The notes below the pieces were generated by a model. The model was given only the letters and a program-made list of their open reading frames with translations. It was not told the DNA's origin and ran no database searches. Both the position numbers and the translations under genes were made by a program. This document shows positions 1-64,000 of a stretch of 64,000 bases of DNA, in pieces; positions within the stretch are counted from its first letter, which is position 1, and the number at the start of each line of letters is the position of its first letter. The stretch is taken from NCBI GenBank assembly GCA_021234155.1, contig JAJEKV010000006.1, forward strand, positions 9,701,003 to 9,765,002. The letters are read 5' to 3'. This stretch comes from Isoetes taiwanensis (lineage: Eukaryota > Streptophyta > Lycopodiopsida > Isoetales > Isoetaceae).

Positions 1-1030
1 AAATGTACCACGTTTTGAAGACAAACATTCCCTTGACCCGATGGGGTTAAAATCAATCAATGCTACTCCCGGTCTTGCCATAATAGAAATTGCCCGCACA
101 TTCATATAGTTGCCCATGGTTAAGCGGGCCTAATCGATGATATTAAAAGCCATGGTACTTAAAAACCTAATTTGTGGTACCTGATCCATTCCACCCGATT
201 AACGTCCCAACATGCCTCTCACACTTACAAGCAAACTCGATATTTCTTTTACGCCGGATAAGATAGTATGCAATCGGATGTGTTCTTAAAAAACGAATTG
301 GTGCAAAAGTCACATGAACCATCCCCTGAGTTTACAACCACCATATTAACTCTATTGAACTAGACCTTCACTACCCAATAGTGACAGTGAAAAGAAAGCG
401 ATCCTACAGAGATACATCAAATGACCCTTGAAAAATCCTACCCAAGTACCTTAGGGAAGACAAATCTGTAGAGAGCTAAAATAGCAACAATTGATGCACA
501 CACCAATGCAGAAGAACTGGAAAGCCCTCCCCATGTGAAATTGACATTCATAAAAGGAACGAAAGCAGCACCTTAGAAAAATTTAAACCAAGCGCCACCA
601 TAATAGCAACAAATACTGCTTGAGAATGGAGGATCAACAATTTGATTAAATAAATTTAACATGGATAGTTCAACAATTGAAGAACTTAGACACGTTGGAA
701 ATATGTGAAGAAAGTAGACCAGTGATGTTAAAAAAGGGATTCTAATAGAGATAAAGCATGTTCAGAAAGGGATGTGCATCATACCCACAAAGAACATAAT
801 TCGCCCATATATGATTATTACGATCTACTTCCTGCAAGAAATTTGAAGAAATAATCATTCTAAAATATACCGGTAATCTTTACAGAGAACTTGAAGGTAA
901 GAGCAATCTTGATTAGTCAATGACTTGTTTAGTGGTAGATGGACAATGCAATAAAACATATCATAGAGAGCTCCAATTACCTGATACGGATCTGCATTAA
1001 ATTCGTGGGGTCTGAAGGCATCGGTATTTA
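1..1030. other. intergenic DNA, no gene recognised
   Basis: AT-rich sequence with stop codons in all frames. The small open frames here have no recognisable motif and no convincing splice-site pattern. I see nothing in it that supports a gene or a mobile element until the solo LTR begins at 1036. Confidence 0.5.
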
Positions 1031-1035
1031 CATTT

Positions 1036-2591
1036 TGTGACGTTTTAGGATAATATACGGTATGAATACGTATATTATACTGACACGTCACTAGTACATG
1101 TCGACTTAGACGACATGTACACATCGACCATAAAGGGGTAGTACCCTAGGGTACAACCTTGTGACCCATTATATTGCACGTGTTAAGGCCACATGTGAAT
1201 ATAATATCCTTTTTGCCATGTGGCAATAGCCCATTGACCAAAAAGGGCCCAGCCCTAAATTCGTGGGGATAAAGGGGCATAAACCCTAAAAGGGAAACCC
1301 TTTCAGTTCCCAGCCCCCATAAATCGGATTGGAGCGGCATTGGACGTCTTCTCGCTTGAACGATAGCAGAGGAACCGGAATTCCTTAGTTGCAGCTCGAT
1401 CCAAGCCAGCAATCTCGAGATTCAGCAGCATGGACGCCTTCAGAGGAGTGAGAGCCAGCCAAGAAGCAGGTTAGTGGTTGATCCGATAGTTAGATCCGAG
1501 TTCTCAGCCCTCATTCCATAGGATTGGTATTCATTCTTAGCTATAGGCGACCCCTACAGCCTAAGAATGATAGATACTAACAAAGGAACCTAACCATGTA
1601 TGATTAGGTAGGTTAGAATAGATGTATTCTATTATTTCAGTTCTGTTGTAATGATACTGTGACATTCTATGTGCCACTCTTGTGTATTGGGAAGGGGGGT
1701 AGAGACCCAGAGCCCAAGTAGTTGGATGATCCTAGTTTTAGCCCATTAATTCCCAATTAATGCGGCACATTACATAAGAGCCCTTTGGTTGTGGGTGGCG
1801 GAGCTAGGCCGGGACAAGGGAGGTCTTGTCTAATCCACGGTTGATCCCTTTGGTGCGTAGCGACGGCCGGGGAACGTTGTGAGCCAGGCCTAATACCCTG
1901 GCACTGCGTGAGGGCAGGGTATGGGCTCGACACCCTTTGGGCGATGCGTCGTCTTCTAGGGGTTCAAGTCGTATCTGAGCGGTGGCTCTGGCTGCGCTGT
2001 GATTGGCATGAACCTTCCGGAGGGGAGGTCCCCTCCGCCTCATTGGGCTGGGGAGATGCAACCCGATGCGATGGCCCCTCTGGCTACTCACCCGCCGGCT
2101 ACTGGTCGGGCTCCAATACTTTTCACCCTATCACCGAAAGTATGCACGGAGGGGATGGAGTGGACTACCCAACGGCCATGTTCCTATACCCGCCAAATCC
2201 ATTTGCCATGAATTACATGCATTGCTATCGGAGACCCCAAGCCACGGTCGATCCCAATCGGTCCAGAACTTGGGTAGGATCTTCCCTATGTTGTGTTGAT
2301 GTCTTGATGTGTGATGCGAAATCTTGTGATATAGTGGACCACCCTTCGGGTGGGTATGTTTATTATTGATTGATGTCATGTGCTCATGTTTTGTTTACGC
2401 TTTCTTGCTAGGTTAGATCCCGAGGGAGGCGGGATGAATGACACGCCCATTCTTCCCCATCGGGTTCTTAGCCACCATCGAGAGCCCGATGTTAGGTGGA
2501 CGGCCTCACATCAGCGGGCAGATGCTGGTTTGAGGGATGATCTCCAGTTTGTGTACGATCGGGGCATCGTATATGAGTTGGGGCCGTCACA
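1036..2591 (+). mobile_element. solo LTR, same family as element 1
   Basis: Begins TGTGACGTTT and ends GGCCGTCACA, giving the TG...CA ends with a short terminal inverted repeat. It is flanked by a perfect 5-bp target duplication CATTT (1031-1035 and 2592-2596). Internal blocks match the element 1 LTR: the 'gaaggggggtagagacc' block near 1690, the 'ggcagggtatgggctcgaca' block near 1915 and the terminal stem region near 2555. No internal retroelement sequence adjoins it, so it most likely formed by recombination between two LTRs. The open frames inside it (for example 1908-2369) are not conserved as proteins in the other LTR copies and are treated as chance. Confidence 0.88.
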
Positions 2592-2596
2592 CATTT

Positions 2597-4440
2597 GCTA
2601 TGTGCAGAACAGGTTTGTCCTCACTATGATCACGTTTTCCTATGGCAACTATTGTATCTTGACGAATTGCCATTGGCAAAACTGAATACCCTTCATAGTC
2701 TATGTGCTCCCCAATCAGGTTTACTCTCCCTGAGAACACCTAACAGCAAGCTCAGTATCTCTTCTAAATACTCAAAAAATACTCTAACAGAGCCATTTAA
2801 GCATAAAAGCGCATGAATTCTGGATCTCATTCACCGAAAAGATGCAGAAGGAAGTATTACGAGCAATTCTAAAAACGTCGAAACAATAAGTCTCAATTCA
2901 ATATGAGCCAGATCTGATCAACCTGTTTTGCATTTTTACATATGTTCACTTTGGGCTTGTTAATGATGCATTATATTTATGGGCAATGTTGATGGCAAAT
3001 GTCTAATTTATTGCAAACACTAGAAAAATAAGTAGTTTCTTAATTCATGATGTCTGTATTTTTGGCATTATTACACCTGTACTTTTTGGCATTGTTGTAT
3101 CTGCAAATAATGTATCAAGAGACATAGCAAACATGTCGTTGTAATTAAGAATAGAATAGAATAGAATAGAATATAATAGAATAGAATAGTTTTTTTTTTA
3201 AGGAAGATGAATCAAGTGAATTTTGCTAAACAAAATGGCATCTTTGTTGTCTAATTACTCCAATAATCTATTGCATCCATATACTCTATAGTGTCTCTAT
3301 ACCCCTAGCTATCAAGATATATTTAATATTTTTTTAAGAAGTTCTAATGCACGAGCATCATCTTCAATAACCTCAAATATGGTAGTAAAAGAAGATTTGT
3401 ATTGATGCAATCTGTTGCAAGATGTCAAATCATTTATCATTTCATGTATCTGAAGAGGCTATATTCAAAGCTGCAAACTTAAAAAGGAATGAATACGAAC
3501 AACAGCGAACAACACAATAATACACAAGATATAAACGGCTTGCATCCAAATTTCTTGAAAACCCGACACCTCGATTAATGTTAGGTTGAGGCGAAATAGG
3601 AATGAACAGGTCTTCCATAGCCACAGTTTCACTAGGGGTAAAAGAACAAAGCGATTTAGGAAATCGGACAATCATTTGTTTGCTCCAAAATCGATCCGCA
3701 TAGTCGCTACGTTATGCATTTGTAATGTGCACCCGAACTTGTTCCTTCACCAAGGGAATAGCAAAATTAAAAAAGAGCATAGCTGAACCTTAAACAATTA
3801 CAAAGAAGCTGGAAGGGCGACACAACTTTGGCTCATTTGGAAAAGTGCCCACTCGCAACACAAAAAATCTTTCGCTTCTCAACATTGTATATCATATTTA
3901 AACTATAAATACTCAAACATTAGGACAACCTTTACGACAAAATTAGCTCTAGTTATTATGCAATTTGTCTTGCAACTCAAATTTTGACTTCTATTATAAG
4001 AGCCATGTCTCCAAGTTTACAAATGTTTCTTCTTCATTTATGAAGGGCGGTTTCATTTATGGCCCAAAATGTTGATGTAAAGCATCCGAAATAAGATCCC
4101 TCCACAATATCTTGTCCAAAAAGTTCCATAACCCTCCGAGAATATTATGCATCTATTTGCCAAGAGATCGTTCCTAGAGAAAAAACATCATGAGTGTTGT
4201 GTCTTTCACAAAAAGAGGCAACAGGGTAAGACAAAAACATCAAAAGCAGCCATGCAAAGGTGCGGGAATGGAAAGCAGGCATTGCCTACATTGCTAAACA
4301 GCTCAAGGGCTTTAGCCACACCATCTGGTCTATAAAGCAGATGACAAAAGTTCTTATAGAGAAGAAAGTGCAATAACAAAGCAAAGATGAATAAGAAGAA
4401 ATAATCTAGTGGAGCTTACTTGGCTAATCATGAATCTTCA
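2597..4440. other. intergenic DNA
   Basis: Apart from the AATAG microsatellite this stretch is AT-rich and shows no gene I can support. Short open frames near 3442-3786 overlap on both strands without recognisable motifs. Confidence 0.4.
3149..3189. repeat. AATAG pentanucleotide microsatellite
   Basis: About eight consecutive AATAG-type units with one interruption, followed by a run of T. Confidence 0.9.
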
Positions 4441-4455
4441 AAGCTGTGGGCTTAC

Positions 4456-5551
4456 TCTGTCGAAAACATGCATAGGCAAATCGTCCCTTAGTAAGGGCAA
4501 GCTAGCAACATTCAAAGATTCAAGCAAACATCTCCATGAATCGCTAGCATTGGCATACAAAAAAATGCTCCTGTATCTGAGCTTCTCTAAAAACGGAAAA
4601 GGGGAGTTAGTTGCAGGGCAGAAAATATCAACTACAGTACTGGCATAAACAACTACAACGATACAAAAATAAGAAATCGCATAGCTATGATCGCGTAAAT
4701 GATTAGCTTGAAAGAAAGAAGATTGGATTTTTGCAGTCCGGGAGTGTGTCCAGCCCATCTCGCCTTCTCTGCATGAATCTTGATAACACTGTGGCAAGTA
4801 AAATCATGGCTAACCATCTTGAAGATTTAAGCAAAATCATGGCCATGGATGGCCACAAACAACAATCCAAAATGGAAACAAAAAACATGCACAACACATA
4901 CAAACGTAAGAATAATCATGGCCAAATGCAAACCAACATGAAACAAACTGCTTTTCTTAGAACATTAGCATAGCTAACTAACAACTATGGATACATTCCA
5001 TATTAAGCATCGACACCCAAGAAGATGTAAAGGAACTTTTACCGTCTGGGATGTATTCTGTCAGTCATGAAATTATTCACACCATAAACCTTTGTGATGC
5101 ATTCTGACAGCTAAATATCGATTCAGTTATGATGCACAGATGTCCAGGCAAGCAGGCTATGAAATGAAAGAAGATTTGACCTCTTTTGACATTTTAACAG
5201 AACCGTAGTTCAGCTGGGCAATGCAAATCTGGTGATTGGGCTGCACTAAAAAATCAAAGGACAAGGCTGAAGGTAGCAACTGCGTTTAGAGCAGAACAAT
5301 CATCAAAATCAAAAACTCGAAAATCAAGATAAAACCTTACCACAAACAACATGCCAGTATTGGTGGCCTGCTTTCCCCATGCATCATAGTTTGGCAGAGT
5401 CATCAATTCCTGCAAAAAGATGATCTCCACATATATCAAAAGCCCGACTTCCTTCAACATCGTAGCATGAGTAAAAAAAGAAGCTTACCACAGGTGCATT
5501 TGCCAATCGGGGGTCCCATTTTTGCAAGCAAAAAAAGGCAAGTAAAAATTC
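4456..5551 (-). CDS. unidentified split gene, partial (3-5 exons)
   Basis: Three minus-strand segments behave like phase-0 exons. 5551-5489 (21 codons, ends WDPRLANAPV) lies between ACACAG and GTAAGC. 5409-5341 (23 codons, contains LPNYDAWGKQATNTG) lies between TTGCAG and GTAAGG. 4584-4456 (43 codons, contains LESLNVASLPLLRDD) lies between TAGAG and GTAAGC. All three are multiples of three and stay open when read together. Two further candidate exons lie between them, near 5105-5040 and from about 4783. I do not recognise the protein family. The fact that independent splice signals agree in phase argues for a real gene. First and last exons were not located, so the ends given are those of the exons seen. 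Confidence 0.45.
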
Positions 5552-6623
5552 CTGTGTGTTTGATGGCATGATAAATAGCGCACATAGTCCCAACTAGAGC
5601 ACTGCCACTTAAATATAGCCCATGTCCTTGCTGTTCTTAAGCCTAGACAATTGTCTCGAAGTTCTAGAATCTGTTATTCCAAATTAACATCACAGATAAA
5701 CTGAGTCAATGTGCATGCGATTGCAGACCACATATAGATGGTTTCGGCTCCATTCTTAGATCTTTTCTGACCATATTGCAGTTTTACGATTGGTGAGCAT
5801 ACAGTAATCAATCAGTCTACCTTTAAGTCTTCATCAAGCTTTCATCAATGGCAAAGGGCATCTTAGTTGCAAAAGGCAATCCCTTTACATTTAGTTCTCC
5901 TACAGTGATGGTGTTGGCAAATGAAGGATCTTTGCATTTCAAAAGTAATCCTCGTAGATCTCGGCAAATGCCTCTGCTTGATCAACATGGCAAGTGATGC
6001 GGTTATATCTCGGCTGCATGCATCTTGCCTCACATATCTTCCGCCATATATGAGCGGTAGACAATGCGGAATGAAGTGTAGTTGGAACCCCAATAGATCT
6101 TAACCTTGCTTATCTCGCTCTGTCAAAGTTGAAGCATCTTACAACCAAAGGTTCTGGACGGTCTTTGGCTCGAAACGTTCAACACATCGATTTGGTTTGA
6201 ATCCTACGGACCGTCTACCATTTGATGTGCATATGCAAACCCTAAACTGATACCTCCACATGCAAATCTGGTAATCTGCTCCATAGATTATAGACTTTAG
6301 GGTTCATAGACAGATAAAACATATCAAGAAAGCGAAAGAATCCATACCTGGATAAATAAAAAGGAGCTTTCCAGCGTCCATAGCTGGGTAGCATTATAGT
6401 CACCTGTTTGGATGAGCTGCGCACGAGGGGTTGCCCTTCGATGTCGGGGAATGTGTTTCATGGTTTCTGTTTCGCCGTTGCATACTAGGTCTTTTGGTTT
6501 TGTATGAAGCCTTGTAAATACTATGAATATAGGGTGTCGTTTTCTTAATGTAGGAGTTTTGAGTTTTGTTTGTAAAGCTGTGCAGATCAATTCATACAGC
6601 TAAGGAAGAAAAGAGAAAGTATT
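5552..6623. other. possible upstream exons or pseudogene, unrecognised
   Basis: On the minus strand, 5930-5835 holds a short open segment (TITVGELNVKGLPFATKMP) and 6080-5960 another, but they lie in different frames with a TGA between them. They could be upstream exons of the gene below 5551 or decayed coding sequence. The stretch beside the GATAA duplication at 6624 shows nothing else. Confidence 0.25.
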
Positions 6624-6628
6624 GATAA

Positions 6629-8283
6629 TGTGACGTTCGACCGATTATCACGGTCCCGGGGGCGTATCGCATCTTGCCCTCGCCACGATGTACCACGCCA
6701 TCCGACCGACGCGTGTCTGTACGCGTATAGCCAGGTGGGTAGCCCCTAGGGGGCAATTCGCAAGGAGTGTGCATTAATTAATGTGCACATCTAACCATGT
6801 GCACATTAATTAGGTGCACATTTTCCCATGTGGCCACTCTATGCCAAGTGGGCCATACCCAAAGGTGCAATTAATGTGCACATTTTCCAATATGCACATT
6901 AATGTGGGCACACCTTTCCATGTGGGCACAATTGGCCACCTAGCCATTAATGGCAAGTGGGCCCATTCCCAATTATCCCACATGCCAAAAGGGGATAATT
7001 GGAAACCCTAACCAACCCCCATGTCTATATAAGAAGGGAAACCCTAACTTGCCCATTTTCGTTTCTAGGGCTTTAGAACTCTGTTTTGGCTGCCTCAAGA
7101 GCCAAAACCGCATCCCGAACTCGCCTCGAGTGAACTGCCTTTAGTTTCCCTTGATTCGAAGTTTTGTGAGAATGGTCGAGTTCAGTCGAGGAGTCCCTCA
7201 AGGATCAGGTATTTAGGCAATTTAATAGCTTAAACCCTCTTTTAGTCATAAAATCAGTAGGTTTAGCCTATTAAATTACTCATAGCAGCCTTCTAGATCT
7301 CTAGATACCAGACTCTAACTAAAGAACCTAACTCTATGATATAGATTAGATCTTGTCCTTTAGTTCTCTTATGATGTATGTGGATGATGTATCTCTATGA
7401 ACTCGTTGTATTGGGAAGGGGGGTAGAGACCTAAAGCTTGGTAGTAGATGCTCCTAGATTAGCCTCTCTAGCACACTATAGTTTCGGCCTGTGTACAAGA
7501 GCCACACCAGGTTGTGAGTGAAGGGGCTAGACTGGCTCATAAGGAGGTTCGTGTCCTGACTCTTGAACGATCCCTCTGGCGTGTAAAGTCTACCGGGGAT
7601 CATTGCGACTAGGTCTAATGGCTTGCCACTGAGTGTGGGCAGGGCATGGGCTCGACACCCGTGAAGTGGGGTTCACTTTCCATTGGGTTCAAGTCGAATA
7701 AGAGCAGTGGCTCTCTAGTCTCCTTGAGTCAGCATGTAGATCTCTGGAGGGAGTGATCCCTGCCTGCCCCATCGGACCTGGGGAGATGTAACCCAGGAAT
7801 AGCCCTTTCGTCTATGCATCCGGCGGGCTACAGTCAAGTCCCAACACTTTTCAACCTACTGCAGTGTGCACGTGAGGGGCGGATGGAGTGGACTACCCAT
7901 TGCCATAATTCTTATGCCCAAATCCATTGCCATGAATTCATGCCCGCAATGAACTCGGAGACCCAAGCTTGTCAGTCCATCCCTGTGTCTGAGCCTTGTG
8001 TAGGATTCCCTATATGCATTGTGCTGATCATTGTCTATGCAAATGTGATGTACCACCCTAGGGGTGGGTATGTGATGCTTTGTATACTGACATGTATGTT
8101 TACGCTTCCGCAGCTAGGTAGGCCCCGAGGGAGACGGGGTAAATGACCCTTCACTCTTCCCAATCGGAACCCGCCCCCGGTTGCGGTGTCATGTGGAGGG
8201 CCCCAGATCGCAAGACGGGGCTGGTATGGGGAGAACTCCTGTTTGTATACGGTGGGTGCACCGATATACAGTAGGGGACGCCA
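6629..8283 (+). repeat. element 1 5' LTR
   Basis: Colinear with the 3' LTR over its length, from TGTGACGTTCGACC to a degraded end near 'gtaggggacgcca' (the intact end in the 3' LTR is GGGGACGTCACA). A TATA box CTATATAAG lies at about 7025-7033, followed by a transcribed-looking leader. The GC-rich second half holds the 'ggggggtagagacc' block shared with the solo LTRs. The exact 3' end is uncertain by a few bases because of local change. Confidence 0.88.
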
Positions 8284-8286
8284 TGC

Positions 8287-8297
8287 TGGTATCGAGC
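8287..8297 (+). other. primer binding site, initiator tRNA-Met type
   Basis: TGGTATCGAGC lies just after the 5' LTR. The usual plant initiator-tRNA-Met site is TGGTATCAGAGC, so one base is missing here. Confidence 0.7.
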
Positions 8298-8488
8298 AAT
8301 GTTCTTGGTGACCAAGAGCAAAGCACTGACCATGTTCCCAGTAGTACTAACCTGATAGGATCCTTAAACCTCGAAAAATGAGAAATTTGTTTTCTCATTT
8401 TGTAGTTTTGCTAAGCTAGTAACAGATTAAAATGAATAAAAAACATAAAAAGAGTAAGAATTGGTGAGCCAACCTTCAAAAGTAGGAG

Positions 8489-8553
8489 GTCTCACCGCGT
8501 CATACCAGAGACGATTTTGAGATTCTCAAAAATCGGTCATTTAACGGTGAGAC
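8489..8553 (+). promoter_or_regulatory. stem-loop module 1 of 4 in element 1 leader
   Basis: Outer arms GTCTCACCG / CGGTGAGAC enclose a central palindrome TTTTGAGATTCTCAAAA. The same design recurs at 8693-8756, 10315-10380 and 10513-10579. The function is unknown; candidates are a regulatory or RNA-structure element upstream of each extra promoter. Confidence 0.75.
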
Positions 8554-8692
8554 ATTCAAACTTTTGAACACATCAAAAGTTATGTATTACAAGAGAATAG
8601 CTTGATAATTCTAAATTAAAGCTAAGAAACAAAAGAGAATTAGCAAGTTACATAACTAAAAAAGTAGCAAATTTGATAGTGGACCCCACCAT

Positions 8693-8756
8693 GTCTCACA
8701 CGTCGCGCGGAGACGTAAAATGAGATTCTCAAAATGGGCCTAAGAACGTGTGAGAC
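8693..8756 (+). promoter_or_regulatory. stem-loop module 2 of 4
   Basis: Outer arms GTCTCACACGT / ACGTGTGAGAC are perfect 11-bp complements. The central palindrome core is TGAGATTCTCA. It lies about 75 bp upstream of the TATA box at 8831. Confidence 0.78.
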
Positions 8757-8830
8757 CTTGCTTAGATTAAGGTGTTTTAGGTGTTCTAGACAACCCAAAA
8801 GCTAGTTTCAAGTTTGACCTAAAATGCCCC

Positions 8831-8838
8831 TATAAATA
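8831..8838 (+). promoter_or_regulatory. TATA box ahead of ORF1 of element 1
   Basis: CCCCTATAAATAGACC about 100 bp upstream of the ATG at 8939. The same CTATAAATAG motif precedes ORF2 at 10760, so each extra ORF has its own promoter-like TATA box outside the LTR. Confidence 0.55.
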
Positions 8839-8938
8839 GACCTCCCCCCCCCCATTTCGCATGCCACGCTTAGAAAAAATTCGCTCTCTTTGCCAAGGCG
8901 TCTTTTTGGCCCAGAGTTCCGATCGGCGAACCGTCGAA

Positions 8939-10057
8939 CATGGCCCTGGACCGAAACAAACTGCCGAAAAGCCTCACCAAGCACATCCTCCAAAGGCTGA
9001 CCCCAGCCTGATTCAAAGGGCACTTCGCTTAACGCCTTTCAATCAGGGGACTCTTCATCGCCGGGGGGACAGACTCGACCGAAAGCCATCAGACGGAGAT
9101 CATAGAGGAGGAGTGCCCTGACATCATGCAGCAAATCCTCAAGAGATCAGCTGGAGGAAAGGAGAAGCAGGGAAGAACGTGGAGCGCAGGGGACAGCCGA
9201 CCGGCAACAACAAAATAGGCCCGGGCCCGCCTCGCAAGAGGAGGAGGAGAGACAGAGCAGCACCGCCGGTACCCTTGGCTGAGGAAGCAGACTTTGCACG
9301 CTTCATCGGGCAGTATGAAGATAAGGAGCCACGGAGCAGAGGATCTAAGAACCGAAGACGGTCCAAATCCATAGCCTGGGCCGGTCAAGAAGAGGAAGGC
9401 CAAGGGCATCAAGGCGGGCGCGTAAGGGTCGCCAAGGTTGGTAAGCCGGCGGAGGGCCCCGCATCAATGAGCCGCCGAAGAAACCTCGCCTTCGACCGAC
9501 TTCCACTTCGGACGACGCATTATGTCCCCAACACGAGGGGCAAGCTCTTCGAGAACCCCGGCCGCAGAGAAGGAGGTACCCGGCAGGTGGCGGCGATGGG
9601 CGCGCAACTGGACAGCCGCTAAGCCCCACCATTCCCGACGTGGGGACAGAGTCAAAGCCCCACGGCGCAGAACGAAGCTTATGTGATAGACCCCGTGAAA
9701 GTCTATCGAAGAGGATCAAGGAGCACAACGCTTACATGGCGCGGGGAGGCCTACAATGCCTATTACCAGGAGCACCGTGGTGAGAACAATCGGGCGGACA
9801 TCCGGACAAGAAGCCAAACATTGAAGCCGCCACCACCTGCCCAAGCCTCCCCGGCACCGGGGGAAGAAGCTGCAAGAAGAAGAAGTCGGAGGACGAGCTC
9901 TCAAGGAAATTCGCACTTCCGCAAGAGTTACGGACTCTTGATCCTCGCACCGCTTCCAACGCTTGGTCCGGTGAAGTCATGCAGAGTTACAACACGACAT
10001 GCGAGTAACCGACGAGATGTTTATTGCAGCTTACAGGAGGCAGCGGAGGCGAAAATA
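8939..10057 (+). pseudogene. element 1 ORF1 remnant, extra pre-gag protein
   Basis: Coding sequence from ATG 8939 (MALDRNKLPKSLTKHILQRL) to TAG at 10055-10057 (ending DEMFIAAYRRQRRRK) that can be followed only by changing frame several times. Long open stretches lie in all three frames: about 9050-9180, 9179-9622, 9460-9780 and 9683-10129. The product is very basic, with clusters such as KRRRRDR and PPKKPRLRP that look like nuclear localisation signals. It occupies the same position as ORF1 of element 2, but I find no histone-like segment in it. Function unknown. The frameshifts may be decay or partly assembly errors. Confidence 0.55.
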
Positions 10058-10314
10058 GTGCAAAATTTTGAAGATTCGACGCCCGCACTTAAGACACGCC
10101 GCGAAGAGGGTTACCCTCATGAGGCGTGATATGTATCTTGCCGTGCACATCAAGGGAGAACGCCTTTGAGACTTTGTAAATAAATGTAAATTTTGTTAAT
10201 ATAAAGAATTTTGTGGATAAATAATGTGTCTAATCTAACTTAATTAAGGCAAGTTATAGAATTCTACCTTTTGTTTTGATAAAATTGGAGTTTTTAAGCA
10301 AAATTGAGATTGCA

Positions 10315-10380
10315 CTCTCACACGTCCGCGCCGGGACAGTTTTGAGATTCTCAAAATCGGGCCGGGCTTAACGGTGAGAC
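10315..10380 (+). promoter_or_regulatory. stem-loop module 3 of 4
   Basis: CTCTCACACGT on the left and AACGGTGAGAC on the right, with central TTTTGAGATTCTCAAAA. It lies after the ORF1 remnant and before the second TATA box. Confidence 0.75.
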
Positions 10381-10512
10381 CATGCCCAAAAGTGCCCAAA
10401 ACAGCTCCAAATCGACCAAATAAGGGGTCAATTCTGCCTAACTCGACGAGTTTAGTGGAATTACAGCCTTAGATTACCCAAATTGATTAAGTCTAGCCCA
10501 ATTAGGACCCAT

Positions 10513-10579
10513 GTCTCACACGTCGCGCCAGGACAGAAAACGAGATTCTCAAAATCGGTCTGGGCGCAACGTGTGAGAC
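10513..10579 (+). promoter_or_regulatory. stem-loop module 4 of 4
   Basis: Perfect outer arms GTCTCACACGT / ACGTGTGAGAC and core GAGATTCTC. It is closest in sequence to module 2, suggesting that the pair of modules was duplicated as a unit together with the TATA region. Confidence 0.78.
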
Positions 10580-10759
10580 CTCGCACCATTTGCTTCACCG
10601 AATGACCTCCAGTTTGCTGCAATAGGTTCATTAGTTGTTCTTAACATGCTTTAAACCAAAAATCAGCCTTCAAACCCTCAATTGCACCTCCTAATAGGTC
10701 AGAATCGCCCAACTCCGGCAAATTCTAGGTCATCCAAAAATTAGGGTTTTCCCCTTTTC

Positions 10760-10767
10760 TATAAATA
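10760..10767 (+). promoter_or_regulatory. TATA box ahead of ORF2 of element 1
   Basis: TTCTATAAATAGGCC about 115 bp before ATG 10883. A telobox-like TTAGGGTTTT lies 20 bp upstream (10741-10750). Confidence 0.55.
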
Positions 10768-10882
10768 GGCCCATCATTTTTTCATTTAGCACCCTACAAG
10801 TTTGCTCTCCACTGCTTAGGCAATCTTCCAGCTCCCTGAGGCGCTTCTGCATTCGTTTGATACTCTCTTCTTTGCTAGATCA

Positions 10883-12376
10883 ATGGCCACTGCTGACTTC
10901 AGGCGATGGTACAGCGCCAGTGCCCATGCTGCTGAGGCTGATGTCGATGACATCTTCCGCGTCTTCGGGAGGGAAATTGATATCCAAGCTACGCTGAATG
11001 CAACCCCAGCATATAGGCAAGTGTTAGCAGAGTTCCAAGCTAGGGTAGAACCCTCCCTTGTCCAGGTTCCCCCCTGCATAGGATACTTTGTTCCCCGCCA
11101 ATCCCTTCAAGCAGCCTTGGGTGATGTCCCCAACATCGCCAAGTACTTAACCAACAAAGCGCAGAGGCTACCCGACTACATGGTCCCGGACAAATCGGGG
11201 ACCAAGTACTTCTCCTACACCGCTGCCTTAGCCATTTTCTTATCCCACCGTGCCGAAAACCCAATGGGGGCAACCTCTATCCCTCCGATGGAGGTGGACC
11301 CCATAGCAGTGCAGGAAGAAGAGCAGATGCTTTTGCAGTATCAGCAAGAGCAGGAAGGAGAAGACGAAGAAGAAGAGGAGTCCGACGACGATAAGTACAC
11401 GGAGCTCGACTCAGAGGAGGAACGGCAACAAGCAGAACAGGAGATGATGAACTTCGGCGAGCCGGCGAACATCGGGGTTGCTCCCCACTCGGGCTAGGCA
11501 TCACAAGCCTAGCCCCAATCATCATCAACGGAGAGGAGTATTTGCTCCTCAGCGACATCCAGAACCTTCCCGAGTGCAGGGAGAGGGAGCTCAGATTGGA
11601 TGAATTACTCCACCAGCTACGACAGTCAGACTTGGACGACTTCATCGTCCGGGGAGCCTCGGACTTTCCGCTCCAAGTGAGGGAAGCCGACACCTACACA
11701 GGAGAGTCGACTTCAGACATACAGGCCTACAGCAGTATCAGGCAAATGATGGAGGAGCAAGAGCTGCCAACGGAGGAGGAGTTCCTCGCCCTCCAAGAAC
11801 AGATGGGGATCCGTGGGAAGACCACGAGCATTTTAATGCCGAGGCCTTCGACACCACCTCCATCAAGAGGAGCAGGAATCGACCTCGCATCGGTCGACAC
11901 CATAATCGAAGACTACGGAGCTCACCGAGATAGGGGCTCGGCCAATCTGCCGGACGGCATAGAGCAGGAGGCCAATCCAAATGGAGAAGCTTCAAACGCA
12001 CAATGACAAATGACAGTCCCCGAGGTACTACCTGCCGCCGCCGCTGCTAGATGGGAGAATTGCGGTAATCCACCGCAAGTTCAGCCCCGAGGTGAAGAAG
12101 GAGTGTTCATGCTGATTGCACTCTCGTGCCGGCGGGCATGCTCGCATAGCGCCAAATGTCGACTATGCTGTCCTGGTCAAGAGAGCAATGGCACTTGACC
12201 TCTTCGACTTCGCCATACCACATCGACGTCAGGCGAGATTGGCGGTTACCGCAGCCCTCACATCAGACCGTAGGGTGGAAGAGCTGGTGAGAGCCTTGCA
12301 GGGCGGCTCGTCAGCAAGCGTCATCAGGAACTTGGGTCATTCGGTAGGAACGGTCCAAGTTAAGAAGTTCCTTTAG
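10883..12376 (+). pseudogene. element 1 ORF2, extra pre-gag protein
   Basis: Starts MATADFRRWYS at 10883 and runs 204 codons to a stop at 11497. After a frameshift it continues through 11509-12006 (LLLSDIQNLPECRERELRL) and, in another frame, to about 12376. A strongly acidic stretch (EDEEEEESDDD) lies at residues about 160-170. It is related to ORF2 of element 2 at 39231-40499. Both begin MA-x-x-D-x-x-x-WY, both have an acidic linker, and both then share a block of the form xGxEYLLLSDI / xGQEFLLLDDI, followed by DDFI. No known enzyme motif is visible. A structural or chromatin-directed role is only a guess. Confidence 0.65.
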
Positions 12377-12578
12377 GACAACCCGTCTTACCGGCGATTT
12401 CAAGACTAGTTAGACTCTTGATCCCGGAGACTTTTTGTACTGAACTACTATATAATATAAATATAATTTCTTTTGCACTTTAAAATGTTTTGTTGATATG
12501 CTTTGCCCCACAACTATACCAACAAACATAAACAATGCAAGAGAACAAATAAATCTAACCATATAGCCATGAATTACT

Positions 12579-12588
12579 GTGTATGCAG
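12579..12588 (+). other. candidate 3' splice site ahead of gag
   Basis: GTGTATGCAG ends an AT-rich 200-bp gap after ORF2 and immediately precedes the open frame that leads into gag. Element 2 has TTTGTTCTATCTAG at the matching place (to 41449). Gag-pol may therefore be expressed from a spliced RNA; no donor site has been assigned. Confidence 0.35.
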
Positions 12589-12629
12589 CTAGAGGCCTAG
12601 GCTCAAGAGAACAACAACGCCGAGACATC

Positions 12630-13972
12630 ATGGAAGAACAGACCCCGCCCAGACCACCTCCGGCAAGGAACCTATTTGAAGAAATGGAACCCATGACCCC
12701 AGAGGAGGAGATATCCCAGATGAGGACGGACCTTGAGCAGATAAAGGCTCTGCTAGCCGCACAAGCAGGAACAGGTTCGGTGGGCAATCCTCAATTGCCA
12801 CAAGCATCAGCTCGGAAAACAGGAAGAGACAAGAAGAGGAGCAAGAGAAGGAGATCCCCCAGCTCAGATTTCTCCGACTCAAGCTCAGACTCAGATTCCG
12901 ACTCCGAGGAAGAAGAAGAGCAGGCCCGGGACCGACCAGATGGAAGGCAAAGGAACACTGAAGATGGAAGGCAGAGGAACACCCCGGATGGACGACAAAG
13001 GGACACAAGAGTCTCTGACTACCAGAAGAAGGTAGACTCTGCTTTGGGAAATGTTTGGAAAGCCAGAAGGTGTCCTTCAAGGACAAGCAGGAGGGGTCAA
13101 ACTACTCCAAAGCAGTGCGATCCTTTTTGCAGGCTATGCCCAAGGAGAAGAGGCAAGAGTGCATGGAGAAACAGCTTTGCTTCAGGTGCTTCCAGCCAGG
13201 CCATAGAATAGCAAACTGCCCCTACGTCATGAGTGCAGCACTAGCGGAGTTGGGAGATTGGGACATCCTGTCTGACGACGACGGCGAGGAAGCCCGCGAC
13301 TACATTCAGGGTGAGTGTCATATCTTTGCCGCAATAGATACAGAGCAAGCAGAGAGCCAGTATAAGGTAATTTCCACAGTTGGGAAGGCCAAGGCCAAGT
13401 CTTTCATAGTCCTGATAGATTCAGGAAGTAGCCATAATTTTGCATCCCCGAGAATGGTGCAAATGCTGAAGCTGAAACTGCTGAAGTCGAAGCCGAGACC
13501 CGTTGTTCTAGCAAGTGGAGCAGTAAGGCAGACAGCAGGCAAAAGGATCAACTTCGACATCGATTTGCCAGGAATAAACATTCAGATGGGAGCAGAAGTA
13601 ATGGGCATTGGCAAGTATGATTTGATCATAGGAATGGAGTATCTTGGACCGGCAGGGGCCATCATTGATTGTGGAAAGCGGAAAGTGACCTTCCCGACGC
13701 CCGATGGCAAGATCATTGAGATCACAGGTAAAGAAGTCCTTCCCACCATGCAGTGTATGTCTTCTAAACGACTGTTCAAGTGCATCAAGAGCGAGCAAGT
13801 AGCTTACATCTTTAAGCTTGAGATTGAAGAACCGGAGTCCGGAGAAAGCAAAGAAGACAAGGTGCTCAAAGAAGTTGCGAAGCAAATAGCTAACTTGATC
13901 ACGAATTCCATGATCTCTTTCCCCGATGAGATCGAGCACCTCCCTCCTTCTGAGGAGTCGAGTGTGAGATAG
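12630..13972 (+). pseudogene. element 1 gag and protease, gag core deleted
   Basis: Gag begins near ATG 12630 (MEEQTPPRPPP) with a coiled acidic segment (MTPEEEISQMRTDLEQIKAL) and an SR-like region (RSKRRRSPSS, serine/aspartate run). At about 13050 the frame jumps straight to sequence just before the zinc knuckle. The central retrotransposon gag (capsid) part seen in element 2 (about 41800-42250) is missing. The zinc knuckle CFRCFQPGHRIANC (13178-13219) fits CX2CX4HX4C. The protease active site LIDSGSSHNF is at about 13412-13441, and the second protease block GKYDLIIGMEYL follows. The frame is lost at about 13960, before reverse transcriptase. Confidence 0.85.
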
Positions 13973-16788
13973 CGCCGAACTGAGAACGGCAGAAGCCCAC
14001 AAGTAAGGCTCCATACGTAAATGGCGACGCAGAATTGACAGAGCTAAAGAAGCAATTGCAGGAGTTGCTCGACCTAGGCTTTATTAGACCTAGCGTCTCG
14101 CCATTTGGAGCGCCCATTCTTTTTGTCAAGAAGAAGGATGGCAGTTTGAGGATGTGCATAGACTATAGGCAGTTGAACAAGCACACCATCAAAAACAAGT
14201 ATGCGCTTCCCAGGTCGGATGACTTGATGGATCAGCTTCAAGGAGCAAAGGTCTTCTCCAAAATCGACTTAAGGTCAGGCTATCATCAGATCCGGATAAA
14301 GGAAGAAGATATTCATAAGACCGCTTCGGGGCCGGGTATGGACATTATGAGTTCACGGTAATGCCTTTCGGCTTATCGAACGCTCCAGCAACGTTCATGA
14401 GGCTCATGAATGATATCTTCAGGGAGTTCTTGGACACCTTTGTGATTGTGTTCTTTGATGACATTTTGGTGTATAGCAGATCCCTTGAGGAGCACGTACA
14501 ACACTTAAGGAGGGTGCTGGAAAAGTTGAAGAGGCACCAGTTGTACGCCAAGTTGTCGAAGTGTCACTTCGCAACGGAAAAGGTGGAATATCTTGGTCAC
14601 GTGATATTGGCTGAAGGAATTTCGACGGACCCTTCCAAGATTGAAGCCGTCATTCAGTGGCCGGCACCGAAGAATGTGCATGAGGTCAGAAGTTTTCTCG
14701 GCCTAGCAGGGTACTACAGGAAGTTCGTGAAGAACTTTGCTAAGATAGCGGCCCCGCTAACAGACTTGACGAGGGCGGAGAAAGTAAAAGACTGGGTAGA
14801 TCATTGGCACAAGAAAGCCCAAAAGGGGTTTGAATTGTTGAAGGAAGCTTTAACAACCGCCCCCGTCTTAACCCTGCCAGACCCGGAGAAAGATAAGCTT
14901 GTAGCAACAGATGCGAGTAAGATAGCTACAGGTGCAGTGCTCATGCAAGAAGAGCGTGTAGTAGCGTATGACTCGGGAAGATGAACGAATTAAACGCGCT
15001 ACCCTACGCATGATCAAGAGCTGCTTGCGGTTGTCAGGGCATTAAGAATTTGGAGGCATTACCTTTTGGGGAGGAAGTTCCAATTGGATACAGATCATCA
15101 GAGCCTCCAGTATGTATTTACGCAACCACATCTCAACTTGAGGCAGAGAAGGTGGATGGAGTTCCTTGAAGAGTATGACTTTGATATAGTCTACAAGCCA
15201 GGGAAGCTCAATGTGGTAGCGGATGCGCTTTCAAGGCATCCCCTGACAACTAGAGTGCATTGCAATGCAATTTCGACGCTTTCCAGCGACTTCAGGAAGA
15301 AGATCGAAGAATCCTTGCCAACAGATGTCGACTTCAAGGAAGTATGGGCAAGCTTATGCAGGGAAGCAAGAACAGATAAGGAGCGGGAAGCCTTCAAACA
15401 TTATAAGAAGGAAGGCAACCTGTTATACCATAAGAACAAGTTGTGTGTGCCAGAATCATCAGGGGTAAGGAAGTTGATTCTCCACGACACGCACAACAGT
15501 CCAATAGCTGGCCATGCGGGATTCATGAAAACATATTTCAAAGTGCGCAGCAGCTATTATTGGCCAGGAATGAAGAAGCAGGTAGCTCGCTACATCAAGG
15601 AATGTCAGCTTTGTCAGCAAACGAAGGCAGAACAGCTTCGAATTCCAGGAGCTTTAGAGCCATTAACGGTGCCAAACGCTAAGTGGGAGGTCATCAGCAT
15701 GGATTTCATCACAGGGCTTCCAAGGACAGTAAGAGGGAAAGATGCCTTGATGGTAGTAGTTGACAAGTTGTCGAAGATGGCACATTTCGTGCCTTGCAGG
15801 ACAACAGATACAGCTATGGATACAGCAAAGCTCTTCACCAAAGAGATCTTTAGGCTTCATGGCATGCCAAGGGAGATCATCTCCGACAGGGATCCGAAGT
15901 TCATGAGCGCCTTTTGGCAAGACCTCTTTGCGACCATTCAGACGAAGTTATCCATGAGCACGGCGTATCATCCTCAGACGGATGGCCAAACGGAGCGGAC
16001 CAACAGAATTTTGGAGGACATGCTACGAAACTATGTCTGGAATAAGCAAGGTATGTGGGAAGAATTTATTCACTTGGTGGAGTTTGCATACAATAGCACC
16101 AAGCAAGAATCATCCCAAATGTCGCCGTTTATGATCAATTACGGTTATCAATGCCTAACTCCAGACACTTGGCACAATCCCGTGTCAAAAGTAGAAGTTT
16201 CGCAGCAGATGTTGGCCGATATGCAGCAGCTCGTGGAAGAAGTGCGAGGATATCTCCTAGCAGCAAGGAGTCGACAGAAGAGCATCGCCGACAAGCATCG
16301 AACAGTCAGAGAGTTCGAAGTTGGCGACAATGTGTGGCTCAAGATCAAGGTGAAGCAGGCGAAGCTCCGCATCGGAAATTGTAAGAAGCTTGCTCCAAGG
16401 TGGGCGGGACCTTTCAAAATAGTCCAGAGAGTAGGTAACCAATCCTACAAGCTAGAATTGCCGCCGCACCTAAAGATTCATAAGGTCTTCCACGTGAGTT
16501 TGTTGAAGAAGCACACTCCAAATCCAGACGAAGTCTTGGACACTCCAACGTTGTTGGAAATGACGGAGGAGGAGCTGGAAATAGTTCCAGAATTGATTCT
16601 TGATAAAGCTTTCAAGAAAACAAGGAGATCAGAGTTCCTTCAGTATTTGGTCAAGTGGAAACACTTGCGCTGGAAGACGCGTGGGGTACTTTCGAAAAGA
16701 CCTAGTAAAGAAGTATCCACAGTTCATGGAGCAATGGGACGGCAAGGTCATCTCCGAAGAAATCGGCTCAGGCATGTCGATTGTGTAG
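13973..16788 (+). pseudogene. element 1 pol: RT, RNase H, integrase, chromodomain
   Basis: Reverse transcriptase spans 14035-14780 with the catalytic FFDDILVYS near 14450, interrupted by a short deletion at about 14330. RNase H follows ([15 protein letters not shown]), broken by a frameshift near 14975. Integrase is open from 15066. It has an HHCC zinc finger (HAGFMKTYF...CQLCQQTK), catalytic Asp in SMDF, Asp in SDRD, Glu in GQTERTN, and the GPF/Y-type WAGPFKIVQRVGNQSYKLEL. The end is a chromodomain (LQYLVKWKHL) broken by frameshifts at about 16670-16690; its last codons are in another frame, ending GSGMSIV at 16788. Domain order and the chromodomain identify a chromovirus. At least four disruptions make it inactive. 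Confidence 0.92.
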
Positions 16789-17590
16789 ACTAAATTCTAT
16801 GTGTAGTTAAGATTAATCTACGCATGCAACCTACGCTAAGTATGAATTGCATGCGTTGTAACCGATGATGAGACCGCTACGGTGATCTCTAGGGCGTGGT
16901 GTAATGTCGATGTAGGCATGACCGCGTTTCCGCTTGGAAGAGTGGAAGGTAGATTAGAAAGTCTACTGCTTACGTTTCCGCGGAGACGGCGACCTCGAAG
17001 AAAAGAGGTCATGGAAGGATGCATTCATAGGAAAAGCACCTCTAGCCCCATATATGCTTTGATAGGAGGAATCTGGCCTTCACGCCCCCATACGGGAAGG
17101 ACCTATCCTCCACGGTGGGCAACTAGGGTGCAGGCATGAGAGGCATATAGGCATTTAGGCGCTGTCTCCTCGGCCATTATGGAAGATTCACCCTCTTCCT
17201 ACGCCGGGAGATTAGCCATGCATCCATGTAGATAGGTGGGGTGGTCACCATATAACCAAAATTTTATTAATAACTAAATGGTACTAACGTAGTGTCGACA
17301 CTGCTGAGCCAATAGAGCTCCTGGGAGGGCAAGGAGGTCGAGCTACGAAGACTTGCAACACAAATTTTGTTGGAATGTGTTGCAAGGAATGAAGATTACC
17401 TCGGATGTTAATTTGAATTTTGATAAACTTAATTCCTGTTTTAATGATGTTGTGAATTGATAAGTTATTTCATAATATAATCGCGTAATAATGTTCTAAA
17501 AATATTACCTTAAGGTAATATTAATAAATGTGTAAATGTTATAATCGTATAAATCGTATGTATCAGGTTGACTGCAGGTTAGGAAGATCC
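16789..17590 (+). other. element 1 3' untranslated region
   Basis: No open frame of note lies between the end of the chromodomain and the purine tracts. The sequence turns AT-rich from about 17260. Confidence 0.6.
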
Positions 17591-17644
17591 CAAGGTGGGG
17601 AGACCCACGATGCTGCGGACAGCATCATTTCAAGGTGGGGAGAA
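17591..17644 (+). other. doubled polypurine tract with hairpin
   Basis: CAAGGTGGGGAGA occurs at 17591-17603 and again at 17631-17643, the second copy abutting the 3' LTR. Between them is a perfect 7-bp inverted repeat, GATGCTG (17609-17615) and CAGCATC (17620-17626). The copy next to the LTR is the expected plus-strand primer. Confidence 0.75.
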
Positions 17645-19319
17645 TGTGACGTTCGGCCGCGATATCACGGTCCCGGGGCGTATCTTTATCGCTGCCTCGT
17701 CACGCAGCGTACACGCCACTCCGACCAAGCGATGTGGTATGCCGACGATATAGCAGTGGGTAGCCCCTAGGGGGCAACTCGCAAGGAGTGTGCATTAATT
17801 AATGTGCACATCTAACCATGTGCACATTAACCTAGGTGCACATTTTCCCATGTGGCCACTCTATGCCAAGTGGGCCATACCCAAAGGTGCAATTAATGTG
17901 CACATTTTCCAATATGCACATTAATGTGGGCACACCTTTCCATGTGGGCACAATTGGCCACCTAGCCATTAATGGCAAGTGGGCCCATTCCCAATTATCC
18001 CACATGCCAAAAGGGGATAATTGGAAACCCTAACCAACCCCCATGTCTATATAAGAAGGGAAACCCTAACTTGCCCATTTTCGTTTCTAGGGCTTTAGAA
18101 CTCTGTTTTGGTTGCCTCAAGAGCCAAAACCGCATCCCAGACTCTGCCTGAGTGAACTGTACCCTTAGTTTCCCTTGATTTGAGCGTTTCAGCAGAATGG
18201 TCGAGCTCAGGTCAGGAGGAGTCCCTCAAGGATCAGGTATTTAGGCAATTTAATAGCTTAAACCCTCTTTTAGTCATAAAATCAGTAGGTTTAGCCTATT
18301 AAATTACTCATAGCAGCCTTCTAGATCTCTAGATACCAGACTCTAACTAAAGAACCTAACTCTATGATATAGATTAGATCTTGTCCTTTAGTTCTCTTAT
18401 GATGTATGTGGATGATGTATCTCTATGAACTCCTTGTATTGGGAAGGGGGGTAGAGACCTAAAGCTTGGTAGTAGATGCTCCTAGATTAGCCTCTCTAGC
18501 ACACTATAGTTTCGGCCTGTGTACAAGAGCCACACCAGGTTGTGAGTGAAGGGGCTAGGCCGGCTCATAAGGAGGTTCGTGTCGACTCTTGAACGATCCC
18601 TCAAGTGTAAAGTCTACTGGGGATCATTGTGACTAGGTCTAATGGCTTGCCACCGAAAGTGTGGGCGGGGCATGGGCTCGACACCCGTGAAGTGGGGTTC
18701 ACTTTCCATTGGGTTCAAGTCGAATAAGAGCAAAGGGCTCTCTAGTCTCCTTGAGTCGGCATGTAGATCTCGAGGGAGTGATCCTTGCACGCCCCATCGG
18801 ACACAGGGAGATGTAACCCGAGTGAATAGCCCTTTTCGTCTATGCATCCGGTGGGGGCTGATCAAGTCCCAACACTTTTCAACCTACTACGCAAAGTGTG
18901 CACAGGGAGGGGCGGATGGAGTGGACTACCCATTGCCATGTTCTTAGGCCAGCCAAATCCATTGCCATGAATTACATGCGCAATGAACTCACGGAGACCC
19001 AAGCTTGTCACCATCCCCATTATCCGAGCCTTGGGTAGGATTCCCTATATGCATTGTGCTGATCATTGTCTATGCAGATGTGATGTACCACCCTAGGGGT
19101 GGGTATGTGATGCTTTGTATACTGACATGTATGTTTACGCTTCCGCAGCTAGGTAGGCCCTGAGGGAGACGGGGTAAATGACCCCTTCACTCTTCCCACT
19201 GGAACCCGTCTCGGTTGCAGTGTCATGTGGAGGGCCCTGTATCGGCACGGCGCTGGTATGGGGGGAGAACTCCTGTTTGTATACGGTGGGTGCACCGTAT
19301 ACGAGTAGGGGACGTCACA
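17645..19319 (+). repeat. element 1 3' LTR
   Basis: TGTGACGTTCGGCC to GGGGACGTCACA, 1675 bp, colinear with the 5' LTR. Near the end, GTATACGGTG and CACCGTATAC form a perfect 10-bp inverted repeat (about 19280-19302). The target duplication GATAA follows at 19320. Confidence 0.93.
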
Positions 19320-19324
19320 GATAA

Positions 19325-21560
19325 CTTTATACTGGTTGCTCCAATAGCAGTGACCTTTTTTGTTATGACCTTTTGATTGTGAGCTTTTGGCTGTCCAAAC
19401 CCTTTTCTTTTAAGCTTGTACGCCTTTTTATCTAAGCCTTTTTTGGGTATATAAAAATGAAGAAGTGGGTTTTGTTATCATGAACTAAAGCTCTATTGAT
19501 TCTCCTTGTATCAGCCATGCAAAATTAGGACTATAGCATGTACAAAATCTGGTACACAACATTGCTCGTTATTTCAAGTAACAATTTGGAACACTATCTT
19601 GCACTCCGCTTCGCTTACAAACCATGGCAACTGAAGATTCAACACCATCACCTTCACTGAATGGGACGCAAATCAAAAGACAACAACTGACAAGAGGGTA
19701 GAGGATGATGCAAATTCGACATAAATGGAGCATTAAAATCATAATAAGGAATTTCATTTGAAGAGACCGAATATACTTTGCTCAAATTATGCCAGATGGT
19801 TCTACATAACTGCTCAGATTATGCCAGTTAGTTCTGCATAACTTCTCGAATTGTCAGCTACTTTATGTTGATTTTTTATATGCTTTTAGTGAATATTACG
19901 CAAGCCCTTCATCTAGATAAGTAGTTGTCTGGATCTGTAGTATGACCAACTTTTCTTTGATTGAGGTGTTTATATAAGCAAACATCTTGCAGTAACGGCT
20001 GATGAAGTAGATGCTTATCTATTTAATAAACTATATCTACAAAAAAAAAATTCTAAAGAAGGAAGCGCATGCTTTGCAATTAAATCCTTAGCGGAACATT
20101 CAAATGAGCCAGACAAGATATATCTCAAATATATTGGTCTTCTTCTTTGAACATTATACAACAATAATACCTAATGATATGATGGTTTGCATTTTTACTT
20201 CTCATGGATTTGATGCTTCAAAGACGTTAAACCACTCTATTTGATGAAACATTAACATCTCTATTTAATGAAACATGTAGTTTCAATGAATTTTGCATAT
20301 GGTCAATTTGAGCCTAAACTTCATAATTTTCTCTCCTCATAAAAGCAAACTTCCATCTGGTTGGACCTAGAAAGTTTGTAAGATTGCACTAAGACCTATC
20401 ATGCATACTTTTATTGAACTCATTATAATGATGCCGACATGATATTTAGAACTTCACGGAAGCTTTAAAATCTACCCAGTCATGTTGAAAGCACTAAGAT
20501 GCATAAATTAATGTTGGTTATGCGAACTGCCGTGTTACAAGTAATAATACAATACACAATGCATTTTGTCCCAAACTATTCATTACACAGGAGTGCAAGT
20601 GAAGTGTAGGGACCTCTTGTATGCTTTTAGCATCCATATCCTTCGTTACCAGTCTCAGTCTTGCCTAGGAACATGCGCCAATATTTAATGGAGTTAAATC
20701 CCCTGATTACAATAATCTTAATGCATTGCCTGGAGATCTAGCAGAATCTACCCTTTGAGCATTGACATATAAGACCCCATCATTTGATATCTGTTTTTAC
20801 CAAGTAATGCAGCACTAACAAGGATTCTCATCTTGCTGGAGTCTCTCTCTTGAGTATTTGAGCGTAGCTGTCCTGTTTGCTTGCTCAAAAATGTTTTGCA
20901 CAATAAAGTTCTGCATTCTGGCCAGACCTTCCTGTTCAATCTGAGTCACCTTTTGTGCCATGGAACATCTCATTTTCTTCTAAGATATCTGGAAGGAAGA
21001 AATATATGATTGGCTTAAGTAAGACAGATGTCCATACCATTTACCACCATTTTCCATAGCTGCACTCCTTGTTCTTTATTCCTTTATAACCATCACTATT
21101 ATATCCACGCTTCTATAGAAACACATTCTCTAAATCAAGCTGAATTATCTAGTTCCCAGAGCCTGACCTTGCTTGTTATAAGATCCCTAGATGCATTGGG
21201 TATGTGTATGGTTTGTAGCATAACTCATTCTTAGAATTCCAGTTGTGCTCAACCTCTGAAGCCTGCAACCATCTTATTCATACCATTAGTTCATCGATTT
21301 CTCAGCTAATGTCCTAATTATCTCATTTCTCATTGGCTCCTTGCACAAGACAACTTTTCACCTACACATGCCAAGGATTGTAAATTCGTCTTGAAAACTT
21401 GATGGAAATCTTGCATGTTGTATCTTGTAAAGAACCTTTTCCCTCCAATTTTAAGGCAACTAGATCACCACACTTCAGCATAATCTGAAACTGTTCTAAA
21501 AAAATATTATTATAAGTTATCCTTCTCCTGCGCAAGTAATGGAATGTTACACCTACAAGA
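19325..21560. other. intergenic DNA
   Basis: AT-rich sequence with no recognisable exon, RNA gene or mobile element boundary. It lies downstream of the TGD3-like fragment, which reads on the minus strand. Confidence 0.4.
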
Positions 21561-22006
21561 AGTGTAGATGAATTTAGAGGATCCATTCTACTGGTTGTGA
21601 GCACAAGCTGCAAAGTTTCAAAATCTTATCATTGCTAAATGGTTGCTGCTGACTGATTTGCCATACTTGTCTTTCTCACTGCACAAACTCTACTGGATTT
21701 TTAAGACGTTCGGGATCAAGTATCAACTGTCTTTCGGTGTCCGCGTGGTGACATTACATCACGAACTGTGACAAACCCTTCAGGTACACATGAAATGGAC
21801 ATGGCAACCATGCCATTGCTCAGTAGGTATTTAACATAGTCATAGGTATACAAGTTAGTAGGAGTTCCCTCGCCAGGTACAAAGGCGATGTGACTAGATC
21901 TAGTAACGTATTGGACCAGACAAACTCCCTTCAGCAAACTAAAACAATGTGGCATCATATGTGAGGATTTTAAGAAAACATAAATGCATATACAGAAAAT
22001 GCTTAC

Positions 22007-22341
22007 TTGTCGGACAATTGGATTCACTGTTGTATCAAATTCTGCCGTTGCTCCTTCTCAAACAATTCTTCCATCGTGAAGGAATAAAATCCTTATGTCA
22101 TGAAACACATTTGTCAGCATTTTTGTATATAAGTGGTGGGTCAATATTTAGACATAAGCTATTACCTATCAACAGCTCTCCGTATTGTGCTATGTTGATG
22201 GGTTACAACCACATATGATGAAATTTTGCACGGGTTTCCACTGGCATCGCGGCCTTTTATGTGGACAGAACGTATGAGATCCTCAACCACCGTCGATGCT
22301 ATGGGATCCAATCCTGCAGTTGGTTCATCATACATCACAAC
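22007..22341 (-). pseudogene. TGD3: TGD3-like chloroplast ABC ATPase, 3' exons with a stop
   Basis: Exon 22341-22166 lies between TTTTATAG and GTAATA. It encodes the Walker B / D-loop VVMYDEPTAGLDPI and the H-loop YVVVTHQHST, ending AVDR split by phase. A 74-bp intron follows, then exon 22091-22007 (ends NPIVRQ, donor GTAAGC). In TGD3, the ATPase of the TGD lipid importer of the chloroplast inner envelope, these segments are the end of the ATPase domain and the start of the C-terminal tail. At 22060-22058 an in-frame TGA replaces the tryptophan expected after GRIV. A possible last exon (LTTSRMDPL) starts at 21607. The exons for Walker A and the ABC signature are not found within several kb upstream. 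It is therefore probably a truncated pseudogene; an active gene with distant upstream exons is less likely because of the stop. Confidence 0.8.
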
Positions 22342-23225
22342 CTATAAAATAAACATCAACACTTAGAACTAAACACAAAATGAACACGACTTTAACTTCT
22401 ACGATGTTGCATAGCTATGAAAATGCAAGCAAAAAAGCCAAAAGAGCCAAAAGGCACAAGTTTTAAATCTCAGGAAAATGATCGATTACTAAACTTACAT
22501 ACCTAAAAGAGTATGTATCCTCCTGTATAGAAATTACATGGTCTCAAAACAATGCATTCCAAAAGAGTCTAAATCCTCATGTATCAAAAATCGCCCACAA
22601 TAAAGCAATGTTTGGTTGAGATGCAAGGGTTTAATCTTCTGCCACATCTATAAATTCTAATCCAGCATCCTTCAGACATGCCGAATCATGCGCATAAAAT
22701 ACAAAATAGAGAAATTCCATTGCCTGGCAAGTTCTTATTTCCATAACCAGTGCTACTATCCTTTTGCAAAGAGGCATATCCCTAATGCATGTTTCTTATT
22801 CCTTGAAAGCATAATAAATCACAGACGAACCCAAATGAAATAAATCTCCTTGAAACCCCTAAAATCCGAAGCAAACAAATTCTCAAACACACTTCTTTGC
22901 TGGCTGACGCAGATGCCTTCTTCTGAGAAATGACTCAAAAGGAAAGCCTAAACTCGTAAACCAACTGCCGGAGTCTGTTCTACATGGATTGAAGACTTGA
23001 AAAATAGTGCCAGTTTTGTCGTTCAATCAAGCAAAAAGAAATGGAATAATATGCAAATTTCGGAATCGACTACAGACTGAAGATCAGGTCGTTTGTAAAC
23101 CTGTTTCTTATGTATCCTCTGTTAATCTACCTGAAGTTAAATTTGAAGCTCCAGCCTGCTATTCCGTTAGGAGCCTTCTTCAAATGTGGTAAAAGTTTTA
23201 CCTGAAGCTCCAGCCTGCTACACCG
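22342..23225. other. intron-like or intergenic DNA upstream of TGD3-like exons
   Basis: I looked on the minus strand for a Walker A motif (G-x4-GK-S/T) and an LSGG signature and found neither. A motif 'gaagctccagcctgct' is present twice (about 23145 and 23205). Confidence 0.4.
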
Positions 23226-23304
23226 GCGTCTGTGACGACCATACGGATATTCGTATCATACGATCATTATACTCGTATGTACAAAAGATGGTCGTCACAC
23301 AGAT

Positions 23305-23392
23305 GCAAAAGGGTAGTTGCACAAGACAGAGTTTGAACTCGCAACCTTCCAGTTGCGAGTCATACACTCTTGCCAAGTGCACTACCAATATT
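23305..23392 (-). other. tRNA-like sequence inside the solo LTR, antisense
   Basis: On the minus strand GGTAGTGC...ACTACC can pair as an acceptor-like stem. An A-box-like TAGTGCACTTGG is followed by the perfect hairpin CTCGCAAC/GTTGCGAG and a B-box-like GAGTTCAAACTC. It resembles a decayed tRNA or SINE head. It is not a functional tRNA gene by inspection. Confidence 0.4.
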
Positions 23393-23440
23393 TGTTGAAG
23401 ACATTCCTTCACGTCTTCCTCATATGTGGGACTATCTCCA

Positions 23441-23463
23441 GAAGGTTCTAGAATGTTCTAGAA
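23441..23463 (+). promoter_or_regulatory. five-unit heat-shock element
   Basis: GAA, TTC, GAA, TTC, GAA at 23441, 23446, 23451, 23456 and 23461: five alternating units with exact 2-bp spacing, the consensus bound by trimeric heat-shock factor. It lies about 72 bp upstream of the TATA box. Confidence 0.85.
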
Positions 23464-23753
23464 CCTAAATGCATGCGCGACACTTAGCGCGATCTCATCC
23501 ATTGGAGTGGCGCGATCCTGACCGTTGGTTTAGATATATATAAGGAGGCATCTCTTTCTTGTCAAACCATTCTGGTTCAACGCCAGTCTTGAGCCTTCTA
23601 GGCATCTGTCTTGTATTCCTGCTTGCCTTCGGGCTATTGTATTATTGATTCCTGTTCATATATCAGATTCTTTGCCGATCTTGGCGTATTTCTTCCGTAT
23701 TTCTTGCGTGTTTTCCACGTATTTTCCTTGTTTTTTCGAGTAGGTTCATGACA

Positions 23754-24086
23754 GCGTCAAAGCAATGTCTGAAAGCAAGGGCGAACAAAAACTCTGCTGC
23801 ATTTCGAACGAATGGAGAAAATGAAGGAAGAAGGCGGCATGCCGGGAGCCTGCGAAAAAATTTATTGGATAGCTGAGATTAAGGGAGATGAGATTATGCC
23901 CTACAGGGTATAAGGAAGGGATAAACATGTGCTCAACTCGCCAGAACCCTGACGGAAGGCGCGGAAGGGAGGGCAGAATCTGAGGTGCAGAAGCCATCGC
24001 CAAGTCCGGCGGATAGCGTTTGTGTAGCAGGCTGATAATGGGGCTGGATGACCGACCGTTTACAGGCAGCAGCCAGTTTTTAGCAG
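23754..24086 (-). other. possible first exon (transit-peptide-like), low confidence
   Basis: A minus-strand open segment includes MPPSSFIFSIRSKCSRVFV after a plausible TTTCGCAG acceptor. It has the Ser/Arg-rich, acid-poor make-up of a chloroplast transit peptide. It could be the 5' end of the TGD3-like gene separated by the solo LTR, but the frame meets a TGA at the LTR insertion site. A chance frame is equally possible. Confidence 0.2.
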
Positions 24087-25578
24087 TCATCAGTATATGC
24101 TAGGTATATGCCAGCATATACTTGAATATGCCCACATACCCACATAAACGAGGGTTTGCCCCCCTAGGGGCAACCCAAAAAGGGCTAAAATACCAAATTA
24201 GCTAATATTAACCAATCTAGAGCATGCCACCTGGCCCAAATCGATTGGGCAAGGTAGGGTTTCCATTTTGGACACCCAAATTAGGGCTTTTGTGCCCCAA
24301 TTCGAATTAGGAGCAATTGGGGATGGAGGAGGAGGAGCAACAGCCAGGCACCCTTCAGCAAATCGAGATGGAGCCATCCCAAGCCCGATTCGACGGTTAG
24401 TCTGTAGCTTAGTTGTGTTATCTATAGGGTAGCGCCCCTGTTGGGCACTTGTTGTGTGTATTTCTTCTGTTTCTCTGTGTTCTCTATGCTTTAGCTGTAG
24501 GAACTAACCCTTGTCTCCTTATCTCTGATTCTGTACTTGCTCTTAAATGATGGATTGATAGTTCTTTGCATAGTATTACCCTTGAAATGGGGAATTACGG
24601 GGGGGTAGAGACCTCTGAGCCATGTTTATTAGTATGCTCCTAGGTAGGATCCCTGTATTTCCCATTAGATGCGGCCTGTGCACAAGAGATCACCGAGTCA
24701 TGGATGCTATGGAATTGCTTAGCACCGAGAAGGGACCACAGGTGAAGTGGGGGTGGGGTCTTGCACGAACATACAAGGCTCCCCGGGACTCCTACAGGTG
24801 GGCTAGGCACGATGGCCGGTCCGCGTGGGGGGCGGGTATGGGTCCGACACTCCACGGGTGCGAGAGGTGTGACCCATATGGGGCATCCCGTACTTTGAGT
24901 AGATTTAGGGTGAGTAAAATTCCGTATGGATGCGGGGGTCGTGATGCGCACGTATTCTCTAGCTCACCCATGGAACCACTGTGATCCCGGAGGGGACACT
25001 TCGACACACCCTCATCGGACCAGGAAGTCATGAACCACGGGTAGGCTCGAAGGGTGATACCTCGAGTCCCGTCTCCTAAGGCTATAGTGATGCCATAGCA
25101 TGATTCGACTCATCTGCAAAGTGTGCACAGGAGGGGCGGATGGAGTGGACAACCCTAGCCACTGTTCTATGCCAGCCAACGCCAGGTTATACCTCTGTCT
25201 GTTGATCTCTTGAGACCGAGCCGTCAGTCCATCCTCACAGGAGTCTGAACCGGGGTAGAACCTGGGGGTTGGGGTGTTTTCCTTAGGATTAGATGCATAT
25301 TCTTTGCCGTTGGTACTCGGATGGATGTGCCACCCTTCGTGGTGGTTATTTATATATGATTTATGCTGTGTGCTAACATGTATTCACGCTTCCGCAACTT
25401 AGGAGTCCCATTGAAGGCGTGGGCCGAATGACACCTCCGTGTCCTTCACCCGGGCATCTCTCTACGGATGGTCCGAGTTAGACGGAGGGCCCTGCTCATG
25501 GTGAGCTGATTGCCATGGGAGGGGGAAGTCCCTGTATGTATACGTCCGGAGCGCCGTATATATTCAGGGAGCATCACA
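24087..25578 (+). mobile_element. LTR fragment related to element 1 LTR
   Basis: Shares the 'gggggggtagagacc' block (near 24600), the 'tatgctcctagg' block and the terminal region ending GGGAGCATCACA with the other LTRs of the family. The left end is not defined: no TGTGAC start and no duplication of the right flank (ACATT) is seen, so it is truncated or rearranged on the left. Confidence 0.65.
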
Positions 25579-25582
25579 ACAT

Positions 25583-27200
25583 TGAGCACTGCTTTGTCAT
25601 AATAGCCAAACTACCTGCCATAACCTCTTGCCATCTCTAGAAGTCTGCTTTAATCATCTAAGCCTATGTAACTTCCAACCTTTAAGCCTGAGTATGAGAA
25701 CCACCAAAGCATCTTGGTTGAGACCATGGAGTCAGATCGTGGTGATCTGAGAGGCCGCTTGGCCGTGGGGGTCATTTATATGAATATTTGACTTTGGATG
25801 TCATTTATATTAACATCATTTATATTAACACTTGACCTTATTTGCATGTTTGCTTAGTGTTCAGCATTGGGGAGAACTCTACGAATAAGCTATCGAATAT
25901 ATGAATGCGGCATCTCAAATTGCTTCATATAGTATGGGCTTATGGGTAAAGTTCATAAGTTGATTTTCTTTATGCGGAATAAAGAGTAAAATTTTATTTC
26001 TTGTGTGTACCCATGGTAGATTGGTAATTACGATTGCAATGTAATAGGCCTGAACATAGTGCATTAATTGTAAATGCCTCTTGGTAGATCAGCAATTGTG
26101 CTGCAGTGCAATAGACTCGAACAAGGGTGCATGATGTACATTTTTTAAGAGCGGTAATTGTGGTTGCAACCAGGGTATTTTTTAGTGGCCCCGTCGAGCC
26201 AGTTGGCCACACATTCATATTTTTTCAGAAATGGTTGGCTACACCAGAGTAGGATACGTTCATGTCCTGACCGAAGGGTAGTGGCCAGTTCAAAACACGA
26301 ATTTGTAGAGTTTATTTGTTTAGTAGCCAATTCGATATTTACTAAATTCGGCTAGGTGTAGGGTGTGGCCAATTCGATTTTTGTGCGTGGGAAAAAACTT
26401 GCCGAGGTAGCCAATTAGAACCTTAGGTAAATTTTAATGGGCAAGGGGGTGGCCATATTACATCTTGGCCACATGTCCATCTAAGAATCGCCACTTGTAG
26501 TCCTCTAGGATTAGGGTTTTATATATATTTTTATATTTTTGAATTTGACCGAGGTAGCATCAAAAAACTGCCCTTTCACACAGGTTTAGTTTATTCTACC
26601 TGTGGAGCCTGTGTTTTTCTTGTTCTTCTCGTATGCAATTGTTTCGTTATTCATGTGAATATGAATATGAATATTCAATGAATATGAATGGGATGATAAT
26701 TTGAATATTTTATTGTCATTTGCAGAGCAGTCCGGATTTGTGTTCACGATTTGGTTGAGATAGAGATCCATTCCCATCTACAATCTAAGTTTTATCTTCA
26801 TCAATTCAGGTTAGTTTTTAGCATATTCAATTGTGCAAAATTAGTCAGATGTGCAAAAGTAGCTGTTGACTGTGCAAAATTAGACAGATGTGCAAAAATA
26901 ACTTAGCATAGCATAGAAATACTTTTGAGCTTAGGTCTCATAGATCAAGTAACTTAGAAATACTTTTGAGCATTCGTATCATGCATACCATATACCTCGG
27001 CTGACTGTTTCGATAGTTATAGTAACTCAACAAATTGAGCTTCGCTAAATAGACTAGGTGAAATTGCGCCTAGGTTAAATATGTCAAATTGGTTGAATAG
27101 GTTCGTTATGTTAAGCCGATTTTGATGCTAAATAAGCCAAGTCGATTAACACAATGAATTGTGGTTCAATTAAATACATTACATTGTTTGGATATATTCA
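25583..27200. other. intergenic DNA
   Basis: AT-rich with no supported gene. Several short near-repeats occur around 26020-26160 ('attggtaattacgattgcaatg'-like) and 26840-26960. Confidence 0.4.
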
Positions 27201-27221
27201 TCTTGTTAGATATTCACTGAC

Positions 27222-28040
27222 ATGAGAGTTAACTTGGCCAAGACAAGGGTGCTGCTGGTCCCATCATCCCGGCACCCACGCCTTCCCTCATTCACTTACC
27301 AGGGGCAGGTAGTGGAGGTGGCTCAGTCTTATAAGTATTTGGGCATTGAGTTTTCTACTACCACACACTGGGATGCATCCATTAGGTTACGGGTCACTGC
27401 AGGCTGGAAAGCCCTCAGATGCAATGCAAAGCAACGCACTACAAAGCGTAGTCAGATGCATGGGATCACCGAGGCACACTTGTTCGGGGCCTTGGTTGAA
27501 CCGGGTCCTCCTCTATGGGGCGTGTGGGGGCCGCGATATCCCTCACCACTTGGAACAATCTAGAGCAGTACGTAAGGCCTTCTTGGCCCTAACCGGGAGT
27601 GAAATCCACGGTCCCATATCGGATCTTGCTCGAGACAAAGGCTTCCTTCCATTCTGAGGGTCGCTACCGGAACGTCATTATTTACTTCGTATAAGGTGGT
27701 GGCTATGGATGAAGCCCGGCTGCCCAACCTTGCTTTGGCAAAGGGCGATGGGCCCGCAATGACTCAAAGCTCTTTGCCGAAAGACAAGCAAGCCCGGTGG
27801 TTCTCGCTATGGAATGTGCGGCACCTGTGATGTGGACCGGTGCATACACCGAAGGAACGCTACGCCTTTGAAGATACTTGGATGCTTGCTTCATGGCCAA
27901 GCTTTGGGATGCAGAGGCCCTGTCACATGTCAAGGTGGCAAATTATCGACAACAGGTTAATCCCATGCTCACGAGGGGCCCACACCACTACCTGCGCACC
28001 CATCTACCCATGAAAAAGCGCAAAGGCGCCCAAAATTGAA
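27222..28040 (+). pseudogene. LINE reverse transcriptase C-terminal remnant
   Basis: Opens with LRVNLAKTRVLLV-like sequence, then SYKYLGIEFSTTTHW, the 'NxxKT...YLGI' block found after the catalytic motif in non-LTR reverse transcriptases. The sequence then follows the downstream region (LFGALVEPGPPL, RAVRKAFLALTGSEI) with frame changes at about 27480 and 27655. It continues recognisably to about 28040, where a T-rich stretch begins. The 5' part is missing, as expected for a truncated LINE copy. Confidence 0.65.
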
Positions 28041-28137
28041 TCATTGTGATTTTTTTTTAATGGTTTCTCGCTGAAAACCAAATTCATAAATCAGTACATG
28101 TTAGTGGGTTCAAAAGTTTACAAACCATGTCTAGTTA

Positions 28138-28371
28138 TCTAATATGGTTCATCAACATACTTTTCTAAGGTGATAAGACAACATTGCTTTATGACATAGT
28201 TTTGAAACATGGCAATTTTAATTGGTCTCTGTAACAACTTAAACTATATGATATTCTAATATGGTTCATTAACATATTTTCTAAAGTGATAAGACAACAT
28301 TGTTTTATGACATGGTATTGAAACATGACAGTTTTAATTGGTCTCTGTAACAACTTAAACTATATGATATG
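28138..28371. repeat. two-copy 117-bp tandem repeat
   Basis: The unit starting 'tctaatatggttcat' at 28138 repeats at 28255 with a few differences, ending in 'aactatatgatat' each time. Confidence 0.85.
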
Positions 28372-28819
28372 TACTATTAATTAGTACGTCAAGTTTATTA
28401 GACTAGTATTTGCTCACATCTATCTTCTTCAATATATTGACATGGTAATTTTAGGCAAATAATTATCATGATGCTTTACAGTGATTAATTACCAATACAT
28501 AACATGGTAAAAGTGTGTAGTTTTCACACACAAATGTGTTCTTTTCATGCGTGATTTTTAGACAAAAACACAGTAATTTTTATGTGTGATTTTTAGTCGT
28601 GGTTTTTAGACAAAATAGACAAAAACAACACAAATTTTATATGTTTTTTACACATGGTTTTACAAACACATTGTTTTAATATGCAAGCTTTCCTTAGATA
28701 GTATTTTCTCAATTGTTCACATGTTTGTAGTGCAATCAGGGGTATTTTTCGTACAAACATGATTGTAGTTTTAGAAAAGCCTTCTGGGAATTGAACCCAA
28801 ACAAGTCCATTCAGGTTGT

Positions 28820-29168
28820 ATATGCTCATCCAAAAGGAAAACCAAGCCAATGAACAACCACCATTTAAGGAATCCAATAGGCCCTTGGGTTCCCATTAAA
28901 GGTACCAAGACAAACAGAGCAAAGGTAGCTCCAACACCCAAGCTCACCTGCCAAGCTTACACCATGTCATTAAAAGTTGGTTGCATTGCAAATGCAAACT
29001 AAGACAATGTAATAAAAGTATTGAAATTAAGACAATGTAATAAAAGTATTGACCTGGAGTTTTGCTTTCTCTTGAGGACGGTATTTGCTCATATCAAAAT
29101 GCAGTGGCCTACAGAAGCAATCTACCACAATGGTCTTGCAAGACGCATAACTGCCTTCCACAGAGGCC
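28820..29168 (-). CDS. two exons of an unidentified membrane protein
   Basis: Exon 29168-29054 (contains CKTIVVDCFCRPLHFDMSKY, ends KAKLQ) ends at CAG/GTCAAT. The next exon starts at 28947 after TTGGCAG and reads VSLGVGATFALFVLVPLMG, then WWLFIGLVFLLDEH: two hydrophobic, probably membrane-spanning segments. Phases agree. I do not recognise the family with confidence; the GATFALFV segment is faintly like DUF1230/Ycf36 proteins. It lies just downstream of, and on the same strand as, the SOQ1-like exons. Confidence 0.45.
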
Positions 29169-29572
29169 CTAATCCGTCATACATATGAGGTTTTAATGGT
29201 TGCCATACAATGCAATGTCCACTGCCAGCCTGAAACAAGCATCAAATATAGTAAACATCCATACATGAAGCAAAATAAGAAAGGTAAAGGACATTACTTG
29301 TTTGTATGAGCATGGTGAACAGTATGTTTGATTCTCCATAGTTCAAAGGGGTAGCTTTAAGGTGCCATAACAACATTATACTTACAAAAATCGAGACTCA
29401 AATTATATGTGCCTCAGCTACAATGTATAAAAGTTTGGAGCTTAGAAATGATGATAAAGCCGGTGAATGGGCTGCACTGTAGTCTCCAACTTTCTGCAAT
29501 ACAGACACATGGGTTAAATGGTGTCTTTTGTGGTGGCTGCACACCTGTTAACCGCAAGGTCTCTACTGAAAC

Positions 29573-30536
29573 CTGGCAGAATTCTTATTAGATTATTGTT
29601 TGTGTCCGCAATAAAAAGTTTTCCTGCAAAAGGATTTAACAATTTGGTTTCGTCATCCACAACTGCTCAATTTCTATTGTTAAAGAGAAACTTATATACT
29701 GTGACTATGCATAAGAAACATGCAGCTCTTGTGGATAGAAGTGACAATATGCCCTCCCTTTTTCTAAATAACAACAATACAGCACCTCTTTCACATGATT
29801 TGTCTTGAGACAGTCATAAATTATGCTCATAATTCCTGTTGGAGCATCATATTGATCATTTCCTCCCTACCTTTAACAACATTATTACAGCTTTCAAAGA
29901 TCAAGTTTCTGATGAAAATATTTCTCATTCTCAACTTGAAATCTCTATAATTCTCACTAGGACTCCAAATAAGAACACTTACGGTTTGGTCCTTGAGCAA
30001 GTCCCCCGGGTTCAGAGAACTGAAAATATTAAACTAATAGGCTTAGTATTTTGTTGATCTTTGAGCAAATTGAAATTAAAACTTTGAGATTTGGGAAACA
30101 GATTCTCGCATATCATGCTTCATACATCAATAAAGCTGATACAGTTTCCAGTAATCTCTATTTATATGATTATGCTTGTTGTGCATGGATTTTTACATGG
30201 ATATAGATACATACCTGTGATGTAGTACCAAGGCCATCTAAGAAACCAGCAACACCAATTCCAGCTAATGTTTTCGCCTGTTGGGTGATAGGATCCAGTA
30301 CCTTCTGTTGGGTGATAGGATCCAGTACCTTCGCCTATGTTTTGCAAGAGGATAATCTTAAGTGTAAAATGCCATAAAGTGGTTGCATACAACGCCTTAA
30401 GCCTGAAGTAAAAGAGACACTTTTTCACCTTGTGATTATAAGAATCTGCAATGTAAACGAGGCCATCATTTCCTGCCAGCACTCCCAAGGGATGCTGAAA
30501 TTGTGCTTGAGGGCCAATACCATCTTCATCACCAAA
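29573..30536 (-). CDS. SOQ1: SOQ1-like NHL-repeat protein, internal exons
   Basis: Four minus-strand exons with matching phases: 30536-30429 (36 codons, contains [20 protein letters not shown]), 30334-30215 (40 codons, LDPITQQ and [13 protein letters not shown]), 30019-29983 ([12 protein letters not shown]) and 29623-29573 ([14 protein letters not shown]). These are successive NHL beta-propeller blades in the same order as plant SOQ1, a thylakoid protein with HAD, thioredoxin-like and NHL domains needed to suppress slow antenna quenching. The HAD and thioredoxin exons were not found upstream within the window, nor was a clear C-terminus. The second exon carries a 27-bp tandem duplication. No stop is seen in these four exons, so this part may be functional. 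Confidence 0.78.
30260..30334 (-). repeat. 27-bp in-frame duplication in SOQ1-like exon
   Basis: AAGGTACTGGATCCTATCAC plus 7 bp occurs twice in direct succession, encoding KVLDPITQQ twice. The first copy ends in CAACAG, which could itself act as a splice acceptor. Confidence 0.85.
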
Positions 30537-30539
30537 CTA

Positions 30540-31130
30540 TAAAAGGAAACAAGCAAATTGATTAGATGGAAGAGCAAATGAGAAAAGATCAACATTTGGA
30601 TAACGCTGATAGTATTTTTTGCCATCTGTGGTGCAGAAGCGTGGGCACAGGGAAGAGATTTGCTTAGAAAATAGGATGGATCCGGAATGGAGAAACGATA
30701 GATCTATTTTCAGGATAGATATCGGAAATAGGGAAAACTTACCCCCATTAACGCACCTGGCTTCGATCAGAAGAAATAGCCGCATCCAAAGGTCTTTGCC
30801 ACAGAAAGATCAAACATGTATTTTTGGTCGCCGCTTGTTCACGATCTAGTTTTGATGCAAACCCTAACCATCTATTTTTTTTTTTAATTTTAGGGTTTGA
30901 TCACCTCTCAAACCCTAAACATTATATTTTGATTTGGGGTGTATTATCATTTGGGGTGTCTATAGATTTTTGTTGACCATCGGATGCTGGCATATCTCAC
31001 AGCATATGCCATGGGGCGGAATTCCAGCCCTCAAGTGCAAGTCAAGATGGGGTCAAAACCCCCATATTTTGACTTACCCCTAAGATTCAACTAAACCATT
31101 GAATAAATACAATATCTCGAAATTAGCAGC
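30540..31130. other. SOQ1 upstream intron or intergenic DNA
   Basis: No NHL-like or thioredoxin-like exon is visible on the minus strand. A T-rich run at 30870-30886 and copies of 'aaccctaa' occur. Confidence 0.35.
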
Positions 31131-31139
31131 TTGACCAAA

Positions 31140-31200
31140 TAAAAAATTATGAGCCTGGGGAGTCGAACCCCAGTAGAAGTTCCAACGCTCATCCAAGCAT
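31140..31200 (-). mobile_element. tRNA-derived SINE head
   Basis: On the minus strand, TGCTTGGATGAGCG (A-box-like) and TGGGGTTCGACTCCCCA (B box in a perfect T-arm stem) are about 35 bp apart. The body of a tRNA is not otherwise formed, which fits a SINE head or decayed tRNA. Confidence 0.4.
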
Positions 31201-31204
31201 ACTA

Positions 31205-33960
31205 GGAATCCCAGAAGAGGGATGCCTAGTATGCCTAGGGGCCGAAGCCCACTAACAAATTAAACAAGTCAGTACCAACATATTGTTTCAAAAAAATAGC
31301 ATTGGAGATTTCGGCCACATTATATAGCTGCAGGCTCCTCAAACTCATTGAACAGGTCATGGATAGCCAAGGTATTACATGAAAATGATCTCGCTACCTT
31401 TACTCAAGCAGCAAAACACGATCAGTGGAATCAAGAAATAACAGAAGAATTCTCCATAATCTCTAAGCAAGGAGCCAAGTGAATTTTTTGTACAATATCT
31501 AAACACAGCGCTTTTGCTTACGCTTTCATGTCTTCGTGTGTCTCTTTTCATCAATCCACACAAAACCTTCATGATAACGGATCTCAGATTGAAAAGAGGA
31601 GAGAGTGCAAGGTGAAGAGAGAGCCATAAGCTTCTTCAAGGAGGGTCAGATAGGCACGAACTTTCAAAAAAGCAGAGTATAATTTGGATCAGCCAAAAAA
31701 CAGAAGAGCTAGAGAAATCTTCTGTGTAAAACACAGCCTAAGATGTAGAATCACGCAACTCTTGGAGGGGAATTGGTTTATCTTCTCAATTTCTTGCTGA
31801 GCAGACCAATTTTGGCCTCAAGAATCGCCTGCTGGCTGCATTAACCAGATAATTGGCAGCATCTCAGATGATCAAACCGAATTTGATGTGACCAATCTGA
31901 TACAATTTTCAGAGGCGATGGTCAGATCTTAGACAATTTTCAGTCAATCTGATTAGATTTGGTGAGTGGGTCCATACTTGCTACCAATTTGTTCAAAATC
32001 CTACATAATATCATAATTTCTTGTCAAGATTCGCACTCTTGATCTAGGAATATGGCTGTTAGCACAAAAACAAAGGCACAGAAGAACACAGCCGGCTTAC
32101 CTATGTCCCCTTCGAGAACACTCCGCCTCCGCTCCCCGCCAACGGCCGCGACCCTAGCTTATCCACAGCTCCAAAAAAAGAAACACAAGACAGCCACGAC
32201 ACATTAGAGGCAGCTCCGCCATCCCTAGAGCACCCCAAGGAAGAACCAGCAGTTCCGGCCAACCAGGCATCCGGAGCTCCAATATGTCCGCCCGATATTC
32301 TAGGGTTAGGAATCTCACTTGCCACCGTCAGCAAAATATAGTTTCACATACGAATACCCCAATCAAACAATTGAAAATCTTATGTTATAAATATAACATT
32401 CCTAATTTCGGCCACATTATAACTTGTGCAATTATTGAAATGGGCAGGTATTACTTAAGATTATTATGGATGGTTTTGGCATATATAATTATTTTAAAAT
32501 CGTACAATGATGATGTCAGCTTTGGTGGTTTGAGATTTCGATGGTGTGGGTTTTCTTTAGTTCTTGGTTAGGTTTTTTTTTTATGGAAGGAATGGGCGCA
32601 TGCCAGTGGCGCTCATGGGCATGCCGGACTTGTAGGGCGAAGCAGGGTTCTGCTGGATTTGTAGGGCAAAGTAGGGCGAAGCAGGTGGATATGGCCTTCT
32701 GCCAGATTTGTATACGGAAACAGGGTTATTTGTTGGTGACACAGGTGGATATGGCCTTCTTCGAAGCAGGGTTTTGGCGAATCTGTATGTTGGAGGAGGC
32801 TGATGCCTGGCTTGCTATTTCAAGGAAGAAGCACATAGAACTAATGACTAGGATGAGACAGCTTCTATTGGTATCATTTAGTATTTGTTTTATTATTCAT
32901 CTTCGTCATTGCAACATGTTCTGATCTGGCAGTTTTACAACCACGATTAGCATGGGAAGGTTTCTGGAAGCTGCGAGCTGGAGGCATGGCAGGCTCAGGC
33001 ACCCTTCATGCACCCTGCATGAGCTTGGAGCTTCAACTATGCCTTTTTAATTTTTTTTTTTAATAGTATGTAGCAAATCTACAAAGTAATGTTTTATATC
33101 TCGTTTTTGTTTCCCGTTTCTGTTATTAAGCAGGCACCGATTCAAGTCGGTGCTCTTCAAATCTGGCATTTGTGTTATGGCAGGGTTGTTTTCCTCCATG
33201 CTTGATAGTTGCACTATTGTGAATCATGTGGCAAAGCTCGTTCCTTTCTTAATTACAGTTTGTTGCACTATCATCAATTTTGATGTTCTTCCTCTTCATG
33301 GGATTCAATGCCAGCTTGGCACGTTGTTCCAAGTTGTAATGAAGTTTGCATTCAACATACATGTTCTTGCAATTTCAATGTATGCCCACTATTTATGGCC
33401 TTTATTTGTGTTCAACGTTGTTCTTGTCTTATATGGACTGAGCTGCACAACTTTGTTCATTAGTATTTCTGTGTAGATCTTGTGTTATGTGTTTGACTGC
33501 ATCATTGACTTCGAACCATGGTTCAAAATCATAGGCTGACATGGAATATGGGGTTTGGCCCCATCGCCAACGACCAGGGTTGTAAAATAGGGAATATTAT
33601 ATGGTATATTCCATGGATCGACGGCCAGGGTGAAACGAGTATGAGTATGAGTATGAGTATTGTGCCAGATAATATATTTTAAGAAGGAATAATTTTAAGT
33701 TGGGGTTTGCAGTTCTTGGAGTAGTCTTCAGTGTATGTTTGAAGTGCATGCCCTTAAACTTCTAACACGTGTTTTAGGTGCTTCTATTAATGCATGCTTG
33801 AAATTTTTATTTTCTCGTTTGCCATGCAACTTCCAATTTCTAAGATGGAATAAATTGTTAATGGAGTTCTAGCTAGGTTTCATCCTAGAGGCATATTTTA
33901 TTTGTAACTCAATGCGAAGGTCGAGGTCCCCTAGCATTTTTTTAACAAATACCCCTTGTT
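31205..33960. other. intergenic DNA with short local repeats
   Basis: No gene is supported. A proline-rich open segment (VPFENTPPPLPANGRDP) on the plus strand at about 32105-32335 is a candidate exon of unknown kind. 'caggtggatatggccttct' occurs twice (about 32682 and 32741), and a GAGTAT microsatellite lies at about 33638-33660. Confidence 0.35.
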
Positions 33961-33966
33961 TATAAG

Positions 33967-34052
33967 GCTCCCTTGCCTTATTGGTTAAGGGCGTTAAAGA
34001 TAATTTATGTGATGGCCTTCAGATCAAGGGCTCGAACCCTTGACTTGTATGT
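33967..34052 (+). mobile_element. tRNA-related (SINE-like) sequence
   Basis: TTGCCTTATTGGTTAAGGGC resembles a tRNA A box region, and GGGCTCGAACCC a B box, with about 45 bp between. The acceptor stem is not convincing. Confidence 0.35.
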
Positions 34053-34092
34053 GTATCCTATGGTGGAGGTACGAGTTCCTCGATGGGGTAGT

Positions 34093-34242
34093 GCCTAGAT
34101 TTGAAGATTCTTCCAATGGAAGCAAAAGCCAATCCACCCAATGATCCTCTTCAATTGCATCATTAGAGCCTAGATTTGAAGATTCTTCCAATGGAAGCAA
34201 AAGCCAATCCACCCAATGATCCTCTTCAATTGCATCATTAGA
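34093..34242. repeat. exact two-copy 75-bp tandem repeat
   Basis: The 75-bp unit beginning 'gcctagatttgaagattc' occurs at 34093-34167 and 34168-34242 without a difference that I can see. On the minus strand it would encode an in-frame 25-residue repeat (with LLLPLEESSNLG). Confidence 0.9.
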
Positions 34243-34792
34243 GCTCTATGCGCACTGTTTGGTTGCAAAAGGGATTATTGATAATGCCACTCAAGGGATA
34301 ATAAAGAAGTTCATTTTCCTTGGATATTGCTTCTTTATTCTCCATCTTCATCATACATTGGGCATTCTCGCATTCGTCTATCTATAAGGATTGTATCTGG
34401 ACAAGTATGCCCAGAAGAGCGAAGTTTATAACCACATCAAATAACCTTAGCATCTTTGCAAAATTTAACATGGTTCTCAAGTTACTAAGAAAAATTTGAT
34501 AGAATAACAACATCCAAAATTACGATACTAAGCAATTTATAGAAAAACCATTCCATAAATTAATGATGATTTCCAGAGACCATCATAAAATCTAAAATTC
34601 ATATAATTAAATATAGTAAGAAGTAGCAATGGTTTTGCAAATTCAATACATGTCGACAACTAGCATGCAAAAGCATCAAAAACTGTGATATTAAAAATGT
34701 ATATAAAAATATCATTCCATAAACTAATGATGATTTCTAGAGACCAATGTAAAATATAGAATTCATATAATAAATATAGTATAAAGTAGCTC

Positions 34793-37503
34793 GCCCCCCC
34801 TAATCGCCAGCGCCTAACCTATGGCCAACATTAAGAGCACCATGGACCCTTCTAGCCTCAACATAGCCCAAATCTATGCATATCCCCTATCCTATATTTC
34901 ATTACTCTAAACAATTTTTGATCAAGTTGAATCTTCAACAGCTACCGTACACCATGGTCGAGAAACCTGACTAGGTGATGGTCTTGATCAAGTTCTATCG
35001 CCCTGAGTGTGAGGAGCATGCAGAGGAGGAAGCCGGGAAGACGACTTTCGGGAAGTGGAGAGAGCGGACACTGAAGCCCGGGGTCGGGAGTACCGATATC
35101 TGGGCCATGGGTGGGCTATTATTAATTGCCAACCCCTCGAGATTCTGCCATATGAGTGGCATGAAGCTTCCCAGACTTTTACCTGGGGTCTGATCCCGGA
35201 TATTAGCTTTAAGAGCACCATGGACCCTTCTAGCCTCAACATAGCCCAAATCTATGCATTGATCGCGCAGCATATGGCTACCGACGGGGATTTGGTTGAC
35301 ATCCTTCTGAACGAGTTGGTGCAGCGGTTTGCCAACGATACTAGGATCCCCTATCCTATATTTCATTACTCTAAACAATTTTTGATCAAGTTGAATCTTC
35401 AACAGCTACCGTACACCATGGTCGAGAAACCTGACTAGGTGATGGTCTTGATCAAGTTCTATCGCCCTGAGTGTGAGGAGCATGCAGAGGAGGAAGCCGG
35501 GAAGACGACTTTCGGGAAGTGGAGAGAGCGGACACTGAAGCCCGGGGTCGGGAGTACCGATATCTGGGCCATGGGTGGGCTATTATTAATTGCCAACCCC
35601 TCGAGATTCCGCCATATGAGTGGCATGAAGCTTCCCAGACTTTTACCTGGGGTCTGATCCCGGATATTAGCTTGGACTATCTGACCACGGTCCAAATTGA
35701 TATGAGCCTCCGACCCGACCGCTACCATGCCGAGCTAATCCGAAGAGTTGCTGCCCGGCGGTTGGCTCAGGTGGAAGCCGACATGGAACGAGCCCGTGAG
35801 GCTCGGGAACAGGCAGAGAAGGCCTAGCAAGAACAGCCAGATCAGCAGGCCAATAGGGAGCAAGAGACCCAGCAGGGGCCTCATCAGGCGGACAAGCCGC
35901 CCAGCAAGAGACGGAGAAAATTTGTAGCCCACAAATCCGGCAGCCAATACAAGGAGAAGTTGAAGGTTGTCGGAAATATTGGGAAGAATACGAGCTCCAG
36001 CCGGAGGCAAGAGCGGGTGGATGCCAGGTTCTTACAGTTCTATACCGAGGAAATGCTTCCTCTTTGCATTTCTCTGGGGCAACCACCACAGCTATATATC
36101 GACCGACCTGTGGTGAAGGAGATGCTGGGAGGGGGCAAGAGTGATGAGGTGCTCAGGTGCAAACTCCAGTGGGCCCGGAATCCACCTGTCGTGATGCACG
36201 AGGGACAGGAGCTCCCTCAAGTATCATTTGCCCCGCCATCCTCATGGAGCAAGATGTGGACGATGAGACCTTGGTCACGAGAAGGGCAAGGTTCCCGAAT
36301 ACTCTGGATGAGGAAGAAGATGAGCATATTGAGTGGAAGATTTCGCTAGTTAGAAGCGGCTAGTCCCAGAAGAAATGCCGCCACGACGGGGAGCCGGGAG
36401 GACGTTTAACGGGATTGGATGTTCTTCCCGCATATATCACCGAGGCAGGGGAGTTTCTCCTCCCGGATGATATTTTATGGACCTACCATATAGTAGCCTC
36501 AAGGGACGGGAGAAGGCCAGATTCTCTATGAACCGCGAATATTGCGGTGGACGACTTCATTGATTTCGTCCATGGATCTTCCTTCTAAGGTACAACAGTT
36601 GCTTCACTTCCATCAATGAGACCATTGAACCAGGTGAGACACTTCTCAGGCTTCGAGATCTTGTGCTCCAAGATCCTCCATCTCAGCCTCCTCCGGAAGC
36701 TTTTATGGCTATGGGACCTCAAGTCCCAAATATCAACATGGTCGAGATTCCCTCCAACTCTGATGAAGAAGGGGAGGACTTGTATCATAACCCAAGCCAT
36801 GCTAAAGAAGAACAGGAGGAGCTCGAGGAAGAAGAGGTTCCCATGGACTTGGAGAGGGAGGTAGCCACTTCGGTTACACCCCCGGAGGAACGCAATGCAA
36901 AACCATCTTACCCGCTTCTTCCTCGCCGACTTTTAAGCATGGGCAAGTTCTTTTTGTGGCCCGTGACCTGGGCCCTGAAGCAGAGGCATCATGGTGGAGC
37001 CTCCGTGCCCTATCCACCTTGGCGGGGCACAAGAAGTTGCCATACCGCGTCTTCACTTACGTGTTGGTGCGTCGCGACCTCGCCCTGACTGCTTTAGGTC
37101 AGGATATAGCACCCTGGATGAGCATGAAGCTCCTCATGGCGGCCCACTAGCTGTCGCCTATCCTCCAGAAATTGCTTCCATTGCAGCCGCCACCATAGAT
37201 CCAGGGGTCACTCTGTTACGTCATCGACCGCCACCACCACCTCCTACGCCAATGGATCAGGATGCGGGGCCTAGCTCCTAAGCATTTATATTATGTATTG
37301 TAGAGTATAGCCTTGGCTACTCAGAAATATGTAATTTTTGCATTGACCTTTCATGCATTTTTGAATACAATCTAATTGTCTTTTTCCTACAATACTTGTC
37401 TTTCTCTTCTAGAGTTTGAAGTATAAGGAATCATTCATTTGTTGTACATTCATTCTTGCCGTCTTACAGACGATGAAGTGGAAGAAGACGAACAGGAAAT
37501 ACC
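34793..37503 (+). mobile_element. element 2 copy 1: rearranged, internally deleted
   Basis: Starts abruptly at 'tcgccccccctaatcgcc', which also begins the coding part of copy 2 (37725). It holds two partial ORF1 repeats (34803-35205 and 35212-35670). An ORF1 tail then runs through the basic KRRRK and joins at about 36028 directly to ORF2 sequence (FLQFYTEE). The histone part, the ORF1-ORF2 spacer and the start of ORF2 are missing. It ends at about 37503, in the acidic ORF3 exon. An amber stop at 35825-35827 faces CAG at 38412-38414 in copy 2. No LTR is seen. Confidence 0.8.
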
Positions 37504-37520
37504 TGAAATTTTTCCCCCGT

Positions 37521-37551
<31 letters not shown>

Positions 37552-37724
37552 GTTTTTAAACAAGAAAATTTTTAAAATTTACAAAGTTAAACGGTTGTCT
37601 CTTCTTTTGCTTCTCTATCCGCCCGCCTATTCCGCCGTCCGCCATAGCCGCCGGACTTGAGGTCACCCTTGTGCCTTGGTTGCGCCCATACCATCCCTAC
37701 ACCTCAGCGCCTCCCTTCTCGCCC
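37504..37724. other. junction between element 2 copies, poly(T)
   Basis: A run of about 26 T (37525-37550) follows 'cccccgtaat', then AT-rich and C-rich leader-like sequence up to the ORF1 start of copy 2. The T run may mark an insertion junction or a low-quality assembly join. Confidence 0.5.
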
Positions 37725-37748
37725 CCCCTAATCGCCAGCGCCTAACCT

Positions 37749-38994
37749 ATGGCCAACATTAAGAGCACCATGGACCCTTCTAGCCTCAACATAGCCCAAA
37801 TCTATGCATTGATCGTGCAGCATATGGCTACCGACGGGGATTTGGTTGACATCCTTCTGAACGAGTTGGTGCAACAGTTTGCCAACGATACTAGGATCCC
37901 CTATCCTATATTTCATTACTCTAAACAATTTTTGATCAAGTTGAATCTTCAACAGCTACTGTACACCATGGTCGAGCAACCTGTCTAGGTGATGGTCTTG
38001 ATCAAGTTCTATCGCCCTGAGTGTGAGGAGCATGCAGAGGAGGAAGCCATTCAAAGTGAGGCCGCCCGTATACGGACCTTGGCCCGGGAAGACGACCTTC
38101 GGGAAGTGGAGAGAGCGGACACTGAAGCCCGGGGTCAGGAGTATCGATATCTGGGCCATGGGTGGGCTATTATTAATTGCCAACCCCTCGAGATTCCGCC
38201 ATATGAGTGGCATGAAGCTTCCCAGACTTTTACCTGGGGTCTGATCCCGGATATTAGCTTGGACTATCTGACCACGGTCCAAATTGATATGAGCCTCCGA
38301 CCCGACCGCTACCATGCCGAGCTAATCCGAAGAGTTGCTGCCCGGCGGTTGGCTCAAGTGGAAGCCGACATGGAACGAGCCCGTGAGGCTCGGGAACAGG
38401 CAGAGAAGGCCCAGCAAGAACAGCCAGATCAGCAGGCCAATAGGGAGCAAGAGACCCAAATAGGGCCTAATCGCCGGACAAAGCCCCGCCCAAAGAAGAG
38501 ATCGGAGAAAATTTGTAGCCCACAAATCCGGCAGCCAATACAAGGAGAAGTTGAAGGTTGTCGGAAATATTGGGAAGAATACGAGCTCCAGCCGGAGGCA
38601 AGAGCAGGTGGATGCCTCACGGCCCCACCCTGTTACTGCAGGCAAGACGGTACCCCAAAAGAAGGGGCCGACTCCGAAGCCTGCTACCACGAGGAAGCTC
38701 CACCGCTTCCGACCAGGCACCGTGGCCTTACGAGAGATCTGTAAGTACTAGAAGACCACGGAGCTCCTAATAAGGAAGCTGCCTTTTCAAAGGTTGGTTC
38801 GAGAGGTAGCTCAGGAATTCAAGACGGACCTCTGCTTCCAAACCTTCGCCATTTTGGCCCTTCAGGAGGCTGCTGAAGCCTACTTAATTGCCCTCTTTAG
38901 TGACGCAAATCTTTGCGCTATCCACGCAAAGAGGATCACCATCATGACAAAGGACTTAGCCCTCGCCCGAAGAATCCGGGGGGATCATTTGTAG
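37749..38994 (+). pseudogene. element 2 ORF1: N-terminal domain, NLS and histone H3 fold
   Basis: Starts MANIKSTMDPSSLNIAQIYA at 37749. An in-frame TAG sits at 37986-37988, at the same place in all three copies in the window. The frame continues 37989-38744 with a charged helical region (RREADM-type Arg/Glu/Gln repeats) and a basic cluster. After a frameshift at about 38490-38550 the frame 38551-38994 gives a histone-tail-like Lys/Pro/Thr segment and then 97 codons matching histone H3 residues 39-135 without insertion or deletion (HRFRPGTVALREI ... [12 protein letters not shown] ... ARRIRGDHL). The copy 1 sequence shows that the basic region and the segment before the histone were once in one frame. 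A TAG at 38749-38751 replaces Gln55. The intended product would be a chromatin-directed fusion protein; its role is unknown. Confidence 0.85.
38695..38991 (+). other. histone H3-like fold domain captured by a retrotransposon
   Basis: In canonical H3 numbering: kept residues include R42, T45, R49, K56, R63, K64, R69, R72, C110, H113, K115, R116, T118, R128, R129 and R131. Changes include R52C, Q55stop, R83C, G102A, E105S, P121T, Q125A and a DHL end instead of ERA. Residue 90 is Leu, as in plant H3.3, while residue 41 is Phe, as in plant H3.1. The ARTKQTARKS tail is absent; a shorter Lys/Pro/Thr stretch precedes the fold. Loop 1 is not lengthened, so it is not CENH3-like. Confidence 0.92.
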
Positions 38995-39230
38995 CTGCCT
39001 TCGGGCATTTCCATTGTAAAACTTTTATTAATATTAATAGAAATCCCCAATTTTGTTATTCTGTCCCTGTTATGGAGTAGACAGCTAGGTTTTAATAATT
39101 CTTTGAAAAAAAAAATTTATAATATTAATGCTGATGTCAGCATAAAAGTTATAAGGGTATTTCAAAAGTTTAGGGTTTCATTTTCACTCTTCAACTTTTG
39201 TTTATCCTTTCCTCCTTCCTTCCAGTGCCT
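38995..39230 (+). other. element 2 ORF1-ORF2 spacer
   Basis: AT-rich, with a telobox-like TTTAGGGTTTC at about 39170 and a pyrimidine-rich stretch leading to ATG 39231. Unlike element 1, no clear TATAAATA box or stem-loop module is present. Confidence 0.5.
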
Positions 39231-40499
39231 ATGGCTGCCCTCGACCTGCTTGCATGGTACCAAGATGGGGAGCACTAGGATCCCCAAGTGCCCTTCGATC
39301 TCCTGAAGCCCTTGCTAGTCCAGCACATCGACCTTGTCTTAAACATGCAGAATCATCCAAATTATGCCGGGTTCTTACAGTTCTATACCGAGGAAATGCT
39401 TCCTCTTTGCATTCCTCTGGGGCAACCACCACAGTTATATATCGACCGACCTGTGGTGAAGGAGATGCTGGGAGGGGGCAAGAGTGGTTATGAGGTGCTC
39501 AGGTGCAAACTCCAGTGGGCCCGGAATCCACCTGTCCTGATGCACGAGGGACAGGAGCTCCTCGAAGTATCATTTGCCCTGGCCATCCTCATGGAGCAGT
39601 ATGTGGACGATGAGACCTTGGCCGCTGAGAAGGGCAAGGTTCCTGAATACTCGGATGAGGAAGAAGATGAGCATATTGGAGTGGAAGATTTCGGCAGTTG
39701 GAAGCAGCTAGCCGAAGAAATGCCGCCACGACGGGAGCGGGGAGGACGTTTAACGGGATTGGATGTTCTTCCCGTCATATATCACCAGGGCCAGGAGTTT
39801 CTCCTCCTGGATGATATTTTATGGACCTACCATATAGTAGTCGGCCTCAAGGGATGGGAGAAGGCGCAGATTCTCTATGAGCTGGCCGAATATTGCAGGG
39901 ATGACTTCATTGATTTCTCGTCCATGGATCTTCCTCCTAAGGTACAACAGTTGCTTCACTTCCATCAGCAGACCATTGAACCAGCTGAGACACTTCTCAG
40001 GCTTCGAGATCTTGTGCTCCAAGATCCTCCATCTCAGCCTCCTCCGGAAGCTTTTATGGCTATGGGACCTCAAGTCCCAAATATCAACATGGTCGAGATT
40101 CCCTCCAACTCTGATGAAGAAGGGGAGGACTTGTATCATAACCCAAGCCATGCTAAAGAAGAACAGGAGGAGCTCGAGGAAGAAGAGGTTCCCATGGACT
40201 TGGAGAGGGAGGTAGCCACTTCGGTTACACCCCAGAGGAGCGCAGCGGCAAACCATCTTACCCGCTTCTTCCTGTCAGCTTTTAAGCATGGGCAAGTTCT
40301 TTTTGTGGCCCGTGACCTGGGCCCTAAAGCAGAGACATCGTGGTGGAGCCTCCGTGCCCTATCCACCTTGGCGGGACACAAGAAGTTTCCATACCGCGTC
40401 TTCACTTACGTGTTGGTGCATCGCGACCTCGCCCTGATTGCTTTAGGTCAGGATATAGCACCCTGGATGAGCATGAAGCTCCTCATGGCGGCCCACTAG
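39231..40499 (+). pseudogene. element 2 ORF2, extra pre-gag protein
   Basis: MAALDLLAWYQDGEH, a TAG at 39276-39278, then open to the stop at 40497-40499: 423 codons in one frame. Features: QPPQLYIDRPVVKEMLGGG near residue 70, an acidic run (YSDEEEDEHIG), GQEFLLLDDILW near residue 190, a Pro-rich part, a second acidic run (EEEVPMDLE), and a C-terminal globular part (FVARDLGPKAETSWWSLRAL). It is related to ORF2 of element 1. A second frame stays open across the end (to 40624, MDQDAGPSS), so the true end may be there. Function unknown. Confidence 0.75.
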
Positions 40500-40812
40500 C
40501 TGTCGCCTATCCTCCAGAAATTGCTTCCATTGCAGCCGCCACCGTAGATCCAGGGGTCACTCTGTTACGTCATCGACCGCCACCTCCTACACCAATGGAT
40601 CAGGATGCGGGGCCTAGCTCCTAAGCATTTATATTATGTATTGTAGAGTATAGCCTTGGCTACTCAAAAATATGTAATTTTTGCATTGACCTTTCATGCA
40701 TTTTTGAATACAATCAAATTGTCTTTTTCCTACAATACTTGTCTTTCTCTTTTAGAGTTTGAAGTATAAGGAATCATTCATTTGTTGTACATTCATTCTT
40801 GCCGTCTTACAG

Positions 40813-41273
40813 ACGATGAAGTGGAAGAAGACGAACAGGAAATACCTGAAGAACTGCGACAAGAGGACGAACCACCCCCAGAGCAGGGCTATGAAAAAGA
40901 GGATGGAGAGTATGAGGATGATGATGATGATTATGAAAAAGAAGAGCCCGGGGATGAAGGAGAGCCATATGACCCCATCAAGGGTTTTGAGATTGTTAAT
41001 ATCCTTCGTGAGCACGCTTTCGAGCACTTGCAGCAGACACTCCGTCGCACATGGAACTATTGGGATATGACTAAACAAGAAGCCTTTGCTGATGCAAATG
41101 ATCACCTCTGGCAGATCTTTTATGCACTTCGAGACCTCTTTAACTTATTGATCATCGGCCCTACTTTGGATTACCAATATGTAATCATTCAGGCGTGGGC
41201 TAGGTATAAGGTAGTCCGGGCCGTGAGGGAAAGTATTCGATATTCCATCTTATACCCCTTCACACAGCCATAA
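40813..41273 (+). CDS. element 2 ORF3, acidic exon-like ORF
   Basis: Open from a candidate 3' splice site (CCGTCTTACAG, to 40812) to a stop at 41273, with no ATG near its start. This suggests it is read from a spliced RNA. The first 55 codons are almost all acidic (DDEVEEDEQE, YEDDDDDYEKEE). The rest looks helical (LRDLFNLLIIGPTLDYQYV). The same exon start is present in truncated form in copy 1 (about 37470-37503). Element 1 has no separate counterpart; its ORF2 carries an acidic run instead. Confidence 0.5.
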
Positions 41274-41449
41274 ACTTGTTGTCTTTGTAACCTGTCTTAT
41301 CTACATGTAACTTTGTTGTCCTTGCTGTTTGTATAGCCGACAGTTTTTGTAATCGGGAGTTATCTTAATGACAAATGTGTTTCCTTTTTGTAATCTACTT
41401 GTGATACCAAATGCAATGGGAATGCTTATATTTGATTTGTTCTATCTAG

Positions 41450-42759
41450 ACGGTGCACGCCCTCCCCCTTGGGCGACACCCGTTCAATCGGGTCGTCTTA
41501 CCCCAGAACAGGAGCTTATGATTATGAAATGCCAGCTTATCGAGCTCCAAGCATATGTATTGCAGCAGAATCCCCCACAGGAGTATGGACCAGAGATTCC
41601 TGCTCCACTGAACCCGCCGCCGCCACCGGCACCCGCACCTGCACCTGCAGCCGCTACGACAAGTCGATCCAAGAGGACACGCCCTAGTTCCTCCTCAGAT
41701 GCTGCCTCGGAGTCTTCTAACTCTTCTGATTCTTCTGAGGATGAGGCCGATCATGCTAAGACTAGTAAAAAGGATTACCAGAAAACGGTGGACTCCGCCA
41801 TTACTAGCATATGGAAGAACCGCAAGCTTGCACAGTTTTCGGGGAAAACCAGGAATAGTATGGATGCGGAATCGTGGTTGGACGAAATGCAGGAATTTGG
41901 TAAGTCGTATAGAATGACAGATAAAGATACCGGCAAGATTGCCACCACCAACCTCACAGGGTCGGCGCGCCTCTGGTGGAAGGAATACGCCCGCTCTCAT
42001 GGGCTTACAAGGGGAAGGTATTGTTATAAAGTTTTTGCTAAGGCCTTCAAATCACACTATGTACCAAAGGCTCATCGTTGCCAGCAGATCCAAACCTTCT
42101 ATCGCTTGGAGTAGAAAAGCATGACTGTCCAGGCTTATACAGATGAGTTTATGCGCTTACGCTTATATGTCCCAGGGATTAATGAGCGACGGGCAGTAGA
42201 GGGCTACATAGAGGGCCTATCCCCTACTCTCAAGAAAATGGTTCGGGCCATAGATCCTAAGACGGTTGCAGAAGCAGAGGCAAAGGCACTGAGCTTAGAG
42301 GAGGACACCCCAAGGTATCAGCCGCCACGAACCTCTTCGTTCACTCAGAACAAGGGGTACATACACCTTACCGAGGGCGCTCGCCTAGCCCAGGGCCTCC
42401 TGCCTCTACCGCCTATCAGAAGGCTGATAAGAAGGTTTCCTTCACTGTACCAGAGAAGCCTACCAACACTGCAGGGGCCTTCAGGGATATTCTCCAAGCT
42501 ATCCATAGGGATCAGCGTGAACCGTTACGTAGGGAGAAGGCCTGTTATCGGTGTTTTCGTCCGGGCCACCGTATGTAGGAATGCCCTTTCATCACCCAGA
42601 CAGTGCAGGCTGCTCTAGCAGATATGGATTGGGAGGACCCAGATAATACCGTGGAAGAGGACGCGCCTGATTATATCACAGGTGAGTCTCATATTTTCGC
42701 TGCTATTGAAACAGGCCAAGCCAACCACCAGCCTTCTGTCATTTCTACGGTTGGCCAAG
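41450..42759 (+). pseudogene. element 2 gag
   Basis: Follows a candidate acceptor TTCTATCTAG. N-terminal LTPEQELMIMKCQLIELQAY matches the start of element 1 gag. A Pro/Ser-rich part and the capsid-like core follow (WLDEMQEFGKS, GSARLWWKEYA, MTVQAYTDEFMRLR). An amber stop lies at 42112-42114 before MTVQAY and another at 42576-42578 inside the zinc knuckle CYRCFRPGHRM-stop-EC. A frameshift at about 42380 separates the core from the knuckle. The core present here is what element 1 has lost. Confidence 0.85.
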
Positions 42760-44165
42760 TAGATTGTAAACCTTTTGTCATTCTTATGGATATGGGTAGT
42801 ACTCATAACTTTGCATCTCTTAGAATGGCAGAAGCCTTACAGATTACCCCATTGAAATCTAAGCCACGTCCAATTACCCTGGCAAGTGGTGCCATACGCC
42901 ACACTTGGGGTCGTCGAATCAATTTGAATATTCAGTTGCCAGGAGCACCTGTTGCTCTCGGAGCCGAAATAATGGATATTGGCCGATATGATCTCATTGT
43001 CGGCATGGAATTCTTGGCCGCTGTCAAGGCCAACATTGATTGTGAGAAATGGGAGGTTACCTTCAATGCGGCCAATGGAGCTCGAGTTACTATAGCAGGT
43101 AAGCCGGTTAACCCTATTATGCAATGTATTTCCTTACGCCAATTGCATAGAGCTCTCAGGAAGTCACAGATCACAGGCATGATCCGACTTGCTTCCGTGG
43201 GAGCTAAGTCTAAACAGGAGGAAGTCCTTGATACCTTGCCTCCAGCAATAGCCATGATTCTTCGGGAATACCATGATCTTTTTCCTGATGAAATCCATCG
43301 GCTACCACCTTTCCGAGGGGTAGAATGTGAGATTACCTTGGAATCACGCACCAAGCCTACCAGCAAAGCCCCGTAAAGCATGAGTCTTCCTGAGTTAACC
43401 GAGCTTAAGAAGCAGTTACAGGAACTCCTCAATCAGGCCTAGTGTTTCACCCTTTGGAGCCCCAATACTCTTTGTTAAGAAAAAAGATGGCACCATGAGG
43501 ATGTGCATTGACTATCGACAATTAAATAAGCATACTATTAAGAATCGCTAGCTTTACCACGGGCCGATGATCTTATGGACCAGTTGCAAGGGGCTAAGTA
43601 TTTCTCCAAGATTGATCTCCGCTCAGGATATCACCAGATAAGAATTAAAGAGGATGACATCCATAAGTCTGCTTTCTGGACTCGTTATGGCCATTATGAA
43701 TTTACAGTGATGCCATTTGGCCTGACCAATGCTCCGGCTACCTTTATGCGCCTTATGAATGATGTTTTCCGTGAATACCTTGACGATTTCGTTGTTATAT
43801 TTTTTGATGATATCCTCATATATAGTAAGACATTGGAAGATCATGAACGACATCTTCGTTTGGCATTGCAGAAACTGAGATGTCATCAATTGTATGCCAA
43901 ATTCTCTAAATGTCGTTTCGCCACCACCAAGGTGGATTACCTGGGTCATATTGTATCGGCGGAAGGCATTGCCACAGACCCCGCTAAGATTGAGGCAGTT
44001 AAAGAATGGCCTATTCCAACCAATGTCTCTGAGGTCGCAGTTTTCTAGGCTTGGCCGGGTATTATCGTAAGTTTGTCAAGGATTTTGCCAAGCTCGCGGC
44101 ACCTCTAACTGATCTCACCAAACATGATAAGGTTGGAGATTGGATGGCCCATTGGAAAGATAAGG
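42760..44165 (+). pseudogene. element 2 protease and reverse transcriptase
   Basis: Protease: VILMDMGSTHNFAS, where the second position of the usual D-S/T-G is Met, so the active site is altered. GRYDLIVGMEFL is the second block. After a frame change at about 43370 the reverse transcriptase reads [20 protein letters not shown], then [12 protein letters not shown], then the catalytic FFDDILIYS near 43800. Single-base deletions occur at about 43545 and 44035. Sequence similarity stops at about 44165, before RNase H is complete. Confidence 0.88.
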
Positions 44166-44440
44166 TAGTTGTAAAAGCACGCTGTGGTGTTCCAGTTCGG
44201 CTGTCCCCCCTGTCCCCCCAAAATGTGGCGTTGCATCCACCACTTTTGTGGTATGAAAGTATAATTATGGCACCGCTCAGCTGCCGTTATTTAAGAATAG
44301 AGTCCCAATTTGTGGGGGAAATTCTAATTTCAAAAACTAAAATTCAAATTCAAATTCCTATTCTTTGGCCCCTTCCTGTTCTTTGCCTACGTCCTGTTCT
44401 TTGGCTCCCTCCCTGCTGCAAGCTCCAATCCATTGTGGAT
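44166..44440. other. 5' flank of transposase-like gene
   Basis: Sequence changes character here: 'ctgtcccccctgtcccccc' then AT-rich DNA. It is the junction where element 2 is truncated, and it holds the upstream region of the gene starting at 44441. No terminal inverted repeat was identified. Confidence 0.4.
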
Positions 44441-45141
44441 ATGGATGTCAATGAGGTAATCTGTTCACAAACCGGCATTTCGCATGGGAGAAAACGAAGA
44501 AGAACCAAGGAACAAGAAATGTTGAAGAAAAAGACGCCAGAGGAAAAGAAGAAGAGAAGAAAATTGGAGCTTGCGACTTGGCGTAGGATCCGGTTCATCA
44601 AGAAGTGCAAGCAGTAAACGCCGTATTGTCCTTAATTTGCTAACGTCTTTCCATAAACAGACCAAAAGAATGGAGGATAGCACGAAGAAAGAAATTTTAC
44701 TTGAGTTTTTGAGGGATAAAACATTGGAAAAATTCATAGGTGAAGAATTAAAGGATTTGGAAGCCAAGAGCATCGTTATAAGGAGCCTCGGGACTCCATG
44801 CCGGCCCGTCAAACTCTCTACCAAGAATGACCGCCTAGCAGCCAAGAATAGTTGCCTTGCAATATACAGACCACGCCCGTCGCATTCTCAAACAAGTGAC
44901 AAAATCAGTCAATGAGATCTTGGAAAGGTATTAGGTGTTCACCCAAGAAACTTGCAAAAAGGCAAAGAAAAGAGGGAAGAGATCGATTACAATGGTGGGA
45001 AATGGGTTTCTTACAAGAGGGCTAAAAGATTCGATGCAATTTCGGATGAACATATAGAAAAAAGATTCAAAATTTTGGATTGAGAACACCAGGTGTCTCC
45101 TAACACAAAGGATGTTAGAACTAGAAGATTGGAGAGAAATG
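44441..45141 (+). pseudogene. transposase-like gene, N-terminal part, interrupted
   Basis: Begins MDVNEVICSQTG, followed by a very basic stretch (GRKRRRTKEQE, EEKKKRRK). A frame change leads to TKKEILLEFLRDKTLEKFIG, then to DYNGGKWVSYKRAKRFDAIS and SPNTKDVRTRRLERN, where element 3 is inserted. This is the N-terminal part of an uncharacterised family of large transposase-like proteins that I recall from many eukaryotes. Stops at about 44935 and 45080 show decay. It continues at 56242 and 59380. Confidence 0.6.
45137..45141. other. target duplication AAATG of element 3, left
   Basis: Matches 56237-56241. With one copy removed, the reading frame of the interrupted gene runs on unbroken (LERN then VREEHVAHYLEESQ). 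Confidence 0.85.
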
Positions 45142-45723
45142 TGTGTTTGGGGTCTGGGTTCGGAACTCCTAAGAAGAAGACCCCCTGTGGAGGACCCTTG
45201 GATCTAACAGAGAATCCGGAACTATGTCACGGGGATTTGCAAAGAGAACAAGAAAAAGAAAAACAAAGCAAAAAGAGAACAATGAGATCACAATAATGAG
45301 AATAACTTCCTTGATGTCAATCAAGATACATGAGCTCTCGTGTCGAAAGAAAACCGATGTGAGACAAGACTCAAAACTCATCTAAAACTCATGTGCTAGC
45401 TCTACTCATATATATAGTACAATGGCCTTTGGCCCAATATAGACACTCCCGATTTCGGTGCGACTCTCGGAAGAAGGCCCGATTTGGTGAATGCCGGCGC
45501 CTTCTTGAAATGCCCGGAATCACCGGATGATGTCGACAAGCAGTGGTCACGTCCGTCACTTTGTCCGCGGCGCCTCCTCTTGGTAGGCGCCGGGCTTTGA
45601 TCAGCTGCGGGTCCGCTTGGTCTTCACCGGGCCTTTGACGACCGACCGCGTGCGGCCGTGGATCCTTGACTTGGTCCGTCAGATGATGAATAGTCCCGGC
45701 ACTGTGGAGGCACAGGACTAACA
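45142..45723 (-). repeat. element 3 3' LTR
   Basis: Colinear with 55648-56236: shared blocks include 'ggatctaacagagaatccgg' near 45200 and 'aggcacaggactaaca' at the end. A minus-strand TATA-like sequence (CTATATATATGAG) lies at about 45405-45417. Confidence 0.9.
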
Positions 45724-45735
45724 CTTCCCCACCAA
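45724..45735 (-). other. element 3 polypurine tract
   Basis: TTGGTGGGGAAG on the minus strand directly before the 3' LTR start TGTTAGTCC. Confidence 0.85.
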
Positions 45736-45954
45736 ACGACACTCGAGTGAAGAAAAGGAGGAAGTGTTTTCGAGGGCGTAAATCCAGCAGAAAAAATGAT
45801 CCTCACGGGAATGAGGACCAGGCGCCATTGTGATAATTGCCAATGAGATCCCGACGCATTTGAAGAGCTTCCGGAGTGTTAAGCCCAAGTGCGTGATGAG
45901 CGCCAAGGAGAAATCCTAAGCCGCACCATGTCTTCAAGGGCGTTACATGAGCCC

Positions 45955-48736
45955 CCGGAAAAACTTAACCGGCACTCCATCGTAAGGCGTGTCCGAGGCC
46001 AAAGGCACCGACGCCGGCATTCGGGTTGCAATAAAGATGGGACGCCGATTTAAGGAGCTTACCAGGATGCACTTAAGAGCGGCACAGAAACCGGCTTGAC
46101 GGTGAACAGAAGGATCTGGTGAGGTGGCGGCATTCTACAAGAAGGTATCAAGACCATGAAGAGCATCAGCTGGCCGTTGCCAACCACGCTCATTTGCAAT
46201 ATAGATGCAATTGGCCGTAGAGTCCAAGGTGGCATTATCCTCCCAATTGGAGCGGCGGACAAACCGTGGATCCCACCGGAGATCCGTCGAGATCTGAGGA
46301 GGAGTCCACCCAGCGTGGCCGTCCAAGACCTTGGTCCAAAACGGAAGACGCCATTCAGAAGAGAGAAACCGGGGTCATGGAGGGACGCCTAAGGAAGCAT
46401 ATGGGAGAGGGAGCCATGCCCGGGCGGGGTTCTTGAAACCATGTCCCTGAATTCCCGAACAAGATCTTGATCAAGAGCACGCCACCAATGGTCCCACTCT
46501 GAAGCAGAGAGTTGAGTATAGACAGGAGGATTAACCCAACCCGTGGGGATGGTCTTGCTTTCCAGAAGGCCACGCAATTGATTGTAGCCTCCCAAGTGTT
46601 GCATATAAATTTGGGCAAACTCAAGATCCTCAGGATGCACTAGATTTCTCCTCGTGCACTGCCAATGTTTCACCGCCACAGGTAAGTCTTCGAGCAAGTT
46701 CGGGGCATGTACGCCTGTTCAAAAGCCTGAGACTGATCATGATCCTTGAAATACGGGTTGGTTGGCAATAACAACCAAGCAGCATGGGAGTTGCCTCGAA
46801 AAACACGATGTGCCTCATCTTGGAATTTATCATGTATATCAGCCAGGTAGAAGTCATGAAAAACATAAGCCATTGGCTGAACAACGCGAAAGATGACAAA
46901 ATCCGGATCTTCAGAAGTGAGTTGATCAAAGACTAAGAGGGCACAAAATAAACCCTTGTCTTCCACAGAAAGATCCGGCCAGATCCGTAGAAAATCTGCA
47001 CTGCGGAGTGGCTGTTGATGAACCTGGCCATTTGCCGCGTACCACTTCAAAAGGAAAAGGTGGCGTCGGGCAACCACATAGTCCAGATAACTGGATGGAG
47101 TGGAGAAGTCCAGAGGGATGCTGGTAGCAATATCAATATATCCCTCCTATTTATTTTGGGCTTCTTCGGCGGATTGAACAGCTTGCTGGAGCTGATGTTC
47201 GAGGTCACGGATCCGGTTCTCTTTTTCTAGGAGGAGACGAGACTGATCACGGAGCCGTTTATTAGGAAGCGTGGCATGTGAAGAGGATTGCCCAGGAGTG
47301 TGGAGTCGAAGCGTGGCAATCTCTGCATCATCAAGTATCTTTTGCTTCTTGGCCTCCGTGAGTTGATCCTGGAGAGGCGTGAGCTGACTGGTCAGCGTGG
47401 AAAGCTGAGCTTCTAAAGAGGCTATTTGAGCGTCACGCGCTGTAAGGTCATGGGCTTGAGTGTTGCAATTCTGAGAAAGTGCTGTATACAGCGTGTCAAG
47501 CTTAGCAATATCTTTATCCTTGTCAACTAAGAGAGTCTCCCTTGCCTTGACCTGCTCCAACAATTCCTGAATGGTGGTTTGTAATTGAGCCTGCTGATCA
47601 GCAAACAGGCTGGTCTGTTCTTGCGCATTCTTGAGATCCTCACGGGCCTGTAGAAGAGCCTCATGCTTTTCTTGAAGTTTGTCCTCCAAGGTTTGTACTT
47701 GCGTATTTGCAGCCTGAAGGTCTCTGTGAACCGCGTCCGAGGCCTCCAGGGACGCTTGAACCCCATTCATGAGGACTTCCTGGGATTCTTGCAACTTGAG
47801 TACGACAGCCCGAACATCCTGTTGGTATTGATACAGAAGCTGGCGAGGATGTGGAGGTGCAGGGCCCGGTTGTGGCCGCGTTTGTGACGTCTGAGAGACA
47901 TGACGAGAAGTGGAGGGCGTGGTTTCTGTGGAGGAAGAAGAGACGGTGATATGCGTGGCGTTGTGTTGAACATGACCAGGGGAAGAAGGGCGTGAAGGTG
48001 CAGCCTGTTGGTTCTGAGGAAGTGAATGGAAGGATTGCTGAGTGGAGGCATGAGAAATGGAAGGGGACACAGGAATAGGAAGATAATGACGGATGAGGGC
48101 TTGAAGATGGCCACCCACCGAAGCTTCAAAGACAGAGGAGGGGGCAGCCCTAAGGCGATCCACTTCATGAAGGAGTCTGTAAAACAACATTTGTGGCCAA
48201 TCAATAAAGTGAGTGGAGCGGATGACCATGATAACAACATTGTAGAACGGTTTATTGATATGGGTGTTCTTGATAGAATACCCAAGCAATTTGCGCCACA
48301 GAAACTTGACAAAAGTGTCATGGGGCTTTGCAATATTGGTGAGGCGATGCATGTTGGCTTGATAAGGAACAGCGCCAAACTGAGTGACATCTATGTCCTG
48401 TAAGGCAGCCCAAGATAAAGAAGGTTTTTGCAAAGGAATATGAAATACCTCAGAAATCAGGGGCTGAGTAAGCAAGATGGTGGTGTCATCGACCACGGTA
48501 GCATATCCTTCCGGGCTGTTGACGATATGAGCAACAAACTGCTTCAATTGCTCTGGATTTGGTGCAGGAAGGTCCAGCTGTGAGAATTCGTAAAGCACCT
48601 GGCGTTCCGCCACTTCACGACTCGGACCAACAAGGGCCTCGCGGAAGGTGGGTGTCGAGAAAGTCACAGACTCAAAAAGAGCCGGATCCCTTGGAGTAGA
48701 AGCTTGAAGTGTAGGAAATTTGGGTGCATTAGCCAT
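45955..48736 (-). pseudogene. element 3 extra ORF after pol (coiled coil)
   Basis: Starts MANAPKFPTLQASTP at 48736. 529 codons are open to a TAG at 47149-47147, then the same frame continues (EGYIDIATSIPLDF) to 46670. With frame changes the coding sequence goes on through LPVAVKHWQCTRR (46690), past TAG at 46391-46389, to about 45955; a further TAG is at 46137-46135. Residues 1-200 look globular (ATVVDDTTILLTQPLISEVF), 205-290 are Ser/Pro/Gln-rich, and 300-529 are a long coiled coil (QTLEDKLQEKHEALLQARED). The position matches the env-like or additional ORFs of Tat/Athila elements, but I see no signal peptide or membrane anchor. Function unknown. Confidence 0.7.
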
Positions 48737-49240
48737 GGCAAAGAGCGCCGGAAAGGAACAATAAGAACTGTCTTGAGAAGGCGGAGAGCGGAGAGCGGAA
48801 GACGAAGACGAAGATGGACGAAAAGGTGTTTAGGGCGCACAAGTGTGGGGCGAAAGGGCATGATGAGAATGAAGCGGTGACCGTTGATGATGCCAGATGG
48901 CAGTAGATTCGAAGGAGGCGATTGAGAGGAAAAAATTTGGCTAAGTCCCCAAACAATTGAGGGAGAAATGACGAACGGTGGAGATGATACGTGAAGGAAC
49001 GATCAGATGTGACAGCTGGCGAAGGTACACACATTTATGTTCGACGGGCGTGAAAAGAAGGAATGTCATTTAATGCTCGCAACTCGAAGTGGGATATCAT
49101 TAAAACGAAGGTGTCAGAAGGTACCATGGCTAGATATGCAGCAGGAGAAAAGATTCCCAAAGTAGAAACAGTCTTGCATTGCAACCACGTCAGCTACGTT
49201 TCTGATTGGTCCAGGTCGACAGGAGTCCTGTCGGTTGGGC

Positions 49241-49248
49241 TATATAAG
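49241..49248 (+). promoter_or_regulatory. TATA box for antisense ORF in element 3
   Basis: GGGCTATATAAGACG, 41 bp before ATG 49289, with ATTGG (inverted CCAAT) at about 49205. It points opposite to the direction of the retrotransposon. Confidence 0.6.
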
Positions 49249-49288
49249 ACGAGCAGTGATCGAAGCGAAGACAACCTTGGCGACCATG

Positions 49289-49552
49289 AGTATGAGTATG
49301 GCAGCGGCTGGATTGAACGAGAATTGCACCATGCCAAGCAACTGCCAGGAGTGGATTACATGCAAAATGAACTGTCTGGACCTGTGGAAGTGCCACAACC
49401 GTGGCATCGCGATGGACGGCTGGTGCAAGGGGATGGCTGAACATCCCGATCATCTGACTAACCCCATGGAAGTGGTGGTTCATCTGCGCTGGGATCCGGA
49501 GCAGAACTACTACCACATCCTCCGCATCACCTCTGCTCCCAACCCGGAGTAG
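49289..49552 (+). CDS. small Cys-rich ORF antisense to element 3
   Basis: 87 codons from ATG 49289 (MSMSMAAAGLNENCTMPSNC) to TAG, on the strand opposite to gag-pol, in the gap between integrase and the extra ORF. Six cysteines lie within residues about 14-50 (spacing roughly C-5-C-5-C-3-C-6-C-10-C), followed by WDPEQNYYHILRI. Upstream are a TATA box and CCAAT-like box; downstream are AATATAAATATG-type polyadenylation signals near 49660. Antisense additional ORFs are known from some plant Tat-lineage elements. The family of this one is not recognised. A competing frame at 49063-49440 overlaps it but lacks the promoter spacing. Confidence 0.5.
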   Translation, partial: SMSMAAAGLNENCTMPSNCQEWITCKMNCLDLWKCHNRGIAMDGWCKGMAEHPDHLTNPMEVVVHLRWDPEQNYYHILRITSAPNPE

Positions 49553-49677
49553 AGGGGTTTTAATCTTAGGATTTTGTAAATAGGGCACTGCCCATAGAGC
49601 TCTGCTCATAGCGGAAGTAAGTGGGCAATGCTCACATTTTGTAATTTGCCTCTAATATGAATATAAATATGTCGCGT

Positions 49678-51298
49678 TTAGTCACGTTCTGTTGTGTCTG
49701 AACTTTGTGGTACATCTTGTGGTGAACTGTCCGTAGAGTCTGTATGGAATTGTTTAAGGCGAAAACCATTAACCAGAGTAGGTAAGGGAGTGCCATCTAA
49801 TTCGGCCAACTTGAAAACACTGGGTTGAACAACTTGAATGATTTGATAAGGACCAAGCCATCGGAATTTTAACTTGCCCGGAAAATTCTTGTAACGAGAA
49901 TCATAAAGAAGAACTAAATCACCTTCTTTGAATGTTTTTGTCTTAATACGTTTGTCATGCAACGATTTCTGCAACTGTTGTCCATGAAGAACACGAATGT
50001 AAGCATCTCGCCTAAGTTCATCCAACTGTTCCAATTGATAAACCCGTTCCTTGAGTGCCGCAGGTGGATTATGTGCTGTAGCAAGTTGGAAACGAAGAGT
50101 CGGAAGAATATATTCAAAAGGCATGAGAGCTTCTTGACCATAAACCAATTTGAAAGAAGTGTGGCCAGTAGTGATTTTAAAACTGGTGTTGTAAGCCCAA
50201 AGAACAGTAGGCAACTTGTCTTGCCAATCTGTACGTGAAGCGTCACAAATTTTCTTGAGAACAGTGATGAGAGTTTTGTTGGTACTTTCAGCCAAGCCAT
50301 TTCCTTGAGGATAGTAAGGTGTACTCTTCCGGTGCTGGATGTGAAGATAATTCGTCAGCTCCTTGATGGTATGATTGACAAAGTGCACACCACGATCACT
50401 AACAAGTTCCGTGGGACAACCAAAACGCGTGATGATGTGCGTGTAGAGAACCTTTATCGTCTTTGGCGTTGATGTTGTCCGGAAGTGCACAAGCTTCCGC
50501 CCATTTGGCAGCATAATCCGTGATGACCAGAATATAGCGAAGCGGGTGTCCGCCACGGGGTCCATGGCCCCACAAAGTCCATTCCCCATTTGTTGAAGGG
50601 AAGTGGTGTGGCTTCGCAGCGGCCAATGGAAGAGCGCCACGTCGCGGGCTTTCCCACATCGGCCGCACGCCACACGCGGGCGAGCATAAGCGTGGGCATC
50701 TTTGAAGAGCGTGGGCCAAAAGTATCCCCCCGCCAAAAGAATTTTATGCGTCGCGGGCGCCACCACTAAAATGACCACCACCAAGCCCGTCATGGGCTTG
50801 TCGAACAATATCGGCACCTCATGAGGAAGGACACAACGAGGGAGGACCATGTCTTTACCGCGTTTGTATAGATGGCCTGCAACCATAGGTGTAGTCACGG
50901 ACTTCTCGAGGAACCGGCGGCGGCCGAGGCCGGGCTTGTCGGGAGAGAGCGTCGGATCTTCCGAGGAAAAGCACCAAATGAGAAGATATTGCTGAAAGTT
51001 GTGAAACCAATGGGGCGTGGCCGTGACCAGGAACAATTGAGCGTCTGGAAAGGCATCAGAAACACCCGTGGAGGGATCATCCGTGTGGATTCGTGAAAGA
51101 TAATAAGGCACCACATGAGACTTGCCTGCCTTATGAACAATTTCGAAGGGAGCGAATTCTCGCAGAAGAAGGACCCAACGAGCAATGCGGCCCATGGGCG
51201 TGGCTTTGTTGATCAAATAAAGAAGAGCTTGATGATCAACAAAGAACTTGATCCGGGCCGCCCAACAAATAATGTCTGAACGCTTGGACCACGTAAAA
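49678..51298 (-). pseudogene. element 3 RNase H end and integrase
   Basis: Begins in RNase H (LINKATPMGRIARWVLLLREF). Integrase: the zinc-finger and first catalytic Asp region (50.4-50.9 kb) is frameshifted. The core has SDRGVHFVN (Asp), the catalytic Glu in GNGLAESTNKT, then YGQEALMPFEYILPT and the C-terminal FPGKLKFRWLGPYQIIQV. The stop is at 49678. The lack of a chromodomain separates it from elements 1 and 2. Confidence 0.88.
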
Positions 51299-52336
51299 CT
51301 AAGCCCAAAGCTTCGCGCTTAAAATAGCGAGTAGTTCCGCCAGATTGAGTTTCCTGCTGGCATAGCGGATCGGTTTATCCGTGGTTTCATCATAGGCTTG
51401 AGAAAGAACAGCACCAATGGCAAAAGCCGAGACATCAACATGAACATGGAAGGGCTTGTCCCATTGAGGAGGAACAAGTACCGGGGCCTGAGTAAGTAAC
51501 AGCTTCAACTTCTGAAAAGAAGCTTCCGCTTGGGGATTCCAGGCCCAAGTGGATTCATCACCCGTGAGTTTATGAATGGGATCAGCTATAGCTGCAAGTC
51601 CAGGAATGAAGGTGGAATAGTAATTAACCTTACCCAGGATAGAGCGTGTCTCTTTGATATTAGATGGTGCTTGTGCCTTCAGTACACAACTGATTTTAGC
51701 GGGATCCGTGGTGATGCCTTCTTTACTGACCACATGACCCAACAGAACACCTGAGGTGACGCAGAAAGTGCACTTCTCAGGATTGAGACTAATACCAGAT
51801 TCATCACATTTTTGGAAGACAAGCTCCAATTTGTCCAAATGATCATCCATGGAGCTGTAAGCTGAAAAATCATCTTGAAAGATCTGAAGAAAAGGTTTAT
51901 CCGTCATAAAGTCGTGAAAGACGGAAAGCATGATGCGCTGAAAGGTTGAAGGAGAATTTGATAAACCGAAAGGGACCACCTTGTAGGCAAAAGTGCCCCA
52001 TGGGGTGGTGAAGGTAGTTTTGAGTTGATCTTCTTGCTTGATGGAAATTTGATTGTACCCAGAAAAACCATCCATGAAAGAGTACATCTCATGACCAGCA
52101 ACTTCTTCTAGAACTTGGTCAGTGAAGGGAAGCGGAAAATGATCACGCTCCGTAGCTTGATTGAGTTTTCTGTAGTCCACGCAAACGCGGATTTTGCCAT
52201 TGTGCTTAAGAGCAATGACGATGGGGCTCACCCATTCAGAGTGTTTGACCTCATAAATCAGGCCAGCAGCTAAGAGTTTGTCAATTTCAGCCTTGACGCG
52301 GTCACGATAGTTTGGGTTGAGCCTGTACTGTCGTTG
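51299..52336 (-). pseudogene. element 3 reverse transcriptase
   Basis: KIRVCVDYRKLNQATERDHF, then PFGLSNSPSTFQRIM, the catalytic FLQIFQDDFSAYS, and the connection region leading to RNase H (VDVSAFAIGAVLSQ). The frame is the same as that of gag and protease, separated only by a TAG at 52339-52337. It is lost by frameshift at about 51300. Confidence 0.92.
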
Positions 52337-53926
52337 CTAGATGGGGCGTGCATCGGGTTTGGTAGGAATGGTGAGTTCCCCCAACTCTTTTTTGATACCT
52401 CGAAGGTCTTTATAGCTCCAAGCAAAAATATGTTTGAACTTCTTGAATAGCGTCACAACGCGTGCTTTATAGATGGATGGAAGATGAGCAGCCAAACGGA
52501 CCGGTTGATTGTTACCAATGTCCACGATCTCTACTTTTGGAGTTTGAATATGTGGAACAACCTCGGTGTCCTGAACCTGATGAGCAGGAGGTTGAAGCAT
52601 GACAGGAGGAGCAGCATTTTGAGTGGTGAAGAAGAGAGGCTGCTGAGTGTCATCAAGCAAAGGTTGCTTCATGACGGCACGAACATCGACAGTCTCTGAA
52701 GAAGGAGTGGGGTCAGAAAAATGATCAAGACGTTGAATCCGATTGCAGGAAGCCAGATAGGGGTCCAAGAGAGCAGCCACAGCCTGGTCCTGATCCTGAT
52801 CCAGCGTCATCTCACCCCAAGGATCAGCATACTCAGGGTAGGAGGAGAGAGGCAGACCCGCTGGAGGAGCTTGAACATGATAAATGTTTTGTGCTTCTTC
52901 AGAGTCAGTATCAGAGATGGAAGGTTCAGCATTCTCGACAGAGATCAATTTGCCAGTTTCTAAATCCATCGTGGCATTGAGATGTCCATCAGTGATAACA
53001 AGTTGGTCCGTGGCCCAGTAATGAATACTCTTAGCCTGGCGGAGAAAAGATCTTCCAACCAGCATTTCATAATCACCCGAATCTTCTCCAGCCTTCTAAA
53101 CACCAAATTCCAAGGGGAATTTAAGATCACCAATGCTGATATGGAGAAGAGGAGTGACGCCTTGAGGGCGCGTGATATGGCCATTGGCCAACTTGATGTC
53201 ATAAGGGGCTCGATACAATTGTTTGATGCCCAATTGCTTCCGGAGCTTATCAGTAATAAGATTGACAGCACTACCACCATCAATTTGAACATGATTGACT
53301 TGTTGATTGCCCACCGTGGCGTGCACCGTGGGTGTTGAGTTTGCAACAGCTCCAACTAGAACCGTGGGAAGAGGTAACTGATCTTTGAGAGCCGGACAGA
53401 GTTTCAAAATGGTGGCTAAGCTCAAAGGAATCTTGATTTTGGCAAGTTCTTCCTGAAGTTCCAAAGGAACATGAGAAAAGGGGTCCGCAGGGTCCAGTGG
53501 AGCTGGAGTTTGAGGTAAAGAAGCAGAGACTTCTTTGAGAAGTTCCACCTCAGCAGCAATATTGGGATATGGCTGAGAGCGAGCGCTGGTGGATGATAAC
53601 GGCGCTGCTTTTTGCTGCTGAGCTCTAGTGGTGGCGTGAACATTTGCCAAGGTTCGACCTTCCGTAGCCTGCATGAGTTTCAGAATACTTTGTCTCACTT
53701 TAGGCATGATGTGAGGCATGAGTTTGTCAAGATCAGGCGCGAAGTGAACTTTTTTGTCATCTTCATGAGGGACGGTGTCCACAAAGAAAAGCAAGCTAAG
53801 CGCCTTATGAGGAATGATGGTCAATCCGGCGTGAAGCCCGCAAAGTGACGGAGACGACCAACCCAATTTGATCACGGACAGAGTGTTGAGAGCCCGATAA
53901 ATCTCCTCTTGAGCTTGTTGATCCAT
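52337..53926 (-). pseudogene. element 3 protease and linker
   Basis: Protease active site VQIDGGSAVNLITDKLRK near 53310-53260, with D-G-G in place of D-S/T-G, as in several Tat-type elements. Block 2 is MLVGRSFLRQA. An acidic, Gln-rich linker (DTDSEEAQNIYHV) precedes reverse transcriptase. A TAG at 53098-53096 lies between the two protease blocks in the same frame. Confidence 0.82.
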
Positions 53927-55567
53927 AGGATTAGAGGTAGATGCAACTTGCTGAGGGCGCTGTTGTTGAGGCGGCCGTGGGCTTCCGCAACAGATCTGGG
54001 CCTTGTTTACCGCTGGCCACCCACGCTGATAAGCCGGAGGCTTGATCGGGGGCCGAGTGGAACCCGGAAGTTGGACTTGAACTTGAGGAAGTTGAGGACA
54101 CGCCGTGGTGGTGTGACCCCATTCATGACAATAATAGCATTGAGCCTTGGAAGGATCAAAGGGAGGACGGTTGCCTTGTCCCCGTGGCTACTGAGATTGC
54201 TGTTGAATTTGATATTGCTGAGGCGGATATGACTGTTGTTGTTGAGGCGTGGTCTGGACTTGAAAAACCATTTTGTTTCTGAAGGGTGTAGGATGAGAAC
54301 GAGTGCATTCTTCCGTGGCGTGATTGCACATATTGCACCTTTTACAGTGAGGAAGTCCATTGGATGAGTTGCATTCATTTGCCAAATGGCCTTGATATTT
54401 GCAAAATATGACACCAAATCTGTGAGCTGCCAGGGATTTGTTTGTCGAGGGCCGAAAGCGTAAGTCCGGGGAACCATGAGGGGGGGCATGAAAGGGAGTT
54501 CCGTGAGAGCAACACCGAATGACCGAATGATTGACCAATTCAATGGCCTGCTCCAGAGACTTTGGACGCAGGTATTCGGTCATGAGGCGAATAGCAGGAG
54601 GAAGGCCCTGCATAAACCAGACAAGAATCTGGCTTTGCGTGGGGTACTCCTGGAGTTTACTGACAAGAATGTAGACGGTCCGCAAAATCCCGGCCGACTC
54701 AGCGGGCTCTTGGAAGGTCATTGAGTTGCTTGAGGAGAGTAACCCATCATCATCCGCCGGTGCCATAATGAGACGTAAAGGCGGTCTTCATTTCCGCCAA
54801 CTTTGTTTCCAGTGGCTTTTGTTGGCCATTAACCACTGATGAGGGGCGCCTCTGAGCGTGGTCGAAAAGATATGAAATTTGAGTTGTGGTTGCGCATGAC
54901 CATTCAGGATGGCCAAGGCTTCAAATTCCTCCATATGGGCTTGAACACTCTGATCCAGAGGTTTGCCCTTAGTGTTGCCAAAAGTGGGATAAGCCGGGCC
55001 AAATTATGAGCCGAGGGGAAGACGGAACTGCGTATAAACAAAGTTTGGTGGAGGATATGCGTACATAGAGAGGTGGAAACAGTCACGGGGAGTCCGGGTG
55101 GGACTGAAAAAAAGCGTGGGTCCAAACAAAAGTCGATCCGGTGGGGAAGGGCCTTGAGCCTCTTCATTAGGCTTAAGATCAGTGACCTGGTACACAGGAA
55201 AAGCGTGCTGAAGGGATGGTGAATGCTGAAATTCATGAACATGGGAAGGGCCAAAGGATACTTGAGGGTAGCCCATTCCAGCAGGAGGTGAAGAAGGTTG
55301 GGACTACCGAGGGTGTGGCCTGAAGGAATATGGATATAGGTGCTCGTGAGTGTGGAAATAATGAGGCGTGGGCTGAACAGGGGTATGCTGTGGAGATTGA
55401 GGTTGAGAACAATGTCGACACACAGGGGGAGACCCTGGTCGAGAATGAGCACGAGGGGTAGGAGGTGCCGACTGAGCTCTAGAGCGGATACGACCACCCT
55501 CAATGTCATAAGCAGTGTCATACATGTCCCGAACAGCCTCGCGTCGTTGATGGCGCCCACGAGCCAT
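53927..55567 (-). pseudogene. element 3 gag with multiple zinc knuckles
   Basis: ATG 55567 (MARGRHQRREAVRDMY). Pro/Ser/His-rich start, TAG at 55306-55304, then MGYPQVSFGPSHVHEF, TAA at 55006-55004, and the capsid-like part (LKFHIFSTTLRGAPHQW, ILVWFMQGLPPAIRLM). Three Cys/His knuckles follow: an incomplete CKYQGHLANEC, CKRCNMCNHATEEC, and CYYCHEWGHTTTAC, the last two fitting CX2CX4HX4C. A TAG lies at 54190-54188. One frame shift is needed at about 54775. Confidence 0.82.
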
Positions 55568-55647
55568 TGTTTGGCAAAGAAGTTCTTCAGAGTGAAACCT
55601 CGAGCCGACATGATGGAAGAAAAAATCGCAGACCCGGCGTGCGGGCG

Positions 55648-56236
55648 GTTGTTTGGGGTCCGGTTCGGAACTCCCCAAAGACAGCCCTGCGGAGGACCCT
55701 TGATCTAACAGAGAATCCGGAACTATGTCATCGCGGGATTTACAAAGAGAACAAGAAAAAGAAAAAACAGAAGCAAAAAAGAGAACAATGAGATCACAAT
55801 AATGAGAATAACTTCCTTGATGTCAATGAAGATACATGAGAGCTCGCGAATCGAGAGAAAACGATGTGAGACAAGACTCAAAACTCATCTAAAAACTCAT
55901 GTGCTAGCTCTACTCATATATATAGTACAATGGCCTTTGGCCCAATATAGACACTCGACCGATTTCGTGCCGACCGAAGAAGGCCCGATTCGCAGGAATG
56001 CCGGCGGTGCCTTGAAATGTTCGAAATCACGCCGACGCCGATGCGCGGGACGGGTCGTTACTTGTCCGAGCCTCCTCTTGGTAGCAAAGCGCCGGGCTTT
56101 GATCAGCGGGTTCCGCCGCTTGGTCTTCTTCAATGGGCCTTTGACGACCGAATTGCGTCCCGGTCAGGGATCCTTGGCCTTGACTTAGTCCGTCGTATGC
56201 ATGAATAGTCCTGTACCAGGAGGCACAGGACTAACA
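55648..56236 (-). repeat. element 3 5' LTR
   Basis: TGTTAGTCCTGTGCC (minus strand, from 56236) to CCCCAAACA (55650). A TATA-like CTATATATATGAG lies at about 55915-55927 on the minus strand. The two bases at the very end differ from the other LTR. No standard tRNA primer site could be assigned after it. Confidence 0.88.
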
Positions 56237-56241
56237 AAATG

Positions 56242-56282
56242 TAAGAGAAGAACATGTTGCCCACTATCTGGAGGAATCACAG
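56242..56282 (+). pseudogene. transposase-like gene, continuation after element 3
   Basis: VREEHVAHYLEESQ in frame with the sequence before 45141, ending at a donor-like CACAG/GTTAGT. This shows that element 3 landed inside an exon. Confidence 0.75.
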
Positions 56283-57370
56283 GTTAGTTTATTTCTGTTA
56301 TTCATGTTTTCTTAGTTATGGTGCTTAGTGTGGTGGTGCATGTGGTGGTTATTGTGTTGTACAAATGATTGTGGTGTACCGTATGCAAGATGTGAATTGT
56401 GTGTAGTTGACTCTAGTCCGAAATGCAATATTTAATGTTTGGAATATTATTAGAACATGACAGAATTGAGTACTCCTTTACTGGGTGTGTGTACAGTCTA
56501 AAAATATTTGAGAATGATAACTAACTGATCCTAAGATACAAATTTTTGTTGAATAAAGACAATTTTTTGTCAGATTCAATCACACAAAATTGGAAAGTAT
56601 GATATATTAAAAAAGGATCTTACAAAATTTGGCTTTACAAAATTTGACTCTCCATTGAAAGCTCTCACTTTAGAACTAAATTTACATGCATTTCCTAAGC
56701 AACAGAAATGCCGGTATGACGGCTCGAGAACCGGTGCATCCAAAATTATTGTTTTCGCACTAAAGCATCTAAGCTTTCTGCGGTCATCCCAATTTAACAG
56801 ATGAGGTTTGCCGCTGCTTCCTCGCATTCCCCGGTGGTAAGAACGCAACTCGCCAAGAATTCCTCACTGTTGCAGAAGTCGAGTTTTTACAAGTGACAGA
56901 ACAAATAAACCAACCGCCCTTGCAAAGAAGATGTAACATAAGCTCATGGACCTTGTCTAAGAGCTCTCTTCTCATCAATCGACTCCAAGCATAGCCATTG
57001 AAGGCCCAAAGATCCAAATTGTTGTATGCCTTTAGGTTGGATTCGAATTAGCAAAGAAGGTGGATTTAGGCATATCCACCTTCGTGAGATTGATCACGGT
57101 CCCTCGCTTTAACATGTGTCGAATGCCCTCCTCGCCACCCTACAATAGTCAGAGGATCTCCGGAACATCCCTCCTACCATGTTGCCGAATGAACTTGTTC
57201 AATTGGGAATGAAACGCCAAAAATCGGGGCGTAGGGAATGGATTTAGAACCCGGATCCTTTTCTAATGATTAGAAGAGGAATGTAATTATTATCGTGGTG
57301 TACGGTGTTTATGAGAGCAAAGGCTAAAGCAGATTTTTTATGTCGAATCGAAATAGGATAAAAGTGATGT

Positions 57371-57460
57371 GATGTGATGTGTGGTGTCGTGATGGTGTGG
57401 TGTGGTGTGGTGTGGTGTGGTGTGGTGTGGTGTGGTGTGGTGTGGTGTGGTGTGGTGTGG
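57371..57460. repeat. GTGTG / TGGTG microsatellite
   Basis: GATGT then TGTGG units, about 15 copies, G and T only on the plus strand. Confidence 0.92.
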
Positions 57461-57540
57461 GTTGCTTATGTCCATGGTGTCATGTGGGTGTGTGCATGTT
57501 AATGTATGATATGTGTGGATTTAATTTTATTTATTCTCCC

Positions 57541-57890
57541 CCCCCCCCACCACACCCCATCATCTATCCCACCGCCATAGACTACCACCGCATCTTTGCG
57601 ACCACCACATTACCACCACATGCACACACATCCCACCACATCCCACATCCACACACCCCTCCACCACCACCACCACACTCCACCACCACCACACTTCACC
57701 ACCAACACACTCAACACACCACACCCCTCCACCACCACCACCACACTCCACCACACCACATCACACCACAATCCACAACACCACACCACACCACCACCAC
57801 CACTACACCCCCCACCACACACCACCACCACACTCCACCACCCCCACCCCCACCACCACCACACTCCACCACACCATATCATACCACCAC
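57541..57890. repeat. CCACCA-rich low-complexity tract
   Basis: About 350 bp of CCACCAC, CACCACA and CACTCCA units on the plus strand, the strand-complement of the G/T-rich tract 80 bp upstream. Open frames in it are composition artefacts. Confidence 0.92.
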
Positions 57891-59154
57891 CAGTGCTCAA
57901 ATTTGAAAGCTATCCCTAATTTTCTTGTGACAAGCAAAAAATTATTATGCCTTTCGCATGACAAGAAGTCTTTCAATTTTAACCTTTCAAATGCAAGATA
58001 AAAATCCCAAATGACAGAAACTATTTTTTATGTAAAAAAAAAAAAAAAACAAGTTATAAAGTCTATTATAAACTCGTAATAATATAACCAAGTTTTAAAT
58101 GTACATCAACAATAGGTATGTTCTTCTGTACGTTACAAGAACCTTCTATAATTTCTATGGTCTCCTCAAGAACTATGCCGGGCTGCTGCTGCGTTTGAGA
58201 GCATGAACTTGCAGCTATGCTACTAGAGAATTTGCAGAAAGAAAGCATGGATCTACATTGATTGGCCTTCCTTCTTTTTTTTTTAGCTTAAACAAGCCAC
58301 CACTATAATAAAAAATTGAAAACTACGGAAATGCAAGGAGCAAGAAAAAGCAAGAAATCACAGTAAGATAGAGCAAATGATCTAAATATGAACTTACTTA
58401 TGTTGTCTTTATCTTGCTCCATGAATGAATAGATGAGATAGGTTTGTAGAAGTGGTGGTCTCAGAAGTCTTGATGCAGAACAATCAAAGAGCCCAAGTGT
58501 AAGCACAAGAATGGCGGTGTTATTTGCCAAGCATAAGCCCAAGTATGAGCCCAGGTTTGGCCCGAATCTAAGTATTCTGTGGGTTTGTTGAAGTGGAGGT
58601 TTTAGAAATCTGTTGTTTGTTCATAAATATTCTGTGGGTCTAAATTAAATATTCTATGGCTTCAAAAATCTTGGTGCAGCAGAGCTCAAGAGGGCTCTTG
58701 AATCTAAATCGATGCAAGTTGGGGTTCCCTGGCCGATTTCATGGCCAATTCCCTACCGATTTCCTGGCAATTTATGGCCGATTCCTTGGCAATTCCCTGG
58801 TTGATGCAAGCTAGTATTCCCCCTTTTCAATGGTTGGATGGTATCTAATTTACCATGCCCATGAAGTGTTTTTAAATTCGGTACCTTAAAAGTTGTTTGG
58901 ATGGAGCATACATTTTGGAATATGGGCCTATATATTATATCATTTTATTTACAAAAAGATAAGAAAATTAAAAAAATGACAGGACAATTTAAATTTCTAG
59001 CCTTTCAAATGAAAAATATGTATTTTGATGGCCCTTCTGTATGACAGGCATTTGGTCATTGGCTACCTTTCATTTGCAATACAAATTTTATTTTTGCTGT
59101 TTTGACAGGCAAAAATGCCAAAAACAGACGTGAAAGTCGTCAAATTTGAGCCTG

Positions 59155-59295
59155 ACCACCACACACCACTACACACACCACCACCACCACCCCCCACCAC
59201 CACACTCCACCACCACTCCACACTCCACCATTTGGTGTATGGTGTGTGGTGAATGGTGTGGTGTGTGGTGGGGTGTGGTGTGGTGTGTGGTAATG
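59155..59295. repeat. second CACCAC / GGTGTG tract pair
   Basis: C/A-rich repeats (59155-59228) are followed directly by G/T-rich repeats (59230-59295), again as complementary halves. Confidence 0.88.
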
Positions 59296-59379
59296 TACAC
59301 AGCACTAAGGTGCTCGTTCTGGTGAATAGGATGAGTGTGGGGCATGGTATGGTGCATGGTTTGGTGTGGTATACACATC

Positions 59380-61090
59380 CTAACAGTTTAGTGTTCATTT
59401 CATGCGTGATGCTATTGTTCAAGAGGTTTCGGACCAACATCCGAGAAATTAAGATTCGCCTTCGAGCTTTTGAGAAGCTAAAACCCCGGCTTGTTGTGAA
59501 ATTGAAGGACTTCAATAGTTGCTTTGTTGCATTCAAAGACGTGAGGATGCAAATACTAGTGGATGGACTCAATGGGATGAGAACCAAACATCCAAAGAAT
59601 TGCACTTGCACTGCGATGTTTGTAGATCACATGAACTTGGTCAATGCAGGGCACACCAAAGCATAAAATTGCAAGTATCTGAAGCTTGTGGAGATCTATA
59701 TTGTGTCCAAAGAGTGAATTAGATGAGTTTCACAAGAAGGCGTGCATCCTTGGAAATTGTGAGTCGTGGAATCAAGAAGTTTCGGACTGTCCCATGGAAG
59801 GAAGTGGCGAGAGGAAAGTGAAATGGGAGTACATTGACTATGAAAAGACAACGTCTCGAAGTTCGTAGGAGAGACTCGACTCATCAAGATTACAATGAGA
59901 CGTAACCCAAGGAGCTTCTAGATAAACTAAAAGAGCGCCTAAAAAATCTTTCCACCGCGCATAATTTCATGTACCAATGGCGGGGCAAAATGTTTAAGGA
60001 GCTTCGAGAACCTCCCCAGCAGATGCATGTCTCGATAGTGGATTTTGCGTAGAACTATACATTCAAGGAACAAGAGGAGGTGCGGTCGATCAAGGCTGGG
60101 TCAATAACCAGATTACCATTTTGGTTCAAATAACACATCATGACGACTCGATTAGCGGATGAGATTATCAAGGAAACACATTACTATGTATCGATGATAG
60201 GGAACACGATACTTTGTTCGGTACAACATCGCTTCATGAAGCACCACAAATATCCGGAGCGAGAAAGGAAGGGTGCCAAAGAGACATTATGTGTTTTCGG
60301 ATGGTGCAAAGATCTCAATTCAAGGCTTCTAGACCATTTTACTTTGTGGCTAGGTACACAAACGCCAATCGATGTCTATATATTGTGGAATTTTTTGGTT
60401 CTAACCACGGGAAAGGTGAACACGATGGCAAAGCCGCTGAAGTTGAAGAGATGGTTAAGACAACCGCAATTAAAATACAAAGATAAAATTGGGTAATGCT
60501 CATGAAGTGGTAGAAGTTGCGAAGAGATATTTACTTGTGGAACATCCGAAAGTGGATGAACACATCCAAACCGATAAGAGGAAGAATATAAAAAGGTTCT
60601 TTTGGGAAGTCAAGGTGGAGGATATAGATAGAAAGAAAGCATGGGGTGCAAAAAGGATTTTGGACACTAGGCGGATCCATTGTGTACATGCATTCAATCC
60701 TCAATCTCCATTGCGGCTTCGCGGGCGAGGGAACTTTCATGCTTCTGCGACTCTCGCTTGGATGGCATGTGGGACAGTTGTGTGAACAAGCACTACGTTG
60801 ATGATTGGAAACTTCAAGTTATTGTACCATCCTCCAATGTGCATCTTGACATTGAGGACCGTAAATCCAAAGAAAGTCCTTGTTCTCCTCAATCCCGATG
60901 TTAGCACACTTAGAGTTGGTGATAATTTTTTTGTCGTTGCTCACGAAAGGGAATGATGAGGGTTCTGAATTTTGGATTCTGATGTGCACAAAACCAAAAT
61001 GGATAGTGGAGAAAAGACTTCCAACTCAATAGAACATGGTACCTCACCGATGATAGTGTCATAGAAGGTATGTATTACAAGAAGGGCGCC
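59380..61090 (+). pseudogene. transposase-like gene, main part
   Basis: After an acceptor at about 59379: REIKIRLRAFEKLKPRLVVK, GLNGMRTKHPKNCTC with Cys cluster, MHVSIVDFA-stop-NYTF (60024-60060, TAG where Glu is expected), then FYFVARYTNANRCLYIVEFF and GSNHGKGEHDG (about 60330-60430). Next come IKRFFWEVKVEDIDRKKAW, LSCFCDSRLDGMWDSC, DNFFVVAHE and FWILMCTKPKW. The motif series 'DFAENY ... SDG-C-x-QFK ... FFGSxHGK' recurs in an uncharacterised transposase-like family. The acidic residues in DFAEN and SDG may be catalytic, which is inference. Several frameshifts and stops mark it as a pseudogene. Confidence 0.62.
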
Positions 61091-61736
61091 AAGATCAACA
61101 GTCATTTATGATCTTTGCGGTAAAAGGCGCCCTTTAGGCATAGTATTCACAACCTGGATCTCATTGCAATCAGACTTCACATGCCACCAACTAAACGTCA
61201 AAAGCGGATCAGTATATAGGTCGGATCCTTTAGATGAGGAGAAAATTTTACGAAATTTACCCGAAGTTCTTTTGATGATGATGAAATATAAAACCATTAC
61301 AGAAGTTTTCAAACTCATGTGAAGTTTTGTGCTTCACCGAAAATAAGTTTGTCTTGATTTCTTTTGAAGATTTGAATTCTTCTCAAACACTTGATTCCTT
61401 TGTTTGTGAGATGAATTGAATATGAATTTTCATTGAAATGAATCGAGGTTACAATAACAATTATGTACATAAGAAAGATATCTGATGATTTAAGTATGAG
61501 TCGACTCATGCACCTACATACTTTCCAATACATATGTTCCTCGGTTCCAGCTTTTGTTGCTTCTAATCTTAAAACTTCAAGCATGAACACTCTAACATCA
61601 ACTAGATCCTAGTCTGAAATGTCCACAACCTGCGCAGCTTAACCACACTTTGTCAATAACGAGTTTGGTTTATCTCTACATTTAAGATGACTTACTAGAT
61701 CGTGCAACAATATATTCACTCCTTTCAAGTACCCCC

Positions 61737-62076
61737 TCACAAATTTAGCATATAAACTAAACATACCAAGCAGTGGCCACATGAATGACCATCGGTTTGA
61801 AGAGGCGTTCTCGAAATTTTCACAACATCCGAGGTTGTAAAGTTGAAATTATTGTGTCCAAGCAATTCCGTGAACCTGCACTCAAAGTTCGTTGTCATTG
61901 TGCCACAACAAAGAAAATGCAATGAGCAAGCACTAACCTCTCAATATGTCCGCTTACGCCATGCAAGCCCGAGCTATCAAAGTGATATATCCCCGGTTTA
62001 TATCTCTCAGGCGAGACACGCGTGGCTTACAATCGAGAAACAGGTCCAAGATGATGTCCATCACAAGCGTGCATAA
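61737..62076 (-). pseudogene. Ulp1 (C48) protease-like remnant
   Basis: On the minus strand, YKPGIYHFDSSGLHG matches the 'IYxYDS' block holding the catalytic Asp region of Ulp1-type SUMO proteases. TPLQTDGHSCGHCLVCLVYML carries the Gln and Cys of the active site (Q-T-D-G-x-x-C-G). The two blocks lie in different frames. Ulp1-like domains are common as passengers in plant Mutator and CACTA transposons. No transposase is seen next to it on this strand. Confidence 0.5.
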
Positions 62077-62079
62077 ACA

Positions 62080-64000
62080 TGTACCGCACTTATCCGATTC
62101 ACATGTTTCCTTATTGTTTTGTAACTATTTGTGTCCTTGGACAATGTCGAGTGAAAAAAAAGGGTCAAAGAAATGAAAGGGATGGCTCATTCCTTGGAGA
62201 ATCAAGTAGTATTCCATGTATCGCAAACATATGCATATCATCGACACAATCGATGATCACAAATCGATGAAAGTATCACCTTGAGAAGAGGAGGATCAAT
62301 TGATCATTGAACCACTTGATATCGCCTTCCAAAATTTTGATGTCGGTGGAGATAATCCGCGACGTTTCAGTTCCACTCAAAGACCACTTCCGGATGTGTA
62401 TTTGGCTTTAGATAGTCGGGGATGCCAAGCTCTATCATCTCTAGTTCTAAACATACACGAGAACATTTGCTCACAATCCATTCAAATATTTTAAATTGAA
62501 AAAGTACAACACATATCATAGAATTTTTTTTACTTATATTGACTTTCAAAGAGTTTTACAAGATTCATTTATGAAAATACTTGTCGAGCATTTTCATGCA
62601 GTTGTGCGACTCTTCAGAATCCCACATGTTCCACATTTGATGTTCCTTCACATAAGCCGGGCACACTTTACGCGGCCTTAAGTCCCTCTAGCCATGGTTT
62701 GAGTTGCTCCAAAAGGAAATTGAATCCAACCCCGCCGGGAGCAAAACTATTTGGACATATCATTGTGTTCGGCTGGTTGGTACACTTTGGACAGATCCTT
62801 AAGGAAAATTGGCTTATTAACCACTTTTAATTTTGTGTTGGTGCAGTCATCCTGATTCCAAATAAAAAGAAATCTGCCCTTATATTCCTCGCAAAGAACT
62901 TTCTCATCAACAATTCAACATTACTCTTAGCCATGCCGACCACAATGCAATCTCAAATTTTGAAAACACCATTCTAAGAACTCCTGTAATCCAGGCCTGG
63001 AAACTGCTAACTTTTGATGGTTCAATTTCTGGATGGTCACTTCTGGCTCAGCCGATGCAGGGATCCTCTCTTTCAAGTCATAAAACTTGCCTAAAACCCC
63101 ATTAAAATCCAGAACAAGGAGAATTTCGCTTAACCTCTTGGTTTTTCTTGGTTGAGGTTGTATTGGACTCGTTGAGCGGTCAGCATTATGTCCGGGATCC
63201 GGGGTCTCTTTGTCAACTTCATCACCGCATCAACATTTGGCTCATGTTCAAACCAAAACTTTTTTCTCGGGTGAAGGACCCCGCAGAAATGAATCTCAAG
63301 GGAATTAATTTCCCCCTAAAGATGCACTAGGAATCTCTTCGCGGATGGCTTCCGGTTGCGAGAGCATTTATCTCTAACATAATTGAAATGAGGAAGACCA
63401 CGAAAAATACAAAAAATAAATCATGTATGTGGCATCGGTTTACTTGATACGACTGCATTCAGTTCACTATCCAAATTTCGTTTTGGAGTCTCCACCGCCG
63501 CCGGCCGGGGATTGACTTAGGAGTATCAAATGGGTGAATTCTAGGTACAACCCGGAGGTATCTTGCGCCTCATAACCCGATCGAGGCGTGGATAACTGTT
63601 GGATATCCTTGGTCTCAAATTTCTGCAATTCTGCAAACACTAAGTCAGTAGACCTGTGACAACATCAGTAAACATTCCTAGGATGGGTCCTATGATACAA
63701 CTAGTTGGCCGGTCTTGAAGTGGTGTTCTCATTGAGCTTTGTAAAACATTGAGTACAAATGGATCCCTCACTAGGGGTAGATAAATTTGGAAATATGAAT
63801 TTTTAAATGCTTTGAAACTAGACAATCATCGAGAGCATGATGATACTGAAGAATACAACATAAAAGATGGGTTTATCCGCCACTTGGTCGATGCAAAGGT
63901 GAGAAGACCTGGTGACTGCTTCTCATCAGGAAGAAGAACCACGCCTTCTTAGGTTTTTGAGGAAAACCCAAGCAAATAGTTGAAGCACGACCCCACGCGC
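62080..64000. other. unrecognised DNA at window end
   Basis: Short open frames on both strands (for example 62300-62494 plus, 63640-63825 minus) show no motif I recognise. Small repeats of 'agaccacttccgg' type are chance-level. I see nothing supportable here. Confidence 0.35.

Follow-up and report, generated by a model that had tools for sequence, protein, structure and literature searches.

Ty3/gypsy retrotransposons of Isoetes taiwanensis with an accessory ORF that ends in a histone H3 fold

Introduction

The nearest precedent for a mobile element with a histone that a limited search brought up comes from a fungus, where a hAT transposon bears an H3-like gene (PMC3538342). In the wheat fungus Pyrenophora tritici-repentis, 26 H3L genes were counted in the reference genome and ESTs were noted, and the authors raise the question of chromatin effects in the portion of the report used here (Manning et al. 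2013, PMC3538342). Like the Isoetes elements described below, this hAT carries and multiplies an H3-like gene. It differs from them in being a fungal DNA transposon, in having H3L as a separate ORF between inverted repeats rather than as a C-terminal fusion and, in the same portion of the report, in having no second H3 class. The H3L copies are very similar to each other, so that this portion shows no long-term selection.

Accessory ORFs are found in plant Ty3/gypsy elements, and some of them lie upstream of the polyprotein, as here (Neumann et al. 2019, PMC6317226; Vicient and Casacuberta 2020, PMC7264820). However, those described are heterogeneous and mostly devoid of a known domain, at least in the sections drawn on (PMC6317226). 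The word 'histone' is absent from the main text of PMC7264820 and occurs once in PMC6317226, for chromodomain binding. A Gypsy lineage of orchids likewise gained and kept an extra domain, an enzyme that may have a regulatory role, but this is an m6A demethylase and not H3 (Alvarado-Marchena et al. 2022, PMC9289625). A screen of 121 genomes, confined to angiosperms, let 15 extra domains pass its filter, and no histone is among those named in the excerpt at hand (PMC9289625). 'Histone' is also absent from the main text of the I. taiwanensis genome paper (PMC8566536), and no LTR retrotransposon with a histone was found in the open-licence literature searched.

Here we analysed a 64,000-nucleotide stretch of I. 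taiwanensis DNA (the window), in which an earlier note had described an H3 domain fused to an extra ORF of a Ty3/gypsy element, together with related copies elsewhere in the genome. In two related Ty3/gypsy families, the stretch from the 5' LTR to gag holds an accessory ORF1 with a C-terminal H3 fold, followed by a conserved ORF2. The window holds a member of each: element 1, a complete LTR element (6629-19319) of the e1-type family, and e2, a truncated copy of the e2-type family (Table 1).

Table 1. Positions of the features of the two H3-bearing elements in the window
Feature	Position	Strand	Remarks
Element 1 5' LTR	6629..8286	+	approximate end; preceded by TSD GATAA
Element 1 primer site TGGTATCGAGC	8287..8297	+	
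Element 1 second-class H3	9888..10166	+	frame-shifted, broken
Element 1 ORF2	10883..12006	+	in two frames
Element 1 gag region	12573..13211	+	homology to e2 gag; itself without a Pfam match
Element 1 zinc knuckle and protease	13055..13972	+	
Element 1 reverse transcriptase pieces	13984..14984	+	
Element 1 RNase H end, integrase, weak chromodomain match	15066..16793	+	
Element 1 3' LTR	17645..19319	+	TSD GATAA after it
Copy 1, tandem duplicate of ORF1-ORF2 block	34790..37507	+	H3 deleted
e2 ORF1 N-terminal part	37749..38501	+	one internal stop; frame differs from H3 here
e2 basic linker, ORF1 N part to H3	38502..38700	+	read in H3 frame; occupies the place of the H3 tail
e2 histone H3 core (H3 39-135) including stop	38701..38994	+	one internal TAG
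e2 ORF2	39231..40499	+	one stop near start; homologous to element 1 ORF2
e2 gag, Ty3_capsid in two pieces	41368..42615	+	first piece barely over cut-off
e2 protease, RVP_2	42603..43376	+	Pfam
e2 reverse transcriptase pieces	43432..44167	+	element not recognisable beyond

The H3 Core in the Window

The alignment of 97 codons to H3 residues 39-135 without an insertion or deletion, as claimed earlier, was borne out: positions 38701-38991, with the terminal stop at 38992-38994, encode 76 of 97 residues identical to canonical H3. The domain itself begins at 38701, and the first part of the range once given for it (38635..38994), positions 38635-38700, is linker. An in-frame TAG interrupts the core at codon 55. 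The part after it (38752-38991) matches the Pfam Histone family with E=1.4e-29, its 103.3 bits exceeding the family cut-off of 26.4 for the core histone fold, and PDB H3 chains match the same part with E about 6e-37; structure prediction for the window piece gave a fold with modest confidence (pLDDT 63.6). When a profile built from 70 database H3s was run against the 2060 stop-to-stop pieces of the window, those passing the inclusion threshold were two pieces of the e2 locus and one of element 1, near 10.1 kb. A protein search with the H3 scored 7996 sequences; the best 120 listed were at most 80% identical, with no close relative among them, and a plasmid DNA search with the window H3 segment gave no match.

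The window e2 copy is a broken, truncated and decayed family member, a fossil, but the H3 feature itself is not. ORF1 and H3 do not share a single ORF here, contrary to what had been claimed, since their frames differ. Cys at position 83 was correctly read, but it is private to this copy: R83C, like R52C, is absent from all 20 relatives fetched from the genome. An LTR pair was looked for around the window copy and none was found. The e2 ORF2 (39288-40496) has no Pfam domain over the cut-off, a protein search with ORF2 gave 7067 candidates with none at E<=0.001, and its structure prediction was useless (pLDDT 36.5).

The ORF1-ORF2 block is duplicated in tandem (34790-37507 and 37718-40850, with small internal deletions), and a run of 28 T at 37523-37550 separates copy 1 from copy 2. 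Copy 1 lacks 752 bp, with ATGCC at either end of the gap. An insertion into copy 2 instead of a deletion from copy 1 was rejected because the ATGCC stands at both gap ends and the relatives have H3 there. ORF1 of copy 1 runs into the linker in one frame, bar one stop, so the former shared frame that had been read from this copy stands as far as the linker; it does not extend into H3, because the H3 of copy 1 is deleted. Copy 1 also has an extra 328-bp duplication, and its ORF1 linker is fused to ORF2 in frame.

A third Ty3-type element lies on the minus strand at 45142-56236, with LTRs near 45142-45723 and 55650-56236 and an apparent TSD AAATG. The H3 profile found no H3 piece in it, and after its integrase there is a 529-codon ORF (47147-48736) without a Pfam domain over the cut-off. 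Simple repeat arrays of the GTGGT and CCACCA type occupy 57364-57892 and 59155-59291.

The Complete Element and Its Relation to e2

Element 1 belongs to the second H3-bearing family. Its LTRs of about 1.66 and 1.68 kb differ by a K2P of 0.092 and are flanked by the TSD GATAA; the primer site is tRNA-Met-like. The order gag, protease, reverse transcriptase, RNase H, integrase is whole in element 1 and reaches only to reverse transcriptase in the e2 window copy. The chromodomain match (PF00385) of element 1 is weak, at 19.1 bits against a cut-off of 25.1. Its broken H3 gave a score of 144 in a frame-tolerant alignment; the highest control scores were 51 for 60 shuffles of the region, 47 for 50 other window segments read on both strands and 52 for 200 permuted H3 proteins. 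A viral contig scan with the integrase and searches for Rfam families and tRNAs found nothing.

The two elements were compared part by part by frame-tolerant alignment with 30 shuffles each. ORF2 (score 110, shuffles at most 48) and gag (111, shuffles at most 63) are homologous, while no homology was found for the ORF1 N part (51, shuffles at most 52) or the stretch after ORF2 (43, shuffles at most 47).

The e2-Type and e1-Type Families across the Genome

The same I. taiwanensis genome (1,658,258,908 bases, 1110 contigs; window at C1067:9701003) has the SAM_LFY (LEAFY) domain at four places, as befits a land plant or a close relative. It was searched with the histone family, and the best 150 of 8705 first-look candidates were scored. 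In 15 of them the family match starts at position 2 and scores 164-165 bits, and seven of the eight loci returned from these 15 are ordinary full-length H3. Open frames of up to 494 codons enclose many of the remaining 135; a stop inside the match occurs in five of the 150. From this set, 20 e2-type loci were picked for a high H3 score and long open frames, a choice that biases the sample toward intact H3.

In every one of the 20 loci ORF1 ends with H3 in one open frame (337-494 codons stop to stop) and the e2 ORF1 N part is matched at 33-83% identity, which supports the claim that the H3 belongs to the element. ORF2 is found in 19 of them (not L012), gag in 18 (not L010 and L016) and, within the 10 kb examined, protease in 15, reverse transcriptase in 13 and integrase in five. 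Upstream of ORF1, 16 of the 20 have an LTR-like end and a TGGTATC(A)GAGC primer site. Both LTRs and perfect 5-bp TSDs (TTATC, CAATC, GTGGC, TTATC, GGAAA) were found at five of the six loci tested on the 3' side, with LTR K2P of 0.034-0.063; at L027 the 3' LTR was not found in the piece examined. One locus, L012 (C1019:5367120-5377119), has LTRs, TSD, ORF1-H3, gag and an integrase match without an ORF2 match. No tight clusters were seen among the e2-type H3 matches listed.

The second family bears a more divergent H3 at the same element position, between the 5' LTR and gag. Here the sample was drawn blind to H3: a genome search with the element 1 integrase scored the best 76 of 40,691 candidates, which are 91-98% identical, the window's own copy apart, and 20 of the 76, spread down the list, were examined over 2 kb where H3 was expected. 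H3 was found in 15 of the 20, several of them broken, and an extra 1.5 kb for the other five added a displaced and broken H3 in L053, which brings the carriers to 16, several of the 16 being broken. No H3 was seen in the stretches examined of L040, L044, L047 and L054. In L040 the element is present only from a point downstream of H3; the stretch of L044 contains gag, so that H3 may lie outside it; those of L047 and L054 hold no element sequence. As to copies of the element lacking H3, which the earlier note had named as evidence against its reading, H3 is present in 20/20 e2-type loci, themselves picked for H3, and in 16/20 of the H3-blind e1-type sample.

A search with one e1-type H3 returned at least 150 matches at 91-100% identity, and five of the best 150 have a stop. 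Among the matches listed, seven pairs lie within 100 kb of each other against 1.35 expected, a slight clustering that is a weak hint at most; tight clusters occur among them, e.g., three within 30 kb on C1032.

Phylogeny of the Two H3 Classes

In a tree of 38 different H3s, a 100/98 branch parts the e2-type from host H3 and 17 further H3 rows; since the window H3 served as query for the database rows, they are not a random set for comparison. Once e1-type sequences and two CENH3-type rows are included, support is 96/94 for the e2-type branch and 100/97 for the e1-type branch. A single inserted host H3 pseudogene is rejected, because every fetched locus repeats the ORF1-H3 architecture and the 100/98 branch sets the e2-type apart from host H3; the dN/dS of the e2-type H3 given below also counts it out.

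The e1-type H3 shares ALKEIRHFQ, LLIP and VTLMR(Q/K)D-like motifs with a CENH3 (CENP-A) sequence. It does not have the lengthened loop 1 of CENH3: both e2-type and unbroken e1-type copies align to H3 without an insertion there. The grouping of the e1-type with the two CENH3-type rows has no support in the tree, and the best 60 PDB sequences matched by the e1-type H3 are H3 and not CENP-A. A CENH3 origin of the e2-type H3 is likewise unsupported by loop 1 length and by the trees.

Two families might have captured H3 independently, rather than by one ancient capture. The two classes are not sisters in the free tree and the ORF1 N parts show no detectable homology between families, unrelated as far as can be seen from e1-type pieces that were cut short. 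On the other hand, both H3s sit at the same place in the element next to a homologous ORF2, and these alignments neither show nor reject a single clade for both classes (p-AU 0.285); two captures are thus possible but, on balance, somewhat doubtful.

Selection on H3 and the Fused ORF1

The e2-type H3 has a median dN/dS of 0.045, with a maximum of 0.16 and no value of 1 or above, over 92 usable of 190 pairs; in the other 98 the synonymous distances were too large or too small for use, and the median pS over all pairs is 0.75. For the e1-type, nine copies with frames intact across all 88 codons or almost all of them gave a median of 0.062 (19 usable of 36 pairs). Over the same 40 of 136 e2-type pairs, dN/dS is 0.049 for H3 and 0.146 for the ORF1 N part. 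These ratios indicate strong purifying selection on the H3 part in both families and point to selection on the fused N part as well. They bear on the idea that a host H3 fragment was captured by chance and amplified as a passenger without function. Host-gene capture by transposable elements is common in the account consulted (PMC7264820), and both window H3 copies are broken. However, a dN/dS of 0.05-0.06 with many synonymous distances saturated, the retention of H3 in two families and the greater constraint on H3 than on the remaining ORF1 make a mere passenger extremely improbable.

The residues compared include contacts with H3', H4 or DNA, with C110, H113, R116, D123 and L126 at the H3-H3 interface. 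C110, H113, K115, T118, D123, L126, R72 and R83 are kept in all 20 e2-type and all eight e1-type copies, and R116 in 20/20 and 7/8, respectively. Among the interface and DNA-contact positions checked, the only ones not kept in every e2-type copy are R42 (17 of 20), R63 (19) and K64 (seven, with R in 12). One use of such a protein might be to package or condense the RNA or cDNA of the element inside the particle, as part of a complex that is H3-H4-like or of H3 only. ORF1 does lie upstream of ORF2 and gag, and H3 is fused to a basic linker, but the conserved residues include those of the H3-H3 and H3-H4 contacts, a constraint beyond what binding nucleic acid alone should impose. Nor did an H4 gene come to notice in the elements, and we consider packaging quite unlikely.

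Positions 41, 57, 60, 64, 86, 87, 89, 101-105, 107, 124, 125, 134 and 135 are commonly changed in the e2-type relative to host H3; position 107 is A in 20/20 e2-type copies and T in host H3. Many of these changes, at 86, 87, 89, 101-105 and 107, fall in a stretch from loop 1 to helix 2 that includes residues read by chaperones, so that the element H3 might act as a decoy for host H3 chaperones and disturb host chromatin assembly. Such a decoy would not require the DNA-contact residues to be kept, and other changes lie elsewhere (41, 57, 60, 64, 124, 125, 134, 135), which makes this role very improbable. In the e1-type, R63 is replaced by P and K122 by Q in 8/8 copies, K79 is N or R, and the HRFRPGT segment is not recognisable in the copies inspected; on account of these features an e1-type nucleosome could be abnormal or absent.

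In keeping with the earlier claim that the H3 tail is gone, no ARTKQTARKS tail is recognisable in the e2-type linker, where 0 of 20 relatives fell under 5% against shuffles. A retained tail had looked suggestive in an alignment, but the shuffle test gave it no support. The usual K9 and K27 sites sit in the normal H3 tail. A tailless element H3 that replaced host H3 on element DNA could form nucleosomes unable to carry silencing methylation, and both the absence of a recognisable tail in 20/20 e2-type copies and the kept core are in line with such an escape from silencing. It is nevertheless unlikely, as the linker is still K- and R-rich, a KS dipeptide is left in some copies and nothing confines deposition to element DNA. 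A methylation-proof histone as a general rule was dropped because the lysines at possible K9-like places vary.

Discussion

The H3 retained by both families suggests that the elements use it in dealing with host chromatin. We lean, by a little, towards the explanation as a whole, that of H3-fusion elements with a chromatin tether; the tether mechanism by itself is plausible, if somewhat short of probable. According to it, the ORF1 protein would be translated and would pair with host H4 through its H3 fold, and host chaperones would deposit the ORF1-H3 into nucleosomes or tetrasomes. The N-terminal part of ORF1, without a normal H3 tail, would thereby be anchored in chromatin, where it could tether element proteins or mark element DNA and so help integration or expression of the element. 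We favour the tether over silencing escape, packaging and a decoy because the fold, the H3-H3 interface and many DNA contacts are kept, and also because other positions are changed, the tail is replaced and the fused N part appears to be under selection.

A further and rather tentative reading, which we hold to be on the unlikely side, is that each of the two lineages produces a nucleosomal H3 variant for itself, one near canonical but tailless and the other with centromere-H3-like motifs. Such variants would enter host chromatin, possibly centromeric, so that the element would write part of the chromatin in which it lands and from which it is expressed.

The elements are an unrecognised source of H3-like genes in a plant genome, and they can lead counts of histone genes astray. 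They also provide a naturally tailless H3 and a second, unusual one, on which targeting, escape from silencing and the limits to nucleosome assembly can be tested. Chromatin silencing is a main plant defence against retrotransposons. The chromodomains of chromoviruses are reported as readers of histone marks in the part of the literature considered (PMC9289625). That an abundant element encodes a histone held under strong purifying selection suggests that such a parasite may write chromatin as well.
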